Source of the DNA: Gammaproteobacteria bacterium | GTDB taxonomy: Bacteria; Pseudomonadota; Gammaproteobacteria; SZUA-140 | Direction: 5' to 3' | Assembly (NCBI GenBank): GCA_015488555.1 | Contig: WFNO01000021.1 | Location: forward strand, 1-51,387 | DNA length: 51,387 nucleotides | Part shown: positions 1 to 51,387 of the stretch, one piece after another | Layout: each line of letters begins with the position of its first letter | Numbering within the stretch: position 1 is the stretch's first letter | Program-made: the position numbers and the translations under genes | The notes under the pieces: generated by a model | Databases searched by the model: none | The model's input: only the letters and a program-made list of their open reading frames with translations | Told to the model about the DNA's origin: nothing

Positions 1-59
1 CTGGTTTAATCTTGCGCGCTCTTTCACCGGCAGCCCCTGGCGGCCCGTAAAGAGATTCT

Positions 60-150
60 GGAGAAGTGTCCGAGTGGCTGAAGGAGCACGCCTGGAAAGT
101 GTGTATACGCTAACCGCGTATCGAGGGTTCGAATCCCTCCTTCTCCGCCA
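60..150 (+). tRNA. tRNA-Ser (anticodon GGA)
   Basis: A complete class II tRNA cloverleaf with encoded CCA. The acceptor stem GGAGAAG (60-66) pairs with CTTCTCC, followed by G and CCA at the 3' end. The anticodon stem CACGC/GTGTG encloses the loop CTGGAAA, so the anticodon is GGA (94-96), reading UCC/UCU serine codons. A long variable arm follows, and the T arm is AGGGTTCGAATCCCT. tRNA genes are common integration sites, but I found no second copy of its 3' end in the window. Confidence 0.97.
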
Positions 151-157
151 ATTCACG

Positions 158-188
158 AAAAAACCGGTTCTCTGAAACCGGTTTTTTT
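158..188 (+). terminator. Intrinsic terminator of tRNA-Ser
   Basis: The hairpin AAAAAACCGGTT / AACCGGTTTTTT has a six-base loop and runs into a T tract, starting 8 nt after the tRNA CCA. The A tract on the left makes it potentially bidirectional. Confidence 0.85.
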
Positions 189-538
189 GCGTCTGAACCC
201 CGGTATTCCGGGCCTTCCAGCCGGTTTAAGCGTACCTGGCCATTTCCGTTCCATCCCGACATCGGCCCGCTCTGGCTCTCTCTTTGGCCGATATTCTCTG
301 TGACTGGCTCTCGGAAACGTACCCAGCGAGTGCTGTTGTTACGCTTGCATGATCCTATTAAATCAATGGCTTAGAGGCGTGCCCCGGGTTTGATTTGATT
401 TCGGAAACCGATGCCGGAAAACCGGGGTGAACATCCAGGGCGCTTACTAGTGGGTATTCGTGTCGGGGTGACCAGGGCTGTCACCGTTGTGGCCACCATA
501 TTGCCGGTTTTGTCGATGAAAGGGTATGTTCGTTTAGC
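189..538. other. Intergenic region without a recognisable gene
   Basis: This 350-base stretch lies between the tRNA terminator and the end of the reverse-strand nuclease-like gene. Short open frames exist but none has a convincing ribosome binding site or a recognisable product. One plus-strand frame ends at 359-375 (LRLHDPIKSMA then stop) and could be the tail of a lost gene, but that is a guess. I see no tRNA 3'-end duplication that would mark an attachment site. Confidence 0.4.
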
Positions 539-2710
539 CTATTTGCCTAGGCAACACTTCTTATACTTGAGCCCACTACCGCAGGGGCAAGGCTCATTGC
601 GACCAATCTTCTTTCGGCGACTCTTGCCATGAAACAGCGTCTTAAACGCCTCTGCCGGGGGCTCCGAAGTTCGCATATCGCGTGTTGACTCATCCATGGC
701 ATCGTTTTGTTCCCATGGATAAGACAGCGAAATGCCGAACCGGACGTTCGGACCCTTTGGGCTCATGCAGAGTCCAAACCACTGGGTTGCTCTTTCCTTG
801 TACTTGCGGCGTTCGCAGTACGATTGCAGTCGCGGGCCAGCGATCGACGTCGGGTCGTCACTGCAGTGTACCGTGAGTCCGGATCCATGGGCTCCAAACC
901 CAAACGTCAGATCGTGGTGCCCACCGTCAGCCCAGGCACATGCCGCGAGCCTATCAATTGCGCGGCTGATGTCTTTGAACGCATCCTCGCTCAGTGTCAG
1001 CAGCAGGAAGCCAAGCTCAATGGTCGCCGGTTCCGGTCGCGCTTCGATCTCCTTGACGATGCGTCCGAGTGTGGTCGCATTGAAGCGAGTCAGGATGCCA
1101 TCCGGCGTTGCGTCACCCGGAACACCCCGGCGCCGTACCGCCATCGCAATGTCGAGCCCAGCTGATAAGTCGTCACCCAAGTGTATAAAGTCCACATCAG
1201 GATTGATCCACAGGTTTTGTGTCAGGTGATAGGCGAGGATCGTCAGCTCATGTGAGGCCATTAGCTGATCCGTATAGTTGGCACGCCTATTCACGTAGCT
1301 GAGGAAGTGCAGTGGCGACTGCAGCATTTCCGTCATGGCATCGATAGAGAAAACATCCATGACCAGCGGCGGCTGTATGCGGGGCACGGTCGCGATCTCA
1401 AGGAACTGTCGGGCCTGGAAGCTTAGTGCCGGGTAGTGGTCACTAACAACGCAGAAGATATAAATCTCTTTCAGATTGTACGGTAGCACGACCTGGCGTC
1501 CGTCTGCTGCCGTCAGCGTAAACCGCTTGTCGCCGAGACATTGGGCACACTGCACAGCCTGGTCATAGGCGTCCTGAACGCTTTTCCTGAAGTCGTCTCG
1601 GATGACCTGGTCATTACCTTTTCGTGCTTCAAGCGTTAGGCGTTTCGACTTTGCCTGCACAACGATCGCACGGTCACCCCAGACGACCAGCACGTCTATC
1701 TCGCCCGTCGTAGTACCTTTGGTTTCCCAAATATCGACATTCGCGTAGACGTGTTCTGTACCAAATACAAGACCGAGCCGCTCCGCAACGAACCCCTCCG
1801 TGAAATCACCCCGGTGTTTTGCCAGCGTAGGCAGATAATCCTTGTCCTGGGCCATCCAGTAGAAGGGTGTGTCATAGATCGCCTCTGTCAGGGCATATGG
1901 CTGCAGCGATAGAAACTCCTCACTTGGCATGCGTAGCAATGGTGTCGCGCAAACCGTATTGAAATCGTGAAGTGCTCCGAAACCATTGTTACGTTCACCA
2001 TCGGGCAGCGTGAACGTGGTTAGCACACGTTCCACCTGTTCAGGCGCCATACCAGCCTTTGCAGCCACCTCGGCCACTGTTACGGCAAAATATGGCAACA
2101 TTGTCCACTCATCCGGAGGTAGCGCACGCATTTTCTCCCTGATTTCGACGAAACGGTCCGACTGAACGCGCTCGATGGCTACTGCCACTGCCCGGGCATT
2201 GTCGATACTGAATCCACAATTTGCCTCTAACCATTTTGTATCGGCCGCATACTTTCTGGCCGCAAGGTCCAGGTACTGGAAGTTGTAGGCTGACTCACCG
2301 CCATAGAAGATCGGTTCACGAAGGGCCTCACCACGAGTAAATGGATTGAAGGTTCCAGATTCAATGGCTTCCATGGTCAGACCATCGAACATGGCGCTGG
2401 ACATGCCATGATGCAGCTCTTCAAGAAGTCTCTCAGTCGCGTCGATATATTCCTGCAAGGTCTGCGGACTCGGAAGTGCCCAGTCGATGTCGGCTTTCAC
2501 CATTAGGCCAATCAACGTATTGATCTCAGTTCGGATCAGGCGCGAAGGAGCAAACATATTTTGCATGTCGGCCTCCTTCATTTCATCCGCGTATGTGATG
2601 ATATTGTCACGGAAGCAAAAATACGCGATCGCATGGACGTAACCTGGTTTAACACAAAGTACCGCCAGATCCGCAAATATTTCCTGTTCTGATCGCAAGT
2701 TCTTTTTCAT
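539..2710 (-). CDS. Large nuclease-like protein with C-terminal SEC-C motif
   Basis: This 723-residue protein combines a PD-(D/E)XK-type core and a zinc-binding tail. The core shows GEIDVLVVW near residues 336-344 and IVVQAKSKR near 349-357, matching the D...(E/Q)xK pattern of NERD and restriction-endonuclease-like folds, with Q in the place of the usual E. The last 25 residues form a SEC-C motif (RNEPCPCGSG..KKCC), found on SecA and on many accessory proteins. The roughly 300-residue N-terminus is not recognised. It stands alone next to tRNA-Ser, a typical position for accessory or defence genes. The start ATG at 2710 has a weak ribosome binding site. DNA or RNA cleavage and a defence role are inferences; the fold call is moderately sure. 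Confidence 0.7.
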   Translation of the reverse strand: MKKNLRSEQEIFADLAVLCVKPGYVHAIAYFCFRDNIITYADEMKEADMQNMFAPSRLIRTEINTLIGLMVKADIDWALPSPQTLQEYIDATERLLEELHHGMSSAMFDGLTMEAIESGTFNPFTRGEALREPIFYGGESAYNFQYLDLAARKYAADTKWLEANCGFSIDNARAVAVAIERVQSDRFVEIREKMRALPPDEWTMLPYFAVTVAEVAAKAGMAPEQVERVLTTFTLPDGERNNGFGALHDFNTVCATPLLRMPSEEFLSLQPYALTEAIYDTPFYWMAQDKDYLPTLAKHRGDFTEGFVAERLGLVFGTEHVYANVDIWETKGTTTGEIDVLVVWGDRAIVVQAKSKRLTLEARKGNDQVIRDDFRKSVQDAYDQAVQCAQCLGDKRFTLTAADGRQVVLPYNLKEIYIFCVVSDHYPALSFQARQFLEIATVPRIQPPLVMDVFSIDAMTEMLQSPLHFLSYVNRRANYTDQLMASHELTILAYHLTQNLWINPDVDFIHLGDDLSAGLDIAMAVRRRGVPGDATPDGILTRFNATTLGRIVKEIEARPEPATIELGFLLLTLSEDAFKDISRAIDRLAACAWADGGHHDLTFGFGAHGSGLTVHCSDDPTSIAGPRLQSYCERRKYKERATQWFGLCMSPKGPNVRFGISLSYPWEQNDAMDESTRDMRTSEPPAEAFKTLFHGKSRRKKIGRNEPCPCGSGLKYKKCCLGK

Positions 2711-2854
2711 GGTCGTTAGTAAAGCCCTGCCGGACTACACGTTAATACTTTAGGCTGGTGCCGCTCTGTCCCACTCTGGGCAGGAAAGCCCGAATAATGA
2801 TCATAACTGCATCCCCTAGGCTTAGCTATCAATCCTCAATTCTCTTTATTGGTT

Positions 2855-3265
2855 TCAGAACCCGAACTGCTTTCGCTGCAGTTCCCATAGGTGGGGAAAG
2901 GGATCCATGAAATCGGCCAAGGTCAGGTGGGCCGGGTGGGTGCTGTTGAGAATCGCTTCCTGGATGTCCGGGGCCAGCAGAGTCAGGCGCAGAATGCGCG
3001 AGGCGTAACTGGCGCTGGTGATACCCTCGTCTGTGGCGATCTCCTTGACGCTCTCGTACTTGCCCCTGACAAGCCATCGGTTCCAGCGGTGTGCCCGGAC
3101 CAGGGCGTTGATCAGCGTAACGTCCGCTTCCATGTTGCGGTCCGGGTTCACCGGCTGGCCCGTAGGTGAGAGGATGGTCTTGCGGCCAGAGTGGCGTCCC
3201 AGCTGGGCGGGGATGAAGATCTGGATCAGCTTACCGTCGCGGCTCAGGTTGATATTGGGTCTCAT
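2855..3265 (-). CDS. Small helix-turn-helix-like protein of the recombinase operon
   Basis: The 136-residue product has an apparent helix-turn-helix region around SVKEIATDEGITSASYASRI (near residues 73-92), followed by a hydrophobic helix. Its ATG overlaps the stop of the serine recombinase gene (ATGA at 3262-3265), so it is the last of four coupled cistrons. Small proteins like this are often seen next to DUF2924 and recombinase genes. It may help the recombinase bind or choose its site, but nothing in the sequence proves this. It is too different from Cox or Xis proteins to be named. Confidence 0.65.
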   Translation of the reverse strand: MRPNINLSRDGKLIQIFIPAQLGRHSGRKTILSPTGQPVNPDRNMEADVTLINALVRAHRWNRWLVRGKYESVKEIATDEGITSASYASRILRLTLLAPDIQEAILNSTHPAHLTLADFMDPFPHLWELQRKQFGF

Positions 3266-4608
3266 GCGCTCATCTCCTTTGTTTCCCGGACTGCGGCCTT
3301 GAGATCCAGCACCAGGCTGTTGATGCCGTTTGTCCGGATGTCGATGTGGACGCCCTCGGGCTCTACCCGGATCCTCTCAATAAAGAGTTGCAACAGCCGG
3401 GCCTGCTCCTTGTGGTAGAGATGGTCCCAGACCGTCTCAATGGACTGCAGCCCTTCACGCACATCCTCCTCGGTGATGCCCTCGTCCATGGCGACCGCTG
3501 CCTTCCAAGTGCTGACGATCATGGCGGGGTTCTTGAAGATGGCCTTGATCTGGTCGAAAACGATGCCCTCGATATCTGCAGCCCGTACCATGCGCACGGG
3601 GCACTCCTCATAGCCGCGCTTGTTGGCGGTATGGGTGACGTAGTAACGGTAGACCTTGTCGCCGCGCCGGGTGTGGGTGGGCGTCATCGCCTTGCCGTCC
3701 GGGCCATAGAGCAGACCCTTCAGCGGGGCCGCTGTTTTGCGCGCCGTATCCCGGGCGCGTTGGGTCCGGTCCTGGGCCATGATTGCATGGGCCTTGTCCC
3801 ACAGGTCCTGGTCGATGATGGCCTGATGCTCGCCCGGGTACCATTTGTCCTTGTGCCGGATCTCACCCAGGTAGATCCGGTTGTTGAGGATCTTGTAGAG
3901 GGTGGTCTTGTTGAAGGGATAGCCGTCATTCATCCGCCCGTCACGGCCGCGGCGGCGTTTGGTGCGAAAACCCTGGTCATTGAGTTCCTTGCACAGCAAG
4001 GTGGTGGAGCCCAGCCGGACAAAGCGGTTGAAGATGCGTCGCACAAGATCCGCCTCCAGGTCGTTGGGTATCAGCTTGCGACTGGCCACGTCATAGCCCA
4101 GCGGCACATAGCCGCCCATCCACATGCCTTTCTTTTTCGACAGGGCAATCTTGTCGCGTATCCGCTCACCGGTGACCTCACGCTCGAACTGGGCAAAGGA
4201 GAGCAGGATGTTCAACGTCAGTCGTCCCATGGAGCTGGTGGTGTTGAACTGCTGGGTGACCGAGACAAAGGAGACGCCGTGCTTGTCGAACAGATCGATG
4301 ATCTGGGCAAAGTCCCCCAGGGAGCGGCTGAGACGGTCCACCTTGTAGACCACCACCACATCGATTCTGTTGTTCTTCACATCGGCCAGCAACTGTTGCA
4401 GCCCGGGGCGGTCCATGGTGCCGCCGGAGATGCCGCCGTCATCGTAGCGGTTCGGCAGCAGCGTCCAACCCTCGTGCTTCTGCGAGTGGATGTAGGCTTC
4501 GCCCGCCTCCCGCTGGGCATCCAGCGAGTTGAACTCCTGCTCCAGGCCTTCTTCGGAGGATTTGCGGGTGTAGACCACGCAGCGGATCGGTTTCTTCTTG
4601 TCAGTCAT
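3262..4608 (-). CDS. Serine site-specific recombinase
   Basis: A 448-residue serine recombinase. The N-terminal resolvase domain begins with CVVYTRKSS near residues 10-18; the catalytic serine is probably S17. VDRLSRS near 93-99 is the conserved helix of the active-site region. A recombinase domain and a C-terminal DNA-binding part follow, giving a protein shorter than most large phage integrases (450-550 residues). It cuts and rejoins two DNA sites through a covalent serine link. It is coupled by ATGA overlaps to DUF2924 upstream and to a small HTH protein downstream. It is the only integrase-like enzyme in the window, so it is the best candidate for integrating the prophage, though the recombinase operon could be a separate mobile unit. 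Confidence 0.92.
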   Translation of the reverse strand: MTDKKKPIRCVVYTRKSSEEGLEQEFNSLDAQREAGEAYIHSQKHEGWTLLPNRYDDGGISGGTMDRPGLQQLLADVKNNRIDVVVVYKVDRLSRSLGDFAQIIDLFDKHGVSFVSVTQQFNTTSSMGRLTLNILLSFAQFEREVTGERIRDKIALSKKKGMWMGGYVPLGYDVASRKLIPNDLEADLVRRIFNRFVRLGSTTLLCKELNDQGFRTKRRRGRDGRMNDGYPFNKTTLYKILNNRIYLGEIRHKDKWYPGEHQAIIDQDLWDKAHAIMAQDRTQRARDTARKTAAPLKGLLYGPDGKAMTPTHTRRGDKVYRYYVTHTANKRGYEECPVRMVRAADIEGIVFDQIKAIFKNPAMIVSTWKAAVAMDEGITEEDVREGLQSIETVWDHLYHKEQARLLQLFIERIRVEPEGVHIDIRTNGINSLVLDLKAAVRETKEMSA

Positions 4609-5036
4609 TTGCTGCTCCTCGTCAGGCCGAAGAACAGCGGCCCCGACCAGCGGGTGCCGGTGATCTCCCGGGCGATTTGGGAAAGGCTGCGGTAGGTTCT
4701 ACCCTGGTACTCGAACCCGTTGCGGGTGACGGTGACGTGGTGCTCTATGCCTTGATACTCGCGGATCAACTTCGTGCCCACGGCGGGCCGCTTGACCCGG
4801 TTGCTGCTGGGCTTGAGCTGCTCCTTACTGCGTATCAGTCGATTGATGCGATCCTGCGCCTTGTCGGATAGGCCGCCGTAGGCCAGCTCCTGAATGCGCC
4901 AGGCCAGCCGCGGAATCAGGTAATCCCGCTTCTTACGAGGGGCCGGTTCGTCGAACAGCTCACGCCACAGCTTCTTCAGTTCATCATTTTCCAGTGAAGG
5001 CAGCGCTGCCACCTTGCCGATTACATCTGCGCTCAT
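4605..5036 (-). CDS. DUF2924 domain protein
   Basis: This 143-residue protein has the DUF2924 layout: an N-terminal helix with LKKLWRELFDEPAPRKKRDY, a middle AWRIQELAYGGLS, and a C-terminal basic portion ending LTRSSK with REYQGIEHHVTVTRNGFEYQ. DUF2924 genes are almost always next to serine recombinases, which suggests an accessory role in recombination, but the function is unknown. Start and stop overlap the neighbours by ATGA on both sides (5033-5036 and 4605-4608), so translation of all four cistrons is probably coupled. Confidence 0.88.
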   Translation of the reverse strand: MSADVIGKVAALPSLENDELKKLWRELFDEPAPRKKRDYLIPRLAWRIQELAYGGLSDKAQDRINRLIRSKEQLKPSSNRVKRPAVGTKLIREYQGIEHHVTVTRNGFEYQGRTYRSLSQIAREITGTRWSGPLFFGLTRSSK

Positions 5037-5218
5037 CGTTCATTTTCTCCGTTGTGATAACGGTCATGATGAACGCTTCCGGTGGGCGGGAAGTCCAGTG
5101 GAAAATCGCTATCTTTTCGTGATTCCAGGAGCCGGATTACACCAGCGGCGAGGATCTCGGCGACCTCGGCCGTCCGCTCCTCGTCAGAGAGTGCTTCCGC
5201 GGGTAGAAATGTTTGCAT
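5033..5218 (-). CDS. Small leader gene of the recombinase operon
   Basis: The first cistron of the recombinase operon encodes 61 residues with a helical segment DEERTAEVAEILAAGVIRLL (residues 12-31). Short proteins of this kind are common directly upstream of DUF2924 genes. The stop overlaps the DUF2924 start by ATGA. Its 3' end contains the motif GAAGCGTTCAT (reverse complement of 5069-5079), which recurs upstream of two other reverse-strand genes in the window. The function is unknown. Confidence 0.7.
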   Translation of the reverse strand: MQTFLPAEALSDEERTAEVAEILAAGVIRLLESRKDSDFPLDFPPTGSVHHDRYHNGENER

Positions 5219-5219
5219 T

Positions 5220-5263
5220 GCTTATCTTGGTAACTATTTGAAAATTCAAAATTTTTGATAAGC
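5220..5263. repeat. Nested inverted repeats before the recombinase operon
   Basis: GCTTATC (5220-5226) pairs with GATAAGC (5257-5263). Inside them lies a second symmetric element, TTTGAA-AA-TTCAAA. It begins one base upstream of the first start codon of the recombinase operon. An autoregulatory operator or a recombinase binding site are both possible. Confidence 0.55.
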
Positions 5264-5444
5264 GATATTGTGAGGAATGCTGCGGACTTCATCATCTCGA
5301 AGGAGCGCAATAACGAGTAGCGGTGTCGGTCAAATGTTGCAAATTAAAATCCAACGCATGCTAAACTGTGGAGGCAGAACATAGCGACGTGAGTGTGAAC
5401 TTGATGAGCTAATTTGCTGTAATTCTATTCTCCATATGCGCCGT

Positions 5445-5870
5445 TTATTTGTTTGTCTTATAAAAAGAGATTGTATTCACATGTGTCGCGTAACCAATGT
5501 CAGCATTTCTTGTAGCAAACGACACTTGCTGTTTATGGGTGCCACGGTACTCGGGCAATCTAAATTCCAAACGCTTTTTGTAGTGCGGCTCAATTTCTAA
5601 CCGCATTGCATCAGGGCCGATGTCTCTGCGACACAAGAAATGGTCTTCTGTCTGTGTGCCGTCCTTTTTGATGTACCGTAGGCCGATCACAAACGCATCT
5701 TGAATCGATGTCGGCATGGAAATATTTATTTGTTTCAGCTCTCCATCGTCCTGACGGATTTTGATTCCCTGTTGCAATAGCAAACCAAGAATTTCTTTCT
5801 CAAAATCAAGGCTGCTGCCATTTAGTCGACAGTTCCAGATGTGCTCAATTATGGAATACGCTTTATTCAT
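5445..5870 (-). CDS. Unknown protein downstream of PIN-like gene
   Basis: A 141-residue AT-rich gene. The frame stays open upstream to 5951, but I chose the ATG at 5870 (MNKAYSII) because the longer form would overlap the upstream gene's stop. It lies 43 bases after the PIN-like gene and is probably in its operon. The product has alternating charged and hydrophobic strands, with no recognised motif. It might be an antitoxin or partner of the PIN-like protein, which is inference from position only. Confidence 0.6.
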   Translation of the reverse strand: MNKAYSIIEHIWNCRLNGSSLDFEKEILGLLLQQGIKIRQDDGELKQINISMPTSIQDAFVIGLRYIKKDGTQTEDHFLCRRDIGPDAMRLEIEPHYKKRLEFRLPEYRGTHKQQVSFATRNADIGYATHVNTISFYKTNK

Positions 5871-5913
5871 TTTTTGTACCTGATGCCGCTTCAACGAAAA
5901 CCATCGGCTTAAT

Positions 5914-6915
5914 CTAGTTACTGGTGCCGTAGTACATAATCTTTGTGCCAACCCCTAGATACTCATAAGCGGCGGCCGTCTTCATTACCAAATCTTTGTC
6001 TCTGCATATCAGAATATGACAGAAAGATGCCAAACCAGCGTGCGTCATATCACTGAACGAAGCAACAAATCTGCGTGGCCTACTCATCCGCGAGTCGCGA
6101 TAATAGCCGAGGAAATTGAGCTGGTGATAAACGGCATTGACCTTCTCAAGAGTTGTTCGTTCTCTGTTGGCATCCGCTTCGAACGGCTGGGGCTTGATCC
6201 CAAAGAATGTTTCCAGGTCGAACTCGACGCCCTGGAAACTGACTTCAACAAGTTTCCAAATCTGGCGGACGACTTCGGGTGGCTTAATATTTTTCAGGAC
6301 CATTGGCCCTATGCCTGTGGATGCCTCGAACTGCCTGATGGCTGAATTCGGCTCTGCATCGAGTTTTTTCGAGACATAATTGTATTGTTCCTCCATGAAG
6401 TCGGGGAGCCTGCTGATGGCCTGCGACACCTCAAGTCGAGTTGCATCATCAAGGCAGGCAACATCTGTCAGTTCTTCCTCAAGGTCTTGGAACAACTGCC
6501 GCAACTCATCTGCCCCATCAGAAAGTATTTCACTAAATGATTGGTCTTTCCTGCCCCCGTAAAACTTCTGGAGTATACCGGTGAGGCCAAACCCTGAATC
6601 AGGTAATGAATCCACGTTATCAACATACATATCATACGCATCGTGCGGACTAATCTGTCGGATTTCAGCCCTACCTGTGTATTTGAATCCTTCGTCCATT
6701 ACAGGAACAAGATGACGAGCTCCAATGTTATCCAGAACGTCTAAAAATTGTTTCTCATGGCCGGTCGAGCGCTGGATTTCTGCCAAGTTTTCGTTGGAGA
6801 ATACTGGTGTCAGCTGTGTACGCTGCAAGAGATCACAAATACTGTCCGGGTCCCCTTTCATCATGAGATCCAGAACATTGTGATCCAGGTAGGCAAATAA
6901 GATGGGCTGGGTCAT
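5914..6915 (-). CDS. PIN-like domain protein
   Basis: The 333-residue product has features of a PIN-type nuclease split by a long insertion. The N-terminus FAYLDHNVLDLM puts an aspartate at residue 11. SNENLAEIQ supplies E42/E46, and the C-terminal ICRDKDLVMKTAAAYEY gives the last acidic residues near 304-306. PIN domains coordinate Mg2+ with three or four such acids and cut RNA. At 333 residues it is far longer than VapC toxins (about 130). It follows the ImmA/IrrE gene by 27 bases in the same operon. The base composition is richer in A and T than the phage core, consistent with transfer. The assignment is by motif only. Confidence 0.6.
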   Translation of the reverse strand: MTQPILFAYLDHNVLDLMMKGDPDSICDLLQRTQLTPVFSNENLAEIQRSTGHEKQFLDVLDNIGARHLVPVMDEGFKYTGRAEIRQISPHDAYDMYVDNVDSLPDSGFGLTGILQKFYGGRKDQSFSEILSDGADELRQLFQDLEEELTDVACLDDATRLEVSQAISRLPDFMEEQYNYVSKKLDAEPNSAIRQFEASTGIGPMVLKNIKPPEVVRQIWKLVEVSFQGVEFDLETFFGIKPQPFEADANRERTTLEKVNAVYHQLNFLGYYRDSRMSRPRRFVASFSDMTHAGLASFCHILICRDKDLVMKTAAAYEYLGVGTKIMYYGTSN

Positions 6916-6942
6916 CAGGTAGGTAGGCTCTGATTTATTAAG

Positions 6943-7842
6943 TTAAAAACCTCTCGAAAAACGATCAGAAATATCCTCCTCAGGTTCTTCATCCAGCTGG
7001 TTATACCCACCAATATCATCCAGCAGCAGTACGGTCAGGGTCTTCTCGTATTCTTCGGAATAGATGGTGTGTTCAACCACCTCCTCATCCTTGAACCAGA
7101 CACCAGAGCCGTGGCGAATACCATCCCGGGCGGTGAAGGAAAAGGACTGTTCCGCTGCCTGCGAATTGGCGGGGATTTCGATAGGGCCGCCACGAGTAGC
7201 AAAGTACTTACCAGATTTGAATGCCTTGTCGCTGGACTTCGCCCAGTGCATGTACCCGTCCTCAGAGAAAACGGCGATGGCCCGTTTGGAAGTGAATTCC
7301 AGCCAGCGCAGAACTGCCGAGGTAAGGGATACGTCATAGCGGTCCGCGCAATGCCCCAGCAGATCGAAACTGAACCGCACACCCTCAACCTGGTGGCGGA
7401 AATCATGAGCAGGCATCAACAAGCTGGCTGCGAATGCATTAGCTTCTTCTTCCTGCGCCACGTATCCGGAGTCGTAACGCAGCATGTCGTTGGTGCCGCA
7501 CTCGAAACCATCGGGACCAGCATCCATCCTGTGCAGCATATAGTGACCCAACTCGTGGGCAAGGGTAAAGCGGATCCGGCCGGTGTGCTCGATATTGGTG
7601 TTGTAGAAGATCCCCCAGCGGGGATTGGCTGGATCTTTGAGCAAAGCTCCTTCAAATTTGTTGAAGGAATGACCCTGCACCTCTGTGATTGGGTCGTCGT
7701 TGAACGAGGGCGTCAGCTCCAGGGCAACCTTTTTAACGTTAACCGGAAATCGCTCCTCAGGTGGGAGCGTGTCCAGGATATGAGTGATCCGGTTGGCCTC
7801 CTTGTGAGGTCGCTTCTTTTCGGTCACTTCTTCTTGCTCCAT
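6943..7842 (-). CDS. ImmA/IrrE family metallopeptidase
   Basis: A 299-residue zinc peptidase. The motif TLAHELGHYML has HELGH at residues 96-100, and the downstream EEEANAFAASLLMP near 131-144 supplies the third zinc ligand. ImmA-type enzymes cleave a partner XRE repressor in response to a signal such as DNA damage. The start overlaps the end of the upstream XRE gene by 19 bases, the usual ImmR-ImmA arrangement. The likely substrate is therefore that XRE protein. An alternative is an XRE plus ImmA toxin-antitoxin defence pair of the RosmerTA kind. The C-terminal 120 residues are not recognised. Confidence 0.9.
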   Translation of the reverse strand: MEQEEVTEKKRPHKEANRITHILDTLPPEERFPVNVKKVALELTPSFNDDPITEVQGHSFNKFEGALLKDPANPRWGIFYNTNIEHTGRIRFTLAHELGHYMLHRMDAGPDGFECGTNDMLRYDSGYVAQEEEANAFAASLLMPAHDFRHQVEGVRFSFDLLGHCADRYDVSLTSAVLRWLEFTSKRAIAVFSEDGYMHWAKSSDKAFKSGKYFATRGGPIEIPANSQAAEQSFSFTARDGIRHGSGVWFKDEEVVEHTIYSEEYEKTLTVLLLDDIGGYNQLDEEPEEDISDRFSRGF

Positions 7843-8147
7843 GCGTCGATAATGTCTTCGATCTTCTGCTGGTCCTCCTCATCCAGGCTCTCGAACTTGC
7901 GGAAGAACACCTCCCGTTTTACTTCGTCGGTAGGTTTTGTCATTCCATTATCCACCAAGAAATCAGTGGTTGTGTCCAGTGCGCGGGCGATGGCAGCCAG
8001 CTTTTCGGCAGAGGGGCGTTTTACTCCCCGATTCTCAATCTCCCAGATATAGCTCTTGCCCGAGCCAATCTGCTCTGCGAGTTGCTCAAGTGTCAGTCCC
8101 TTGGCCTTGCGCAGCTCTTTTATCTTAGCCCCTAACAGGTTGGCCAC
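7824..8147 (-). CDS. XRE family repressor
   Basis: This 107-residue protein starts at a GTG preceded by GGAGGAGAG. Residues 6-62 form a cro/CI-type helix-turn-helix (IKELRKAKGLTLEQLAEQIG). The acidic and lysine-rich C-terminus (SLDEEDQQKIEDII) is short and has no LexA-type autocleavage domain. Removal by the neighbouring ImmA-like peptidase is therefore the plausible inactivation route. The gene is divergent from 8289 across a region holding two opposed promoters and symmetric AAGTTCA elements, which are probably its operators. It is the only obvious repressor in the prophage and so a candidate lysogeny regulator. Confidence 0.9.
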   Translation of the reverse strand: MANLLGAKIKELRKAKGLTLEQLAEQIGSGKSYIWEIENRGVKRPSAEKLAAIARALDTTTDFLVDNGMTKPTDEVKREVFFRKFESLDEEDQQKIEDIIDAWSKKK

Positions 8148-8170
8148 GGTCTCTCTCCTCCTTCATTTAA

Positions 8171-8254
8171 CTATAAAGTTCATTATAGACATACAAGTTG
8201 TGCTTGACAAGCGATATGATCGCCTCTATCTTTGGGGTTCTCGATATTGAACTT
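8171..8254. promoter_or_regulatory. Divergent promoters with overlapping -35 boxes and operators
   Basis: Plus strand: TTGACA (8204-8209), 17 bases, TATCTT (8227-8232). Minus strand: TTGTCA (8210-8205), 17 bases, TATAAT (8187-8182). The two -35 boxes share the palindromic CTTGACAAG. AAGTTCA at 8176-8182 overlaps the minus -10 box, and its inverse TGAACTT at 8248-8254 lies just after the expected plus start. The dyad CTATAA-AGTTCA-TTATAG (8171-8188) also covers the minus -10 box. This is the expected geometry of a repressor-controlled switch. Confidence 0.75.
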
Positions 8255-8288
8255 TTTGTCATCCTACACCAAAAGGGGGACCGTAGCC

Positions 8289-9458
8289 ATGCCGATTATT
8301 CGTAATTTCATCCGCCGTACTTCTGCTGCGGGACTCCGGGAGTACTTTACCAGTCAGCAGATTGCCATCGGCGGCGTGGACTGGAGCCAGGACCATGCCA
8401 CCGTTGCCAAAAATATCATTCAGCTTGTAGATCATCTTGACCCTGAAGATAAGGTCCGCTTGCGCGTAGATGCAGAGCGTATCTACGAGATGGCCGATGA
8501 GATCGGCCAGGCTGCGCTGCTGAGTGTGGTATCAGATGTCGCCAGTTATTCCGGGCTGGATTCCGCGGTGGAGCGAAGTCGCTGGGTCTATCTCCATGAA
8601 CCGGACAACTTCCGCCATGCTGAAGACATCCGGTATGCCGACCAGTATCGTTATGGTCGGAACTGGAGCGGCTATCAGGTGGATGCTGGAATCAGTCTGG
8701 CCACCGATCAGGTATCCCTGGATACCTTCAAGGCCCAGCTCAAATCCCTGTTTGGTCTAGGCGACAAAGTAAAGCTGGAACTGTTCGAGCGCACCTTGGT
8801 CGACGATGAAGGCAATGATGTTGATGTTGTACAGGTCATGGTCTATCAGGAAGGGTTGCCCGATTCCTATCTGGAGTTCGAGGGTGAAGATATTGTCTCC
8901 CGAATCCGGCGTCCGGTCTCGGAACATGCTATCACCTATGCGCCGGACACCGGTGTCATCGAGGTGGTGGCCGCACGACGGGAACGCAGGGATACAATCG
9001 CCAAGGCCTTCACGGAGGACCTACTCAAACAGCAGGTGGAAGCCGATAGTATTCCACTGCGGCGGTACGATTTGACACCATTGCTGCAAGACCAACCACT
9101 GGACTGGGACGCGGAGGACGGTATCGAATCGGTACAGGTCGTCATGATGAAGCTGAAGGACCTGGCCAGTGATGGCCGTATTCAGCTGGAGGTTCCGGCC
9201 AAGCGGGAGATCGGCTTCCACGAGTATGCCCATGAACATTTCGGTGGGCGCAACCCACTCACCTCGGGCAGTTTCACGCCTACCCAGGCCCAACTCTCCA
9301 TCCGCTTCCATCCGGAAAACGGTTCCAACCGCCACAAGGTATTGCCGGTAAAAATCACCATGCCCAATGGCTGTGATCTGCGCAGCCGCACCGAGCGCGA
9401 GCGGCTGATTGGCGAGAAATACCTCAAGCGCTGGGGGTTGCTTGAGGAGGTGGCTTGA
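8289..9458 (+). CDS. Unknown conserved-looking protein under XRE control
   Basis: This 389-residue protein is not recognised. The start at 8289 is chosen because AAGGGGGA lies nine bases upstream and the in-frame alternative at 8232 falls inside the -10 box of the promoter. The product opens with a basic stretch (NFIRRTSAAGLREYF), then helical and strand-rich segments with many acidic residues, and contains FHEYAHEHFGG near residues 315-325. No signal peptide or membrane segment is visible. It overlaps the next gene by TGATG, so the two form a pair. Its strong promoter faces the XRE-ImmA operon, so it is probably derepressed when the XRE protein is removed. Confidence 0.75.
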   Translation: MPIIRNFIRRTSAAGLREYFTSQQIAIGGVDWSQDHATVAKNIIQLVDHLDPEDKVRLRVDAERIYEMADEIGQAALLSVVSDVASYSGLDSAVERSRWVYLHEPDNFRHAEDIRYADQYRYGRNWSGYQVDAGISLATDQVSLDTFKAQLKSLFGLGDKVKLELFERTLVDDEGNDVDVVQVMVYQEGLPDSYLEFEGEDIVSRIRRPVSEHAITYAPDTGVIEVVAARRERRDTIAKAFTEDLLKQQVEADSIPLRRYDLTPLLQDQPLDWDAEDGIESVQVVMMKLKDLASDGRIQLEVPAKREIGFHEYAHEHFGGRNPLTSGSFTPTQAQLSIRFHPENGSNRHKVLPVKITMPNGCDLRSRTERERLIGEKYLKRWGLLEEVA

Positions 9459-10417
9459 TGCGGGAGGCAAAGAATCTGAGCAGGGATGCTTTCGCGCTGT
9501 TGGTGCGGATCATGGATCATCCGCGCATGGCCATTAGTGCCAGTCTGCTGCTTGAGGAGTTTTCCCGGCTGGCGCCAGAACTGATAGATGGCGGCTGGTT
9601 GACTCCAGTTGGGAATCAGGCTGCTCTGGCCGTGCCTGGTGAAGATGATCATTCATTCCATGAGTTGGTATGGGACTCCGAGCGAAAGCAGTACAAGTAT
9701 TTCACTCCATCTTCCGGATGGGTGTTCGTGGCGGCAGACACGATGAAGCGTCACGCGGTGGATGACGACCGGTTCCTTGCTTTCCTTCAGCACCGTTTGG
9801 GGATCCCCGGAAGTCAGCCGGTGACCTGCTTGCACGATCCCATATTATGGCATCTGGGATCGGCGCGCTTTGACGGCTACCGGGCGCACCTTTACTTTGT
9901 CCGCCGACTTGATGGACCGGAAAACCGGGTGGCGTTTCTGCGGGCCATGAGACGCGAGATCGGCAAGACCCCGGCCATTATCCTGTGTACGGGAAAAAAG
10001 GAGCCGGTGGATCTGGAGTTGCCGGTCGATCAGGCGTTGGTTCCGATTCATCAATTAATGGTCCGGGATCGGGATGTCTTCTCCGTGGATGAAGACGCTG
10101 TGCATGCGGTGTTGAGAGGAACGCCTGGCGCTGACGAATCCAGGGGCGGCATCGGTTTGCGTTTTTCTACCGATTACCGGATCGTTCATTGGAATGGTGA
10201 ACAGTACAAACTGACCAAAAAGCAGTCGGCCGTTTTGGAATGTCTCCATCGTGAAGGTGGCCGGGCGCACAAGGATTTACTCTGCGCTGAGGCCTGCACC
10301 AATGAAGATCTGCATCGCATCATGAGAAACAAGGTTGACGGCAAGTGGGTTCAGCACCCGTTGTGGAATACTCTGATAAAAAGCGAAGGAAATGGGTATT
10401 ACTATCTCGACCATTAA
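9458..10417 (+). CDS. Unknown protein with C-terminal winged-helix-like domain
   Basis: A 319-residue partner of the preceding gene. The ATG at 9458 overlaps its stop (TGATG) and is preceded by GAGGAGG seven bases upstream; an in-frame TTG at 9455 is less likely. Residues from about 235 (YRIVHWNGEQYKLTKKQSAV) to the end (EGNGYYYLDH) resemble an OmpR-type winged helix, including the LT...E/Q pattern and the final GxGYxL hairpin. There is no receiver domain. The rest is unrecognised. It may be a transcription regulator, or a DNA-binding subunit of a two-protein system of unknown function with the 8289 product. Confidence 0.7.
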   Translation: MREAKNLSRDAFALLVRIMDHPRMAISASLLLEEFSRLAPELIDGGWLTPVGNQAALAVPGEDDHSFHELVWDSERKQYKYFTPSSGWVFVAADTMKRHAVDDDRFLAFLQHRLGIPGSQPVTCLHDPILWHLGSARFDGYRAHLYFVRRLDGPENRVAFLRAMRREIGKTPAIILCTGKKEPVDLELPVDQALVPIHQLMVRDRDVFSVDEDAVHAVLRGTPGADESRGGIGLRFSTDYRIVHWNGEQYKLTKKQSAVLECLHREGGRAHKDLLCAEACTNEDLHRIMRNKVDGKWVQHPLWNTLIKSEGNGYYYLDH

Positions 10418-10444
10418 AGCGACAGACGTCATATGGTTTGCCCG

Positions 10445-10473
10445 TCAACAACCCGCCGTTGCTTTGGTATGAT
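10445..10473 (+). promoter_or_regulatory. Possible promoter with extended -10
   Basis: TATGAT at 10468-10473 is preceded by TGG, which gives an extended -10 box. A weak -35 (TCAACA, 10445-10450) lies 17 bases upstream. The expected start is about 20 bases before the ATG at 10501. Confidence 0.45.
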
Positions 10474-10500
10474 CTGCCGATCTTTATAAATGGGGGTTGG

Positions 10501-11100
10501 ATGGACTGGAATAAAATCAAATCAGATGGTTACAAGGAGGTAGATGGAACTAAATATGATCTATCCCACCTGAAGGACGCCAAATATCATTTCTCTATCG
10601 AAGCCAGCGGGAAATATCCTGAGATATCCTTCTCCGTTCTGGTTCAATACAGTAGCCATTGCATAACTTGGGGGCCAAAGCGGGAACAGGAGATCGACTT
10701 TTCAGTTCATGGAGAAGACCGACGCATCATAGATGATAAAGGTGTGCATCGGTGTTTTTGTGAAACCCGCCACGAGCTTTCGTCGAATCTGCCAGGTATT
10801 TTCGAGACATTGACTGAAAGGCATTGTCTCTTTACGGGCCACGAAAACTGGCTGACTATTGAAATGCTGGATCCTTCCGGGCAGCGCTTGGAGTATGAGG
10901 TGTTCTTCAGCCTCACCAAGCAAAGCAGCCGGATGTTACGTATTTATGTTGAGAGTGCCTATGTGCGTGACCCCGACAATCCAGGCAACAGGCCTACGCA
11001 TTTGAAACGCCGCGACAAGGTGCGTGCAAAAGTCCTATTGGCAAAAAAACTGCGTGGCGAGCCGATCAGGCGACCGGCGAACCGAAAAGGCTGGCGCTAG
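10501..11100 (+). CDS. Hypothetical protein, 199 residues
   Basis: The frame is open from 10345, but I chose the ATG at 10501 because the upstream part overlaps the preceding gene and because a possible promoter lies at 10445-10473. The product begins MDWNKIKSDGYKEVDGTKYD, is strand-rich through the middle and ends with a strongly basic tail (HLKRRDKVRAKVLLAKKLRG), suggesting nucleic acid or ribosome contact. No family is recognised. It lies immediately before a strong terminator, so it closes this gene block. Confidence 0.6.
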   Translation: MDWNKIKSDGYKEVDGTKYDLSHLKDAKYHFSIEASGKYPEISFSVLVQYSSHCITWGPKREQEIDFSVHGEDRRIIDDKGVHRCFCETRHELSSNLPGIFETLTERHCLFTGHENWLTIEMLDPSGQRLEYEVFFSLTKQSSRMLRIYVESAYVRDPDNPGNRPTHLKRRDKVRAKVLLAKKLRGEPIRRPANRKGWR

Positions 11101-11104
11101 AAAA

Positions 11105-11132
11105 GCAAAAAGCCCGGTAAAGGGCTTTTTGC
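11105..11132. terminator. Bidirectional intrinsic terminator
   Basis: The hairpin GCAAAAAGCCC / GGGCTTTTTGC has a six-base loop and begins five bases after the stop of the 199-residue gene. A and T tracts flank both sides. Confidence 0.85.
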
Positions 11133-11434
11133 TCTCGGGTGCTCTTGGTATTCCAGCACGGCTGGAACCGAGTTTCCTCGGCGGCTGGTGGACACCGCTT
11201 TCAGCAGCCCCGTACATATCCACCTGTTGCAAAGTATAGCTAGTAGCGTCCGTTTCCGTCAAATCTTTATCCATGAACGCAAACCACTTCCGGGGATCCA
11301 CGACACGCTAATATTATAACTAATTGAATTATTGGGAAATACCACCGGTTTTCCCACCTTCTATACCCCCAATTTTCCCACGGTCTCCCCGTCATCATTA
11401 CCCCGTGTTCATCGCAACCACGAGGTAAACCGAC
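11133..11434. other. Intergenic control region of the replication operon
   Basis: There is no gene in this 302-base stretch. It contains the hairpin TTCCAGC-ACG-GCTGGAA (11151-11167). Before the AlpA-like gene there is an imperfect dyad TGGGAAA...TTTTCCCA (11333-11356), and TTTTCCCAC is repeated at 11349 and 11373, 24 bases apart. These could be operators of the replication operon. I cannot assign a confident promoter. Confidence 0.45.
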
Positions 11435-11656
11435 ATGACCGTGAAACACCTTAATCAGGCCGAACTGGCCGACCGCTGGGGGGTGTCCCAGCGAACCCTG
11501 GAGCGCTGGCGCGCCATCGGTTGGGGGCCCTGCTTCCTCAAGATTGGTGGCCGCGTTGTCTACCGCCTTGAGGATATCGAGGCCTACGAACGCCAGCACA
11601 TGCGTGCTTCCACCTCAGAGCCTGTTCATCAGCCGCAGGTGGGAGGTGTCGCATGA
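11435..11656 (+). CDS. AlpA-like helix-turn-helix protein
   Basis: A 73-residue MerR/AlpA-type DNA-binding protein with helix-turn-helix LADRWGVSQRTLERWRAIGW (residues 11-30), the wing GRVVYRLEDIEAYERQ and a polar tail. It is the first gene of the replication operon, and its stop overlaps the next start by ATGA. Such proteins act as excisionases or operon regulators. It is clearly related to the protein at 50888-51091 (shared RTLERWR, IG.GP, YRL.D.EA). Confidence 0.85.
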   Translation: MTVKHLNQAELADRWGVSQRTLERWRAIGWGPCFLKIGGRVVYRLEDIEAYERQHMRASTSEPVHQPQVGGVA

Positions 11657-12129
11657 GCATCACGCTGGAGGAAGCCAGACTCTTTTCCGTTTCTGAAATG
11701 ACGGGGCTGTCCGCACAGGACCTGATGCAGCTGCAGAAAGAAGCCGCCGAGTCTTTGCGACAGGCCAAGGATCTCAAGGACTGGGTCGACGGGGCCATCG
11801 CTCTGAAGTACGAAGCCCAGGCCAAGGCGCTGCGTGCCCGGCTGGGCAAGGACACCGGAACCGTCCACTTCGAGGATGATGGTGTTCGTGTCACGGCCGA
11901 TCTGCCCAAGAAACCGGTCTGGGATCAGCAGCGGTTGGCCGAGATCGCCGGACGTATCGCTACCAGCGGTGATAACCCGTCCGAATTTCTGGATATCACC
12001 TACAAGGTCGCCGAGCGCAAGTACAGCGCCTGGCCGGAAAATCTGCGCCAGGTGTTCGCGCCTGCCCGCACCCTCAAGACCGGCAAGCCCACCTTCAAGT
12101 TGACCAAGGCTGAGGGAGGTGCGGCATGA
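11653..12129 (+). CDS. Phage early protein preceding Sak4-like ATPase
   Basis: A 158-residue helical protein with a charged first half (LQKEAAESLRQAKDLKDWV) and a second half containing KKPVWDQQRLAEIAGRI and KVAERKYSAWPENLRQVF. I recognise the type as one commonly placed before phage Sak4-like ATPase genes, without a known function. Coupled by ATGA to the genes on both sides (11653-11656 and 12126-12129). A role with the recombinase is suggested only by position. Confidence 0.7.
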   Translation: MSITLEEARLFSVSEMTGLSAQDLMQLQKEAAESLRQAKDLKDWVDGAIALKYEAQAKALRARLGKDTGTVHFEDDGVRVTADLPKKPVWDQQRLAEIAGRIATSGDNPSEFLDITYKVAERKYSAWPENLRQVFAPARTLKTGKPTFKLTKAEGGAA

Positions 12130-13106
12130 CAAATTTGTCTGGAACAAATTTGGACCGCTCTGCGGGCCGCGTAGCGGTGAGCCCCATGGACGGGGCTCGC
12201 AAAGGACTTCCCATCATTAGCGCCGATCAGCGGATGGCCGAGAAACGTGGCATCAAGGGCTGCATCTTCGGCAAATCCGGCATCGGCAAGACCAGCCTTC
12301 TGTGGACTCTGGAACCGGAGAGCACCCTGTTCTTCGATCTGGAGGCCGGTGACCTCGCCATTGAGGGTTGGTCCGGCGACAGCATCCGGCCCAAGACCTG
12401 GCAGGAGTGCCGCGACTTCGCGGTGTTTATCGGCGGTCCCAATCCGGCGTTGCGTGAGGACCAGCCCTACAGCCAGGCCCACTTCGATGCCGTGTGCGAG
12501 CGCTTCGGTGATCCCGCAGTGCTGGAGAAGTACGAGACGGTTTTCATCGACTCGATCACGGTGGCGGGCCGTCTCTGCTTCCAGTGGTGCAAGGGCCAGC
12601 CGCAGGCATTCAGTGAGCGCAGCGGCAAACCGGATATGCGTGGAGCCTACGGCCTGCATGGCCAGGAGATGATCGCTTGGCTCACTCACCTGCAGCACAC
12701 CCGCAACAAAAACATCTGGTTTGTCGGGATCCTCGACGAGCGGATCGACGAGTTCAACCGCAAGGTGTTCGCGCCCCAGATCGAGGGCTCCAAGACCGGC
12801 CTGGAACTGCCTGGGATCGTCGATCAGGTGATCACCATGGCGGAGGTGAAGGACGATGACGGTAATGGCTACCGCGCCTTCATCAATCACACCCTGAATC
12901 CTTACGGCTATCCCGCCAAGGACCGCAGTGGTCGCCTCGAAATGATCGAGGAACCTCATCTTGGCCGCCTGATGGCGAAGATCCACACCCCCGTCAAACC
13001 GGCATCAGAACGCCTGACCTTTGGCGGTGCTGACCACACCACGGTGCAGCAACCGCCCAATAACGTTTCTACCGAATCCAACCCATCTGAAGAAGGAGTC
13101 CAATAA
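12126..13106 (+). CDS. Sak4-like RecA-fold ATPase (AAA_24 type)
   Basis: A 326-residue ATPase. Walker A is FGKSGIGKTS (residues 48-57) and Walker B is VFIDS near 140-144. This matches the AAA_24/Sak4 family of phage single-strand annealing recombinases, which work with a phage SSB. The following gene encodes an SSB-like protein, which supports this. The first 25 codons coincide with a four-hairpin array (12131-12200) and read MTNLSGTNLDRSAG, unrelated to the family; in-frame ATGs at 12186 and 12234 are alternative starts. The stop overlaps the next start (TAATG). Confidence 0.85.
   Translation: MTNLSGTNLDRSAGRVAVSPMDGARKGLPIISADQRMAEKRGIKGCIFGKSGIGKTSLLWTLEPESTLFFDLEAGDLAIEGWSGDSIRPKTWQECRDFAVFIGGPNPALREDQPYSQAHFDAVCERFGDPAVLEKYETVFIDSITVAGRLCFQWCKGQPQAFSERSGKPDMRGAYGLHGQEMIAWLTHLQHTRNKNIWFVGILDERIDEFNRKVFAPQIEGSKTGLELPGIVDQVITMAEVKDDDGNGYRAFINHTLNPYGYPAKDRSGRLEMIEEPHLGRLMAKIHTPVKPASERLTFGGADHTTVQQPPNNVSTESNPSEEGVQ
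12131..12200. repeat. Hairpin array A at start of Sak4-like gene
   Basis: Four hairpins in a row: AAATTTGT-CTGGA-ACAAATTT (12131-12151), CCGC-TCT-GCGG (12155-12165), CCGC-GTA-GCGG (12167-12177) and GAGCCCC-ATGGAC-GGGGCTC (12179-12198). Order and loops parallel the array at 29491, with different stems. Confidence 0.8.
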
Positions 13107-13696
13107 TGACTGCTTGGAATGACTTTAACTCAGCTGACGACCAGAACAGCTTCGACCTCATCCCCAAGGGCACCCTGGTGAAGGTGCGCATGACCATCAA
13201 GCCGGGTGGCTACGATGACCCGGCTCAAGGCTGGACTGGCGGTTATGCCACCCAAAACCAGACCACCGGATCGGTCTATCTCAACTGCGAATTTGTGGTG
13301 CTGGAAAGCCCCTACGCCCGGCGCAAGATGTGGAGCCTGATTGGCCTGCACAGCAACAAGGGGCCCGAGTGGGCCAACATGGGGCGCACCTTTATCAAGG
13401 GCATCCTTAATTCCGCCCATGGCCTGCATCCGCAGGACAACTCTCCCCAGGCACAGCAGGCCCGGCGCATCAGTGGCTTTGGCGATCTCGACGGCATCGA
13501 GTTTGTCGGCAAGGTGGAGATGGAGAAGGACCAGCACGGCGAGGACAAGAACGTCATCAAGATGGCGATTACACCGGACCGCAAGGAGTACGCCGCGGTG
13601 ATGGGCAGCGTCGCTCCGCAACCGGTGCAGCAGCAGGCCCCGGCCCATCAGCAGCCAGCAGCGGCACCCACCGGCCGACCCAGCTGGGCGCAGTAA
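13106..13696 (+). CDS. Putative phage single-stranded DNA-binding protein
   Basis: A 196-residue protein with a strand-rich first 150 residues (LVKVRMTIKPGG, SVYLNCEFVVLE, KVEMEKDQHGEDKNVIKMAI) and a proline-glutamine-rich disordered tail ending GRPSWAQ. This layout, an OB-like core with a flexible tail, fits phage SSB proteins. Its position straight after a Sak4-like ATPase is the usual pairing. It lacks the acidic tip of bacterial SSB. It would coat single strands during recombination and replication. Confidence 0.75.
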   Translation: MTAWNDFNSADDQNSFDLIPKGTLVKVRMTIKPGGYDDPAQGWTGGYATQNQTTGSVYLNCEFVVLESPYARRKMWSLIGLHSNKGPEWANMGRTFIKGILNSAHGLHPQDNSPQAQQARRISGFGDLDGIEFVGKVEMEKDQHGEDKNVIKMAITPDRKEYAAVMGSVAPQPVQQQAPAHQQPAAAPTGRPSWAQ

Positions 13697-13708
13697 GGAG
13701 GGGCGACA

Positions 13709-15433
13709 ATGATATTAAGACCCCGCCAGAAAGTGTTCGTCGAGCGAGCTATCCGCGCGCTCGATGAGCACGGTAACACACTCGGTGTTGCCCCGACCGG
13801 CGCAGGCAAGACCATCATGCTCTCCGGTGTTGCCGGAGAGTGGTTGGATGATACCGACGCCAAGGCCTGCGTGCTGGCCCACCGGGACGAACTGACGAGC
13901 CAGAACGAGGCTAAGTTCCGCAAGGTGAATCCCGGCATCGAGACGTCCATCTTCGATGCCCGGGAGAAGTCCTGGTCCGGCCAGGCCACTTTTGCCATGG
14001 TCCAGACCCTCTCGCGAGAAGCCAATCTCAAGCGCATGCCCAAACTGGACCTGCTGGTGGTCGATGAGGCGCACCACGTTGCCGCGCCCAGTTACCGGCG
14101 CATCATCGATCACGCCCGGGAGCGCAATCCGGATCTGGCCGTCTTTGGCGTGACCGCCACGCCCAATCGGGGCGACCGCAAGGGACTGCGGCCGGTGTTC
14201 AGCAACGTGGCCGACCAGATCACCCTGGGCGAGTTGATCCAGTCCGGACACCTGGTACCGCCCCGTACCTTTGTCATTGATGTGGGTACCCAGGGCGCGT
14301 TGTCCAATGTGAAGCGCACCGCCGACGATTTTGATATGTCGGCGGTGGACGCCATCATGAACAAGGCCCCCATCACGGATGCAGTCATCAAGCAATGGAA
14401 GGAAAAGGCCGGTGACCGCAAGACGGTGGTGTTCTGCTCCACCATCAGCCATGCCCGCAATGTCGAGGAGGCGTTCACAACAGCCAACGTTCCCGCCGTT
14501 CTTGCCCACGGCGAACTGTCCAGCAGCGAGCGCAAGGCGGCCCTTGCCCGGTTCGAGCAAGGCGATGCCCAGGTGGTGGTCAATGTCGCGGTCCTCACCG
14601 AGGGCTGGGACCACCCGCCGACCGACTGCGTCATCCTGCTGCGGCCCAGCTCCTTCAAGTCCACCCTGATCCAGATGGTCGGCCGTGGGCTGCGCACCGT
14701 CGACCCCAACGAGTATCCCGGCGTCACCAAGACCGACTGTATCGTGCTCGATTTCGGTACCAGCACGCTGCTGCACGGCTCGCTGGAGCAGGACGTCAAT
14801 CTGGATGGGCGGGATTTTACCGACACCGCGCCTCAGAAGGAGTGCCCCGAGTGCGGCGCGCAGGTCCCCGCCGCGTCCCTGGAGTGTCCGCTGTGTGGTC
14901 ACCGGTGGGAGCGAACCGATTCGGATGAGCAGGTCGAACTGACCGATTTCGTCATGTCGGAGCTGGACCTGCTCAAACGGTCTTCGTTCCGCTGGTGCGA
15001 TCTGTTTGGCGACGACGGCGCGTTGATGGCCACAGGCTTCGATGCCTGGGCCGGTGTCTTTTTCCTGAATGGGCGCTGGTTCGGCATCGGCGGCGGCAAG
15101 AATCTGACAACGAGTTTGCTGGCACTCGGTGAACGCACCGTATGCCTTGCCGCAGCCGATGACTGGCTCAATGAGCACGAGTCGGAGGACACCGCGCTCA
15201 AGTCCCGCCGCTGGTTGAATCAAGCCGCGACCCAGCAACAGTTGCGGTACCTGCCGCCTGCCTACCGGCAGGACTTCGGGCTGACCCGTTATCAGGCCTC
15301 CTGCCTGCTGGCCTTCCAGTTCAACAAGCGGGACATCCAGTCCCGGGTGTTCGGCGCGGCGGATAACGACGCACATGGAAGTGCTAGTGCCGCGGGAGGC
15401 AGGAGGCCGAGAGCGGCCAAGGAGGCGGCGTGA
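13709..15433 (+). CDS. SF2 DEAD/DEAH helicase with zinc ribbon
   Basis: A 574-residue helicase. Motif I APTGAGKT (28-35), motif II DEAH (119-122), motif III GVTATPNR, and C-terminal helicase motifs VVNVAVLTEGWDHP and QMVGRGLRT are all present. A four-cysteine zinc ribbon (CPECG...CPLCG) follows near residues 378-395, then a roughly 180-residue unknown C-terminus. It would unwind DNA during phage replication or recombination. GGAGG precedes the ATG. The stop overlaps the next gene's GTG. Confidence 0.93.
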   Translation: MILRPRQKVFVERAIRALDEHGNTLGVAPTGAGKTIMLSGVAGEWLDDTDAKACVLAHRDELTSQNEAKFRKVNPGIETSIFDAREKSWSGQATFAMVQTLSREANLKRMPKLDLLVVDEAHHVAAPSYRRIIDHARERNPDLAVFGVTATPNRGDRKGLRPVFSNVADQITLGELIQSGHLVPPRTFVIDVGTQGALSNVKRTADDFDMSAVDAIMNKAPITDAVIKQWKEKAGDRKTVVFCSTISHARNVEEAFTTANVPAVLAHGELSSSERKAALARFEQGDAQVVVNVAVLTEGWDHPPTDCVILLRPSSFKSTLIQMVGRGLRTVDPNEYPGVTKTDCIVLDFGTSTLLHGSLEQDVNLDGRDFTDTAPQKECPECGAQVPAASLECPLCGHRWERTDSDEQVELTDFVMSELDLLKRSSFRWCDLFGDDGALMATGFDAWAGVFFLNGRWFGIGGGKNLTTSLLALGERTVCLAAADDWLNEHESEDTALKSRRWLNQAATQQQLRYLPPAYRQDFGLTRYQASCLLAFQFNKRDIQSRVFGAADNDAHGSASAAGGRRPRAAKEAA

Positions 15434-15786
15434 TATGTGCGGTCTGTGGACGGGAAGGACGAGGCTTCTGCTGGGTTTCCCCCAAGAGGGGGCCGCGCAC
15501 GCCGGACGGGAAACGCATGTTCAAGCGCTTCTGCTCGATGCAGTGCCAGTCTCTGCATGCCAGGCGACTCAAGGCGGGGGGTGGCGTCGTGATTGATCCT
15601 ACACACAACGAAAAGGTCGCAATGGAAGCCGTGCTGCCTCACCTCGGGGAATACGTGGCCTCGCTCGGAATGGACAAGCCGCTGTCAGCGTACAGCCGCG
15701 AGGAGATCCTGCAGATGGTGGACGTGGTGCTGACCGCCTACTTCGACAACCTGCGGGAACTCACGCCTGACGACGTGCCGTTCTGA
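15430..15786 (+). CDS. DUF6511-type zinc-finger protein
   Basis: A 118-residue protein. The N-terminus carries CAVCGREGRGF and a second cysteine pair FCSMQCQ, giving a treble-clef-like zinc finger. The C-terminus is helical (SREEILQMVDVVLTAYFDNL). This is the layout of DUF6511, a small phage family of unknown function. Translation starts at a GTG overlapping the helicase stop (GTGA) with AAGGAGG upstream. It sits between the helicase and nuclease genes and probably binds DNA. Confidence 0.75.
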   Translation: MICAVCGREGRGFCWVSPKRGPRTPDGKRMFKRFCSMQCQSLHARRLKAGGGVVIDPTHNEKVAMEAVLPHLGEYVASLGMDKPLSAYSREEILQMVDVVLTAYFDNLRELTPDDVPF

Positions 15787-15797
15787 GGAGGAAGCTG

Positions 15798-16556
15798 ATG
15801 CTGGATTTCAATTCTTCCTCATCCTTCAGTGAACGGGTGACGGGTTTTATCGATGAAGCACTGGCGTCCGAACGAGACAAGCAAACGCCACGCGCTTATC
15901 TTGGCGCATCCCGCCTGGGTGTCGCCTGCGACCGGGCGCTGCAATACGAGTATCTCCAGGCCCCGGTCGATCCGGGCCGGGAGTTGTCCGGAACCACGCT
16001 GCGCATCTTCGAGGCGGGCCATGTGTTCGAGGACCTCGCCATCCGCTGGCTGCGGCTGGCCGGTTTCGACCTCCATACGGAAACCTCGCAAGGTGGGCAG
16101 TACGGGTTCTCTGCCGCCGGTGGCCGCATCCAGGGACATGTGGACGGGATCCTGGCCGCGGGGCCGGAGTCGCTCGGGCTCGGCTATCCGGCGCTCTGGG
16201 AGTGCAAGTCGCTCAACGCCAAGTCGTGGAAGGACACAGTCAAGCGCGGCGTCACGCTCTCCAAGCCGGTCTATGCGTCGCAGATCGCGCTCTACCAGGC
16301 CTACATGGAACCGCAGGTCCCGGGCATCAGCCGGAACCCGGCGCTCTTTTCCGCCATCAACAAGGATACCGCCGAACTCTATTTCGAGCAGGTTCCGTTC
16401 AATGGCGAGCTGGCGCAACGCGCCTCGGATCGCGGTGTGCGGATCTTGCAGGCCTGCGATGCTTATGAGTTGTTGCCGCGTCTGGCCAACGATCCGACCC
16501 ACTACGAGTGCAAGTTCTGCGCGTGGCAGGACCGCTGCTGGGGAGGCGGATCTTGA
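15798..16556 (+). CDS. Cas4-like PD-(D/E)XK nuclease
   Basis: A 252-residue nuclease of the PDDEXK_1/Cas4 group. An early cysteine lies in GVACDRALQYEYL. The catalytic core has GHVFEDLAIRW, the histidine-aspartate GHVDGIL near 113-119, and WECKS near 133-137. The C-terminal cysteines (YECKFCAWQDRCW) complete a probable Fe-S or zinc site. Such enzymes trim DNA ends for phage recombination and replication. The stop overlaps the primase-helicase start (TGATG). Confidence 0.9.
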   Translation: MLDFNSSSSFSERVTGFIDEALASERDKQTPRAYLGASRLGVACDRALQYEYLQAPVDPGRELSGTTLRIFEAGHVFEDLAIRWLRLAGFDLHTETSQGGQYGFSAAGGRIQGHVDGILAAGPESLGLGYPALWECKSLNAKSWKDTVKRGVTLSKPVYASQIALYQAYMEPQVPGISRNPALFSAINKDTAELYFEQVPFNGELAQRASDRGVRILQACDAYELLPRLANDPTHYECKFCAWQDRCWGGGS

Positions 16557-18730
16557 TGGCGGACAACATCGTCTGGCTCGACTTCAACGATGCGCCCGAC
16601 CAGGAGATCTCAGCCACCGAACCCGGGTTCGATGCAAAGGAGCTGAAGGCGCGTTTGCTGGACCGGCTGCCCGAGGCGCTTGCCTGGCTGTTTCCGAACG
16701 GCAAGACCCGCGGCAGGCAGTTTGTTATCGGTGACCTGCAGGGCAATCCCGGCAAGAGTCTGGTGGTGGAACTCGAGGGACCCAAAGCGGGCATGTGGAT
16801 CGACTTCGCCACCGGCGAGAGCGGCGACATATTCGATCTCTGGGCAGCGAGCCATGGTCTGGACAGCCACCGGCAGTTTCCGGATCTGGTGCGCAAGATC
16901 GCCCGCTGGCTGGGTGATGCGCCGCCTGCCACAGTTACTTCGCCGTCACGTAAACCGCCGGTCGACGATCTCGGCCCCTGGTCGGCCAAGTGGGACTACC
17001 ACGACGGCGAGGGGCGGCTCATCGCCTGCGTTTACCGCTACGACACCGAAGACGGCAAGGAATACCGGCCGTGGGATGTGCGCGAACGCAAGATGCGCGC
17101 GCCCAATCCGAGGCCGCTCTACAACCAACCCCGCCTCCTGCTGGCCGATGAGGTTGTACTGGTTGAGGGCGAGAAAGCCGCAGATGCGCTTATCAGCCAG
17201 GGTATTGCGGCCACCACCGCCATGAACGGTGCCAACGCGCCGGTGGACAAGACCGACTGGTCGCCACTCAAGGACAAGCGCGTGCTGATCTGGCCGGACA
17301 AGGATGAGGCCGGGATCCAGTATGCCGAGCGTGCGCGGGATGTGTTACTCCGTTCAGGCGTGGCATCGGTGGCCATCCTCGAGCCGCCCGCCGACAAGCC
17401 GGAGAAATGGGATGCGGCCGATGCGGTCGCGGAGAAGATGGATGTCACTGACTTCCTTCAATCCGCCCCGAGATCCGAGGCGCATAGCGCGCCAGGGATT
17501 CCGGTGTTCAGCCTCGGGCAGATGCTGGCGGACACATCCCCCATGCCTGATGACCTGATCGAACCCCGGGTGCTGACACCCGGTGGCATGATCGTCTTCG
17601 GCGGCGCGCCCAAAGTGGGCAAGAGCGACTTCCTGCTCACAATGCTCACCCACATGGCAGCGGGCGAGCCGTTTCTGGAACTCAATCCGCCAAGGCCGCT
17701 GCGCATCTTTTATCTGCAGGCAGAGGTGCAATACCACTATCTACGCGAACGCTTTCAGGCGATGAACCTGCCGAAGGCGGTTGTGCGCAAGGCGGCGGGC
17801 AACCTCAAGGTCACACCACAGCTCAAGCTGGTGTTCAACGACGATGGCATGGCCGTTGTGCTGACTGCCATGCGGAAGGCATTCACCGAGCCGCCATTGG
17901 ATGTTCTGGTCATCGACCCGATCCGGAACGTCTTCGATGGCGGGCCGGAGGGAGCAAGCGAGAACGACAACAACGCCATGCTGTTCTTCCTGCGCGAGCG
18001 GGTGGAGCAGCTGCGCGATGCAGTCAATCCCGAGGCAGGCATCATTCTGGCCCACCATACCAAGAAGATCAGCAAGAAACAGGTTGAGGAAGATCCGTTC
18101 CTTGCCTTGTCCGGTGCGGGCAGCCTGCGCGGCTACTACACCACCGGCATGCTGCTCTACCGGCCCGACGAGAGCCGCACGGATCGAATGCTGGTGTTCG
18201 AGCTGCGCAATGGTCCGGGCATTGCCACCAAGCGTGTCGACAAGTCCGGCGGGCGATGGGTGGAACTCGACCCGCATAGTGAGCGCCTAGTCAACCAGGA
18301 CCATGGCGAGCGCCTGGATGCCGAACGTCGCCGCAAACGCGATGTGATCCTGCAATTGATCTTCGACGAGGCCTCTGAGTGCAGGGTCTACACCGCCAAC
18401 CAGTTCGCAGAAAGCTTCGAGGGCAAGGCCGGGCTTGGGGCCAACCGCACCATCAATGAGCGCCTGGCCGTGCTGGCCACCAAGGGCTACATCAAGTTCT
18501 TCCGTAATCCCGAGGACTATGGACTGCCGCCGCTGACCCGCAGCAAGTTCGGCTACCTCTGCGTCGAGCAGATGGCCCTGCCGGGCAAAGAGCAGATCGA
18601 TACCGACACCGGTGAGATCACCCGCTCATGTCTAGTCGTCAAACCCACCCATTACAAATGTCCGCAGACCGGCGCGGTGCTGCCCGTCGAAAACCCGGAC
18701 GTCTGGATCTATCACGAGGAGGATCAATAG
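16556..18730 (+). CDS. Primase-helicase (Toprim plus RepA-type ATPase)
   Basis: A 724-residue replication protein. The Toprim domain has VEGEKAAD (203-210) and WPDKDEAG (246-253). The C-terminal RecA-fold helicase has Walker A GGAPKVGKS (349-357), Walker B LVIDPIRN (451-458) and the sensor-like ILAHHTKK near 500. The first 100 residues resemble the primase N-terminal region. It probably primes and unwinds at the phage origin. I chose the ATG at 16556 because it overlaps the upstream stop (TGATG) with GGAGG before it. The candidate origin repeats begin 46 bases after its stop. Confidence 0.93.
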   Translation: MADNIVWLDFNDAPDQEISATEPGFDAKELKARLLDRLPEALAWLFPNGKTRGRQFVIGDLQGNPGKSLVVELEGPKAGMWIDFATGESGDIFDLWAASHGLDSHRQFPDLVRKIARWLGDAPPATVTSPSRKPPVDDLGPWSAKWDYHDGEGRLIACVYRYDTEDGKEYRPWDVRERKMRAPNPRPLYNQPRLLLADEVVLVEGEKAADALISQGIAATTAMNGANAPVDKTDWSPLKDKRVLIWPDKDEAGIQYAERARDVLLRSGVASVAILEPPADKPEKWDAADAVAEKMDVTDFLQSAPRSEAHSAPGIPVFSLGQMLADTSPMPDDLIEPRVLTPGGMIVFGGAPKVGKSDFLLTMLTHMAAGEPFLELNPPRPLRIFYLQAEVQYHYLRERFQAMNLPKAVVRKAAGNLKVTPQLKLVFNDDGMAVVLTAMRKAFTEPPLDVLVIDPIRNVFDGGPEGASENDNNAMLFFLRERVEQLRDAVNPEAGIILAHHTKKISKKQVEEDPFLALSGAGSLRGYYTTGMLLYRPDESRTDRMLVFELRNGPGIATKRVDKSGGRWVELDPHSERLVNQDHGERLDAERRRKRDVILQLIFDEASECRVYTANQFAESFEGKAGLGANRTINERLAVLATKGYIKFFRNPEDYGLPPLTRSKFGYLCVEQMALPGKEQIDTDTGEITRSCLVVKPTHYKCPQTGAVLPVENPDVWIYHEEDQ

Positions 18731-19503
18731 TGAACCAACCGACAAACACCGATACCAGTACCCGCGCGGACGGTCTGCAATCTGACCCAGTTTGCTGCAA
18801 TCTGCAAACTGCCTGCAAACTGGAATCCAGTAAAAACAATACCTTGCGCCAGTTTGCAGATTGCGGGGACCAGATTGCGGATACCCCCTGCAAACTGAAC
18901 ACAAACCCAGTCGTATCAAGGGTTTCAGGGGGATTTCCAGTTTGCACGCAGACCCTCTCTCCCTACGGGAGAGAAGAGCCCCAGGGGGGAGCTCTTCATC
19001 CCGGGGAGAAGGATGATCTGGCCTCGGTCTGCATGACGGTGCTCTGTCTGGACCTGGGGACAAAGAGTGGTTGGGCATTTCGTTCAGCCGATGGACTGAT
19101 CAGCAGTGGTACAGCCGAGTTCAAACATGACCGCTACCAGGGCGGCGGCATGCGCTTCCTCAAGTTCAAGCATTGGCTCGACAAGATGCTGACCACGGTA
19201 ACCCAAATCGACGCCATCTACTTCGAGGAGGTTCGGCGTCACCTCGGTGTCGATGCTGCTCATGCCTACGGTGGTTTCCTGGCCCATCTGTCGGCCTGGT
19301 GTGAGCAACACGGCATTGCCTACGAGGGAGTACCGGTGGGCACCATCAAGCGCCATGTCACCGGCAAGGGCAACGCCAGCAAGGCGCAGGTCATCCAGGC
19401 TGTGCGCCAACGAGGCCATCATCCTGACGATGACAACGAAGCCGATGCCCTGGCTCTGTTGCACTGGATTATCGATACCCGGATAACAGGGGGTGCGGCA
19501 TGA
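18730..19503 (+). CDS. RuvC-like Holliday junction resolvase with unusual N-terminus
   Basis: The conserved part starts at MTVLCLDLGTKSGWAF (ATG at 19034) with a catalytic aspartate in CLDLG, then YFEEV and DNEADALALLHW for the other acids of the RuvC/RNase H fold. The enzyme would cut branched DNA before packaging. A GTG at 18730 with GAGGAGG eight bases upstream gives 257 residues, adding about 100 low-complexity residues encoded by the repeat cluster at 18776-18946. That start has the better ribosome binding site. The extension resembles no domain, so the shorter form at 19034 is possible. The 3' end overlaps the next gene by ATGA. Confidence 0.85.
   Translation: MNQPTNTDTSTRADGLQSDPVCCNLQTACKLESSKNNTLRQFADCGDQIADTPCKLNTNPVVSRVSGGFPVCTQTLSPYGREEPQGGALHPGEKDDLASVCMTVLCLDLGTKSGWAFRSADGLISSGTAEFKHDRYQGGGMRFLKFKHWLDKMLTTVTQIDAIYFEEVRRHLGVDAAHAYGGFLAHLSAWCEQHGIAYEGVPVGTIKRHVTGKGNASKAQVIQAVRQRGHHPDDDNEADALALLHWIIDTRITGGAA
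18776..18946. repeat. Iteron-like repeats, candidate phage replication origin
   Basis: About ten copies of CAG(T/A)TTGC occur in 171 bases on both strands. CCAGTTTGC is at 18787, 18849 and 18937. TGCAAACTG, its inverse, is at about 18803, 18814 and 18889. CAGATTGC or its inverse GCAATCTG is at 18776, 18796, 18857 and 18871. The cluster follows the primase-helicase gene and lies in the 5' part of the resolvase gene, as the lambda origin lies inside gene O. Confidence 0.65.
18956..18996. repeat. Two adjacent hairpins beside the iteron cluster
   Basis: TCTCTCCC-TAC-GGGAGAGA (18956-18974) is a perfect 8-bp stem. It is followed by AAGAGC...GCTCTT (18974-18996) around a C/G-rich centre. They could form part of the origin or control translation of the resolvase. 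Confidence 0.55.
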
Positions 19504-19889
19504 GCAAGCATTGGACCGCTGAAAAAGTGGCTGAGCGTTTCGAGGCCTGCGTGAAGACGCTGCGCAAGCTGCCCTCGGCTGGCATGATGGGTTATGTGTC
19601 GGCCTGGCCGGACATCGTCTACACGCCGCAAGAGATCGCGAGACAGGAGCCCAATCCCATCCGGTTGGCGGCATTGCCGGATGAGATCACCCGCATGGAG
19701 GAAACGCTCACCTGGATAACCTGGGTCAATCCGGGCGAACGCAAGCTCATCTGGCTGCGTGCCTATCGAGTGCCGTGGCGGGCCATTGCCCGGGAGACCG
19801 GCTTTCCCAAAACCTCTGCCCAGCGTTATTGGGACGTGGCGTTGAGCAAAATAGCGCGGAGGCTCGAAGCGGAGCGTGCCGCTGCGTAA
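19500..19889 (+). CDS. DUF6362-type protein
   Basis: A 129-residue protein with an N-terminal helix (WTAEKVAERFEACVKTLRKL), a central segment on planar residues (SAWPDIVYTPQEI), and a C-terminal helix-turn-helix-like end (VPWRAIARETGFPKTSAQRYW). This fits the DUF6362 family, found in the early operons of phages and resembling antitermination or late-gene regulators. It is the last gene before the terminator at 19898, so it could control the change from early to late transcription. That role is inference. Confidence 0.7.
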   Translation: MSKHWTAEKVAERFEACVKTLRKLPSAGMMGYVSAWPDIVYTPQEIARQEPNPIRLAALPDEITRMEETLTWITWVNPGERKLIWLRAYRVPWRAIARETGFPKTSAQRYWDVALSKIARRLEAERAAA

Positions 19890-19897
19890 TGGTGGCG

Positions 19898-19929
19898 AAA
19901 CCGGGGGTGGGACAAAACCCCCGGTTTTT
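19898..19929 (+). terminator. Intrinsic terminator of the replication operon
   Basis: An 11-bp perfect stem AAACCGGGGGT / ACCCCCGGTTT with an 8-base loop runs into five T residues, nine bases after the stop of the DUF6362-type gene. Confidence 0.9.
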
Positions 19930-19970
19930 GCTTTAATGCTTGCTAACATCGCGAGCGAACTGCAACCAAG

Positions 19971-19998
19971 GCCACGGATTCAACCCCGTGGCTTTTTT
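19971..19998 (+). terminator. Second terminator-like hairpin
   Basis: GCCACGG / CCGTGGC with an 8-base loop is followed by six T residues. Outer complementarity (GCAAC / GTTGC) extends the stem. It sits 42 bases after the first terminator, at the entrance to the hairpin-rich leader of the methyltransferase gene. Confidence 0.75.
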
Positions 19999-20005
19999 GT
20001 TGCGG

Positions 20006-20106
20006 TCATGGCGTAGCCATGAGGACCACGGGTCCTTCCTAGCCATCCATGCGGTGCGGGGCGCAAGGCCGCCGCGTTTCGCTAGCGACAGACCCGAAAA
20101 ACGGGT
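20006..20106. repeat. Hairpin array D, leader of ParB-methyltransferase gene
   Basis: TCATGGC-GTA-GCCATGA (20006-20022) is followed directly by AGGACC-ACG-GGTCCT (20022-20036), then TCGCTAGCGA, a perfect palindrome (20079-20088), and ACCCG-AAAAA-CGGGT (20092-20106). The GTA loop is shared with array A. The array fills most of the 5' leader between the terminator and the ATG at 20148. Confidence 0.7.
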
Positions 20107-20147
20107 TCGCAGGTTCGCGGTTCGCACTCAGTTCTCAAGGTAATCGA

Positions 20148-21446
20148 ATGCAAACGACCTCTATCGAAACGGTGGAGCACTGGCCGCTCCAGCGGCTGAT
20201 CCCCTATGCGCGTAATGCGCGCACCCACGATGATGGGCAGGTGTCGCAGATCGCCGGTTCGATTGCCGAGTTCGGTTTCGTCAATCCGATCCTGGTTGGC
20301 GATGACAATGTCATCATTGCCGGACACGGCCGCTTGATGGCCGCGCAACAGCTGGGGCTGGAACAGGTGCCGGTAATCGTGCTGCGCCATCTTACTGAAG
20401 CGCAGCGCAAGGCTCTGGTGATCGCCGACAACAAGATCGCCGAGAACGCCGGTTGGAATGAAGATCTGCTCAAACTCGAGTTGACCGAAATCCAGGAACT
20501 GGGATTCGACCTTGATGTCATCGGTTTTTCTGATGAGGAACTGGATGAGTTGCTGGCGGTCGAAGATGAAACCGGACTTACCGATGACGATCAGATCCCG
20601 GAGCCCGAAGAACAGGCGATCAGTCAAACTGGTGATCTCTGGCTGCTTGGTGAACACCGCCTGCTCTGCGGCGACGCCACCAAGCGCGAAGATTTGGAAC
20701 AATTGATGGAGGGTGAGTTGGCCGACATGGTCTTCACCGATCCGCCTTACAACGTGGACTATGGCAACTCCGCCAAGGACAAAATGCGCGGCAAGGACCG
20801 GCGCATTCTGAACGACAATCTTGGCGAAGGCTTCTATGGTTTTTTGCTGGCGGCGCTTGCTAATCTGCTCGAAGTGACCAAAGGCGCGTGCTACATCGCC
20901 ATGTCATCCAGCGAGCTGGACACGCTCCAGCAGGCGTTTCGTGACGCCGGCGGCAAATGGTCCACCTTCATCATCTGGGCCAAGAACACCTTTACCTTGG
21001 GACGTTCCGATTATCAGCGCCAGTACGAGCCCATTCTCTACGGCTGGCGCGAAGGCGTGGACCACTTCTGGTGCGGTGCGCGCGATCAGGGGGATGTCTG
21101 GTTCTTCAACAAACCGGCCAGGAACGATCTTCACCCCACCATGAAACCGGTGAAACTGGTCGAGCGTGCGGTGCGCAATTCCAGCAAGAGCCGGGATATC
21201 GTATTGGACCCCTTTGGCGGCTCGGGCAGTACCCTGATTGCTTGCGAGAAGAGCGGCCGCCAGGCGCGCCTGATGGAGCTGGATCCGAAGTACGTTGATG
21301 TGATCATCCGGCGTTGGCAGGACTACACCGGCAACAAGGCCGTTCTCAAAGAAACTGGACAGGATTTTGACGAGACGACTTCGGAACGGTTGATGATTGG
21401 TGGAACAGAAGAAGCCCAAGCACCCGTTGAGGTGCCTGAGCAGTAA
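20148..21446 (+). CDS. ParB-like domain fused to DNA methyltransferase
   Basis: A 432-residue fusion. Residues about 10-110 form a ParB/Srx-type domain (LIPYARNARTHDDGQV, GFVNPILVGDDNVIIAGHGR). The rest is an amino-methyltransferase of beta order: motif IV TDPPYNVDYG near 197-206 precedes motif I LDPFGGSGST near 353-362. It probably methylates adenine or N4-cytosine to protect phage DNA or regulate genes. The ATG at 20148 has AAGG nine bases upstream. The leader is full of hairpins (array D), so its translation may be controlled. No partner nuclease is adjacent. Confidence 0.93.
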   Translation: MQTTSIETVEHWPLQRLIPYARNARTHDDGQVSQIAGSIAEFGFVNPILVGDDNVIIAGHGRLMAAQQLGLEQVPVIVLRHLTEAQRKALVIADNKIAENAGWNEDLLKLELTEIQELGFDLDVIGFSDEELDELLAVEDETGLTDDDQIPEPEEQAISQTGDLWLLGEHRLLCGDATKREDLEQLMEGELADMVFTDPPYNVDYGNSAKDKMRGKDRRILNDNLGEGFYGFLLAALANLLEVTKGACYIAMSSSELDTLQQAFRDAGGKWSTFIIWAKNTFTLGRSDYQRQYEPILYGWREGVDHFWCGARDQGDVWFFNKPARNDLHPTMKPVKLVERAVRNSSKSRDIVLDPFGGSGSTLIACEKSGRQARLMELDPKYVDVIIRRWQDYTGNKAVLKETGQDFDETTSERLMIGGTEEAQAPVEVPEQ

Positions 21447-21457
21447 GGCGCTATCGG

Positions 21458-21883
21458 CTAAGCGATTCGATACCGCCTTGGGGCTCCCTCATCTTTGTGG
21501 GATGTGATGGTCAGCCCAAGCCTTTTCTTGAGGGCATTGCTCATGGCTCCGCGTACCGTATGGCGTTGCCAGCCTGTGGCATCAGCGATTTCTTCGATGG
21601 TTGCGCCTTCGGGGCGCTGCATCATCTCAATCATGGTCGCCTGCTTGGTGCCGGACCGGTGGCTTGGCTTGTCGGCTGAAGGTTTCTTGCCGATTGCCGT
21701 GTATCCGGTGGCGCTGATGCAATAGCCATCGCCCTTGGGCTCGATCAGTTCCCGGTTCAATAATCCCTGAATCACCCGGTTGCGCACACCCGCGTTGACG
21801 TTCGCGGGCAATGGCTCGATGTTGCCGCCGGGACGACTGGAGGCTGCGTGAAGGATGCGTTCTTGAGTGGCTGTCAGTTTCAT
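21458..21883 (-). CDS. DUF3489 domain protein
   Basis: A 141-residue protein with two winged-helix-like parts. The N-terminal one is LTATQERILHAASSRPGGNI. The C-terminal DUF3489 signature is KQATMIEMMQRPEGATIEEIADATGWQRHTVRGAMSNALKKRLGL. DUF3489 proteins often occur near DUF2924 and recombinase genes; here they are split, with DUF2924 at 4605-5036. It lies on the reverse strand between the methyltransferase and terminase genes, the only break in forward transcription there. DNA binding is likely; its target is unknown. Confidence 0.85.
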   Translation of the reverse strand: MKLTATQERILHAASSRPGGNIEPLPANVNAGVRNRVIQGLLNRELIEPKGDGYCISATGYTAIGKKPSADKPSHRSGTKQATMIEMMQRPEGATIEEIADATGWQRHTVRGAMSNALKKRLGLTITSHKDEGAPRRYRIA

Positions 21884-21906
21884 GGTCTGGGTTCTCCTGT
21901 TGGGTT

Positions 21907-22119
21907 TTATTCGGCGAATTCGCCTTCGACGAAGGCAGCGTCGGTGATCTGCTTGAGCAGTTCGGCATAGTGGGCCAGGTCGCCCGCGTGTCCCCAGGTG
22001 ACGTCCTCTGGCGCGACGTTGAAGTGCTCGTTGCTGAGGGCCTGGAGCCGCGCCAGCATGGTGTCGATTTCGGCTTTTCTGGCGATGAAGGCGTCGATGG
22101 CGGTGGGTTTCTTGCTCAT
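21907..22119 (-). CDS. Small helical protein upstream of DUF3489 gene
   Basis: A 70-residue protein starting at the ATG at 22119 with GGAG ten bases upstream; an in-frame start at 22182 lacks a binding site. The sequence is mostly helical (IDAFIARKAEIDTMLARLQALSNEH) with an acidic C-terminus. It lies 23 bases before the DUF3489 gene in the same operon. The motif GAAGCGTTCAT occurs 35 bases before its start. Function unknown. Confidence 0.65.
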   Translation of the reverse strand: MSKKPTAIDAFIARKAEIDTMLARLQALSNEHFNVAPEDVTWGHAGDLAHYAELLKQITDAAFVEGEFAE

Positions 22120-22153
22120 GTCTCTGTCTCCTTTTGTGCTTGACCGTGGTGAC

Positions 22154-22164
22154 ATGAACGCTTC
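22154..22164 (-). repeat. Motif GAAGCGTTCAT upstream of reverse-strand gene
   Basis: One of three exact copies in the window (also 5069-5079 and 51119-51129). All are in the same orientation and 28-35 bases before the start codon of a small reverse-strand gene. Similarity with the 51119 copy extends on (TTGAT.AG..C.CCG upstream on the minus strand). Confidence 0.5.
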
Positions 22165-22238
22165 CTTCGGCGCACTAATCAACTTATTTCTGCTTATTTT
22201 TCAGAAAAATATCCGATAAAAAACAATGAGATAGAGGT

Positions 22239-22778
22239 ATGGGGATTTCCATCCGGGCCTACGGCCGCCATCGCGGTGTATCGGATGCGGCGGTGCGCAA
22301 GGCCATCAAGGCCGGGCGTATCACACCGGAGCCGGATGGCACGATTGATCCGGACAAGGCCGATGCCCAGTGGAACAGGAACACGGATGCCGCGCAGCGG
22401 CGAGGTGATAAACGAAAGGCGGTGCCTGTCGCCGCTCTCGACGCAGTCCAGGACACGCTGCGGGAACAAGGCGGATCAGCCGGAGGTGGCACCACCTATA
22501 TGCAAGCCAGAGTGGCCAACGAGGTGCTCAAGGCCCAGACCAATCGCATCCGCCTGCAACAACTCAAGAAGGAGCTGGTGGATCGATCCAAGGCACTGGC
22601 CCATGTATTCAAGCTGGCCCGCGCGGAACGTGATGCCTGGATGAGCTGGCCAGCCCGGGTCTCAAGCCAAATGGCTGCCGAACTGGGCGTCGACGCGCAC
22701 ACCATGCACGTCACGTTGGAAGCCTATGTCAGACAGCATCTCTCAGAGCTCGCCGACGTCCAGCCGCGGGTGGACTAG
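22239..22778 (+). CDS. Terminase small subunit (Nu1-like)
   Basis: A 179-residue protein. Its N-terminal helix-turn-helix (YGRHRGVSDAAVRKAIKAGR) resembles the Nu1 DNA-binding winged helix. A helical segment (ARVANEVLKAQTNRIRLQQLKKE) and a C-terminal part that would contact TerL follow. It would recognise the cos site and recruit the large subunit, whose gene overlaps this one by 53 bases. It opens the late operon. Confidence 0.85.
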   Translation: MGISIRAYGRHRGVSDAAVRKAIKAGRITPEPDGTIDPDKADAQWNRNTDAAQRRGDKRKAVPVAALDAVQDTLREQGGSAGGGTTYMQARVANEVLKAQTNRIRLQQLKKELVDRSKALAHVFKLARAERDAWMSWPARVSSQMAAELGVDAHTMHVTLEAYVRQHLSELADVQPRVD

Positions 22779-24753
22779 CGGAATTGATCATTATGACGGC
22801 GCACTCGATATCGAAAAAGCCTGGCGCGAGGGACTCAAACCCGATCCCTTCATGGCCGTCTCGGAATGGTCGGATCAATACCGGGTTCTTTCACCCAAAT
22901 CGGCTGCCGAGCCGGGCCGCTGGCGCACCGAGCGCACTCCTTATCTGAAAGAGATCATGGACTGCCTGTCGGTGTCCTCACCGGTACAGCGGGTGGTGTT
23001 CATGAAAGGGGCCCAAGTGGGCGGCACCGAGGCGGGCAATAACTGGATTGGCTATGTCATCCACATTGCCCCGGGCCCGATGATGGCCGTTTCGCCCACC
23101 GTGGAGATGGCCAAGCGCAACTCGCGCCAGCGTATCGATCCGCAGATCGAGGACGTGCCCGAACTGCGTGAGCGGGTCGCCCCGGCGCGCAGCCGGGACT
23201 CCGGCAACACGGTGCTCTCCAAAGAGTTTCCGGGGGGTGTGCTGGTGATGACCGGCGCGAACAGCGCCGTGGGCTTGCGCTCCATGCCCGCACGCTACCT
23301 GTTTATGGATGAGGTGGACGGCTATCCCGGTGATGTGGAGGGTGAAGGTGATCCGATCCTGCTTGCCGAGCGGCGTTCGGCCACTTTCCAGCGACGGCGC
23401 AAGGTGCTGTTGGTGAGTACGCCGACCATCAAGGGGCTTTCGCGTATTCAACGGGAGTTCGAGTCCTCGGATCAGCGCTACTATCACGTGCCCTGTCCGG
23501 AATGCGGCCATTATCAGCCGCTGCGTTTCGCTCAGCTGCGCTGGCCGGAAGGACAGCCGGACAAGGCCCGGTATTGCTGTGAATCCTGTGGTGCGCTGAT
23601 TGATGAGCACCACAAGACGCAAATGCTGGCCAACGGTCGCTGGGTGCCCACCGCCGAGGGCGATGGCCGCACCCAGGGATATCACTTGTCATCCCTTTAC
23701 AGTCCGGTGGGCTGGTTTTCCTGGGCCGATGCCGCGCAGATGTTCGAGGCGGCCCAGAACAATGCCGATCTGATGAAGGGCTTCGTCAACACCGTGTTGG
23801 GCGAGCCCTATGAGGAAGAGTTTGAAGCGCCCGAATGGGAACGGCTCTATGAACGCCGTGAAAAATACCCCATCGGGGTGGTGCCGGTGGGTGGACTGTT
23901 TCTTACCGCGGGCGTGGACGTTCAGCGCGACCGACTCGAATGCGAGGTGGTGGCCTGGGGCCGTCACAAGATATCGTGGTCGGTGGACTATCAGGTTCTC
24001 GACGGCGATACCGCGCAGCCGGACGTATGGCAGAAGCTCGATACGCTGCTGGCAAAGGACTGGCCTCATGCCCTGGGCGGCACATTACCGATTCGAGTGA
24101 TGTGCGTCGATTCGGGGTATGCCACGCAGGACGTCTATGGCTGGGTGCGCAAGTACCCGCAAGCGGTCTGGGGCGGTGCCGGTGCCAGGGCCTCCCAGCC
24201 CAGAACGGCGGTCGCCATCAAGGGGCGTGACCAGGATACGGCACTCATCTTGAGTGTTTCCAAGGCCGACACCGGTGGCAAGCGCAAAGGTCTGCGGGTC
24301 TGGAATGTCAGCGGTCCGGTGGCCAAGGTGGAACTCTATCGCTGGCTGAAACTGCCGCGCCCCACAGATGAGGAATTGGCGGCAGGCGAAGGCTATCCGC
24401 CGGGCACCTGCCACTTTCCGCAGTACGGCGAGGAATATTTCAAGCAACTCACCGCGGAACGGCGGGTGATCCGGCTGCACAAAGGTTTCCCGAAAGCGAC
24501 ATGGGAAAAGGATCCGGCACGTAACAACGAGACGCTGGACTGCCGGGTGTATGCCCGGGCTGCCGCAAGTATCTATGGCCTGGACCGATTCAAGGAGATC
24601 CACTGGAAGCGGCTGGAGCAGGCCTTGGGTGTGGCGGAATCTCCTCCGGAACCGGAAGTCCCGGTGCGGCAGGTTCAGAACAAGCCAGAACCACGTAAGC
24701 CGACACGGTTGGCGTTGCGTTCTCCCACTATCGCCGACGACCCCTATCTCTGA
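22726..24753 (+). CDS. Terminase large subunit (GpA family)
   Basis: A 675-residue packaging motor. The ATPase P-loop-like segment is FMKGAQVGGTEAGNN near residues 92-106. Walker B is LFMDEVDGYPGD near 192-203. A zinc-finger-like CPECG...CCESCG lies near 255-285, typical of GpA enzymes. The nuclease domain includes FLTAGVDVQRDRLE near 389-402. It cuts concatemers at cos and pumps DNA into the prohead. Length fits the lambda GpA family (about 640). Confidence 0.95.
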   Translation: MSDSISQSSPTSSRGWTSGIDHYDGALDIEKAWREGLKPDPFMAVSEWSDQYRVLSPKSAAEPGRWRTERTPYLKEIMDCLSVSSPVQRVVFMKGAQVGGTEAGNNWIGYVIHIAPGPMMAVSPTVEMAKRNSRQRIDPQIEDVPELRERVAPARSRDSGNTVLSKEFPGGVLVMTGANSAVGLRSMPARYLFMDEVDGYPGDVEGEGDPILLAERRSATFQRRRKVLLVSTPTIKGLSRIQREFESSDQRYYHVPCPECGHYQPLRFAQLRWPEGQPDKARYCCESCGALIDEHHKTQMLANGRWVPTAEGDGRTQGYHLSSLYSPVGWFSWADAAQMFEAAQNNADLMKGFVNTVLGEPYEEEFEAPEWERLYERREKYPIGVVPVGGLFLTAGVDVQRDRLECEVVAWGRHKISWSVDYQVLDGDTAQPDVWQKLDTLLAKDWPHALGGTLPIRVMCVDSGYATQDVYGWVRKYPQAVWGGAGARASQPRTAVAIKGRDQDTALILSVSKADTGGKRKGLRVWNVSGPVAKVELYRWLKLPRPTDEELAAGEGYPPGTCHFPQYGEEYFKQLTAERRVIRLHKGFPKATWEKDPARNNETLDCRVYARAAASIYGLDRFKEIHWKRLEQALGVAESPPEPEVPVRQVQNKPEPRKPTRLALRSPTIADDPYL

Positions 24754-24762
24754 GATTTATAG

Positions 24763-24990
24763 ATGACCGACCTGAGTACTTTGAAACAGCGGCTCGTTGA
24801 GGCCGAGGCGGCGCTGCATCGCCTGATGACCGGCGAACTGGAAGTGACTGTCTCGGTTGGCGGCTACGGAGCCACCACCTATAACCAGGCCAGCGCCGAC
24901 AGGCTCTCGGCCTACATCGCTCGGTTGAAGAATGAGATCGCCAGCCGGGAGGGTGGATCAAGGCGGGGGCCCATTTTGATGAGGTTTTAG
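24763..24990 (+). CDS. Head-tail joining protein W-like
   Basis: A 75-residue protein with the gpW layout: an N-terminal helix (LKQRLVEAEAALHRLMTGE), the beta hairpin ELEVTVSVGGYGATTYNQAS and a second helix (RLSAYIARLKNEIA). gpW closes the portal after packaging. Its position between TerL and portal matches lambda. Confidence 0.88.
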   Translation: MTDLSTLKQRLVEAEAALHRLMTGELEVTVSVGGYGATTYNQASADRLSAYIARLKNEIASREGGSRRGPILMRF

Positions 24991-24995
24991 GCGTT

Positions 24996-26531
24996 ATGCA
25001 GGTACAGATTCTCGGACCGGATGGTCGCCCCGTTGCGCAGGACACCGCCCATCGCGGGGCTTCCCTCACTGCCCGGGAACTGTCCAGCTGGCTGCCATCG
25101 CTGGGCTCGGCCGACACCGACCTGCTGGGCGAGCTGCCCACCCTGGTGGCCCGTTCCCGGGATCTGGTGCGCAACCATGGTGTTGCCGCCGGGGCGATCC
25201 AGACCCTGGTGGACAATGTTGTCGGCACCGGCCTGCGGCTGGTGGCGCTTCCGGACTACAAAGCACTGGGCCGTGACAAGGCGTGGGCCGATGAGTGGTC
25301 CCGTCAGGCCGAGTCTTTGTGGCGCGGCTGGGCGGAAGGCACTGATTGCGATGCGGCGCGCAGCCTGACCTTTGCCGGACTGACGGCGCAGGTATTCCGC
25401 TCCGGTTTGATCAACGGCGAGGCACTGGCCTTGCCGCTGTGGCTACCCAACCGGGATGCGCGGTTCGCTACCGCAATACAAATGGTGGAACCCGACCGTC
25501 TTTGCAATCCCAATGGACGTGTAGACGGCAAACAGCTCCGCGGCGGCATCGAAATCGACCGCTACGGCGCGCCGCGCGCCTACTGGATAGCAAAGCGGCA
25601 TCCGGGCGACCGGTATCTCACCGGGACGTCACCCATGGAACAGTGGGAGTGCCTCCCGGTACGCACCCGGTTTGGCCGCCTGCGCGTCATCCATGTCCAC
25701 GACAAGGAGCGCACCGGTCAGAATCGGGGCAAGCCGATCCTGACCGCCATCATGCCGCTGTTCAAGATGCTGGACCACTACGAGCGGTCCGAACTGCAGG
25801 CGGCGGTGGTCAACGCCATGATCGCCGCCTTCGTTGAAACGCCGCTCGATGGTGAGTCCATCAGCGAACTCTTTGGCGGCTCGGCGGAGGACTACATCGC
25901 CGCGCGCAACGAATGGCAGGTGAAGCTGCAAGGCGGTGCGGTGATCCCGGTGTTCCCCGGCGACAAGGTCGCGCCTTTTACCCCCAGCCGTCCCAACTCG
26001 GCCTACGGCACCTTTGTCGAGAACGTCCTGCGCCACATCGGCACCGGCTTGAACATCCCGTTCGAGCTGTTGATGAAGGACTTCTCCAAGACCAACTACT
26101 CCTCGGCCCGCGCCGCGTTGATGGAAGCCTGGCGTTTCTTCATGGGACGCCGCCAGTGGCTGGCGACCTACTGGGCGCGGCCGGTCTACGAGCTGTGGCT
26201 CGAAGAAGCCGTCAACAAGGGACTCATCGATGCGCCGGGGTTCTACGAGAACAAGGCGGCCTGGACCCGCTGCAAATGGATTGGCCCCGGCCGCGGCTGG
26301 ATCGACCCGGTCAAGGAGGCGCAGGCCTCCAAGATCCGTATGGAGATCGGTCTTTCCACCCTGGAGGACGAATGCGCCACCCAAGGGCTCGACTGGGAGG
26401 AAGTGCTGGAACAGCGCGCCCGTGAGCAGGCCAAGATGAGTGAGCTGGGGCTTAAGTTTTCTACCGAGGCCGAACCAATGACTGACACAACGGATGAAAT
26501 GAATGAGAGTGTGGAACCGAGCAACGGGTGA
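24996..26531 (+). CDS. Portal protein (lambda gpB family)
   Basis: A 511-residue portal. Typical segments include LVRNHGVAAGAIQTLVDNVVG near residues 56-76, GLINGEALALPLW near 136-148, and the stem region SKTNYSSARAALMEAWRFF near 365-383. It forms the dodecameric ring through which DNA enters. The 3' end overlaps the protease gene by 29 bases. Confidence 0.95.
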   Translation: MQVQILGPDGRPVAQDTAHRGASLTARELSSWLPSLGSADTDLLGELPTLVARSRDLVRNHGVAAGAIQTLVDNVVGTGLRLVALPDYKALGRDKAWADEWSRQAESLWRGWAEGTDCDAARSLTFAGLTAQVFRSGLINGEALALPLWLPNRDARFATAIQMVEPDRLCNPNGRVDGKQLRGGIEIDRYGAPRAYWIAKRHPGDRYLTGTSPMEQWECLPVRTRFGRLRVIHVHDKERTGQNRGKPILTAIMPLFKMLDHYERSELQAAVVNAMIAAFVETPLDGESISELFGGSAEDYIAARNEWQVKLQGGAVIPVFPGDKVAPFTPSRPNSAYGTFVENVLRHIGTGLNIPFELLMKDFSKTNYSSARAALMEAWRFFMGRRQWLATYWARPVYELWLEEAVNKGLIDAPGFYENKAAWTRCKWIGPGRGWIDPVKEAQASKIRMEIGLSTLEDECATQGLDWEEVLEQRAREQAKMSELGLKFSTEAEPMTDTTDEMNESVEPSNG

Positions 26532-27723
26532 GCCCTGGGCCATTACCGAGCAGGCCCTCTCGACCATCCTCGAGATCGCCGCCCGGGAGAATGAATCACC
26601 CCAGGCGGTGGCGGCAAGGCTGGGCCGGGAGCTGAGCAACACCTACACCGCCGAGGAGCGTGACGGCGTGGCCATCATCCCGGTGGTGGGACCGTTGTTT
26701 CGTTACGCCAACCTGTTCACGGCTATTAGCGGCGCGTCCAGCTACGAAATCCTGGCCAAGGATTTCACGACTGCGCTGGAGAACCCCGACATCCATGCGG
26801 TGGTGCTCGATATCGATTCGCCCGGTGGCGAGGTCAACGGCTGCGCCGAGTTCGCCAACATGATCTTTGAGGCCCGGGGAGTGAAGCCTGTCATTGCCTA
26901 CTGTTCGGGTGATGCGGCATCGGGGGCCTACTGGATCGCGTCAAGCTGTGATCAGGTGGTGGTCTCAGAGACATCGTCCCTTGGTTCCATCGGCGTGGTC
27001 GCCGTTTACCGGGCCAAAGACCGCTCTGCGAAAGATGTGGAAATCGTCTCCTCCCAGAGCCCTTACAAGCGCCTCGACCCGGAAAGCGATGAAGGCCGGT
27101 TACGGCTTCAACAGCGCATTGATGCCATGGCCGAGGTGTTCGTGGGTGCGGTCGCGCGCAACCGCGGCGTAGATCCACCCACGGTGAAGGACAGGTTCGG
27201 CAAGGGCGACGTCTTTATCGGAGCTCATGCGGTGGCGGCCGGACTGGCCGACCGGCTGGGCTCGCTGGAAAAAGTGATCGCCGGACTCAATCAACAACTT
27301 CCTGACCCCGCTGCCCAGCGGGGTTTTTCAATTTCAGAAGAGGAGCCCCGCATGGATCTCGAAACCTTGCAAGCCGAACATCCCGAGCTTGCCCAGGCAA
27401 TGCTCGTTGAGGGCCGCAACCAGGAGCGTGCACGCATCGCGGCGATTCTGGAAAGCGATGCCGCTCAGGGGCGGCAACCGCTGGCTCAGCACCTGGCCTT
27501 CCATACCGGTATGGAACCGGAAGCGGTGCAGGCCACACTGGCTGCCGCGCCCCAGGTTGATTCCACACCGACCGGATCGCTGCCTGAACAGGCATCCGGT
27601 TTTGACCAGGTCATGCGCGCACTCGGCAATCCCGATGTTGCACCGGACCCGGATGACACCACAGACGATTACGACGCCGTTGCCCAGCGCATCGCGGCAC
27701 ACTCCAGAGGAGGCCAATCATGA
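26503..27723 (+). CDS. S49 head maturation protease with C-terminal scaffold
   Basis: A 406-residue protein of the lambda C/Nu3 type. The S49 (SppA-like) protease has DIDSPGGEV, CSGDAASGAYWIASSCDQ with the nucleophilic serine near residues 135-142, and SPYKRLDPESDEG with the catalytic lysine near 188. After residue 280 follows an acidic helical scaffold part (LETLQAEHPELAQAMLVEGR). A terminator-like hairpin (27306-27328) and an internal start (27352) lie at the domain junction. The protease cuts the scaffold during head assembly. The stop overlaps the next start by ATGA. Confidence 0.93.
   Translation: MRVWNRATGEPWAITEQALSTILEIAARENESPQAVAARLGRELSNTYTAEERDGVAIIPVVGPLFRYANLFTAISGASSYEILAKDFTTALENPDIHAVVLDIDSPGGEVNGCAEFANMIFEARGVKPVIAYCSGDAASGAYWIASSCDQVVVSETSSLGSIGVVAVYRAKDRSAKDVEIVSSQSPYKRLDPESDEGRLRLQQRIDAMAEVFVGAVARNRGVDPPTVKDRFGKGDVFIGAHAVAAGLADRLGSLEKVIAGLNQQLPDPAAQRGFSISEEEPRMDLETLQAEHPELAQAMLVEGRNQERARIAAILESDAAQGRQPLAQHLAFHTGMEPEAVQATLAAAPQVDSTPTGSLPEQASGFDQVMRALGNPDVAPDPDDTTDDYDAVAQRIAAHSRGGQS
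27306..27328 (+). terminator. Terminator-like hairpin inside the protease gene
   Basis: CCCCGCT-GCCC-AGCGGGG followed by five T residues lies in the coding sequence exactly between the protease and scaffold parts. It could attenuate full-length transcripts or be a relic of a former gene end. Confidence 0.6.
27352..27723 (+). CDS. Nested scaffold protein (Nu3-like)
   Basis: An internal in-frame ATG at 27352 has GAGGAG seven bases before it, a better ribosome binding site than that of the full protease gene. Initiation there gives a 123-residue scaffold alone, as Nu3 is made inside lambda gene C. The N-terminal helix MDLETLQAEHPELAQAMLVE and the helical RNQERARIAAILE fit a scaffold. Whether it is used is inference from the signal. 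Confidence 0.7.
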   Translation: MDLETLQAEHPELAQAMLVEGRNQERARIAAILESDAAQGRQPLAQHLAFHTGMEPEAVQATLAAAPQVDSTPTGSLPEQASGFDQVMRALGNPDVAPDPDDTTDDYDAVAQRIAAHSRGGQS

Positions 27724-28106
27724 GCATGCAAGGTATCGCAGGCGGCTTCACCGATCAGGGTCGCATCGCACCGGAAAACCTGATCGCGGGTGAGTTTCCG
27801 CGCATCAGCCGCATCGTCACCATCACCGGCGGTGTCCAACTGCCTCTGGGCGCAGTGCTGGGGCGCATCGATGCCGATGGCCGTTACCAGTTGAGTGACG
27901 CGGGCGGCAACGATGGCTCGGAGGTGCCGGACGCCATTCTCGGTGAAGCCGTGGATACCACGGCGGGTGATGTCCAGGCGCTGGTCTATTTCACCGGCGA
28001 GTTCAACGAGCTGGCGCTGGCCTTGGGACCGGGACACACGCTGGATTCGGTCCGTACCGCTTTTCGCACGCGCAGCCTGTTTCTGCGTGCCAACCAACCT
28101 GCATAA
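27720..28106 (+). CDS. Head decoration protein D
   Basis: A 128-residue capsid stabiliser of the lambda gpD type, with the strand-rich FPRISRIVTITGGVQLPLGA, the ILGEAVDTTAGDVQALVYFTGEFNE core, and the end RTRSLFLRANQP. It would cement the expanded capsid. It is coupled to the scaffold gene by ATGA and precedes the major capsid gene. Confidence 0.9.
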   Translation: MSMQGIAGGFTDQGRIAPENLIAGEFPRISRIVTITGGVQLPLGAVLGRIDADGRYQLSDAGGNDGSEVPDAILGEAVDTTAGDVQALVYFTGEFNELALALGPGHTLDSVRTAFRTRSLFLRANQPA

Positions 28107-28117
28107 GGGAGCCCCTG

Positions 28118-29149
28118 ATGGATATCTTTTCAACCCATGTCCTGAACCGCGTGGTGGAACACCTGGAGCGTCCGGCTTCCTTCCTGCTGGATACCTTCTT
28201 CGGCTCTGTGCAGACCGAGGATTCCGAGGAGATCCACTTCGACATCGACAAATCCAAGCCCCGTCTGGCCCCCTTTGTCTCGCCGCTGGTGGCGGGTAAG
28301 GTCGTGGCCAACGAGGGCTATGAGACCAAGAGTTTCAAGCCAGCCTATGTGAAGGACAAGCGCCGCTTCGATCCCAATGCGCCGCTCAAGCGCGCCATCG
28401 GGGAAACTATCGGCGGCAGCCTGTCGCCCATGCAACGGCGCGAAGCCGCGCTCAACCGCGCATTGTCCAACCAGCTGGAGAACCTCACCCGCCGTGAGGA
28501 GGTGATGGCCTCCGAGGCCCTGCGTACCGGCAAGGTGACGGTCTCGGGTGATGACTACCCGACCGTGGTGGTGGACTTCCAGCGCGACCCGGCGCTGACG
28601 CTGGCGCTGACCGGCGGCACCCGCTGGGGCGAGACCGGTATCAATGTGCTGGACGACATCGAGGACTGGGCCGCCACGGTGCAGACCAAGTCCGGCGCAG
28701 CGGCCCGCACTGTCATCATGGATCCACTCGCATGGCGGGTGTTCAAGAACAACGACAAGGTCGAGCGCCTGCTGGATATCCGGCGTGGCACCGGCAACAC
28801 ACTGAACGTGGATCCGATGCTCCGTGGCCAGGGCAATGACAAGGCCCGCTATGTGGGTTCCATCGGCGACTTCGACTTCTACGTCTACAACGATGTCTAC
28901 GTCGACGACGATGGCGTTACCCGCCAGATGCTGCCGGAGTACACCGTCATCATGGGCAGCCGCGGCCAGCTGGAGGGCACCCGCTGTTACGGCGTGATCC
29001 AGGACGAGAAGGCGGGCTACCGCGCCAGCCGCTATTTCACCAAGTCCTGGCTGGAGGAAGATCCCGCCGTGCGCTGGCTGCTGATGCAGTCTGCGCCACT
29101 GGTGGTGCCTTACCGGCCGAACGCCTGCCTGTGTGCGACAGTGCGCTAA
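28118..29149 (+). CDS. Major capsid protein E
   Basis: A 343-residue capsid protein of the lambda gpE family. Characteristic segments include FGSVQTEDSEEIHFDIDKSK near residues 28-47, FVSPLVAGKVV, the helical RREAALNRALSNQLENLTRREE region, and IQDEKAGYRASRYFTKSW near 288-310. It forms the HK97-fold shell. Placed in canonical order after D. Confidence 0.95.
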   Translation: MDIFSTHVLNRVVEHLERPASFLLDTFFGSVQTEDSEEIHFDIDKSKPRLAPFVSPLVAGKVVANEGYETKSFKPAYVKDKRRFDPNAPLKRAIGETIGGSLSPMQRREAALNRALSNQLENLTRREEVMASEALRTGKVTVSGDDYPTVVVDFQRDPALTLALTGGTRWGETGINVLDDIEDWAATVQTKSGAAARTVIMDPLAWRVFKNNDKVERLLDIRRGTGNTLNVDPMLRGQGNDKARYVGSIGDFDFYVYNDVYVDDDGVTRQMLPEYTVIMGSRGQLEGTRCYGVIQDEKAGYRASRYFTKSWLEEDPAVRWLLMQSAPLVVPYRPNACLCATVR

Positions 29150-29160
29150 GGGGGTGAACC

Positions 29161-29490
29161 ATGAAAGTCGTTGCAAATATCACCCTGCGCGTCGGCACGC
29201 CCGAGAAGATGGAGTATGTCCCGCCGGGCGTACCAGTGAATCTCCCGGCAGATGAGGCGCGAGAACTGATAGAAAGGGAGCTTGCAGAAAAGGCATCTCC
29301 CAAGGACGAGGCGGATGACGATCTGATCGAGGCGATTGTCGACGCCATTGGTGATCTGTCGCCGGACGCTTACGGCAAGGACGGCAAGCCAACGGTCAGG
29401 GCCATTGAGGACCTGCTTGGCAGAAGCATTACCGCAGCTGAGCGCGACCAGGCCTGGGGCGAGTATCAAAAACTGGCGGCAGAGGTATGA
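29161..29490 (+). CDS. Head-associated protein (FI-position)
   Basis: A 109-residue protein with a strand-rich first 40 residues (VANITLRVGTPEKMEYVPPG, VNLPADEARELIE) like a DUF7210-type domain, and a helical C-terminus (KPTVRAIEDLLGRSITAAERDQAW). It occupies the position of lambda FI. A DNA-packaging role is inferred from gene order. The N-terminal half resembles the 93-residue protein at 36541. Confidence 0.65.
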   Translation: MKVVANITLRVGTPEKMEYVPPGVPVNLPADEARELIERELAEKASPKDEADDDLIEAIVDAIGDLSPDAYGKDGKPTVRAIEDLLGRSITAAERDQAWGEYQKLAAEV

Positions 29491-29879
29491 CCGTTTTGTC
29501 TGGAACAAAACGGGTCGCATCAGGTGCGCCCGAAGGGGACGCGCCATGGATGGCGCGTAACAATGTCCGGACACGCTTCGCCCGGGCTCTGGACAGCCAG
29601 TTCCTGCGTTTGGGCACAGACGCCGAATACCGCCCGCAGGCAGGCCAGGCTCAGACCATCCGGGTTATCGCCCGGCGGCCCGAGGAACTCTATGAATTGG
29701 GCGAAGGCCGCATCCATGCGGAGAACCCGGTGCTGGAATTTCGCGTGCACGAAGTGCCGGAGCCACGCACCGGAGACCAGATCTGTGTTTTAAGCCGGTG
29801 CTACCGCATCGAGAGCGAGCCCCGGCTCGACCAGCATCATCTGGTCTGGTCGGCGGAATCCTTGCCTATCCAGGAGTAA
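29487..29879 (+). CDS. Head-tail connector protein (FII-position)
   Basis: A 130-residue protein placed where lambda FII lies. After residue 22 it reads MARNNVRTRFARALDSQFLR, followed by strand segments (IRVIARRPEELYELGE, VLEFRVHEVPEPRTGDQICV) like connector proteins. The first 21 codons (MTVLSGTKRVASGAPEGDAP) coincide with hairpin array B, and an in-frame ATG at 29550 may be the ancestral start. The ATG at 29487 overlaps the upstream stop by ATGA, so both starts remain possible. Confidence 0.75.
   Translation: MTVLSGTKRVASGAPEGDAPWMARNNVRTRFARALDSQFLRLGTDAEYRPQAGQAQTIRVIARRPEELYELGEGRIHAENPVLEFRVHEVPEPRTGDQICVLSRCYRIESEPRLDQHHLVWSAESLPIQE
29491..29558. repeat. Hairpin array B at start of connector gene
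   Basis: Four hairpins: CCGTTTTGT-CTGGA-ACAAAACGG (29491-29513), CGCA-TCAGG-TGCG (29516-29528), CCC-GAA-GGG (29529-29537), and ACGCGCCA-TGGA-TGGCGCGT (29539-29558). Loops one and four are the same as in array A; the stems are different but fully paired. Confidence 0.8.
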
Positions 29880-29884
29880 TCCCG

Positions 29885-30421
29885 ATGTTAACGGTCACTG
29901 TGACACCGCAACCGCCGCTTGCCGAGTGGGAGGCGGCGCTGACTGCGGGTGAGCGTCAGATCAGAACCGCAGCCGTTCGGGCACTCAACAAGACGGCACG
30001 CTGGATGCGCACCCACGTCGCTCGTGAAGCGGCGCAATCGCTCAATGTGCGGGTGGGCTTAATCCGCAATGGACTGATTCTGCTGCGCGCCAGGGCTAGT
30101 CACCCGGAATCCGGTGTGGCACTGGGCAAGGCCACCGGTGTGATCAAGGCCGTCGAATTGGGTACGCCCCGCCAGAACCGGCGCGGCACCCGGGTGGCCA
30201 AACGCCAATTTGACGGTGCCTTTATCGCCACCATACCGACTGGGCATCGCGGGGTGTTCCGGCGCAAGGGTAAATCACGCCTGCCTATTCAGGAGGTGCA
30301 GCTGGTCGCTACCGGACGCATTGCGGATGTCATGGAGCAGCTGGCTGACCGGCATGCCATGGCCCGTTTCGAGCGTTTGTTCGAGCACGAATTACGCTAC
30401 CTGATGAGGACAACAGCGTGA
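29885..30421 (+). CDS. Minor tail protein Z-like
   Basis: A 178-residue protein with AGERQIRTAAVRALNKTARWMRTHVAREAA near residues 20-49, and VRVGLIRNGLILLRAR, as in lambda minor tail protein Z. The start at 29885 (MLTVTVTPQ) has AGGAG upstream and follows the previous stop. In lambda it acts at the tail end joining the head. Here it precedes a contractile tail cluster, so it lies at the junction of the two gene sets. Confidence 0.8.
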   Translation: MLTVTVTPQPPLAEWEAALTAGERQIRTAAVRALNKTARWMRTHVAREAAQSLNVRVGLIRNGLILLRARASHPESGVALGKATGVIKAVELGTPRQNRRGTRVAKRQFDGAFIATIPTGHRGVFRRKGKSRLPIQEVQLVATGRIADVMEQLADRHAMARFERLFEHELRYLMRTTA

Positions 30422-30921
30422 CCACGCTAGAAGCGCTTCACCAATCCATTATCGAAGGCATTGGCTCTATTTCCGGTTTACAGCAATGCGGGCCCTTCCC
30501 GCGACGAATGGACAAAGTGACCTTGCCCGCTGTGTTCGTGGATCTGGCCGAACTGGAACCAGACGTTGATCCGGGCACTGGTGAACTGGCTCTGGTTACC
30601 CACTGGGAAGCCCGGGTCATCGTTGCTGAATCCCAGCCGGATGCACAAGCAGTGCAGCGGGGCATGGTCCTGGCGGTGATGCACTGGTTGTTTTCAAGCG
30701 ACTTTCCGTCGGAGAACGTAGGTAAGGCCAAACTCAAGCAAGCGGGCCCGGATCACTTTGCCCCCGAGATGCAGGGGCATGATGTCTGGCTTATCGAGTG
30801 GACGCAGCAGATTCGAGTGGGCGGCTCCGTCTGGGATGGTGCCGGTGTGATACCGACACAGGTGTTCCTCGGCATCGGGAACGATAGTGATGAGGTGACC
30901 CGCGGTGGAGACAGCATTTGA
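30418..30921 (+). CDS. Probable tail terminator or completion protein
   Basis: A 167-residue protein starting at a GTG overlapping the Z-like stop (GTGA). The sequence has strand-helix alternation (LPAVFVDLAELEPDVD, THWEARVIVAE, WLIEWTQQIRV) of the tail-terminator type. Not firmly recognised; assignment is mainly from position between Z and the baseplate spike gene. The 3' end overlaps gene V by 17 bases. Confidence 0.6.
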   Translation: MTTLEALHQSIIEGIGSISGLQQCGPFPRRMDKVTLPAVFVDLAELEPDVDPGTGELALVTHWEARVIVAESQPDAQAVQRGMVLAVMHWLFSSDFPSENVGKAKLKQAGPDHFAPEMQGHDVWLIEWTQQIRVGGSVWDGAGVIPTQVFLGIGNDSDEVTRGGDSI

Positions 30922-31486
30922 AATCGCCGAGCTTCACCGGCGTCTAGGCAACCTGCTCAAGATAGGCCGCATCGAGGAAACCGATTATAGCGTGGCAATC
31001 CCGGTTTGCCGGGTGCGAGTGGGCGATCTGCTGACCGGCTGGCTGCCCATGCTGGCGTTACGGGCCGGGCCAGACAACTGCTGGTGGCCTTTTGAAATCG
31101 GCGAGCAGGTGTTGGTGCTTTCCCCCAGTGGCGACCCGGCGCAAGGCGTTGTGCTGGGAGCCATCAACCAGCGCAGCTACCCGGCACAGGGCGATCGTCC
31201 TGATAGACATCGGGTGGTGTATGCCGACGGCGCGGTGATCGAGTACGACAGGTCCGCGCATCATTTGAAGGCGGTCCTTCCAGAGGGCGCAACCACGGAG
31301 ATTGTCTCCAGCGGCGGTGTTTCCATCGTTGGTGATGTGGCCGTGACCGGCAGCATCACGGCCAGTGGCGACATTACGGATCACACCCGCTCCATGCAGG
31401 GTGATCGTGACATCTTCAACGCGCATACCCATAGCGGCATTCGTAGTGGGCCGGGCAATACCCAGGTCCCTAATCAACGGCAATAA
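30905..31486 (+). CDS. Baseplate assembly protein V (spike)
   Basis: A 193-residue P2 gpV-like spike. The N-terminal OB-like part has IPVCRVRVGDLLTGWLPMLA and GEQVLVLSPSGDPAQGVVLG. The C-terminal beta-helix (VSIVGDVAVTGSITASGDIT) ends in the iron-binding HTHSG near residues 177-181. It pierces the outer membrane at contraction. GTG start. Confidence 0.93.
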   Translation: METAFEIAELHRRLGNLLKIGRIEETDYSVAIPVCRVRVGDLLTGWLPMLALRAGPDNCWWPFEIGEQVLVLSPSGDPAQGVVLGAINQRSYPAQGDRPDRHRVVYADGAVIEYDRSAHHLKAVLPEGATTEIVSSGGVSIVGDVAVTGSITASGDITDHTRSMQGDRDIFNAHTHSGIRSGPGNTQVPNQRQ

Positions 31487-31488
31487 AT

Positions 31489-31824
31489 ATGAACGGCATG
31501 CACAGTCTCACCGGGCAGTGGCTCGATGGCGTGGCACACCTCCAGCAATCGATCCGGGACATACTGACCACGCCCATCGGCACGCGGGTGATGCGCCGCG
31601 ATTACGGCTCACGTTTGCCGGATCTGGTGGATGCGCCTATCAGCCGGGCCACGCTCATCGACATTTATACCGCCACTGCCGAGGCGTTGCTGAAATGGGA
31701 ACCGCGTCTGCAACTGACCCGGGTGGAGGTAGAGGAAGTGACGCGCGGCAGTCTCAGACTCCGGCTTGAGGGCATCTACCTTCCAGCAGGACAGGCGATG
31801 ACATTGGAGGGAATCATACTGTGA
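31489..31824 (+). CDS. Baseplate protein W (gp25-like)
   Basis: A 111-residue wedge protein with TPIGTRVMRRDYGSRLPDLV near residues 21-41, the conserved gp25/gpW core whose RRDYGS segment is diagnostic. It initiates sheath assembly from the baseplate. Coupled to J by a GTGA overlap. Confidence 0.93.
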   Translation: MNGMHSLTGQWLDGVAHLQQSIRDILTTPIGTRVMRRDYGSRLPDLVDAPISRATLIDIYTATAEALLKWEPRLQLTRVEVEEVTRGSLRLRLEGIYLPAGQAMTLEGIIL

Positions 31825-32717
31825 CCGGCTTCAGTGTCATCGACCTGGCCAAGTTGCCTGCACCGGATGTGGTGGAGCCTCTAGATTTCGAGACGATCCT
31901 TGATTCGCTCAAAGCAGATCTGCAGGCGCGTGCGCCGCAATTTTCCGCGGCTGTGGAAAGCGACCCCGTATACAAACTGCTGGAGGTCGCGGCGTATCGG
32001 GAACTGTTGTTGCGCGCCCGCATTAACGATGCCAGCCGTTCTGTGATGCTGGCTTATGCCAGGGGCTCTGATCTGGACAACCTGGCTGCGTTCTATGGCG
32101 TCACGCGCCAGATTATTTCAGCCGGTGATCCACAAGCGCAGCCTCCGGTACCGCCGGTGTACGAAGACGACGAGCGCTTGCGCTATCGCGCCCAGCTGTC
32201 ACTGGAAAGTTACAGCACTGCCGGGCCGGTGGGCAGCTATGTGTTTCACGCATTGAGTGCATCCCCGCAGGTACGGGATGTCTCGGTGCAAAGCCCGACG
32301 CCTGGCGAGGTGGTGGTGACCGTGTTATCCGCCGAGGGTGACGGTCGTGCGAACGCGGATCTTCTCGAGCAGGTACGCACCCGGCTCAATGCGGAGGACG
32401 TGCGGCCGTTGACCGACCAGGTCACTATCCAGAATGCCGAGATCCTTCCCTACCGGATCCGGGCGCAGCTTGTGTTCTATGCGGGCCCGGATCCGGAAGT
32501 CGTGCGGCAGGAGGCGTTGCGGGCAGCAACCGACTATGCGCGCAGCCATCATCTGCTCGGACATGACATTACCTTGTCCGGCCTGTATGCGGCCCTGCAT
32601 CAGGTAGGCGTGCAGAACGTGGTTCTGACGGAGCCAACATCAGATATCGTGGTTGAACCCCATCAGGCGGCTTATGCCACGCAAGTTGAAGTGACCGCGG
32701 GAGGTATCGGTGAGTAA
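31821..32717 (+). CDS. Baseplate protein J
   Basis: A 298-residue P2 gpJ-like baseplate wedge protein. Diagnostic parts are YKLLEVAAYRELLLRARIND near residues 51-70, MLAYARGSDLDNLAAFYGVTR near 75-95, and ERLRYRAQLSLESYSTAGPVGSY near 118-140. GTG start, 8-base overlap with gene I. Confidence 0.95.
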   Translation: MTGFSVIDLAKLPAPDVVEPLDFETILDSLKADLQARAPQFSAAVESDPVYKLLEVAAYRELLLRARINDASRSVMLAYARGSDLDNLAAFYGVTRQIISAGDPQAQPPVPPVYEDDERLRYRAQLSLESYSTAGPVGSYVFHALSASPQVRDVSVQSPTPGEVVVTVLSAEGDGRANADLLEQVRTRLNAEDVRPLTDQVTIQNAEILPYRIRAQLVFYAGPDPEVVRQEALRAATDYARSHHLLGHDITLSGLYAALHQVGVQNVVLTEPTSDIVVEPHQAAYATQVEVTAGGIGE

Positions 32718-33447
32718 CGACCTTCACTCGCTGCTGCCGCCCAATGCCCCGGCACCCGAGCGCGCCATTGAATCAACGATGGCCTCAGCCACGGATTTGC
32801 CGGTGCCGGTCCCCACAGTATGGGATCCGGCACGATGCCCGGGGGCCTTGCTGCCCTGGCTGGCCTGGGCCATGTCCGTGGATGACTGGGACAGCGAATG
32901 GCCCGATTCGGTCAAGCGGTCCCTGATTGCCGAGAGCCTGCGCATTCACCGCATCAAGGGAACAGTGGCGGCGATCCGGCGGGTGCTCAGGGTGCTTGGC
33001 GTTGAGGCGGAACTGGCGGAATGGTTTCAGATCGGCGGTCCACCGCACACCTTCCGCCTGACGGCCTGGGCCAACGCCAATCTGCATGCCAGCAGCGAGG
33101 CCATACTGAGCCCGGCACTTTATACCGCGCTCAAAAGATCGGTGGACGCGGTCAAGCCGGTTCGAAGCCACTACGCCTTTCGCGTGGGCGCGCGCTTCGA
33201 TGACAGTCTGGGCATGGCCGGAACTTTTCTTGGCAACCAGGCATTGCGGCGAGGCAGCGAGCTCATTCAAGAGCCGCTGAACAGCCAGGCCGGGGTTGCC
33301 ACCGCGTCCCTGGCGCAGACCAGTACCGTAACACGCTTGCTCACCCGCCCCGAGGCGCAGGGTGAGCTGGATTCCTTTGATCTTAAAACCGCCGCGTCGA
33401 TTGGAGCGACCGTGGTTGTCCGAACCCGAATGGAGACATCTGTATGA
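32710..33447 (+). CDS. Tail protein I
   Basis: A 245-residue P2 gpI-like baseplate protein. It contains LLPWLAWAMSVDDWDSEWPD near residues 48-67 and SLRIHRIKGTVAAIRRVL near 76-93, the family signature. It links the wedge to the tail fibre, encoded next with an ATGA overlap. The C-terminal part with repeated RLLTRPEAQGELDS strands could contact the fibre. Confidence 0.93.
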   Translation: MSNDLHSLLPPNAPAPERAIESTMASATDLPVPVPTVWDPARCPGALLPWLAWAMSVDDWDSEWPDSVKRSLIAESLRIHRIKGTVAAIRRVLRVLGVEAELAEWFQIGGPPHTFRLTAWANANLHASSEAILSPALYTALKRSVDAVKPVRSHYAFRVGARFDDSLGMAGTFLGNQALRRGSELIQEPLNSQAGVATASLAQTSTVTRLLTRPEAQGELDSFDLKTAASIGATVVVRTRMETSV

Positions 33448-34403
33448 GCACGCTTTTGACGCCTGTGATCACGCAAGACGGATTACAGGCGGTTTTCAAT
33501 GCCACCAACGACGGACTGCAGGCGCGCATCACCCATATCGCCCTGGGGGACGCCGGATGGGTGCCCGATGCAACCGTATCGGCCCTTCGCTCCGAGCGCC
33601 GCCGGATCCCCGTGGGCCAGGGTGAACGGCTGACGCCGACGCAGATTCATATCACGGCAGTCGAAGATGGCAACCAGATCGAATACTGGGTGCGCGAAGT
33701 CGGCTTTATCCTTGACGACGGCACCTTGCTGGCCGTCTGGAGCAATCCGGATCAGGCGCTTGCCTTCAAGGCGGCGAATGTTGATCTGCTGCTGGCCTTC
33801 GACATGGTGATGACGGCATTACCGGCGGACAGCGTCGTGGTCGACGGCACCGGCGGCGTCAACCTGGCCCCGGCTACGGCGAGCAAGCAAGGCGTGGTGC
33901 GTTTTGCCACTCCGGAAGAAGCCCGGGCGGGTACCGCCACGGATCTCGCCATGACCCCGGCCGGGAGCCGCACCCATGGCGACGCCCGCTATGCGAGGAC
34001 CTCGCACCGGCATAACTGGAATCAGATTGACGCCAAGCCCAGCGTTTATCCCCCGGCCAGCCACAATCACGACAAGCGTTATATACAACTGACTTCGCAA
34101 ACCCGCGTGACCTATGGCCGTGTAGGAACTGTAGCCCGACGATCGAGAGTCGGCTGGTGGAACGGCTATGACGACACCCGTTACAACTACGTCGATATTT
34201 ACCCGCCGGGTGGCTACACCATGAGCCACCTGATCGGTTTCATCGGCAGTATCGGTGCGGTGCATTACGCCGGTGACGTGGATGGGAATGACTCAATATG
34301 GCTCAAGTGGCATAACCTTGGGAATCGCATCCGCGTCGTGTGCAATAACACGGAGAACCGGGCGGCATCCCAGATCAACTACCTGGCAATGTGGAGGAAG
34401 TGA
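33444..34403 (+). CDS. Tail fibre protein H
   Basis: A 319-residue fibre. The N-terminal collar domain (TPVITQDGLQAVFNATNDG, ITHIALGDAGW, YWVREVGFILDDGTLLAVWS) attaches to the baseplate. A histidine-rich shaft (RYARTSHRHNWNQ, HNHDKRYIQ) and a tip (GGYTMSHLIGFIGSIGAVHYAG...RIRVVCNNTENRA) follow. It determines host binding. It is short compared with P2 gpH (about 670 residues). The stop overlaps the next start by TGATG. Confidence 0.9.
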   Translation: MSTLLTPVITQDGLQAVFNATNDGLQARITHIALGDAGWVPDATVSALRSERRRIPVGQGERLTPTQIHITAVEDGNQIEYWVREVGFILDDGTLLAVWSNPDQALAFKAANVDLLLAFDMVMTALPADSVVVDGTGGVNLAPATASKQGVVRFATPEEARAGTATDLAMTPAGSRTHGDARYARTSHRHNWNQIDAKPSVYPPASHNHDKRYIQLTSQTRVTYGRVGTVARRSRVGWWNGYDDTRYNYVDIYPPGGYTMSHLIGFIGSIGAVHYAGDVDGNDSIWLKWHNLGNRIRVVCNNTENRAASQINYLAMWRK

Positions 34404-34747
34404 TGGCCTGGCTCGAAATTGACAGCGGCACCATTATCGGTGTCCACAGCGAACGCTGCGAGTCTCAACTCGAATGGGTGGAATATGAGGGAGAGGCCAG
34501 CCCCGGCGATGGCTGGGTCGATGGCAAGGTGGTCCCCGCCGAAGATGATATCACGCCGGAAGACCTGCGCAGGCGTCTGGCGCGGGCGCGCATCCTCGAA
34601 TATTACCCCGAGTGGAAGCAGCTAAATATTCTGCGCGAGGGCGATGCCACGGTTATCGCGACCATGGGCAAGTTCATCGATGCCTGCCGGGCCTGGTCGA
34701 ATGATCCGCAGGCCGACCCCGGTCTGTTAGAACAGATCGTTCCCTGA
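34403..34747 (+). CDS. Probable tail fibre assembly protein
   Basis: A 114-residue protein after the fibre gene, with GGAGGAAG before the ATG at 34403. It has an N-terminal strand section (AWLEIDSGTIIGVHSE, LEWVEYEGEA) and a helical C-terminus (RRRLARARILEYYPEWKQLN). Position and size match a fibre chaperone (P2 G type); sequence evidence is weak. Confidence 0.55.
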   Translation: MAWLEIDSGTIIGVHSERCESQLEWVEYEGEASPGDGWVDGKVVPAEDDITPEDLRRRLARARILEYYPEWKQLNILREGDATVIATMGKFIDACRAWSNDPQADPGLLEQIVP

Positions 34748-34778
34748 ACCTCAACCTTATTTCATTTGGAGAATCACC

Positions 34779-36008
34779 ATGCCTGAGCAATTTTTGCACG
34801 GGGTGGAGGTCGTTGAGATTGACAACGGTCCCCGCCCCATAAGAACTGTGCGGTCCTCTGTCATCGGTGTGATCGGTACCGCACCGGACGCCGATCCCGA
34901 AAAGTTTCCCTTTAACCATCCGGTACTGATCGCGGGCAGCCGCGCTGAAGCAGCCGCACTGGGTAACGTGGGTACCTTGCCTGCGGCCCTGGATGACATC
35001 TTTGATCAGACCGGTGCCATGGTGGTTGCGGTCAGGGTGCCGGAGTTGGCGCCTGAAATCGCGGCGGAGGTTCCGCTGGCAAATCCGGAACTGGCTGGCG
35101 TACTCGGCCTGCCGCCAGGCGATATCACCAGCATCATCGGCGGGGTGGATCCCGAAACCGGCCAGTACCTGGGCGTCCAGACTTTCCTGGCCTCGGAGAG
35201 CGAGGTGCATGTCACGCCACGCATCCTGATCGCGCCCGAGTACAGCCATGACCCGGCAGTGGTGAACGAACTGCTGAGCGTCGCCGAGCGGCTGCGCGCC
35301 GTTGTGATTGCCGACGGGCCGAACACCACCGATAGCGGTGCGATTGCCTATCGTGAGATGTTCGGCAGTCCGCGTCTGTATCTCGTCGATCCCTGGGTCC
35401 GTGTCTGGAGCACGCAGTCCAATGGCGAGGTGATCCGGCCTGCGAGTGCCCGCGTGGCGGGGCTGATTGCGCGCTCGGACAGCGAGCGCGGCTTCTGGTG
35501 GTCGCCAAGCAATCAGGAACTTCGCGGCATTATTGGCATGGCGCGTTCGGTGGATTTTGCGCTGGGCGATGTGAATGCCCGGGCCAACTACCTCAATGAG
35601 CATGAAGTGACCACCATCATCCAGAAGAACGGCTTCCGCCTGTGGGGCAACCGCACCTGTTCGGCCGATCCGAAGTGGGCGTTCCTGAGTGTGCGTCGCA
35701 CCGCTGACATGATCAATGAATCGCTGCTGCGCGCGCACCTCTGGGCGGTGGATCGCAATATCACCAAGACCTACCTGGAGGATGTGCTGGAGGGCGTGAA
35801 CGCCTACCTGCGGCATCTCCGAACCCTGGGGGCTATCATCAATGGCCGGGCCTGGGCCGATCCGGATCTCAATACGCCGGACCAGCTCTCCCAGGGCAAG
35901 GTCTATATCGACTTCGATTTCACGCCGCCGTATCCGGCAGAGCACATTACCTTCCGCAGCCACCTGGTAAACGACTACCTGGTGGAAGTGCTGCCGGAAG
36001 CCGCATAA
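34779..36008 (+). CDS. Tail sheath protein
   Basis: A 409-residue sheath of the P2 FI family. The start FLHGVEVVEIDNGPRPIRTV, the STSVIG-like RSSVIGVIGTAPDADP near residues 26-41, the interior RILIAPEYSHDPAVVNELL, and the C-terminus LSQGKVYIDFDFTPPYPAEH are diagnostic. It contracts to drive the tube through the envelope. GGAG lies before the ATG. Confidence 0.95.
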   Translation: MPEQFLHGVEVVEIDNGPRPIRTVRSSVIGVIGTAPDADPEKFPFNHPVLIAGSRAEAAALGNVGTLPAALDDIFDQTGAMVVAVRVPELAPEIAAEVPLANPELAGVLGLPPGDITSIIGGVDPETGQYLGVQTFLASESEVHVTPRILIAPEYSHDPAVVNELLSVAERLRAVVIADGPNTTDSGAIAYREMFGSPRLYLVDPWVRVWSTQSNGEVIRPASARVAGLIARSDSERGFWWSPSNQELRGIIGMARSVDFALGDVNARANYLNEHEVTTIIQKNGFRLWGNRTCSADPKWAFLSVRRTADMINESLLRAHLWAVDRNITKTYLEDVLEGVNAYLRHLRTLGAIINGRAWADPDLNTPDQLSQGKVYIDFDFTPPYPAEHITFRSHLVNDYLVEVLPEAA

Positions 36009-36020
36009 TAGGAGGCTAGT

Positions 36021-36524
36021 ATGCTCGACGACATTCTGAAAAACATGGCCCTGTTCGTGGACGGCCGGGGTTACGCGGGCAACGTGGAAGAACTCACCTT
36101 GCCCAAACTCACCATGAAAACCGAGGAGTTTCGCGGTGGCGGCATGGACGCGCCCATTGAGGTTGAGATGGGGATGGAGAAACTCGAGTGCGAGTTCACC
36201 CTGACCCGTTTTGACAAGGAGGCCCTCAAGCTGTTCGGGCTGGCTCCCGGCCGTGTTACGCCGCTGACCGTTCGCGGTGCGGTGGTATCCGATAACGGCA
36301 CCCAGACACCGGTGGTGGTCAACCTGCGAGGCATCGTCCGCGAGATGGATCCGGGCAACTGGAAACCGGGCGACAAGGCCACGCTCAAGTTCGCCATCGC
36401 ATTGCGCTACTACAAGCTGACCCATGGTGGCGAGGTGGTGCACGAAATCGACATTCCCAACATGGTCCGTGTCGTCGGCGGCGTGGACCAGTTGTCGGAA
36501 ATCCGTAACGCCCTGGGACTCTAA
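36021..36524 (+). CDS. Tail tube protein
   Basis: A 167-residue tube protein of P2 FII type. It includes NMALFVDGRGYAGNVEELTL, MKTEEFRGGGMDAPIEVEMG and LKFAIALRYYKLTHGGEVVH. It builds the inner tube inside the sheath. Directly follows the sheath gene, as in P2. Confidence 0.95.
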   Translation: MLDDILKNMALFVDGRGYAGNVEELTLPKLTMKTEEFRGGGMDAPIEVEMGMEKLECEFTLTRFDKEALKLFGLAPGRVTPLTVRGAVVSDNGTQTPVVVNLRGIVREMDPGNWKPGDKATLKFAIALRYYKLTHGGEVVHEIDIPNMVRVVGGVDQLSEIRNALGL

Positions 36525-36540
36525 AAACGAGGTCATCATT

Positions 36541-36822
36541 ATGGAAACTCAAACCTACTACGTCATCAAACCGACCACCCACAACCGGGCCAAGGTCGGC
36601 TACGGCGACAGCCTGGAACTGACCGCGGAACAGGCCCGGCCACTGATCAACGGCGGGTTCATCGGCACCGACCTGGCCAGCGCCGTTCGCATTGGCGAAC
36701 TGGCAACAGCGCTTGCCAGCGCCGAGGCGGAACTCAAGGTGCTGCGGGATGAGATTGCCAAGAACACGGCTGATACGGCTGCGAAGGCGGATGCTTCCAA
36801 AGCGGAGGCCAAGAAGGCATGA
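36541..36822 (+). CDS. Small tail protein, DUF7210-like N-terminus
   Basis: A 93-residue protein starting at 36541. The N-terminal half (TYYVIKPTTHNRAKVGYGDS, LELTAEQARPLINGGFIG) resembles the DUF7210-like part of the 29161 product. The second half is an alanine- and lysine-rich helix, probably a coiled coil (ASAEAELKVLRDEIAKNTAD). It sits between tube and E genes and overlaps gene E by ATGA. Function unknown. Confidence 0.7.
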   Translation: METQTYYVIKPTTHNRAKVGYGDSLELTAEQARPLINGGFIGTDLASAVRIGELATALASAEAELKVLRDEIAKNTADTAAKADASKAEAKKA

Positions 36823-37061
36823 GCAACTCCATCGAACTCAAATATCCGATCAGCGTGGATGGGGTGAACGTCAAGTCGCTGAAACTGCGCCGCCCCAAGG
36901 TGCGGGACATGCTGGGTGTGGAGGCCACCAAGGTTTCCGATGCCGAGAAGGAGATCAATCTGTTTGCCAACCTCTGCGAGGTGACTCCCGAGGCGCTGAT
37001 GGATCTCGATATGGCCGACTACGCCAAGCTCCAGAAGGCATACCAGGATTTTTTGTCCTGA
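36819..37061 (+). CDS. Tail assembly chaperone E
   Basis: An 80-residue protein of the P2 gpE chaperone type with IELKYPISVDGVNVKSLKLR and VSDAEKEINLFANLCEVTPE. It coats the tape measure protein before tube growth. It ends just after T TTT TTG at 37049-37055, from which a -1 shift would continue into E'. Confidence 0.9.
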   Translation: MSNSIELKYPISVDGVNVKSLKLRRPKVRDMLGVEATKVSDAEKEINLFANLCEVTPEALMDLDMADYAKLQKAYQDFLS

Positions 37062-37085
37062 GTCCCCTTGAGGCGCGCCGCGCCT
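37049..37085 (+). promoter_or_regulatory. -1 ribosomal frameshift signal
   Basis: The heptamer T TTT TTG is in the correct phase for the E frame (GAT TTT TTG TCC TGA). The -1 frame reads on (GTC CTG AGT CCC). A short hairpin AGGCGC-GCC-GCGCCT lies at 37071-37085, 15 bases downstream. P2 E/E' uses the same heptamer. Confidence 0.8.
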
Positions 37086-37195
37086 GTATCGCGCTGGCCT
37101 CCCATACCGGTTGGCCACTCTCTGAACTGCTCGAACTCGACGGCCATGAACTGGTGGCCTGGCTCAAGGCGTGCCCAAAGCCTGGAATCAAGTAA
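37055..37195 (+). CDS. E' extension made by -1 frameshift
   Basis: This 46-residue -1-frame segment (VLSPLEARRACIALASHTGW...) is open to 37195 and resembles the GpE' domain (GWPLSELLELDGHELVAWLK). It has no start of its own at the right place. After the shift the fusion (36819-37055 then 37055-37192) would be 125 residues, the E+E' form that nucleates the tape measure. The tape measure ATG follows the stop directly. Confidence 0.8.
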   Translation, partial: VLSPLEARRACIALASHTGWPLSELLELDGHELVAWLKACPKPGIK

Positions 37196-39496
37196 ATGAA
37201 ATCTTCATTCAAACTGGCGATCCAGATTGGTGCGGCGGTGAGCGGCAGCTTCAAGAACGCGGTACGCGGCTCCCAGGTGCAACTCAACCAGCTGGGCCGT
37301 ACGCTCAAGAACCTGCGCTCCCAGCAGCAGGCCATCGGCAAGTTCGAACTGGCGGAAGCCAACCTGGGCAAGGCCCGCGCCGCCTACAACGCGGCGACCA
37401 AGGAAGTCATGCGGCTGCGCAAGGAGATGGCCGCGACTGACCAGCCCAGCAAGAAGCTGATCCAGTCTTTCGAGGCGGCCAAGCAGAAAGCGGCCAGCCT
37501 GTCGCTCAAGCTCGGTACGCAAAAGGACCGGCTGCGGCAGGTGCGACGGGAACTGGAAAGCGCCGGGATCAACACCCGGAAGCTTGCCAACGAGAACCAG
37601 CGGCTCGGTTCCACCCTCGATAGGCTGAACACCAAGTACAGCAAGCTGGCCCAGGCCATGCGCGCCCAGGAGGCCGTGAAGGCCCGGCGCGCGGACCTGC
37701 GGGGCCAGCTTTTTGATGCCGCGGCGCTAGGCACCACCATCGCCGCGCCCATTAAGGTAGCCGTAGACTTCGAGCAGTCGGTAGCGAAGCTGGGGGCGAT
37801 CACCCGCGCCGATGAGGCGTCCCTGAAGGCGCTGGAAGCGGCCGCACGAAAGCTGGGTGAAACCACGCTCTTTACCGCCAGCCAAAGTGCAGAGGCCATG
37901 ACCTTTCTGGGCATGGCCGGGTTCAAGACCAATCAGATTTTGGCGGCCACCCCGGGCATGCTGAATCTGGCCCAGGCGGCCGGAAGCGATCTGGCAGAAA
38001 CCGCCGACATCGCCTCCAACATCCTGAGCGGCTTCTCGCTTGAGGCGGATCAGATGGGCCGGGTGGGCGATGTGCTTTCGGCCACCTTCACCAGCTCCAA
38101 TACCACCCTGCAGATGCTCGAGGATACGCTGAAATACGCGGCCCCCGTCGCAAGCGCGGCAGGCGCTTCACTGGAAGAAGTGGCCGCCATGGCCGGTTTG
38201 CTGGGTAACGTGGGTATCCAGGGCAGCATGGCGGGCACCGCGCTGCGGGCCGCTTTTCTGCGCCTGTCGGCCCCTCCCAAGATGGCGGCAGACGCCATCG
38301 AGGAGCTGGGACTGAGCGTCAAGGATGCCGAGGGCAACCTGCGTCCTATCCCGGAGATCCTGAAGGATATCGGAACGGCTACCGAACACATGGGCTCGGC
38401 CGAACAGGCCGAGGTCATCAAGCGCCTGTTCGGCAGCGAAGCCGCCGCCGGGATGACGGAACTGCTCAAGCAGGCCGGTTCCGGCGCACTGGATGATTAC
38501 ATCGCCCAGTTGCAAAAGGCCAAAGGCACCGCCGATGAGATGGCCAGAAAGATGGGTGACACCACCAGTGGCGCACTCAAACGATTGGGTAGTGCGCTGG
38601 AAAGCGTGGCGATCAGCCTGGGTGATGTGCTACTGCCCACGGTAGCCGCCGGTGCCGAGGTCTTTGCCACCTTTGCCAGCTGGATATCGGCCACCTCACA
38701 GGCGTATCCGTTTCTGACCAAGGTGGTGATTGGAGCCACCGCGGGTCTGATTGCGCTGAAGGTGACAACCATTGCAGGTGCCTATGCTTTCACCTTTCTC
38801 AAAGGGGGCGTGCTCACGCTGGTGACCGCCTACCGAACTCTGAGCGCCGGGCTCGCGCTGGCCCAACTGGGCATGACCCGTATGAACGTGCTGGCTGGGT
38901 TGAGTGCCGCGCGGATGGGCATCGTCACTGCCGCCCAGTGGGCGCTGAATATCGCGATGACCGCCAATCCTATCGGCCTGATCGTGGCGGGTATCGCGGC
39001 TTTGGCTGGAGCGGCCTACATGCTCATCCAGTATTGGGAGCCCATCGGCGAGTTTTTCGGCAATCTCTGGCAGGGAGTGAAGGACCTGACGTCAGGTGCC
39101 GTGGATTGGATCGTCGGGAAACTTGAGTTTCTCGGCAAGCCAATGGAGGTGCTGGGTAAGGCCTGGGACACGGTCGCAGGCTGGTTTGATAGCGAGGATG
39201 AACCAACAACCAAGCCTAAGAAAACCGTCGGCAAGATGGCCCGCGCTACCGTCGGAACGGCGTTGGTGGCATCAACACCGGCAATGGCCGTACCGCAGTC
39301 ACCGGACTTGCCTACTGTTGTGCAACAGGCCCGTTCTCCGGTTGAACAGGTTATCCGCATCGATGCGCCGATTACCATCAATGCTCAACCGGGCATGGAT
39401 GAGAAGGCCGTCGCAATGGAAGTGCAAAGAGCACTAGACCAGCGACAGGCTCGGGCTGAAAGCGACCGGCGCTCAGTACTTTACGACAGTGATTGA
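37196..39496 (+). CDS. Tail tape measure protein
   Basis: A 766-residue tape measure of the TP901/P2 T type. The N-terminus is a coiled-coil rich region (residues 1-160). The PhageMin-type core includes ITRADEASLKALEAAARKLG and TSNTTLQMLEDTLKYAAPVA. Two hydrophobic stretches (AYPFLTKVVIGATAGLIALK near 500, and ANPIGLIVAGIAALAGAAY near 587) may insert in the membrane. Its length sets tail length. ATG overlaps nothing but follows the E' stop immediately. Confidence 0.95.
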   Translation: MKSSFKLAIQIGAAVSGSFKNAVRGSQVQLNQLGRTLKNLRSQQQAIGKFELAEANLGKARAAYNAATKEVMRLRKEMAATDQPSKKLIQSFEAAKQKAASLSLKLGTQKDRLRQVRRELESAGINTRKLANENQRLGSTLDRLNTKYSKLAQAMRAQEAVKARRADLRGQLFDAAALGTTIAAPIKVAVDFEQSVAKLGAITRADEASLKALEAAARKLGETTLFTASQSAEAMTFLGMAGFKTNQILAATPGMLNLAQAAGSDLAETADIASNILSGFSLEADQMGRVGDVLSATFTSSNTTLQMLEDTLKYAAPVASAAGASLEEVAAMAGLLGNVGIQGSMAGTALRAAFLRLSAPPKMAADAIEELGLSVKDAEGNLRPIPEILKDIGTATEHMGSAEQAEVIKRLFGSEAAAGMTELLKQAGSGALDDYIAQLQKAKGTADEMARKMGDTTSGALKRLGSALESVAISLGDVLLPTVAAGAEVFATFASWISATSQAYPFLTKVVIGATAGLIALKVTTIAGAYAFTFLKGGVLTLVTAYRTLSAGLALAQLGMTRMNVLAGLSAARMGIVTAAQWALNIAMTANPIGLIVAGIAALAGAAYMLIQYWEPIGEFFGNLWQGVKDLTSGAVDWIVGKLEFLGKPMEVLGKAWDTVAGWFDSEDEPTTKPKKTVGKMARATVGTALVASTPAMAVPQSPDLPTVVQQARSPVEQVIRIDAPITINAQPGMDEKAVAMEVQRALDQRQARAESDRRSVLYDSD

Positions 39497-39541
39497 CAAC
39501 ACCGGTCTTCTGGCCGGGTTGGTTTCACTGCCCGGTGCTGG

Positions 39542-39790
39542 TTATCGCTTCTTATTTGACTGAGATAACACAGAGCCAGCGAGTTCTTTTGTTTCGTCGC
39601 TGTACTTAGAGCTTCTTAAAACAGTAGATGCAAGATCTTCAAGCTCTGCTCCAGTCTGTTTTTTGTTGCCGCTTTGCGATAAAGCCGATGCCGCCAACTT
39701 CTTCGCTGTTTTCGATGAGTTCTTGTCGCTCAAAACTTTCGCTGCATTTGATGCGACTTGTTTTGAGGTTTGTTTCTTGTTGCCAGCCAT
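39542..39790 (-). CDS. Moron: small repeated-lysine protein
   Basis: An 82-residue reverse-strand gene between two forward tail genes. The ATG at 39790 (MAGNKKQTSK) has GGAG seven bases upstream, better than the in-frame TTG at 39796. The product is two copies of a lysine-rich unit: GNKKQTSKQVASNAAKVLSD...LSQS and GNKKQTGAELEDLASTVL...LSQS. Base composition is AT-richer than the flanks and a promoter sits in front, which are the marks of a phage moron. Function unknown; DNA binding is possible given the charge. Confidence 0.75.
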   Translation of the reverse strand: MAGNKKQTSKQVASNAAKVLSDKNSSKTAKKLAASALSQSGNKKQTGAELEDLASTVLRSSKYSDETKELAGSVLSQSNKKR

Positions 39791-39823
39791 GCTCAAACTC
39801 CATTTGCCGAAATAAACGTTTTT

Positions 39824-39852
39824 TATATAGGGGCATTATGTGCAGTTTTCAA
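39824..39852 (-). promoter_or_regulatory. Promoter of the moron gene
   Basis: Minus strand: TTGAAA (39852-39847), 17 bases, TATATA (39829-39824). It faces the reverse-strand gene at 39790 and lies between the tape measure and U genes. Confidence 0.7.
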
Positions 39853-39871
39853 CCAGTGTCGAGGCTTCAAC

Positions 39872-40312
39872 ATGAGTGAAACCATGATGGCCTTGGGCAG
39901 CTACCGGTTCTCGTTGGGCAGCGCCGCCTATCAGGAACTCCGCCGAAGTAACGCCTATCGCTGGCAGGCACAGGAGCGGCTGCAGCGGTTGCCTGCCCAA
40001 CAGTTTCTAGGACCCGGCAGCGAAACGCTGGCTCTCAAGGGCGTGATCTATCCCCATTACCGGGGCGGCTTCAAACAGATCGATGCCATGCGTGCGCAGG
40101 CGGGCAAAGGCGAACTGCTACTGCTGGTGGATGGTCTTGGCTTTATCTGGGGCCAGTGGGTGGTCCTTCAGGTCGATGAAACACAGTCGGCGCTGCTTAC
40201 CAACGGTCAGCCGAGAAAACTGGAGTTCCAGCTTCGCCTGGCCCGATACGGAGACGATGCCATGGATGGCGGAGGTAGAACAATGTCTGGAACGATTGTC
40301 GAGGATAGCTAA
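39872..40312 (+). CDS. Tail protein U
   Basis: A 146-residue P2 gpU-like protein. The start (MSETMMALGSYRFSLGSAAY) is the family N-terminus; SNAYRWQAQERLQ and LVDGLGFIWGQWVVLQVDE are conserved. It works near the tape measure during tail completion. The last codons (MDGGGRTMSGTIVEDS) coincide with hairpin array C. The stop overlaps gene X (TAATG). Confidence 0.92.
   Translation: MSETMMALGSYRFSLGSAAYQELRRSNAYRWQAQERLQRLPAQQFLGPGSETLALKGVIYPHYRGGFKQIDAMRAQAGKGELLLLVDGLGFIWGQWVVLQVDETQSALLTNGQPRKLEFQLRLARYGDDAMDGGGRTMSGTIVEDS
40259..40299. repeat. Hairpin array C at end of gene U
   Basis: GCCA-TGGA-TGGC (40259-40270) and then CAAT(GT)-CTGGA-(AC)GATTG (40281-40298), with one bulged G. The two loops are those of arrays A and B but the order is reversed and the stems are short. 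Confidence 0.65.
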
Positions 40313-40521
40313 TGGCCCAATACCGTACCCGTGATGGCGAGATGCTGGATGCCATCTGTAAGGCCTGGTACGGCGAATCATCCCGCTATACCGAAGCCGT
40401 GCTGGAAGCCAATCCTGACCTGGCCGATCTGGGACCAATGCTGCCTGCCGGTGTCGTAATCGATCTGCCGGAGTTTCCAGAGCTGTCGGTCAGGACAGGA
40501 TTGATTCGTCTGTGGGACTGA
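40312..40521 (+). CDS. Tail protein X
   Basis: A 69-residue P2 gpX-like LysM protein: YRTRDGEMLDAICKAWYGES, AVLEANPDLADLGPMLPAGV and IDLPEF. It probably binds peptidoglycan or the tail hub. The ATG overlaps the U stop (TAATG). Confidence 0.93.
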   Translation: MAQYRTRDGEMLDAICKAWYGESSRYTEAVLEANPDLADLGPMLPAGVVIDLPEFPELSVRTGLIRLWD

Positions 40522-40525
40522 GACC

Positions 40526-41497
40526 ATGACGCCGGATTTTCGCATTCTGGCCGACAGCCAGGACATTACCGATCGCATCCGCGACCGGCTGCTATCTCTG
40601 CGGATCACCGACGAGGCGGGCGTTAAGTCGGATACGGTTGAGATTGCTCTGGATGATCGTGATGCCTTGCTAATCTGGCCCCGGCATGGGGCGGAACTTG
40701 AGGTGTCACTGGGTTACCGGCAGACAGGACTGGTCCGTCTTGGCCTCTATGTGGTGGACGAGGTGGAACACAGCGGTCCACCCAACACCCTGACGATCCG
40801 GGCCAAGGCCTCCGACATGCGTGAAAGCCTCAAGGCTCCCCGGACCCGTGTTTGGGACAACATTACCCTGGCCGATCTGGTGGCCACCATTGCAGCCGAG
40901 CACGGGTTGAAGCCCAAAGTCAGCAACGCACTGGCCCCGGTGGCCATCGCCCATCTGGACCAGACCGAGGAATCGGATCTGCATTTGCTCACCCGGCTGG
41001 CCCGGGAATCAGGCGCGGTAGCAAAGCCCGTAGCCGGTAACTTGGTGTTTGTGACCCGGGGAGAAGCCAAGAGCGCCACAGGCAAAGAGATGCCTACTAT
41101 TGAGGTTTCACCGTCGCAGGTGATTCAGCATCGGATGACCCAGGCCGACCGGGGCAAGTATGAGGCAGTGGTAACCCACTGGCATGACCTACTGGCCGCT
41201 GAACGTGTGCCAGTTCGAGTGGGAGAAGGTAAGCCAGTGTACACCTTGCGTCATACCTATCCGGATGCGCGGCAGGCCACCCGCGCCGCCCGGTCGAAAC
41301 TGGATGCGCTCCAACGCGGCACCGGCACCCTGAGTCTGACACTGGTCGGCAATACCGAACTGATGGCGGAAGGCAAACTCCGGCTCAAGGGCTTTCGCGA
41401 TGGCGTGGACGGTGAATGGCTGATCCAGCGAGCTGAGCATCAACTGGACAGCCAAGGCTTCATCACTCGCGTTGAAGCTGAAACGCCCAAACCCTGA
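40526..41497 (+). CDS. Late control/tail hub protein D
   Basis: A 323-residue P2 gpD-like baseplate hub protein. It contains SLRITDEAGVKSDTVEIALD, EHSGPPNTLTIRAKASDMRE and DGEWLIQRAEHQLDSQGFIT. It connects the tube to the spike V. The last tail gene, followed by a terminator at 41522. Confidence 0.93.
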   Translation: MTPDFRILADSQDITDRIRDRLLSLRITDEAGVKSDTVEIALDDRDALLIWPRHGAELEVSLGYRQTGLVRLGLYVVDEVEHSGPPNTLTIRAKASDMRESLKAPRTRVWDNITLADLVATIAAEHGLKPKVSNALAPVAIAHLDQTEESDLHLLTRLARESGAVAKPVAGNLVFVTRGEAKSATGKEMPTIEVSPSQVIQHRMTQADRGKYEAVVTHWHDLLAAERVPVRVGEGKPVYTLRHTYPDARQATRAARSKLDALQRGTGTLSLTLVGNTELMAEGKLRLKGFRDGVDGEWLIQRAEHQLDSQGFITRVEAETPKP

Positions 41498-41521
41498 ACC
41501 CAACATTAAGAATCACACAGA

Positions 41522-41543
41522 CCCGCCACTCGGCGGGTTTTTT
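41522..41543 (+). terminator. Intrinsic terminator after tail operon
   Basis: CCCGCC-ACTC-GGCGGG followed by six T residues, 25 bases after the stop of gene D and 17 bases before the DUF6127-type gene. Confidence 0.85.
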
Positions 41544-41559
41544 CGTATTGGAGGCGCCT

Positions 41560-41847
41560 ATGTCCCCACCGGGAAAGAATGAACCTTTGATCACTCTGCC
41601 GCAGGAAGAATTCGAGGAGATGCTCAACCGTGCCGCCGAGCGGGGAGCGCTCAGGGCCCTGGCCGATGTGGGCCTGGATGGCGAAGACGCTGCCGAGGAT
41701 ATCCGTGAGCTTCGCTCTCTGCTGCAGGCGCTCAACCTCGCCAAGCGCACCGCCTGGCAAACCATCATTCGCATTATGACAACCGGCCTGATTCTGGCCC
41801 TGATGGCCGGGGCCGCCATCAAACTGAAACTCTTTGGAGGACATTAA
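41560..41847 (+). CDS. Small membrane protein, DUF6127 type
   Basis: A 95-residue protein starting at 41560 with TTGGAGG upstream; the in-frame ATG at 41548 has no such site. An acidic helical N-terminus (LPQEEFEEMLNRAAERGALR) and a single C-terminal membrane segment (IRIMTTGLILALMAGAAI) fit DUF6127. It begins the lysis module, so a pinholin or antiholin role is possible but unproven. Confidence 0.75.
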   Translation: MSPPGKNEPLITLPQEEFEEMLNRAAERGALRALADVGLDGEDAAEDIRELRSLLQALNLAKRTAWQTIIRIMTTGLILALMAGAAIKLKLFGGH

Positions 41848-41849
41848 TC

Positions 41850-42308
41850 ATGCTGACCCTGCTAGGTAGCCTGCTGGGCTTCGTCTCCAGCGCCTTCCCC
41901 GATCTATTGAGCCTATGGAGGGATCGTCAGGACCGTAAACACGAACTGGCCATCCTCGACCGCCAGATGGAACAGATGAGGCTGGGCCACAGCCAGCGGC
42001 TGGAGGAGATCGACGTCGAGGCGGATATTGCCGAGAGTCAAACCCTCTACAAGCACGACAGCCAGCCTTCCGGGGTGAAGTGGGTGGACGGCCTACGTGC
42101 CTCTGTGCGCCCGGTAATCACCTACGCTTTCTTTATGTTGTTTACCGTAGTGAAGGTTAGCACGTTGTATGTGTTGATGGCCGAAGAGGGGCTTGCCTTT
42201 GTGGTTGCCATACCACAAGTCTGGGACCCGGAAACCCAGGCCCTATTCGCAGCTGTCATGAGCTTCTGGTTCGGCCAGCGGGCCCTGGCAAAAGCGCGGG
42301 GGAAGTGA
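41850..42308 (+). CDS. Holin-like membrane protein
   Basis: A 152-residue protein with a hydrophobic N-terminal helix (LTLLGSLLGFVSSAFPDLL), a charged coiled-coil middle and two C-terminal membrane segments (VRPVITYAFFMLFTVVKVS and TQALFAAVMSFWFGQRAL). The layout fits a 3TM holin. It lies two bases before the endolysin gene, which suggests a holin. Family not certain. Confidence 0.75.
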   Translation: MLTLLGSLLGFVSSAFPDLLSLWRDRQDRKHELAILDRQMEQMRLGHSQRLEEIDVEADIAESQTLYKHDSQPSGVKWVDGLRASVRPVITYAFFMLFTVVKVSTLYVLMAEEGLAFVVAIPQVWDPETQALFAAVMSFWFGQRALAKARGK

Positions 42309-42309
42309 C

Positions 42310-42789
42310 ATGCGCCACATTACCCAAGAAGGGTTTGATCTCATCAAGCGGTTCGAAGGGTTCAGTCCCACGATCTACATTTGCCCGGCTGGCTACCAGA
42401 CTATCGGCTATGGACATGTGGTTCGCGAGAATGAGCGAGACCAGCTCAAGAGTGGCATCGATGAACAGCAGGCAGAGGAAATTCTCCGGCGGGATATCAC
42501 TTTGGCCGAGAGGGGTGTACTCCGCCTCATTGACGTCCCTCTTTCTGACAGTCAGTTCAGCGCGCTAGTGTCATTCACCTTCAATTTAGGGGTAGGGGCG
42601 CTGCAGCGCTCTACCCTACGGCAGAAGGTGAACCGGGAGGAGCACCACGAAGTGCCACGAGAGTTTATGCGCTGGACATGGGCGGGAGGCCGGCGTCTGA
42701 AGGGATTGGAACGTAGGCGAAACGCGGAAGCTGAATTGTATGGGGCTAACAACGTCGGGAGTGGGAACATCACCGCTCAGCCTAGGTAG
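42310..42789 (+). CDS. Endolysin, GH24 lysozyme
   Basis: A 159-residue lysozyme. The catalytic triad spacing of T4 is kept: E16 in LIKRFEGF, C25 in YICPAGYQT (Asp in T4) and T31 in YQTIGYGHV, with 8 and 5 residues between them. It cuts the glycan backbone of peptidoglycan. No signal peptide, so release depends on the holin. No spanin genes follow; the downstream R-M system is cargo. Confidence 0.95.
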   Translation: MRHITQEGFDLIKRFEGFSPTIYICPAGYQTIGYGHVVRENERDQLKSGIDEQQAEEILRRDITLAERGVLRLIDVPLSDSQFSALVSFTFNLGVGALQRSTLRQKVNREEHHEVPREFMRWTWAGGRRLKGLERRRNAEAELYGANNVGSGNITAQPR

Positions 42790-42854
42790 ACCTGATTATA
42801 ACTGGGTGATAAAGTATATAAATCATTCACTTGCTACAATAAGGGTCAAGCGCT

Positions 42855-44243
42855 GTGTGCTCGATGAAATCAGGGAAACTACCTGGGAAAACCAAATTCT
42901 CTGGCCGAAGACGAGCAGCTACCCGACGCTCAGGTTTTAGCAGTCACCCAGAATCCACCGGGGGTGAATATAAAGAGCTTATTCTCCCCACCATACATCT
43001 CTCCTCTGGAGACACCGTTACTGTCAGATTTACCGTTCCAGAGCATTCATCTGGTGAACTGGTGGGTTATGGTGGCTGGTTTTTGGCACCAGATACTGTA
43101 GACGTAAAAATCGAGGGCAGTCCATTTCGTCGACATACCCTAGTCCCACCATGTGCGCCTAACTGGAGTAAGTTCGGATCAATGTGGATCTCCGAATCAG
43201 GGGACTCTTTTGATGTTACAGCAACTTTTTCTGCAAAGGCAGAATCAGATATCGCATTTTATGAGCTGGCTTGTGGAATAATCAAACACCGTCACTATGA
43301 TAAAGCCCGCCCAGAACTGTTGAGAAATATGTATCAATTCTCTCCTGAGGCCCATTTTTTCCAAACAAATGGCGATGTAACCATACACGCCCCAAAGGAT
43401 AACGGCGATGAGGCCATTTTACACCTGAAATCCTGTAACAGATGCGCAAGATTTTTACCTGTCAATTTTGATGATGAGTTAATCCATTTAAGCTTTACGA
43501 ATCACTGTAAAGCCGAACACCGAAGGCCATGTTCTCATACAGGTTTTGGTAGGTTGCTTAATATTGATACAGGCGAACGAATCCAACTGGAATATGGATT
43601 CCAGCTTGAGTGCCGATTCTGCAAGAAATTTGAAGTAAACGCAGCCCACAATCCACAACGCACTGCTGCTCAGATGAAAGAGGATGGTGCTCGACGTAGG
43701 GCATTTGAACTGCTATTGACTGAACTTTATCAAGGCAGTCCACAATTACGATATCGGCATCAAACCGGAGGACGTGAGCTTGCTGATGACATATGGGATA
43801 AGTTTGACAGAAAATGTTTTAAGTGCGGGGAGCCACTCAATAACCCAAAAGAAATGCATCTCGATCACACGCGTCCGTTAGCATTGCTTTGGCCTCTTGA
43901 TGAAACTGCAACCTGTCTTTGCGGATCATGTAATTCTGCTAAGCGTGACCGTCCTCCAGCATCTTTTTATACTGCGAAAGAGCTAAAATCGCTTTCTGAG
44001 ATCACAGGCATTCCTCTCGATGAGCTAAAAAAACCAAGCCCAAACATTGAAGCAATCCAGATGCTTGGTAAGCGATTAGATTGGTTTTTTGATGAATTTT
44101 GCAGACGCCCGGAGCTAACTAAAGAGAGAGATGGGAAAGTTGCAGTAGAACTCCTTCTTAAAGCACTTCAAAAAGCGATCAACAAATGCCCCGATGGGGC
44201 ACCTTTCGACATAATTAAAGAATATAAGGTCAGACAAAGGTGA
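42855..44243 (+). CDS. HNH restriction endonuclease candidate
   Basis: A 462-residue AT-rich gene. CxxC pairs at 194-197 and 253-256 suggest zinc binding. The HNH core runs from CFKCG (321-325) through LDHTRP (336-341) to CGSCNSAKRD (356-365), with N360 as the HNH asparagine. It faces a large DNA methyltransferase convergently, stops seven bases apart, so it is the likely restriction partner. GTG at 42855 has AAGGG nine bases before it; ATG at 42864 is possible. A -10 TACAAT lies at 42835. Recognition sequence unknown. Confidence 0.75.
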   Translation: MCSMKSGKLPGKTKFSGRRRAATRRSGFSSHPESTGGEYKELILPTIHLSSGDTVTVRFTVPEHSSGELVGYGGWFLAPDTVDVKIEGSPFRRHTLVPPCAPNWSKFGSMWISESGDSFDVTATFSAKAESDIAFYELACGIIKHRHYDKARPELLRNMYQFSPEAHFFQTNGDVTIHAPKDNGDEAILHLKSCNRCARFLPVNFDDELIHLSFTNHCKAEHRRPCSHTGFGRLLNIDTGERIQLEYGFQLECRFCKKFEVNAAHNPQRTAAQMKEDGARRRAFELLLTELYQGSPQLRYRHQTGGRELADDIWDKFDRKCFKCGEPLNNPKEMHLDHTRPLALLWPLDETATCLCGSCNSAKRDRPPASFYTAKELKSLSEITGIPLDELKKPSPNIEAIQMLGKRLDWFFDEFCRRPELTKERDGKVAVELLLKALQKAINKCPDGAPFDIIKEYKVRQR

Positions 44244-44250
44244 CTAAGAG

Positions 44251-46959
44251 TTAATCCCGCCTCACCAAAAACAGGTATTGATGTGCTTTTGTTGCACCTT
44301 GGTCTTTTAACCCAAATTTCTCGCTACCAACTACACATTCATCAAAATAGTAGGCGACTTCAAAATACGGATTGCAATGTGTAATCAGCTCCTCAACCAT
44401 ATCATGCTTCTTCGTTTTACCTAGATGCATGATCACAATCCCTTTTGGCCTCAACCATTGATAACACTTCTTAAAGAAAATGGAATATATATCAAATGAC
44501 GACTTTTGCCTGTGTTCTACAAAGCGTTCCTTTCTAGTTGAAAAATCTTCCGGCTCCCATCCTGACATCCACAAGCGCATCCAGTTTGCAATGTAGAACC
44601 TAGTTGACGCAGCGAAAGGCGGTGATGTAATAACGGCATCTACAGTACCACGATAATTAAGATCTTCAAAACTACCAAAACTCGCTTTTCCAGAAAGAAG
44701 TTTATCATTATGGTAGCTTGCCAGTACCCGCGAGACCTTATCTTCTAGCCGAGTTTTTATATCACGATATTCGAATTCACCTTGTGGTTTAAGGGGGGTA
44801 ACTGGATGCGATCGACGCGAAAGAGAATACGGTCTGTTCCCATGCAAAATATGCAATAGTGATGAGTAAACTAGCGCTCTCTCTGTTGATGTGCATGAAT
44901 TCTCCAACATATAACGCCTGGCAGCCAAAATCTCTTTAAATGTTCTCTCGTGAAAATATTCACTTAATTTTCCATTAAAACCAAAATCACCATACTTTAC
45001 TGAATCTTCTTGGTTCCAATTTTTTTCTATAAAACCGAGCAGATTCTCCAGCTCGCGAAGCACTAGCTGACTTTTTGGTTTGCGTACTTTGGAAGAACTT
45101 AAAATGAAGCCAAGTTCTTGAAGGTCATTCGCATATGCTTTTCTGCCAGTTAAAAATGCTTCCAATGGAATTGTTCCAGCACCAGACATGGGGTCAAGCA
45201 CAACGTCACCTGGCTTTGTAAAGTTAGTTACTAAAAAATGCGCAATAGCAGGCTTAAGCTTCCCTTGATATGAACAAAGCGAATGCAAGGGATGCCCCCA
45301 GTTTCTAGATGAATAGGGCGCATTTCTGTGCGGCAGCCCATCTTCAAAGCATTTTGCAATCCTCCTTAACTCCTTTGCTTTTGTTGATGTTGGCGTTTTA
45401 TGCTTAATCGGTACAGCCTTGCCATTGTACTTCGGCTTTTTTAGAACAAGCAGGACTTGTTTCAGTGGTGTTCCATCTTTCGAAGCTCTTTCTCTTACAA
45501 GTTCAATGTGTTCGAGACTAAGCCCGACTTCCTGAGCAATCCTTTCTAAAAAGATATCAGTTGGGACATGCACACCTGCAAACTTGGAGTCGCCAATGTC
45601 AATGATTGCTCGACCACCTTTGGCAAGAAGTCTATAGCAGTTCCCCAACCAAATCTCAGCGTCAGAACAATAGCGCCTTACTAGCTCTGGAATTCGCTTA
45701 TCATAGGCGACCTCATCAAGCTCCTTTGCGACTATTTCCACAAAGTTATAGGATTTTCTATCGCGCCCATTTTTAGATACATTATTTATTCCTGCTGTAA
45801 CCGCAAGACGGGTAAACCGCCCAAGATCTTTCTCAGAATCTATGCACCCAGTAAGCCATAGCTCAATTTTTGTATTACGAAAATAATTTGTTCCATTTAG
45901 GTAGGGTGGTGATGTTACGATCAGATCAAATGAACTATCTTTGGGTATATCAGCAAGTGCATCCTCACAGATACATTCCACTGACTCCATTTCGGATAAT
46001 GAAGGATCAATGTCATCGATAATGACCTTGATTTTATTCTTATAGCATTCAAACACACTAAAATTATCTGGTAGTAACTCCTTCGGCTTTCGGTACCGAA
46101 GGTCTGCCGCACGCTTAAGCTCACTGCATTGTACAGCGATACTTCCTAACGCAAGGAGAGCAAGGTGTCGGAAATCTTCATTATTCCCGACATGAAGAAT
46201 TGCGTTCCGTAAGGACAAAATCTCAATAAGTCTTTGCCTTTCAAAATATAACCGTCCTGAGAAAGCATTGTTTAACTCATGCTTTGCCTCCTCATACGGA
46301 ACTAAGTTATTCTGAGCATATTCGATAATGTCCGAGAAAAATGAAGAAAGTGCATCACGCTGATTTGAGACTCTACGCAGAACATTCGTTTTACCTTCAA
46401 TAACTAACCGCATAAATGGGTTAATTTCTGCATATGCACTCCGTAGACCCATTAATGCTCCCACAGTCATTGTGGTTCCTGTTCCAGCGAATGGATCAAA
46501 AACTGAATGTGCCCCATTGCCCCACTTAGAAATGAGTTCACTGACAAATGTAGCAGAGAATCCTTCAATATATGGGTACCATCGATGGATAGATTCGAGA
46601 TGATTCGGAGAGAATGTTCCATGTCTTCCTAGCGATGTAGCTTCCGGAAACAAGCCTAGTTGCTTGTTAGTATTATTTGTTAGCAATCTCATATTCATTG
46701 ACTCATTCTCAAAAGCTCGTTTTAGGAGCTTTGTGGCAATTTGTGATATTGGGATCTGCACCGTGACAGATTCATTTCTGAGCTGAGAGTAAGTCCGGTG
46801 TAATAAAGATCGGATTTCCCGACTTGAAAGCGCAGATAACCATTTTACAAAGTTATCGTCATCAGGATTCAATGAAATTCTTAAGCGCTCGATTTGTCCT
46901 GTGCCGGATTCATGCCGTGGATAGCTAATGGTTTTGTACATTTCCAGATCCGTGTACAC
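44251..46959 (-). CDS. Tandem-domain DNA methyltransferase
   Basis: A 902-residue enzyme with two complete methyltransferase domains. Domain 1: motif I DPFAGTGTT (155-163) and motif IV TSPPYLNGT (349-357). Domain 2: DPMSGAGT (589-597) and TSPPFAAST (778-786). TSPPY/F points to N4-cytosine methylation, and the I-then-IV order with a gap between them suggests a target domain within. Two domains in one chain are typical for asymmetric sites, one per strand. The start is GTG at 46959 or ATG at 46941. AT-rich, so acquired. Confidence 0.9.
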   Translation of the reverse strand: MYTDLEMYKTISYPRHESGTGQIERLRISLNPDDDNFVKWLSALSSREIRSLLHRTYSQLRNESVTVQIPISQIATKLLKRAFENESMNMRLLTNNTNKQLGLFPEATSLGRHGTFSPNHLESIHRWYPYIEGFSATFVSELISKWGNGAHSVFDPFAGTGTTMTVGALMGLRSAYAEINPFMRLVIEGKTNVLRRVSNQRDALSSFFSDIIEYAQNNLVPYEEAKHELNNAFSGRLYFERQRLIEILSLRNAILHVGNNEDFRHLALLALGSIAVQCSELKRAADLRYRKPKELLPDNFSVFECYKNKIKVIIDDIDPSLSEMESVECICEDALADIPKDSSFDLIVTSPPYLNGTNYFRNTKIELWLTGCIDSEKDLGRFTRLAVTAGINNVSKNGRDRKSYNFVEIVAKELDEVAYDKRIPELVRRYCSDAEIWLGNCYRLLAKGGRAIIDIGDSKFAGVHVPTDIFLERIAQEVGLSLEHIELVRERASKDGTPLKQVLLVLKKPKYNGKAVPIKHKTPTSTKAKELRRIAKCFEDGLPHRNAPYSSRNWGHPLHSLCSYQGKLKPAIAHFLVTNFTKPGDVVLDPMSGAGTIPLEAFLTGRKAYANDLQELGFILSSSKVRKPKSQLVLRELENLLGFIEKNWNQEDSVKYGDFGFNGKLSEYFHERTFKEILAARRYMLENSCTSTERALVYSSLLHILHGNRPYSLSRRSHPVTPLKPQGEFEYRDIKTRLEDKVSRVLASYHNDKLLSGKASFGSFEDLNYRGTVDAVITSPPFAASTRFYIANWMRLWMSGWEPEDFSTRKERFVEHRQKSSFDIYSIFFKKCYQWLRPKGIVIMHLGKTKKHDMVEELITHCNPYFEVAYYFDECVVGSEKFGLKDQGATKAHQYLFLVRRD

Positions 46960-47050
46960 CTCAACTTAAGAAGGTAATTTACCATAATGAACGTTAGTTA
47001 CCAAGCCCAATGGTAATCATCCCTTTTTTAACCGACGCCAAAAGTAGAGA

Positions 47051-47875
47051 TCATGCTGCTACCAGCATGTGTTTTGGCGGTAAGCCACCATTGGCCTTAT
47101 TGGGCCGTTCATGATTGTAAAACCAAAGCCACTGTGTCGCATAGTTCTGCACCTCTTCGAGTGACTCGAATTGGTACTGGCTCAACCAGCTGTAGCGTAC
47201 TGTACGATTGTAACGTTCGACGTAGGCATTCTGTTGTGGGTTACCGGGTTGGATGAATTCGAGCTGGATGCTGCGTTCCTTAGCCCATCTCTCCAGTTCC
47301 CGACTGATGAATTCCGGGCCGTTGTCACAACGTAGCCGCTCGGGTTTGCCGCGCCATTCGATGATCTGATCCAGTGCGCGTGTAACACGTTCTGCGGGTA
47401 GCGAGAAATCGGCCTCAATACCCAGTCCCTCTCGATTAAAATCATCCAGCACGTTGAACAAGCGAAACGTGCGACCATCGCTCAGTTGGTCATGCATAAA
47501 ATCCATGGACCAGACTTGGTTGGGGGCATCCGGCACGGCCAGCGGTACCGGCTTTTCCCGCTGTATGCGCCGCTTCGGCTTGATTCTCAGGTTCAACTCC
47601 AGTTCGCAGTAGATCCGATAGATACGCTTGTGATTCCAGGCAAAGCCTTTGACGTTGCGCAGATAATCGCGGCAAAGACCGAAGCCCCAGTCCTTCTGGT
47701 TGTGCGTCAGCCGGATCAGCCAATCGGCAATCTCTTCGTTTTCATCTGACAAGACCGCCTGGTATCGATAGCAGGTCTCGCTGATAGCAAAGGCCTGGCA
47801 GGCCACACGAATGCTCAGGCCCCGCTCCGATACCGCCTTTTTGGCCATCTCTTTGCGATGAGATGGCCTCACCAC
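47051..47875 (-). CDS. IS3-family transposase OrfB (DDE)
   Basis: A 274-residue integrase-core region in the -1 frame relative to OrfA. The catalytic triad is visible in [16 protein letters not shown] and NAYVERYNR, and HTH_21 segment [20 protein letters not shown] lies in front. The frame is open to 48055, but the functional product starts after the frameshift ([15 protein letters not shown]). The end PKHMLVAA lies inside the left end of the element. Confidence 0.9.
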
Positions 47876-48135
47876 TTTTTTGCCAGTGCCTCCTGGACAA
47901 TCTCGGCCTTCAGCCGCTCCTCGGCGTACATTTTCTTCAATCGCCGGTTTTCCTCCTCCAGCTCCTTCATGCGTTTCATCATCGAGGCATCCATTCCGCC
48001 GTATTTGGCTCGCCATTTGTAAAAGGTTGCACTGCTCATACCGTGCTCCCGGCACAGGGCCGGCACCGGGGTGCCAGCCTCAGCTTGTTTCAGGATCGCC
48101 ATGATTTGGCTGTCGCTATATCGTGATTTTTTCAT
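47869..48135 (-). CDS. IS3-family transposase OrfA
   Basis: An 88-residue protein with the helix-turn-helix [20 protein letters not shown] and a leucine-zipper-like helix. AGGAG precedes the ATG. Its end AAAKKW-stop contains A AAA AAG (47881-47875) for -1 slippage into OrfB. Confidence 0.92.
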
Positions 48136-48208
48136 GCAGAATCTCCTCTTGCGCTATTATGAGAAAATTCTACTTCTGATGTCAGCTAATTTTCGGGGTG
48201 ATTACCCA

Positions 48209-48445
48209 ATGCACGCAGACAAAGCATATTTTTCATGCCTAACTTGTGCCTATAAGCCCTTCAAATTCCGGGGGTTTCGTCGGCAGCCTGGGTAGAAACT
48301 CAAATGCAAGTTTTCTCATCGGCCATTATTTGAGGCAGCCGATATAGTAGTCGGGCTTGGAGTTTCAAGTATGGATGGGTGAGCCCTTCGCTCCACGAGC
48401 GATCAAGGGAAACATCGCTGTCGCTTTTGTTGCTCGAACTGTGTA
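48209..48445. other. Intergenic region between IS and P-loop gene
   Basis: No gene recognised in this 237-base stretch. A short plus-strand frame at 48209-48295 (CLTCAYKPFKFRGFRRQPG) could be the tail of a gene cut by the IS, but this is unsupported. A nested hairpin CCCTT...TCGCT-CCACG-AGCGA...AAGGG occurs near 48388-48413 and could end transcripts. Confidence 0.4.
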
Positions 48446-50737
48446 TTACTCCAGCGTGATATTTAGCTCTTGGCACACTTCTTCAACTAGCGCCAACACC
48501 TCATGGAGGAACTTGTTTCGGTCTGGTGATGGTGTCAGGTCGGGCACAGGGGCAGCCTTGTCGTAGATATCTTCTGCAATAATTTCAGCGCGGGTGAATG
48601 TAGAGCCCTTGCCTGACTGGTTGAATGCCTCCTGCCATTCATCTGACCTTTCTATCCATACTCTGCGGCTGGCAAACTCAAGTAGTCGACCTGTAAGTGC
48701 CGATGAGAATTCATCATAGATCTGTTGCTGGCTGTCCTCATCGGGTTCATCGCCTATCCACCGAATAGGCTCCTGGATCGTCACATAGATCAGTTCGCCG
48801 AGTTGCTTATGCAGGTCGGATACTGGCATTAGGTTGTCGTACTGATCTGCCCAGCCATTGGCGAGGCGTCGGCTGAGTGCTTTAACCCGCGTCCAATGCT
48901 CTTTGTTGATTCCAGATTTGTATTTCAGGCCAAGTCGAGGGAGCCATGCCTCATGGAACTGGTCTGCCGCTTCTCTGATGGCGAGCGCCAGATTCATTCG
49001 GTCATAAACAGGACGCGCCTCGACAGGTTCCGGGCGCTCCACAATCTGGTCAATGGCGGTAAGGAGTGCTTTTAACTGCTCAATACTGCGCTTCCCGCGT
49101 TTCTTTTTCGGGTCAAGAACCTTGTCGATGCCTCCGAGAAAAAAGCAGTGTTCAGCTAATCTAGCTCTGAGCGCGCGCTCTGCGTTTGGACCAAGATCCT
49201 CGCCAAGACGTGTCATAACGTTCTCCGCCGAGGCAAGGACGTGTTCTCGCTTTGCGGAAACGGTCGGTAGGTTGTCACCCTTTACTTCGTCGAAATGGGT
49301 GAAGCACATTAGAAGCTTCTTAGTATTGCCGGTTCGGACAATGGAGCGTAGAGCCGCAACTGGCGCTTCTTGCATTGGCTGAGCGGCATTATCAACAAGG
49401 ACTACAGCATCTGCCATGTCGATGCGGCGAAGCAGATTAGTAGAAAGGCTGGATGACGAGTCCGGAGTGTGCCCAAGACCTTCACCATCGACAATAACTA
49501 ATGGTTGTTTTGAATCTTCAGCCCAGAGTGGAAAGAAAGGGCCTTTTACACGAATTCCATTAACCAGAGGCGTCAATAGCGTGCCAAACAGTGGGGCATG
49601 GTTGCTAGAAAATCGAAGGATCTCTTTGATGAAGGTATTTCTATCCGAAGAAGAAAACTCCCAAGAGATCGGCCACCCCTGCTTGTTTTTTCGAAAGGAT
49701 CCTTTGTGAAGCGCGGAAAAGCGCAACTCGATTTCATCCATGAGTTCATCCGCGATGGCATGGTATTCTTCATCCTGTCTAAGCAGGCGATCGAGTTCTT
49801 CCTCAAAGAGTTCATCGACAACGCGTTGGTCCGATTCTTCGGTCGCATCAAGTTCGGCTTTTAGTCTTGTGCCTTGGTTGATCGCTATCTCGCGTGCGCG
49901 GTTAACTGCACGGATAAGCAAATCATTGGTTCGGTTAAGATCAAGGCTGTCCGGTGCCTCGGGGGCGATTTCTGGTTCACTTGAATTCAGATCTTCCTCA
50001 AAGTCGTCTTCGTCCTCATCTTCGTCATCCAGATCATCCTCTGAGATAGGGCCATTTCCGAGTACATAATTAAAGCGCATACGTTGGTCTACATGCTGGA
50101 GCAGGCTTCGAAGCACATCGGAATCAGACTTCCCTTGGTATGCAGTCAGCACTGCTTTGGAGATACATTCCTCTAGATAGTCTCTTACCTCGTCACGTTC
50201 CATAAAGGTGACAACCGATTGATAGTCTCCCTCGGCAACGATGATTTCTGTATCCGCCACCGTGGTCTTCGCAGTGGAGGTCGACGGAAATCGCTCTTTC
50301 ACTGGGTGTGTGCCAATGATCTGGCGAAGTAGCGTCGTTTTACCAGCACCTGTTGTGCCAAGAAGTAAAGCCGACCTGTAATCCGAATTATCTGAAGATG
50401 GAATGGGAATTACTTGTTCCCGCACATCCATGAAATCGGTAGGTTGAGGCACGATATCGTGGAAAAAGATTTCAACAATACGTGTGTCAAATCGCCCGCG
50501 AGCAGTTTCTTGAGCGCCTATCGTCCAATAATCGGAGTTGGCGAGTAACTCGTTCATTTGGTCTACGAGCTGATTGGCTTCGTTCTCATCCTTTGTACCT
50601 AGACCGGCTCGGACGCGCCGACCTGGCTTGCCAGTGTTGGGATCCTTTCTCACCGGGTGACGAAAGATGATTGAATAGCTTTGCCGGCCTTGAGTCTTGC
50701 TCAGACTGGCCTTGTAGGGTTTAGAGACTGTAGGCAT
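48446..50737 (-). CDS. P-loop GTPase-like protein with integrase arm-like N-terminus
   Basis: A 763-residue protein. Residues 1-65 (SKTQGRQSYSIIFRHPVR, GKPGRRVRAGLGTKDENEAN) resemble the arm-type DNA-binding domain of tyrosine integrases. The P-loop domain has G1 GTTGAGKTT (127-135), a switch-I-like STSTAKTT (152-159), G3 DGEG (417-420) and G4-like THFD (480-483); NKxD is absent. An acidic patch (EDDLDDEDEDEDDFEEDL, 233-250) interrupts it. The C-terminal 250 residues are helical and unrecognised. GGGAGG lies six bases before the ATG. It follows an AlpA-like gene; its promoter lies between inverted GTTGTTCC repeats. No tyrosine recombinase core is present. Defence or element maintenance is a guess. 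Confidence 0.8.
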   Translation of the reverse strand: MPTVSKPYKASLSKTQGRQSYSIIFRHPVRKDPNTGKPGRRVRAGLGTKDENEANQLVDQMNELLANSDYWTIGAQETARGRFDTRIVEIFFHDIVPQPTDFMDVREQVIPIPSSDNSDYRSALLLGTTGAGKTTLLRQIIGTHPVKERFPSTSTAKTTVADTEIIVAEGDYQSVVTFMERDEVRDYLEECISKAVLTAYQGKSDSDVLRSLLQHVDQRMRFNYVLGNGPISEDDLDDEDEDEDDFEEDLNSSEPEIAPEAPDSLDLNRTNDLLIRAVNRAREIAINQGTRLKAELDATEESDQRVVDELFEEELDRLLRQDEEYHAIADELMDEIELRFSALHKGSFRKNKQGWPISWEFSSSDRNTFIKEILRFSSNHAPLFGTLLTPLVNGIRVKGPFFPLWAEDSKQPLVIVDGEGLGHTPDSSSSLSTNLLRRIDMADAVVLVDNAAQPMQEAPVAALRSIVRTGNTKKLLMCFTHFDEVKGDNLPTVSAKREHVLASAENVMTRLGEDLGPNAERALRARLAEHCFFLGGIDKVLDPKKKRGKRSIEQLKALLTAIDQIVERPEPVEARPVYDRMNLALAIREAADQFHEAWLPRLGLKYKSGINKEHWTRVKALSRRLANGWADQYDNLMPVSDLHKQLGELIYVTIQEPIRWIGDEPDEDSQQQIYDEFSSALTGRLLEFASRRVWIERSDEWQEAFNQSGKGSTFTRAEIIAEDIYDKAAPVPDLTPSPDRNKFLHEVLALVEEVCQELNITLE

Positions 50738-50761
50738 CTGACACCTCCCGACGAGGAATGT

Positions 50762-50845
50762 TGTTGTTCCGGCGTTGTTCCTAAATTAAATAATACACCC
50801 GGTTTTCTCCCTGTCAAGGGAAAATGGAACAACGTTGGAACAACG
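50762..50845 (-). promoter_or_regulatory. Promoter between inverted tandem GTTGTTCC repeats
   Basis: Minus strand: TTGACA (50817-50812), 16 bases, TATTAT (50795-50790). The right element GGAACAACG-TT-GGAACAACG (50826-50845) lies upstream of the -35, and its inverse TGTTGTTCC-GG-CGTTGTTCC (50762-50781) just after the start site; 17 of 20 positions match. Probable operator. Confidence 0.75.
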
Positions 50846-50887
50846 AATGCAATATCCTGGCGTCAGGCGGCTTTTGTGTGTGAGGGT

Positions 50888-51091
50888 TTAGTTAGAATAG
50901 GCGGCGTTTTGGGGGCCTGCTGATAGGCCTTTCTGTTCAAAGGCTTCGACATCTGCCAGTCTGTAACGAACCGTGTAGCCCAATTTGATGTAGACGGGGC
51001 CCTCTCCGATGGATCGCCAGCGCTCCAGGGTACGTTCGCTCAGGGCCCACCGTTGGGCCAGTTGCTTTTGGGTGAGTAGTTCATCAGCCAT
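50888..51091 (-). CDS. AlpA-like helix-turn-helix protein
   Basis: A 67-residue MerR/AlpA-type protein (LAQRWALSERTLERWRSIGE, YTVRYRLADVEAFEQ). It resembles the 11435 product across most of its length. AGAGGA lies eight bases before the ATG. Such proteins regulate or excise integrative elements. No tyrosine integrase is visible next to it, though one could lie beyond the window. Confidence 0.85.
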   Translation of the reverse strand: MADELLTQKQLAQRWALSERTLERWRSIGEGPVYIKLGYTVRYRLADVEAFEQKGLSAGPQNAAYSN

Positions 51092-51387
51092 GTTTGCGTT
51101 CCTCTGCTCGTTTCCGCTATGAACGCTTCATCGGCCGGAGCTATCAAGGTTTTTTTGAGCGTGGCGGTTACCAGGTATTTCTGGGGAACGGCGATAACCG
51201 GATAGTCAGAGCAATTTGGTTTGTGTTATCTTTCCACCGCCAAACATATTTGCAAACTATTGAAAGACAAGAAGAAAATGAGGCGCTAGGAATAACGCCC
51301 AACATTAAAGCCATCATCCCATCATCTCTTCGCCGGTACTTCGGCCCTTGCCCCACACATTCTGACCACCCACAAAAAAAGCCCCGC
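51092..51387. other. Region from AlpA-like gene to window end
   Basis: No confident gene is seen. A 28-codon frame from 51119 (MNASSAGAIKVFLSV) exists but lacks a ribosome binding site. The last 15 bases (AAAAAAAGCCCCGC) look like the first arm of a terminator that continues outside the window, so another gene probably ends just beyond it. Confidence 0.4.
51119..51129 (-). repeat. Motif GAAGCGTTCAT upstream of AlpA-like gene
   Basis: The third copy of the motif, 28 bases before the start of the AlpA-like gene. See also 5069-5079 and 22154-22164. Confidence 0.5.

Follow-up and report, generated by a model that had tools for sequence, protein, structure and literature searches.

REPs are described as single stem-loops of 20-40 bp that carry GTAG or CGTC tags, and some of them lie within genes (Di Nocera et al. 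2013, PMC3733652). Sites of the global regulator CsrA are described as short hairpins that expose ANGGA (PMC7366521), and RUACARGGAUGU has been given as their consensus (PMC7937890). The window analysed here, a stretch of 51,387 nucleotides from a gammaproteobacterium (contig WFNO01000021.1), holds phage genes that begin with arrays of small GGA-loop hairpins. We find that these arrays are copies of a palindromic element of the REP/RPE/MITE kind that is widespread and mobile, inserts in frame and has several hairpins per unit. Its mobility, combined with constraint on its structure, is a conclusion that we hold with high confidence; what reads the structure is a matter of graded likelihood and is weighed below.

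Hairpin arrays inserted in phage genes

Two type I copies lie on the forward strand of the window. Copy 1 (12126..12199) is an in-frame segment of about 24 codons that gives the ATG of a gene for a Sak4-like ssDNA annealing protein (12126..13106, +; phrog_124, Pfam AAA_24), and copy 2 (29487..29559) gives the ATG and an N-terminal extension of a phage head-tail attachment gene (29487..29879, +; PF05354), in which the PF05354 match begins at residue 30, past the element-coded part. Both arrays start with ATGAC, followed by hairpin 1, a central hairpin region and hairpin 4. Hairpin 1 has a 9 bp stem and the loop CTGGA in both copies (12130..12152 with the loop at 12139-12143, and 29491..29513 with the loop at 29500-29504). 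Hairpin 4 has a 7 bp stem with C-G closing and the loop ATGGAC in copy 1 (12179..12198) or ATGGAT in copy 2 (29539..29558), and the outer GGA loops are spaced 47 nt and 46 nt apart, respectively. The stems of the two arrays are nearly entirely different in sequence and fully paired in each. An earlier sequence-only reading of the window had described these arrays: both were found where it had placed them, its loop sequences agree with the fold and the model, and its observation that unlike stems stay paired holds for both. Its count of four hairpins per array is right overall but not in every fold, as the centre of array 1 (12153..12178, the position of family hairpins 2 and 3) is predicted to prefer one longer imperfect hairpin over two, and hairpin 1 of array 2, present in a 90-nt fold, is displaced by alternative pairing in longer contexts. 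The 106-nt regions around the arrays fold with z-scores of -4.1 and -3.7, and for either region none of 200 dinucleotide shuffles folds as well.

Copy 1 is an insertion. Of the 80 related loci that we retained from viral contigs, 79 could be used, L197 being excluded as cut off at the start. In every one of the 79 an ATG or GTG stands in frame at most 3 codons from a conserved LPII/FPII, and no array is present. In L131 and L132, the GGAGGTGCGGCATGA context is the same as at copy 1, and the sequence then runs on without an array. A sister phage contig (G055), about 92% identical to the window over the two longest aligned stretches, has no copy 1, its DNA before the Sak4-like gene being different, whereas its copy 2 is identical letter for letter. 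For copy 2 we found no empty site, and the sole relative found in viral contigs is this sister phage; other phage homologues of the gene are less than 60% identical.

The comparison of the two phages also revealed the second type. A diverged type II copy that the sequence-only reading had overlooked (15368..15418, +; 39.5 bits, E 2.7e-7 with a model outside whose training set it stands) lies at the 3' end of the phage helicase gene 13709-15433, within a 51-bp in-frame insertion in the helicase C-terminus that is missing from the sister phage. Together with a hairpin insertion of G055 opposite window position 37176, this insert defines type II. The sister phage further carries an antisense type II copy opposite window position 16943, inside a long gene (L211, 11066-11117, 48 bits), which the window phage lacks, and an insert opposite 24996 at the start of the portal gene with ATG on both sides, which we placed in the family by eye, on account of its resemblance to L560 and L561, and not by the type I model. 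Presence and absence at one site in close relatives are observed for copy 1, for type II and for the other inserts. Partial arrays had also been suggested at 40259 and 20006, but neither is matched by either covariance model and the region 40240-40320 folds no better than its shuffles (z +1.3).

The window shows no general enrichment of hairpins with GGA loops. On the coding strand, hairpins with an ANGGAN hexaloop and a stem of at least 5 bp number three in the window and three in the sister phage; the other strands have none, and permuted loops give 0-1. A 5-bp hairpin with such a loop at window position 14181, in the helicase gene and also in the sister phage, lies outside any element and is either a chance hairpin or a lone site. 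At the left end of the window a tRNA-Ser gene (60-150) is a plausible attachment site of this prophage.

Architecture, covariation and distribution

The type I element is about 72 nt long with four hairpins. Type II measures 53 nt and forms three helices in the order ANGGAN hairpin (HPa), GCCGC, GAA, second ANGGAN hairpin (HPb), GAGA and GCGGC. Type I hairpin 4 and both type II hairpins share C-ANGGAN-G loops on free stems, AGGAN replacing ANGGAN in some copies of hairpin 4 and HPb, while the loop consensus of hairpin 1 is CNGGA. In the 28 distinct type I sequences of alignment A5, the hairpin 4 loop keeps C in 27, A in 27, GGA in 28 and G in 27, and both N positions take all four bases; in 56 HPb sequences the corresponding counts are C 55, A 55, GG 56, A 55 and G 56. 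CCCGAAGGG occurs in only 15 of the 28 A5 sequences, and some CCC..GGG in 26. Over all tallied copies, GGA is found in the loop of 78 of 82 hairpins 4, 55 of 56 HPb, 53 of 56 HPa and 80 of 82 hairpins 1, although 54 of the 82 sequences of the latter tally were gathered by a pattern in which CGGGA was fixed. The longer ANGGA is present in 55/82 (hairpin 4), 51/56 (HPb), 44/56 (HPa) and 1/82 (hairpin 1).

The stems covary strongly. Pairing holds in 96.6% of the 443 stem cells of A5 against 68.4% after shuffling, and 122 cells show double changes where shuffling gives 34.0 (none of 500 shuffles reaches that number); pairing falls to 25-42% when partners are slid (at most 44% across the type I sets). 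An alignment of 54 distinct type I sequences from named genomes (A6) is 95.5% paired against 65.9%, with 232 double changes against 66.3, so that double changes in type I come to 3.5 times the shuffled number; the 56 distinct type II sequences of A7 are 98.8% paired against 79.3%, with 129 double changes against 32.2. A5 derives from the 20 best-scoring loci of the class-wide search and includes copy 1. A6 derives from 80 of at least 117 stretches gathered by a pattern that fixed CGGGA in hairpin 1, GGAC and GCCCGAAGGG, and is uninformative at those positions. A7 derives from 44 chosen loci with the training copies included. A5 and A6 have one sequence in common and give 81 distinct sequences overall. 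All three alignments follow the models and consist of good matches, which biases them to pairing, but the models knew only two and four sequences. G-U pairs outnumber the mirror product A-C on the GGA strand by 7:0 in A5, 15:10 in A6 (p 0.42 alone) and 15:5 in A7, pooled 37:15 (p 0.003), an excess that points to folding of the GGA strand, in matches picked by a model that itself prefers GU.

The type I model was built from the two window arrays alone and the type II model from four sequences, with genome matches counted at E <= 1e-3. Of 369 genomes sampled from the host's class, 83 have type I (in 70 of 272 genera) and 87 have type II; 131 genomes have either type and 39 have both. Copies are dispersed palindromes, from one to at least 15 per positive genome, which is the high-copy dispersed pattern of REPs; several genomes have at least 15 type II copies, and some copies follow one another in tandem with a spacing of exactly 53 nt. 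The genome of the window itself holds four type I matches, and two of these lie on other contigs. Of 359 genomes sampled across the phylum, 31 have type I, 13 of these outside the class and mostly weak, and the outside copies L560 and L561 again sit at an RBS-ATG. A scan of named genomes yielded at least 117 stretches, and the type I model, run on 80 of them, gave 54 matches in 40 loci; it had no match at E <= 1e-3 in the remaining 40, Streptomyces included. Named hosts of type I comprise Methylocaldum, Ectothiorhodospira, Thioalkalivibrio, Thiohalomonas, Methyloversatilis, Alishewanella, Arsukibacterium, Shewanella, Microbulbifer, Marinimicrobium, Methylophaga, Alloalcanivorax and others. In viral contigs the pattern GTCTGGAAC..CATGGAYG occurs in at least 120 stretches, and among those listed both stems are present only in the window and the sister phage. 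Matches of a type II pattern in viral contigs were mostly chance, and we retained L261 and L351, which have identical sequence, and L288 from the sister phage. A Blast search of one unit against plasmids and phages gave no match. Rfam 15 matches nothing in the window except a tRNA and none of the elements in 12 more loci, chiefly type II, and none of the titles and abstracts that searches of the open-licence literature brought up describes either type. The search with a covariance model thus turned two arrays into many further copies with strong covariation. The mobile mini-element that the sequence-only reading had offered as one explanation is well supported by the 83 of 369 genomes, by the relatives of the Sak4-like gene without the segment, and by stems that covary round fixed loops.

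The copies occupy a variety of positions: intergenic, in tandem, antisense and, by reading of open reading frames in other genomes, at gene starts and in frame within open frames. At gene starts the element's ATG follows a ribosome binding site, a situation that recurs in different genes, several of them phage-like by eye, and the start-codon copies inspected are in the ATG frame. Six divergent pairs stand head-to-head 6-10 nt apart (L429, L434, L444, L449 and the mixed type I/II pairs L459 and L497), and other divergent pairs overlap or lie 28 nt apart. No clean target duplication was seen at the sites inspected; ATG or ATGA on both sides was noticed in two cases.

Individual loci illustrate this range. 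Ectothiorhodospira marina and E. shaposhnikovii share a type I insertion in an HsdR-like frame (L477 and L481, in frame, by eye). One 20-kb region (L557, G155:C1:1262000-1281900) has ten type I matches, several at gene boundaries, and the look of a defence island with PglZ-like and helicase-like frames by eye; another locus (L566, G193:C183) has five type I copies in about 2 kb, one of them in a group II intron RT-like frame, again by eye. Five type II copies lie just behind terminator-like T runs (L353, L354, L394, L410 and L570, in G358, G053 and G144; by eye), as if terminators might be an insertion target for type II. Three others are, by eye, nested in loops of other palindromic repeats of the types CGTCATTCC..GGAATCC and GTAG (L405, L409, L578).

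A possible CsrA/RsmA site and competing explanations

The reading that we favour, with a probability of roughly 45%, is that the element may be a travelling CsrA/RsmA site rather than a purely transpositional structure. On this reading the arrays are copies of the type I element that have inserted in frame at start codons of phage genes and supply the ATG. Once transcribed, the outer hairpins would display GGA loops 46-47 nt apart, a spacing within the reach of a CsrA dimer, and a CsrA/RsmA dimer would bridge them. Start-codon copies would put their gene under CsrA control, the first GGA (+16 to +18) lying on the border of the initiating ribosome, and copies elsewhere might act as CsrA decoys or be neutral passengers. 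The constant C-ANGGAN-G on free stems would suit CsrA/RsmA: ANGGA or AGGA in a hairpin loop is seen in hairpin 4, HPa and HPb, and CANGGANG is what we take to be the exact form of the CsrA/RsmA motif. The protein-binding site that the sequence-only reading had proposed, next to a mobile mini-element and an RNA switch, draws its support from this loop consensus and is a candidate. The ATG of array 1 has a predicted unpaired probability of 0.97, compared with 0.28 to 1.0 in six empty relatives, and that of array 2 has 0.59, so that predicted folds of the two arrays and the six relatives reveal no clear effect of the element on accessibility of the translation start. Since the ATG of array 1 is unpaired in the predicted fold, translation need not be blocked when no protein is bound.

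The distribution of csrA gives a mixed picture. The gene is present in 17 of 18 named type I hosts, a Methyloversatilis included, and was not found in Desulfobulbus Tol-SR; a nineteenth named genome (L446) has csrA and no type I match. Among the 369 class genomes, type I occurs in 72 of 312 with csrA vs 11 of 57 without (Fisher p 0.61) and type II in 78 of 312 vs 9 of 57 (p 0.17), several but not all of the csrA-negative genomes with elements being incomplete assemblies. In the assembly of the window itself (G000, 95% complete) csrA was not found, and the one genome of the same genus that was searched (G001) has three. In Methylophaga thiooxydans G399 (L508) CsrA is matched thirteen times; twelve of these matches share one E-value and several share a contig coordinate, which reflects either a multicopy element or an assembly artefact. 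Several observations speak against a CsrA site. Presence of the elements does not follow that of csrA over the 369 genomes, and the gene was not found in the window's own assembly. Many copies are antisense, head-to-head, in open frames or behind terminators, where the benefit of a sense RNA is unclear. Hairpin 1 loops are CNGGA and not ANGGA, and the longer fold of array 2 lacks this hairpin. GU pairs are few, and type II accompanies RAYT transposases.

The strongest competitor is pure mobile DNA, only slightly less probable: hairpins and GGA loops would be read as ssDNA by a putative mobilising enzyme, for example of RAYT/HUH type, with no role for RNA, and start-codon copies would survive as in frame and harmless. 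The habits of the elements are those of REPs, namely head-to-head pairs, nesting in palindromes, positions behind terminators, antisense copies and in-frame intragenic copies. A RAYT gene (E <= 1e-3) is present in 80 of 87 type II genomes vs 172 of the 282 genomes without type II (odds ratio 7.3, p 7e-9), although repeat-rich genomes may simply have both, and the association with type I is weak (65/83 vs 187/286, odds ratio 1.9, p 0.03). Of 20 RAYT neighbourhoods two contain type II copies, one of these neighbourhoods having been picked because a copy had already been seen adjacent, whereas none contains type I; the 40 most similar pairs do not include the two RAYTs that adjoin type II copies, and one of the adjacent copies is apparently inside another, GTAG-type repeat. 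The copies inspected by eye have no unpaired GTAG or CGTC/TGTC/CCTC tag at the unit ends, which counts against an origin of this kind; CGTC does occur inside hairpin 1, in stem and loop, of many type I copies. The excess of GU over AC on the GGA strand also argues against it, and one loop consensus in two differently built elements is not obviously explained by one transposase.

Covariation might instead result from mutation, by template switching in imperfect palindromes that perfects the stems so that both arms change jointly. Such palindrome-correcting replication errors are another possible source of double changes, and the tally of many double changes and few GU intermediates (about 2% of stem cells, low for an RNA family) fits this idea. 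The GGA loops, which lie outside the arms, are nevertheless kept over the 70 genera with type I and in nearly every tallied copy, and GU exceeds AC; we regard a purely mutational origin as improbable. The sequence-only reading had taken compensatory stems as proof of selection. This calls for caution, as double changes could have this other source, but palindrome correction would leave the loops unprotected.

It is very improbable that selection acts on the N-terminal peptide (MTNxSGTN..). Copies 1 and 2 share the peptide LSGT and the start-codon copies inspected keep the ATG frame, but past the central part the frames of the two copies diverge (loop 4 reads PMDGA in copy 1 and PWMAR in copy 2), many copies are intergenic, antisense or tandem, and it is the loops and not the codons that are conserved. 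Chance palindromes, which would agree with the lack of general enrichment of GGA-loop hairpins in the window, are ruled out for practical purposes by the fold z-scores and by model matches in many genomes with covariation. Translational bypassing, in which GGA serves in take-off and landing, was considered and rejected, as both genes are read through in frame.

The travelling CsrA/RsmA site can be extended, more tentatively, to both types. Two differently built miniature elements with CANGGANG hairpins, in gammaproteobacterial chromosomes and phages, would then form a self-spreading family of CsrA/RsmA sites that drop CsrA operators on genes, each bringing a start or stop codon of its own, and titrate CsrA. 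If this were true, transposition would rewrite the target set of a global regulator, and an element read by CsrA would explain how post-transcriptional regulons acquire targets and by what route phages connect to a global regulator of the host. Whatever reads it, a mobile element with fixed loops and free stems occurs in 131 of 369 class genomes and has no RNA family match, and it can equip genes with start codons, tails and leaders that are new to them.

Relation to known systems

Bacterial MITEs such as NEMIS and RUP, described as small non-autonomous dispersed elements (PMC10969869, PMC3733652), resemble both types in these respects. Unlike them, types I and II have no terminal inverted repeats of 15-30 bp and no clear target duplication at the sites inspected. 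CsrB and RsmX-Y-Z sRNAs and CsrA leader sites are described with short ANGGA hairpins (PMC7366521), and type II copies in tandem have a sponge-like appearance. In contrast to these RNAs, the elements have no Rfam match, are dispersed in many copies and are inserted in coding regions, and the CsrA sites here are putative.

RPEs share in-frame insertion into unrelated protein-coding genes, as described for them (PMC10969869, PMC3733652) and as found here for the window copies and, by reading of open reading frames, in other genomes. However, RPEs are described from Rickettsia as about 150 bp long, each with an ORF that codes for a conserved peptide, whereas types I and II conserve loops and pairing. 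REPs, REPINs and BIMEs come close as short dispersed palindromes that are often head-to-head and in some cases intragenic or the source of stop codons, and HUH (RAYT) enzymes are suspected to act on REPs (PMC3733652). The elements reported here differ in that type I consists of four hairpins (72 nt) and type II of three helices (53 nt), with fixed GGA loops on free stems.

Follow-up and report, generated by a model that had tools for sequence, protein, structure and literature searches.

A large GTPase of mobile elements with a predicted integrase arm-like domain and paired repeats around its promoter

The window, by which we mean the whole 51,387-nt stretch of DNA analysed, contains a gene for a large GTPase preceded by a promoter flanked by repeated sequences, with a gene for an AlpA-like protein upstream and an insertion sequence (IS), a methyltransferase gene and a nuclease gene downstream (Table 1). 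A sequence-only reading of this DNA had described an integrase arm-like domain fused to a GTPase-like protein without a tyrosine recombinase core, lying beside a restriction-modification (R-M) system, an IS and an AlpA-like gene. All three neighbours could be located, with the R-M genes at 42855-46959, and the open reading frame is genuine and intact, being conserved over its full length in more than 100 relatives.

Table 1. Features of the GTPase gene and its surroundings in the window.
Feature	Coordinates	Strand	Basis
AlpA/excisionase-like HTH gene, upstream neighbour, probably outside the module	50888..51091	-	HTH_17, 7e-7; phrog_66, 3.8e-9
Upstream operator pair GTTGTTCCAACGTTGTTC, 11-bp tandem repeat	50827..50844	-	The 2.35-Mb genome has just two exact tandem matches, of which this is one; conserved in the family
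Promoter TTGACA-16-TATTAT, between the operator pairs	50790..50817	-	Agrees with the consensus at 11 of 12 bases
Downstream operator pair GTTGTTCCGGCGTTGTTC, inverted with respect to the upstream pair	50763..50780	+	Between the -10 box and the start codon; second of the two genome matches
763-aa GTPase with N-terminal integrase arm-like domain	48446..50737	-	Intact ORF with ATG start; full-length relatives across phyla; AlphaFold2
N-terminal arm-like predicted DNA-binding domain, residues 1-70	50528..50737	-	Topology; profile search; hhalign
G1/P-loop GTTGAGKT, residues 127-134	50336..50359	-	5 of 8 positions invariant, 2 more at least 90 % conserved (61 members)
Switch-I-like (G2) FPSTSTAKTT, residues 150-159	50261..50290	-	Near-invariant among family members
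G3 DGEG (DxxG), residues 417-420	49478..49489	-	D417 and G420 invariant (61 members)
G4-like THFD, residues 480-483	49289..49300	-	H481 and F482 invariant; conservation of 90 % or more at T480 and D483 (61 members)
IS3-family insertion (orfA/orfB), separating the GTPase and methyltransferase genes	47051..48135	-	IS3-type transposase ORFs, by reading
Two-domain DNA methyltransferase, same strand as the GTPase	44251..46959	-	MTase_II, 2.6e-83
HNH/endonuclease VII-like nuclease, converging on the methyltransferase gene	42855..44243	+	phrog_1035, 5.8e-8

The single protein from the window gave weak P-loop matches in Pfam (AAA_22, 2.9e-5; Dynamin_N, 0.03) and likewise in NCBIfam and PHROGs, as well as weak matches to mad8 (2.4e-5) and LeoA (3e-4) in PADLOC; no model naming it was found in these four libraries. 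A recombinase catalytic core is indeed absent, with zero Phage_integrase matches in Pfam, NCBIfam and PHROGs. The GxxGxGKT, DxxG and THFD motifs recognized in the earlier reading are all present and conserved in an alignment of 61 diverse members, where GTTGAGKT, FPSTST.KTT, DG.GLGH and FTHFD are near-invariant and FRHP and R.GLGT are hallmarks of the N-terminal domain. Profile matches among these members (MMR_HSR1 in 43 of 61 and Dynamin_N in 16 of 61, with E ≤ 0.01; AIG1 in 5 of 61) assign the protein to the TRAFAC-type GTPases. An AlphaFold2 model built from the 61 sequences (mean pLDDT 89.6, pTM 0.89) has a helical C-terminal half, and its best Foldseek matches in the PDB are bacterial dynamin-like proteins (SynDLP at 4.8e-7, the C. 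jejuni DLP pair, IniA and BDLP), followed by mitofusins and Toc34. Since the TM-scores to dynamins do not exceed 0.25 for the whole protein, it is probably the GTPase domain that carries the dynamin match, and only the relation of this domain is secure. Motifs, profile matches and the top Foldseek matches together establish the presence of motifs G1 to G4 and of a GTPase fold of the dynamin superfamily.

The window GTPase shares the P-loop/DxxG/TxxD GTPase with bacterial dynamin-like proteins (SynDLP, the C. jejuni pair, IniA, BDLP and DynA), but differs from them in a long helical stretch inserted between motifs G2 and G3, in the predicted DNA-binding domain at its N-terminus and in having no hydrophobic stretch long enough for a membrane anchor. 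No strongly hydrophobic segment was found in it (maximum KD19 of 0.84), in a scan that paddles without a transmembrane segment escape. DynA from B. subtilis delays lysis, thereby protecting against phage (PMC8844932). The weak LeoA match, the AIG1 matches and the link to defence are also reminiscent of Eleos/LeoA and of immunity GTPases of the AIG1/GIMAP type; unlike Eleos/LeoA, however, the window GTPase is a single gene, with no LeoBC partner seen, and has a DNA-binding-type front and an operator.

Residues 1-70 are predicted by AlphaFold2 to adopt a beta-beta-beta-alpha topology (strands 11-14, 21-31 and 38-45; helix 51-66), with block-mean pLDDT values of 82-97 from residue 21 onward. A profile of these residues compared with 249 genomes retrieved two family genes first, followed by weak matches, and we extracted 17 loci from this search for checking. 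In six of these, the match fell within residues 1-45 of an intact frame of 350-384 aa (loci L138, L139, L140, L148, L157 and L160), and all six frames code for tyrosine integrases (Pfam Phage_integrase, 1e-12 to 1e-40); Pfam matched nothing in three further long frames. In hhalign comparisons, the domain scored 70.9 % against independently chosen N-termini of DUF6538 integrases and 95.3 % against the six retrieved integrases, a value biased by their having been selected with the profile of the domain itself, while column-shuffled controls reached a maximum of 6-7 %. The resemblance is invisible to Pfam in the window sequence by itself. Pfam searches with single N-terminal domains returned only DUF6538, at 0.03 and in one relative, and a PDB sequence search gave no matches. 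Likewise, a 100-residue model of the domain alone found nothing significant with Foldseek in PDB or BFVD, so the relation to integrases rests on sequence profiles and topology. The proposal that this front resembles integrase arm-binding domains therefore held for the predicted topology, the profile search and the shuffled controls, and did not extend to a significant match among solved or viral structures; we consider it likely that the domain is related to the arm-binding N-termini of integrases.

In the window, the gene strand reads GTTGTTCCAACGTTGTTCC, TTGACA-16-TATTAT, GGAACAACGCCGGAACAAC, ribosome-binding site and ATG, and the centres of the two operator pairs are separated by 63 bp, about six helical turns. 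The 2.35-Mb genome of the window contains the tandem pair at two places, both of them at the GTPase promoter. In the promoters of arm-bearing members, TTGACA/TATAAT is flanked by two tandem pairs of GTTGTTCC, each with a repeat of 10-11 bp and the two pairs inverted with respect to each other. A tandem pair was found in 57 of the 74 non-redundant arm-bearing members (61 of 74 for both orientations), in none of the 11 members that lack the N-terminal domain and in 0.4 % of random segments. Of 76 regions upstream of arm-bearing members, 73 accommodate all four half-sites with up to nine mismatches in 32 bases, most of them with three or fewer; the spacing within the left and right pairs agrees (10/10 in 47, 11/11 in 18, mixed in 3). 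In these relatives the centres of the pairs are on average 62 bp apart (sd 2.5; 57-66 bp in most), and 63 of 68 have a TTGAC-like hexamer 5-10 bp past the upstream pair. Exact matching of the tandem pair over 1.69 Mb of loci gave 85 positions, 84 of them no more than 400 bp upstream of a family gene; the last one, at -423, lies in front of a small gene that precedes the family gene. In Azospirillum (L005, 13563-13653), the operator precedes a small DUF4258 gene upstream of that for the GTPase, suggesting that both are co-transcribed, and there is a third downstream repeat. We also examined co-evolution of operator spacing with the length of a hairpin loop in the N-terminal domain, which has 14 residues in 17 of 18 members with 11-bp spacing and in 5 of 46 with 10-bp spacing; this correlation mostly follows clade and was not counted as evidence.

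The domain and the repeats together recall tyrosine integrases (lambda Int class; IntS of KplE1), with which the protein shares the beta-beta-beta-alpha N-terminal domain, the R..G/S..GT.....EA signature and tandem arm-type-like sites. Nevertheless, it has neither a core-binding nor a catalytic recombinase domain, the GTPase part following the N-terminal domain instead, and its sites flank a promoter, whereas those of integrases form the attachment site.

The operator could also be used to find the gene. A protein-blind scan of 2.9 million viral contigs identified the four-site array in nine, and all nine hold the GTPase; for one of them, the slice L187 does not itself show the GTPase frame, which follows the operator in L094, from the same contig. 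The 10-bp four-site array was present in one of 398 genomes (G359), 16 bp from a family gene that had been found independently through its N-terminal domain, and a reversed control pattern had no occurrence in the same genomes. Counting members by domain and operator, 69 have both, 12 have the arm-like domain and no operator, and 11 have neither. Thus, about 12 of 81 arm-bearing members have no recognizable operator directly upstream; in L005 and L049 it is located further upstream. A tree implies about four changes, all losses, of the N-terminal domain, and of the four independent comparisons two agree with a link between domain and operator, none disagrees and two show no difference; with so few independent losses, phylogeny alone gives no significance for that link.

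These distributions bear on who binds the repeats. The AlpA-like HTH gene directly upstream in the window would be a natural candidate for a regulator acting there, as would a host factor, leaving the arm-like domain for another use such as gripping foreign DNA. However, AlpA-like genes occur in only three others of ca. 100 loci, in varying places, whereas the operator is found across phyla, is missing from members without the arm domain and, in the 2.9 million viral contigs, accompanies solely the GTPase gene. We thus regard binding by another regulator as quite improbable; because AlpA-like genes are rare in relatives, they are also rejected as a meaningful partner of the GTPase. It is still less credible, to the point of being very hard to sustain, that this is an ordinary housekeeping-type P-loop protein resembling integrases by chance. 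Such a protein would explain the weak P-loop matches of the single sequence in Pfam and the empty Foldseek search for the N-terminal domain; nevertheless, the profile searches with shuffled controls speak for a relation to integrases, the operator is tied to the domain, the spread across phyla is patchy and on mobile and defence loci, and the operator-first scans have already largely refuted this explanation.

Positions 2855-42789 of the window hold a prophage with genes for a portal, a major head protein, a tape measure, a baseplate hub and a lysozyme, together with a serine integrase (3262-4608, minus strand) and a ParB-methyltransferase fusion (20049-21446). This prophage runs into the nuclease-methyltransferase pair and then the GTPase gene. 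A phage contig (L092, ca. 60 % identical) likewise carries the GTPase gene and a related methyltransferase gene in the same direction and a nuclease gene converging on them, followed by phage lysozyme and tail genes; the order and orientation of lysozyme, nuclease, two-domain methyltransferase and GTPase are the same in its positions 310-7925 as in 42310-50737 of the window. From the adjoining prophage and this phage-borne cassette, the GTPase gene is probably prophage cargo. The nucleases of the two cassettes are seemingly unrelated (PLD-like by reading in L092, HNH in the window), as if restriction enzymes had been swapped in place. No IS was found between GTPase and methyltransferase in L092, and the IS of the window is not a conserved partner; the view that it belongs to the system is not supported.

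The shared arrangement of both cassettes, together with an HsdM gene directly downstream of the GTPase in L012, would also be expected if the autoregulated promoter timed the expression of an adjoining methyltransferase in the fashion of a C-protein. Most members, however, have no methyltransferase downstream, and known C-proteins are small HTH proteins without NTPase domains, making a controller of the R-M operon a rather improbable role for this protein.

Plasmid-borne members neighbour MmeI-like and type I R-M systems, BREX, AbiE, DGQHR proteins and helicases. A fixed partner gene was sought and none recurs, the only widely shared neighbours being phage genes of one Rhodobacterales group. 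In this group (L074, L078, L094 and L097-L106), the GTPase lies amid phage structural genes, with neighbours that include DUF6441 and, by reading, tape-measure-like and large terminase-like genes, and with a conserved minus-strand gene directly downstream. At a threshold of 1e-15, 104 near neighbours matched 251 PADLOC families, against five for 104 control proteins from other genomes of the phylum of the window; the figure of 251 overstates the number of defence genes, because one methyltransferase matches many models, and defence genes are nonetheless enriched among the neighbours. Plasmids, phages and this enrichment support the association with mobile elements and defence islands that the sequence-only reading had anticipated. 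Membership in MADS, the methylation-associated defence system, was considered and rejected. The GTPase, the AlpA-like gene and the methyltransferase do match mad8 (2.4e-5), mad1 (2.4e-4) and mad2 (1e-16), respectively, but these are weak single-gene matches that do not amount to the mad1-mad8 set, and no other MADS genes were found among the neighbours examined; moreover, the methyltransferase lies far below the cut-off of the NCBI MAD2 model (15.9 of 720 bits) and fits type II models far better.

A search of genomes yielded 116 contigs from many phyla, and 80 of these were retained; the N-terminal domain is present in most of the relatives, and most derive from genome and metagenome-assembled genome (MAG) contigs. 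An alignment query identified the GTPase in 15 IMG/VR contigs and was needed for this, a single-sequence query giving zero matches in such a viral scan, and the GTPase was not found among 50,697 phage records. Among 72,556 plasmid records, 11 hold the gene; their products are full length in alpha- and betaproteobacteria and lack the first ca. 100 residues in Rhodococcus.

The occurrence on some plasmids and the combination of promoter-flanking tandem repeats with an NTPase bearing a DNA-binding-type front raise the main rival explanation, a maintenance or partition module in which a single NTPase binds centromere-like repeats around its own promoter and helps the element to persist. ParA from P1 is an NTPase with an N-terminal DNA-binding domain that represses its own promoter, as we propose for the GTPase, and parC from R1 has direct repeats around the par promoter. 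However, the GTPase is dynamin/TRAFAC-like, and not ParA-, ParM- or TubZ-like; its NTPase class and DNA-binding fold differ from those of P1-type ParA, and no ParB- or ParR-type partner recurs. Additionally, there are four half-sites only, and plasmids account for just those few records among relatives derived mostly from other contigs. We therefore consider a ParA-like maintenance role unlikely.

The reading that we favour, and hold to be rather probable, is that of a self-regulating GTPase of phages, plasmids and genomic islands, whose arm-like domain represses its own promoter and whose effector part likely acts against phages. A precedent is IntS, which represses its own promoter, overlapping its arm-type sites (PMC2951348), and co-option of an integrase-type domain for a similar autorepression of the GTPase gene appears most likely from the sequence comparisons. 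Strong sequence evidence suggests that the N-terminal domain, of the kind that binds arm-type sites, would bind the tandem GTTGTTCC repeats on either side of its promoter. Since the two pairs are 57-66 bp apart in most relatives, a single oligomer could bridge them, excluding RNA polymerase or looping the promoter, and the gene would be held low in the resting cell. Release through GTP binding or hydrolysis, oligomerization or an infection signal might then open the near-consensus promoter. The GTPase and helical parts, with their dynamin/septin-like fold, would constitute the effector for the carrying element; to judge from fold and context, this putative effector is likely anti-phage. The idea of an integrase regulatory front coupled to an NTPase effector is thus supported as regards the related domain and the tandem sites flanking the promoter, and for defence it stays inferential.

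If this is correct, a large GTPase unrelated to recombinases has taken over one of their DNA-binding modules as its autoregulatory switch, and operator and domain are tied so tightly that the operator alone finds the gene among millions of viral contigs. The family is widespread, alongside restriction systems on phages and plasmids, and unnamed in the libraries searched. In the literature searched, mostly without subscription papers, we came across neither a protein nor an operator of this type; the component parts are of known kinds, and their combination and the operator appear undescribed. The four-site operator makes regulation directly testable and offers a handle on the trigger.

In Actinomadura and relatives, the arm-like front is swapped for an ASCH/PUA-like domain (L055, 9533-10006; L062, 10322-10795; L067, 9536-10009; L083, 8294-8761), whose only PDB matches are to the ASCH domain of ASC-1, at an E value of 0.09; these members have no operator. 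The replacement suggests that N-terminal sensor modules may be interchangeable on the GTPase, and the existence of arm-like, absent and ASCH-like N-terminal domains on one GTPase suggests a modular sensor-effector design. More tentatively, and as a possibility that we would not yet favour, the family might form a new class of immune GTPases that consist of a single gene and silence themselves, in which an integrase-derived front silences the gene via a looped four-site operator and also senses infection, with ASCH-like sensors replacing it in some actinobacteria; sensing would presumably involve the GTP state or removal from the operator.

Partial copies of the gene were also observed. In another genome of the same class (L002, 1501-1614), a remnant comprising only the last 38 residues, 84 % identical, lies next to genes for an excisionase-like HTH protein and a type I R-M methyltransferase, and L032 and L033 contain an 80 % identical 3′ part of the GTPase gene at a contig end.
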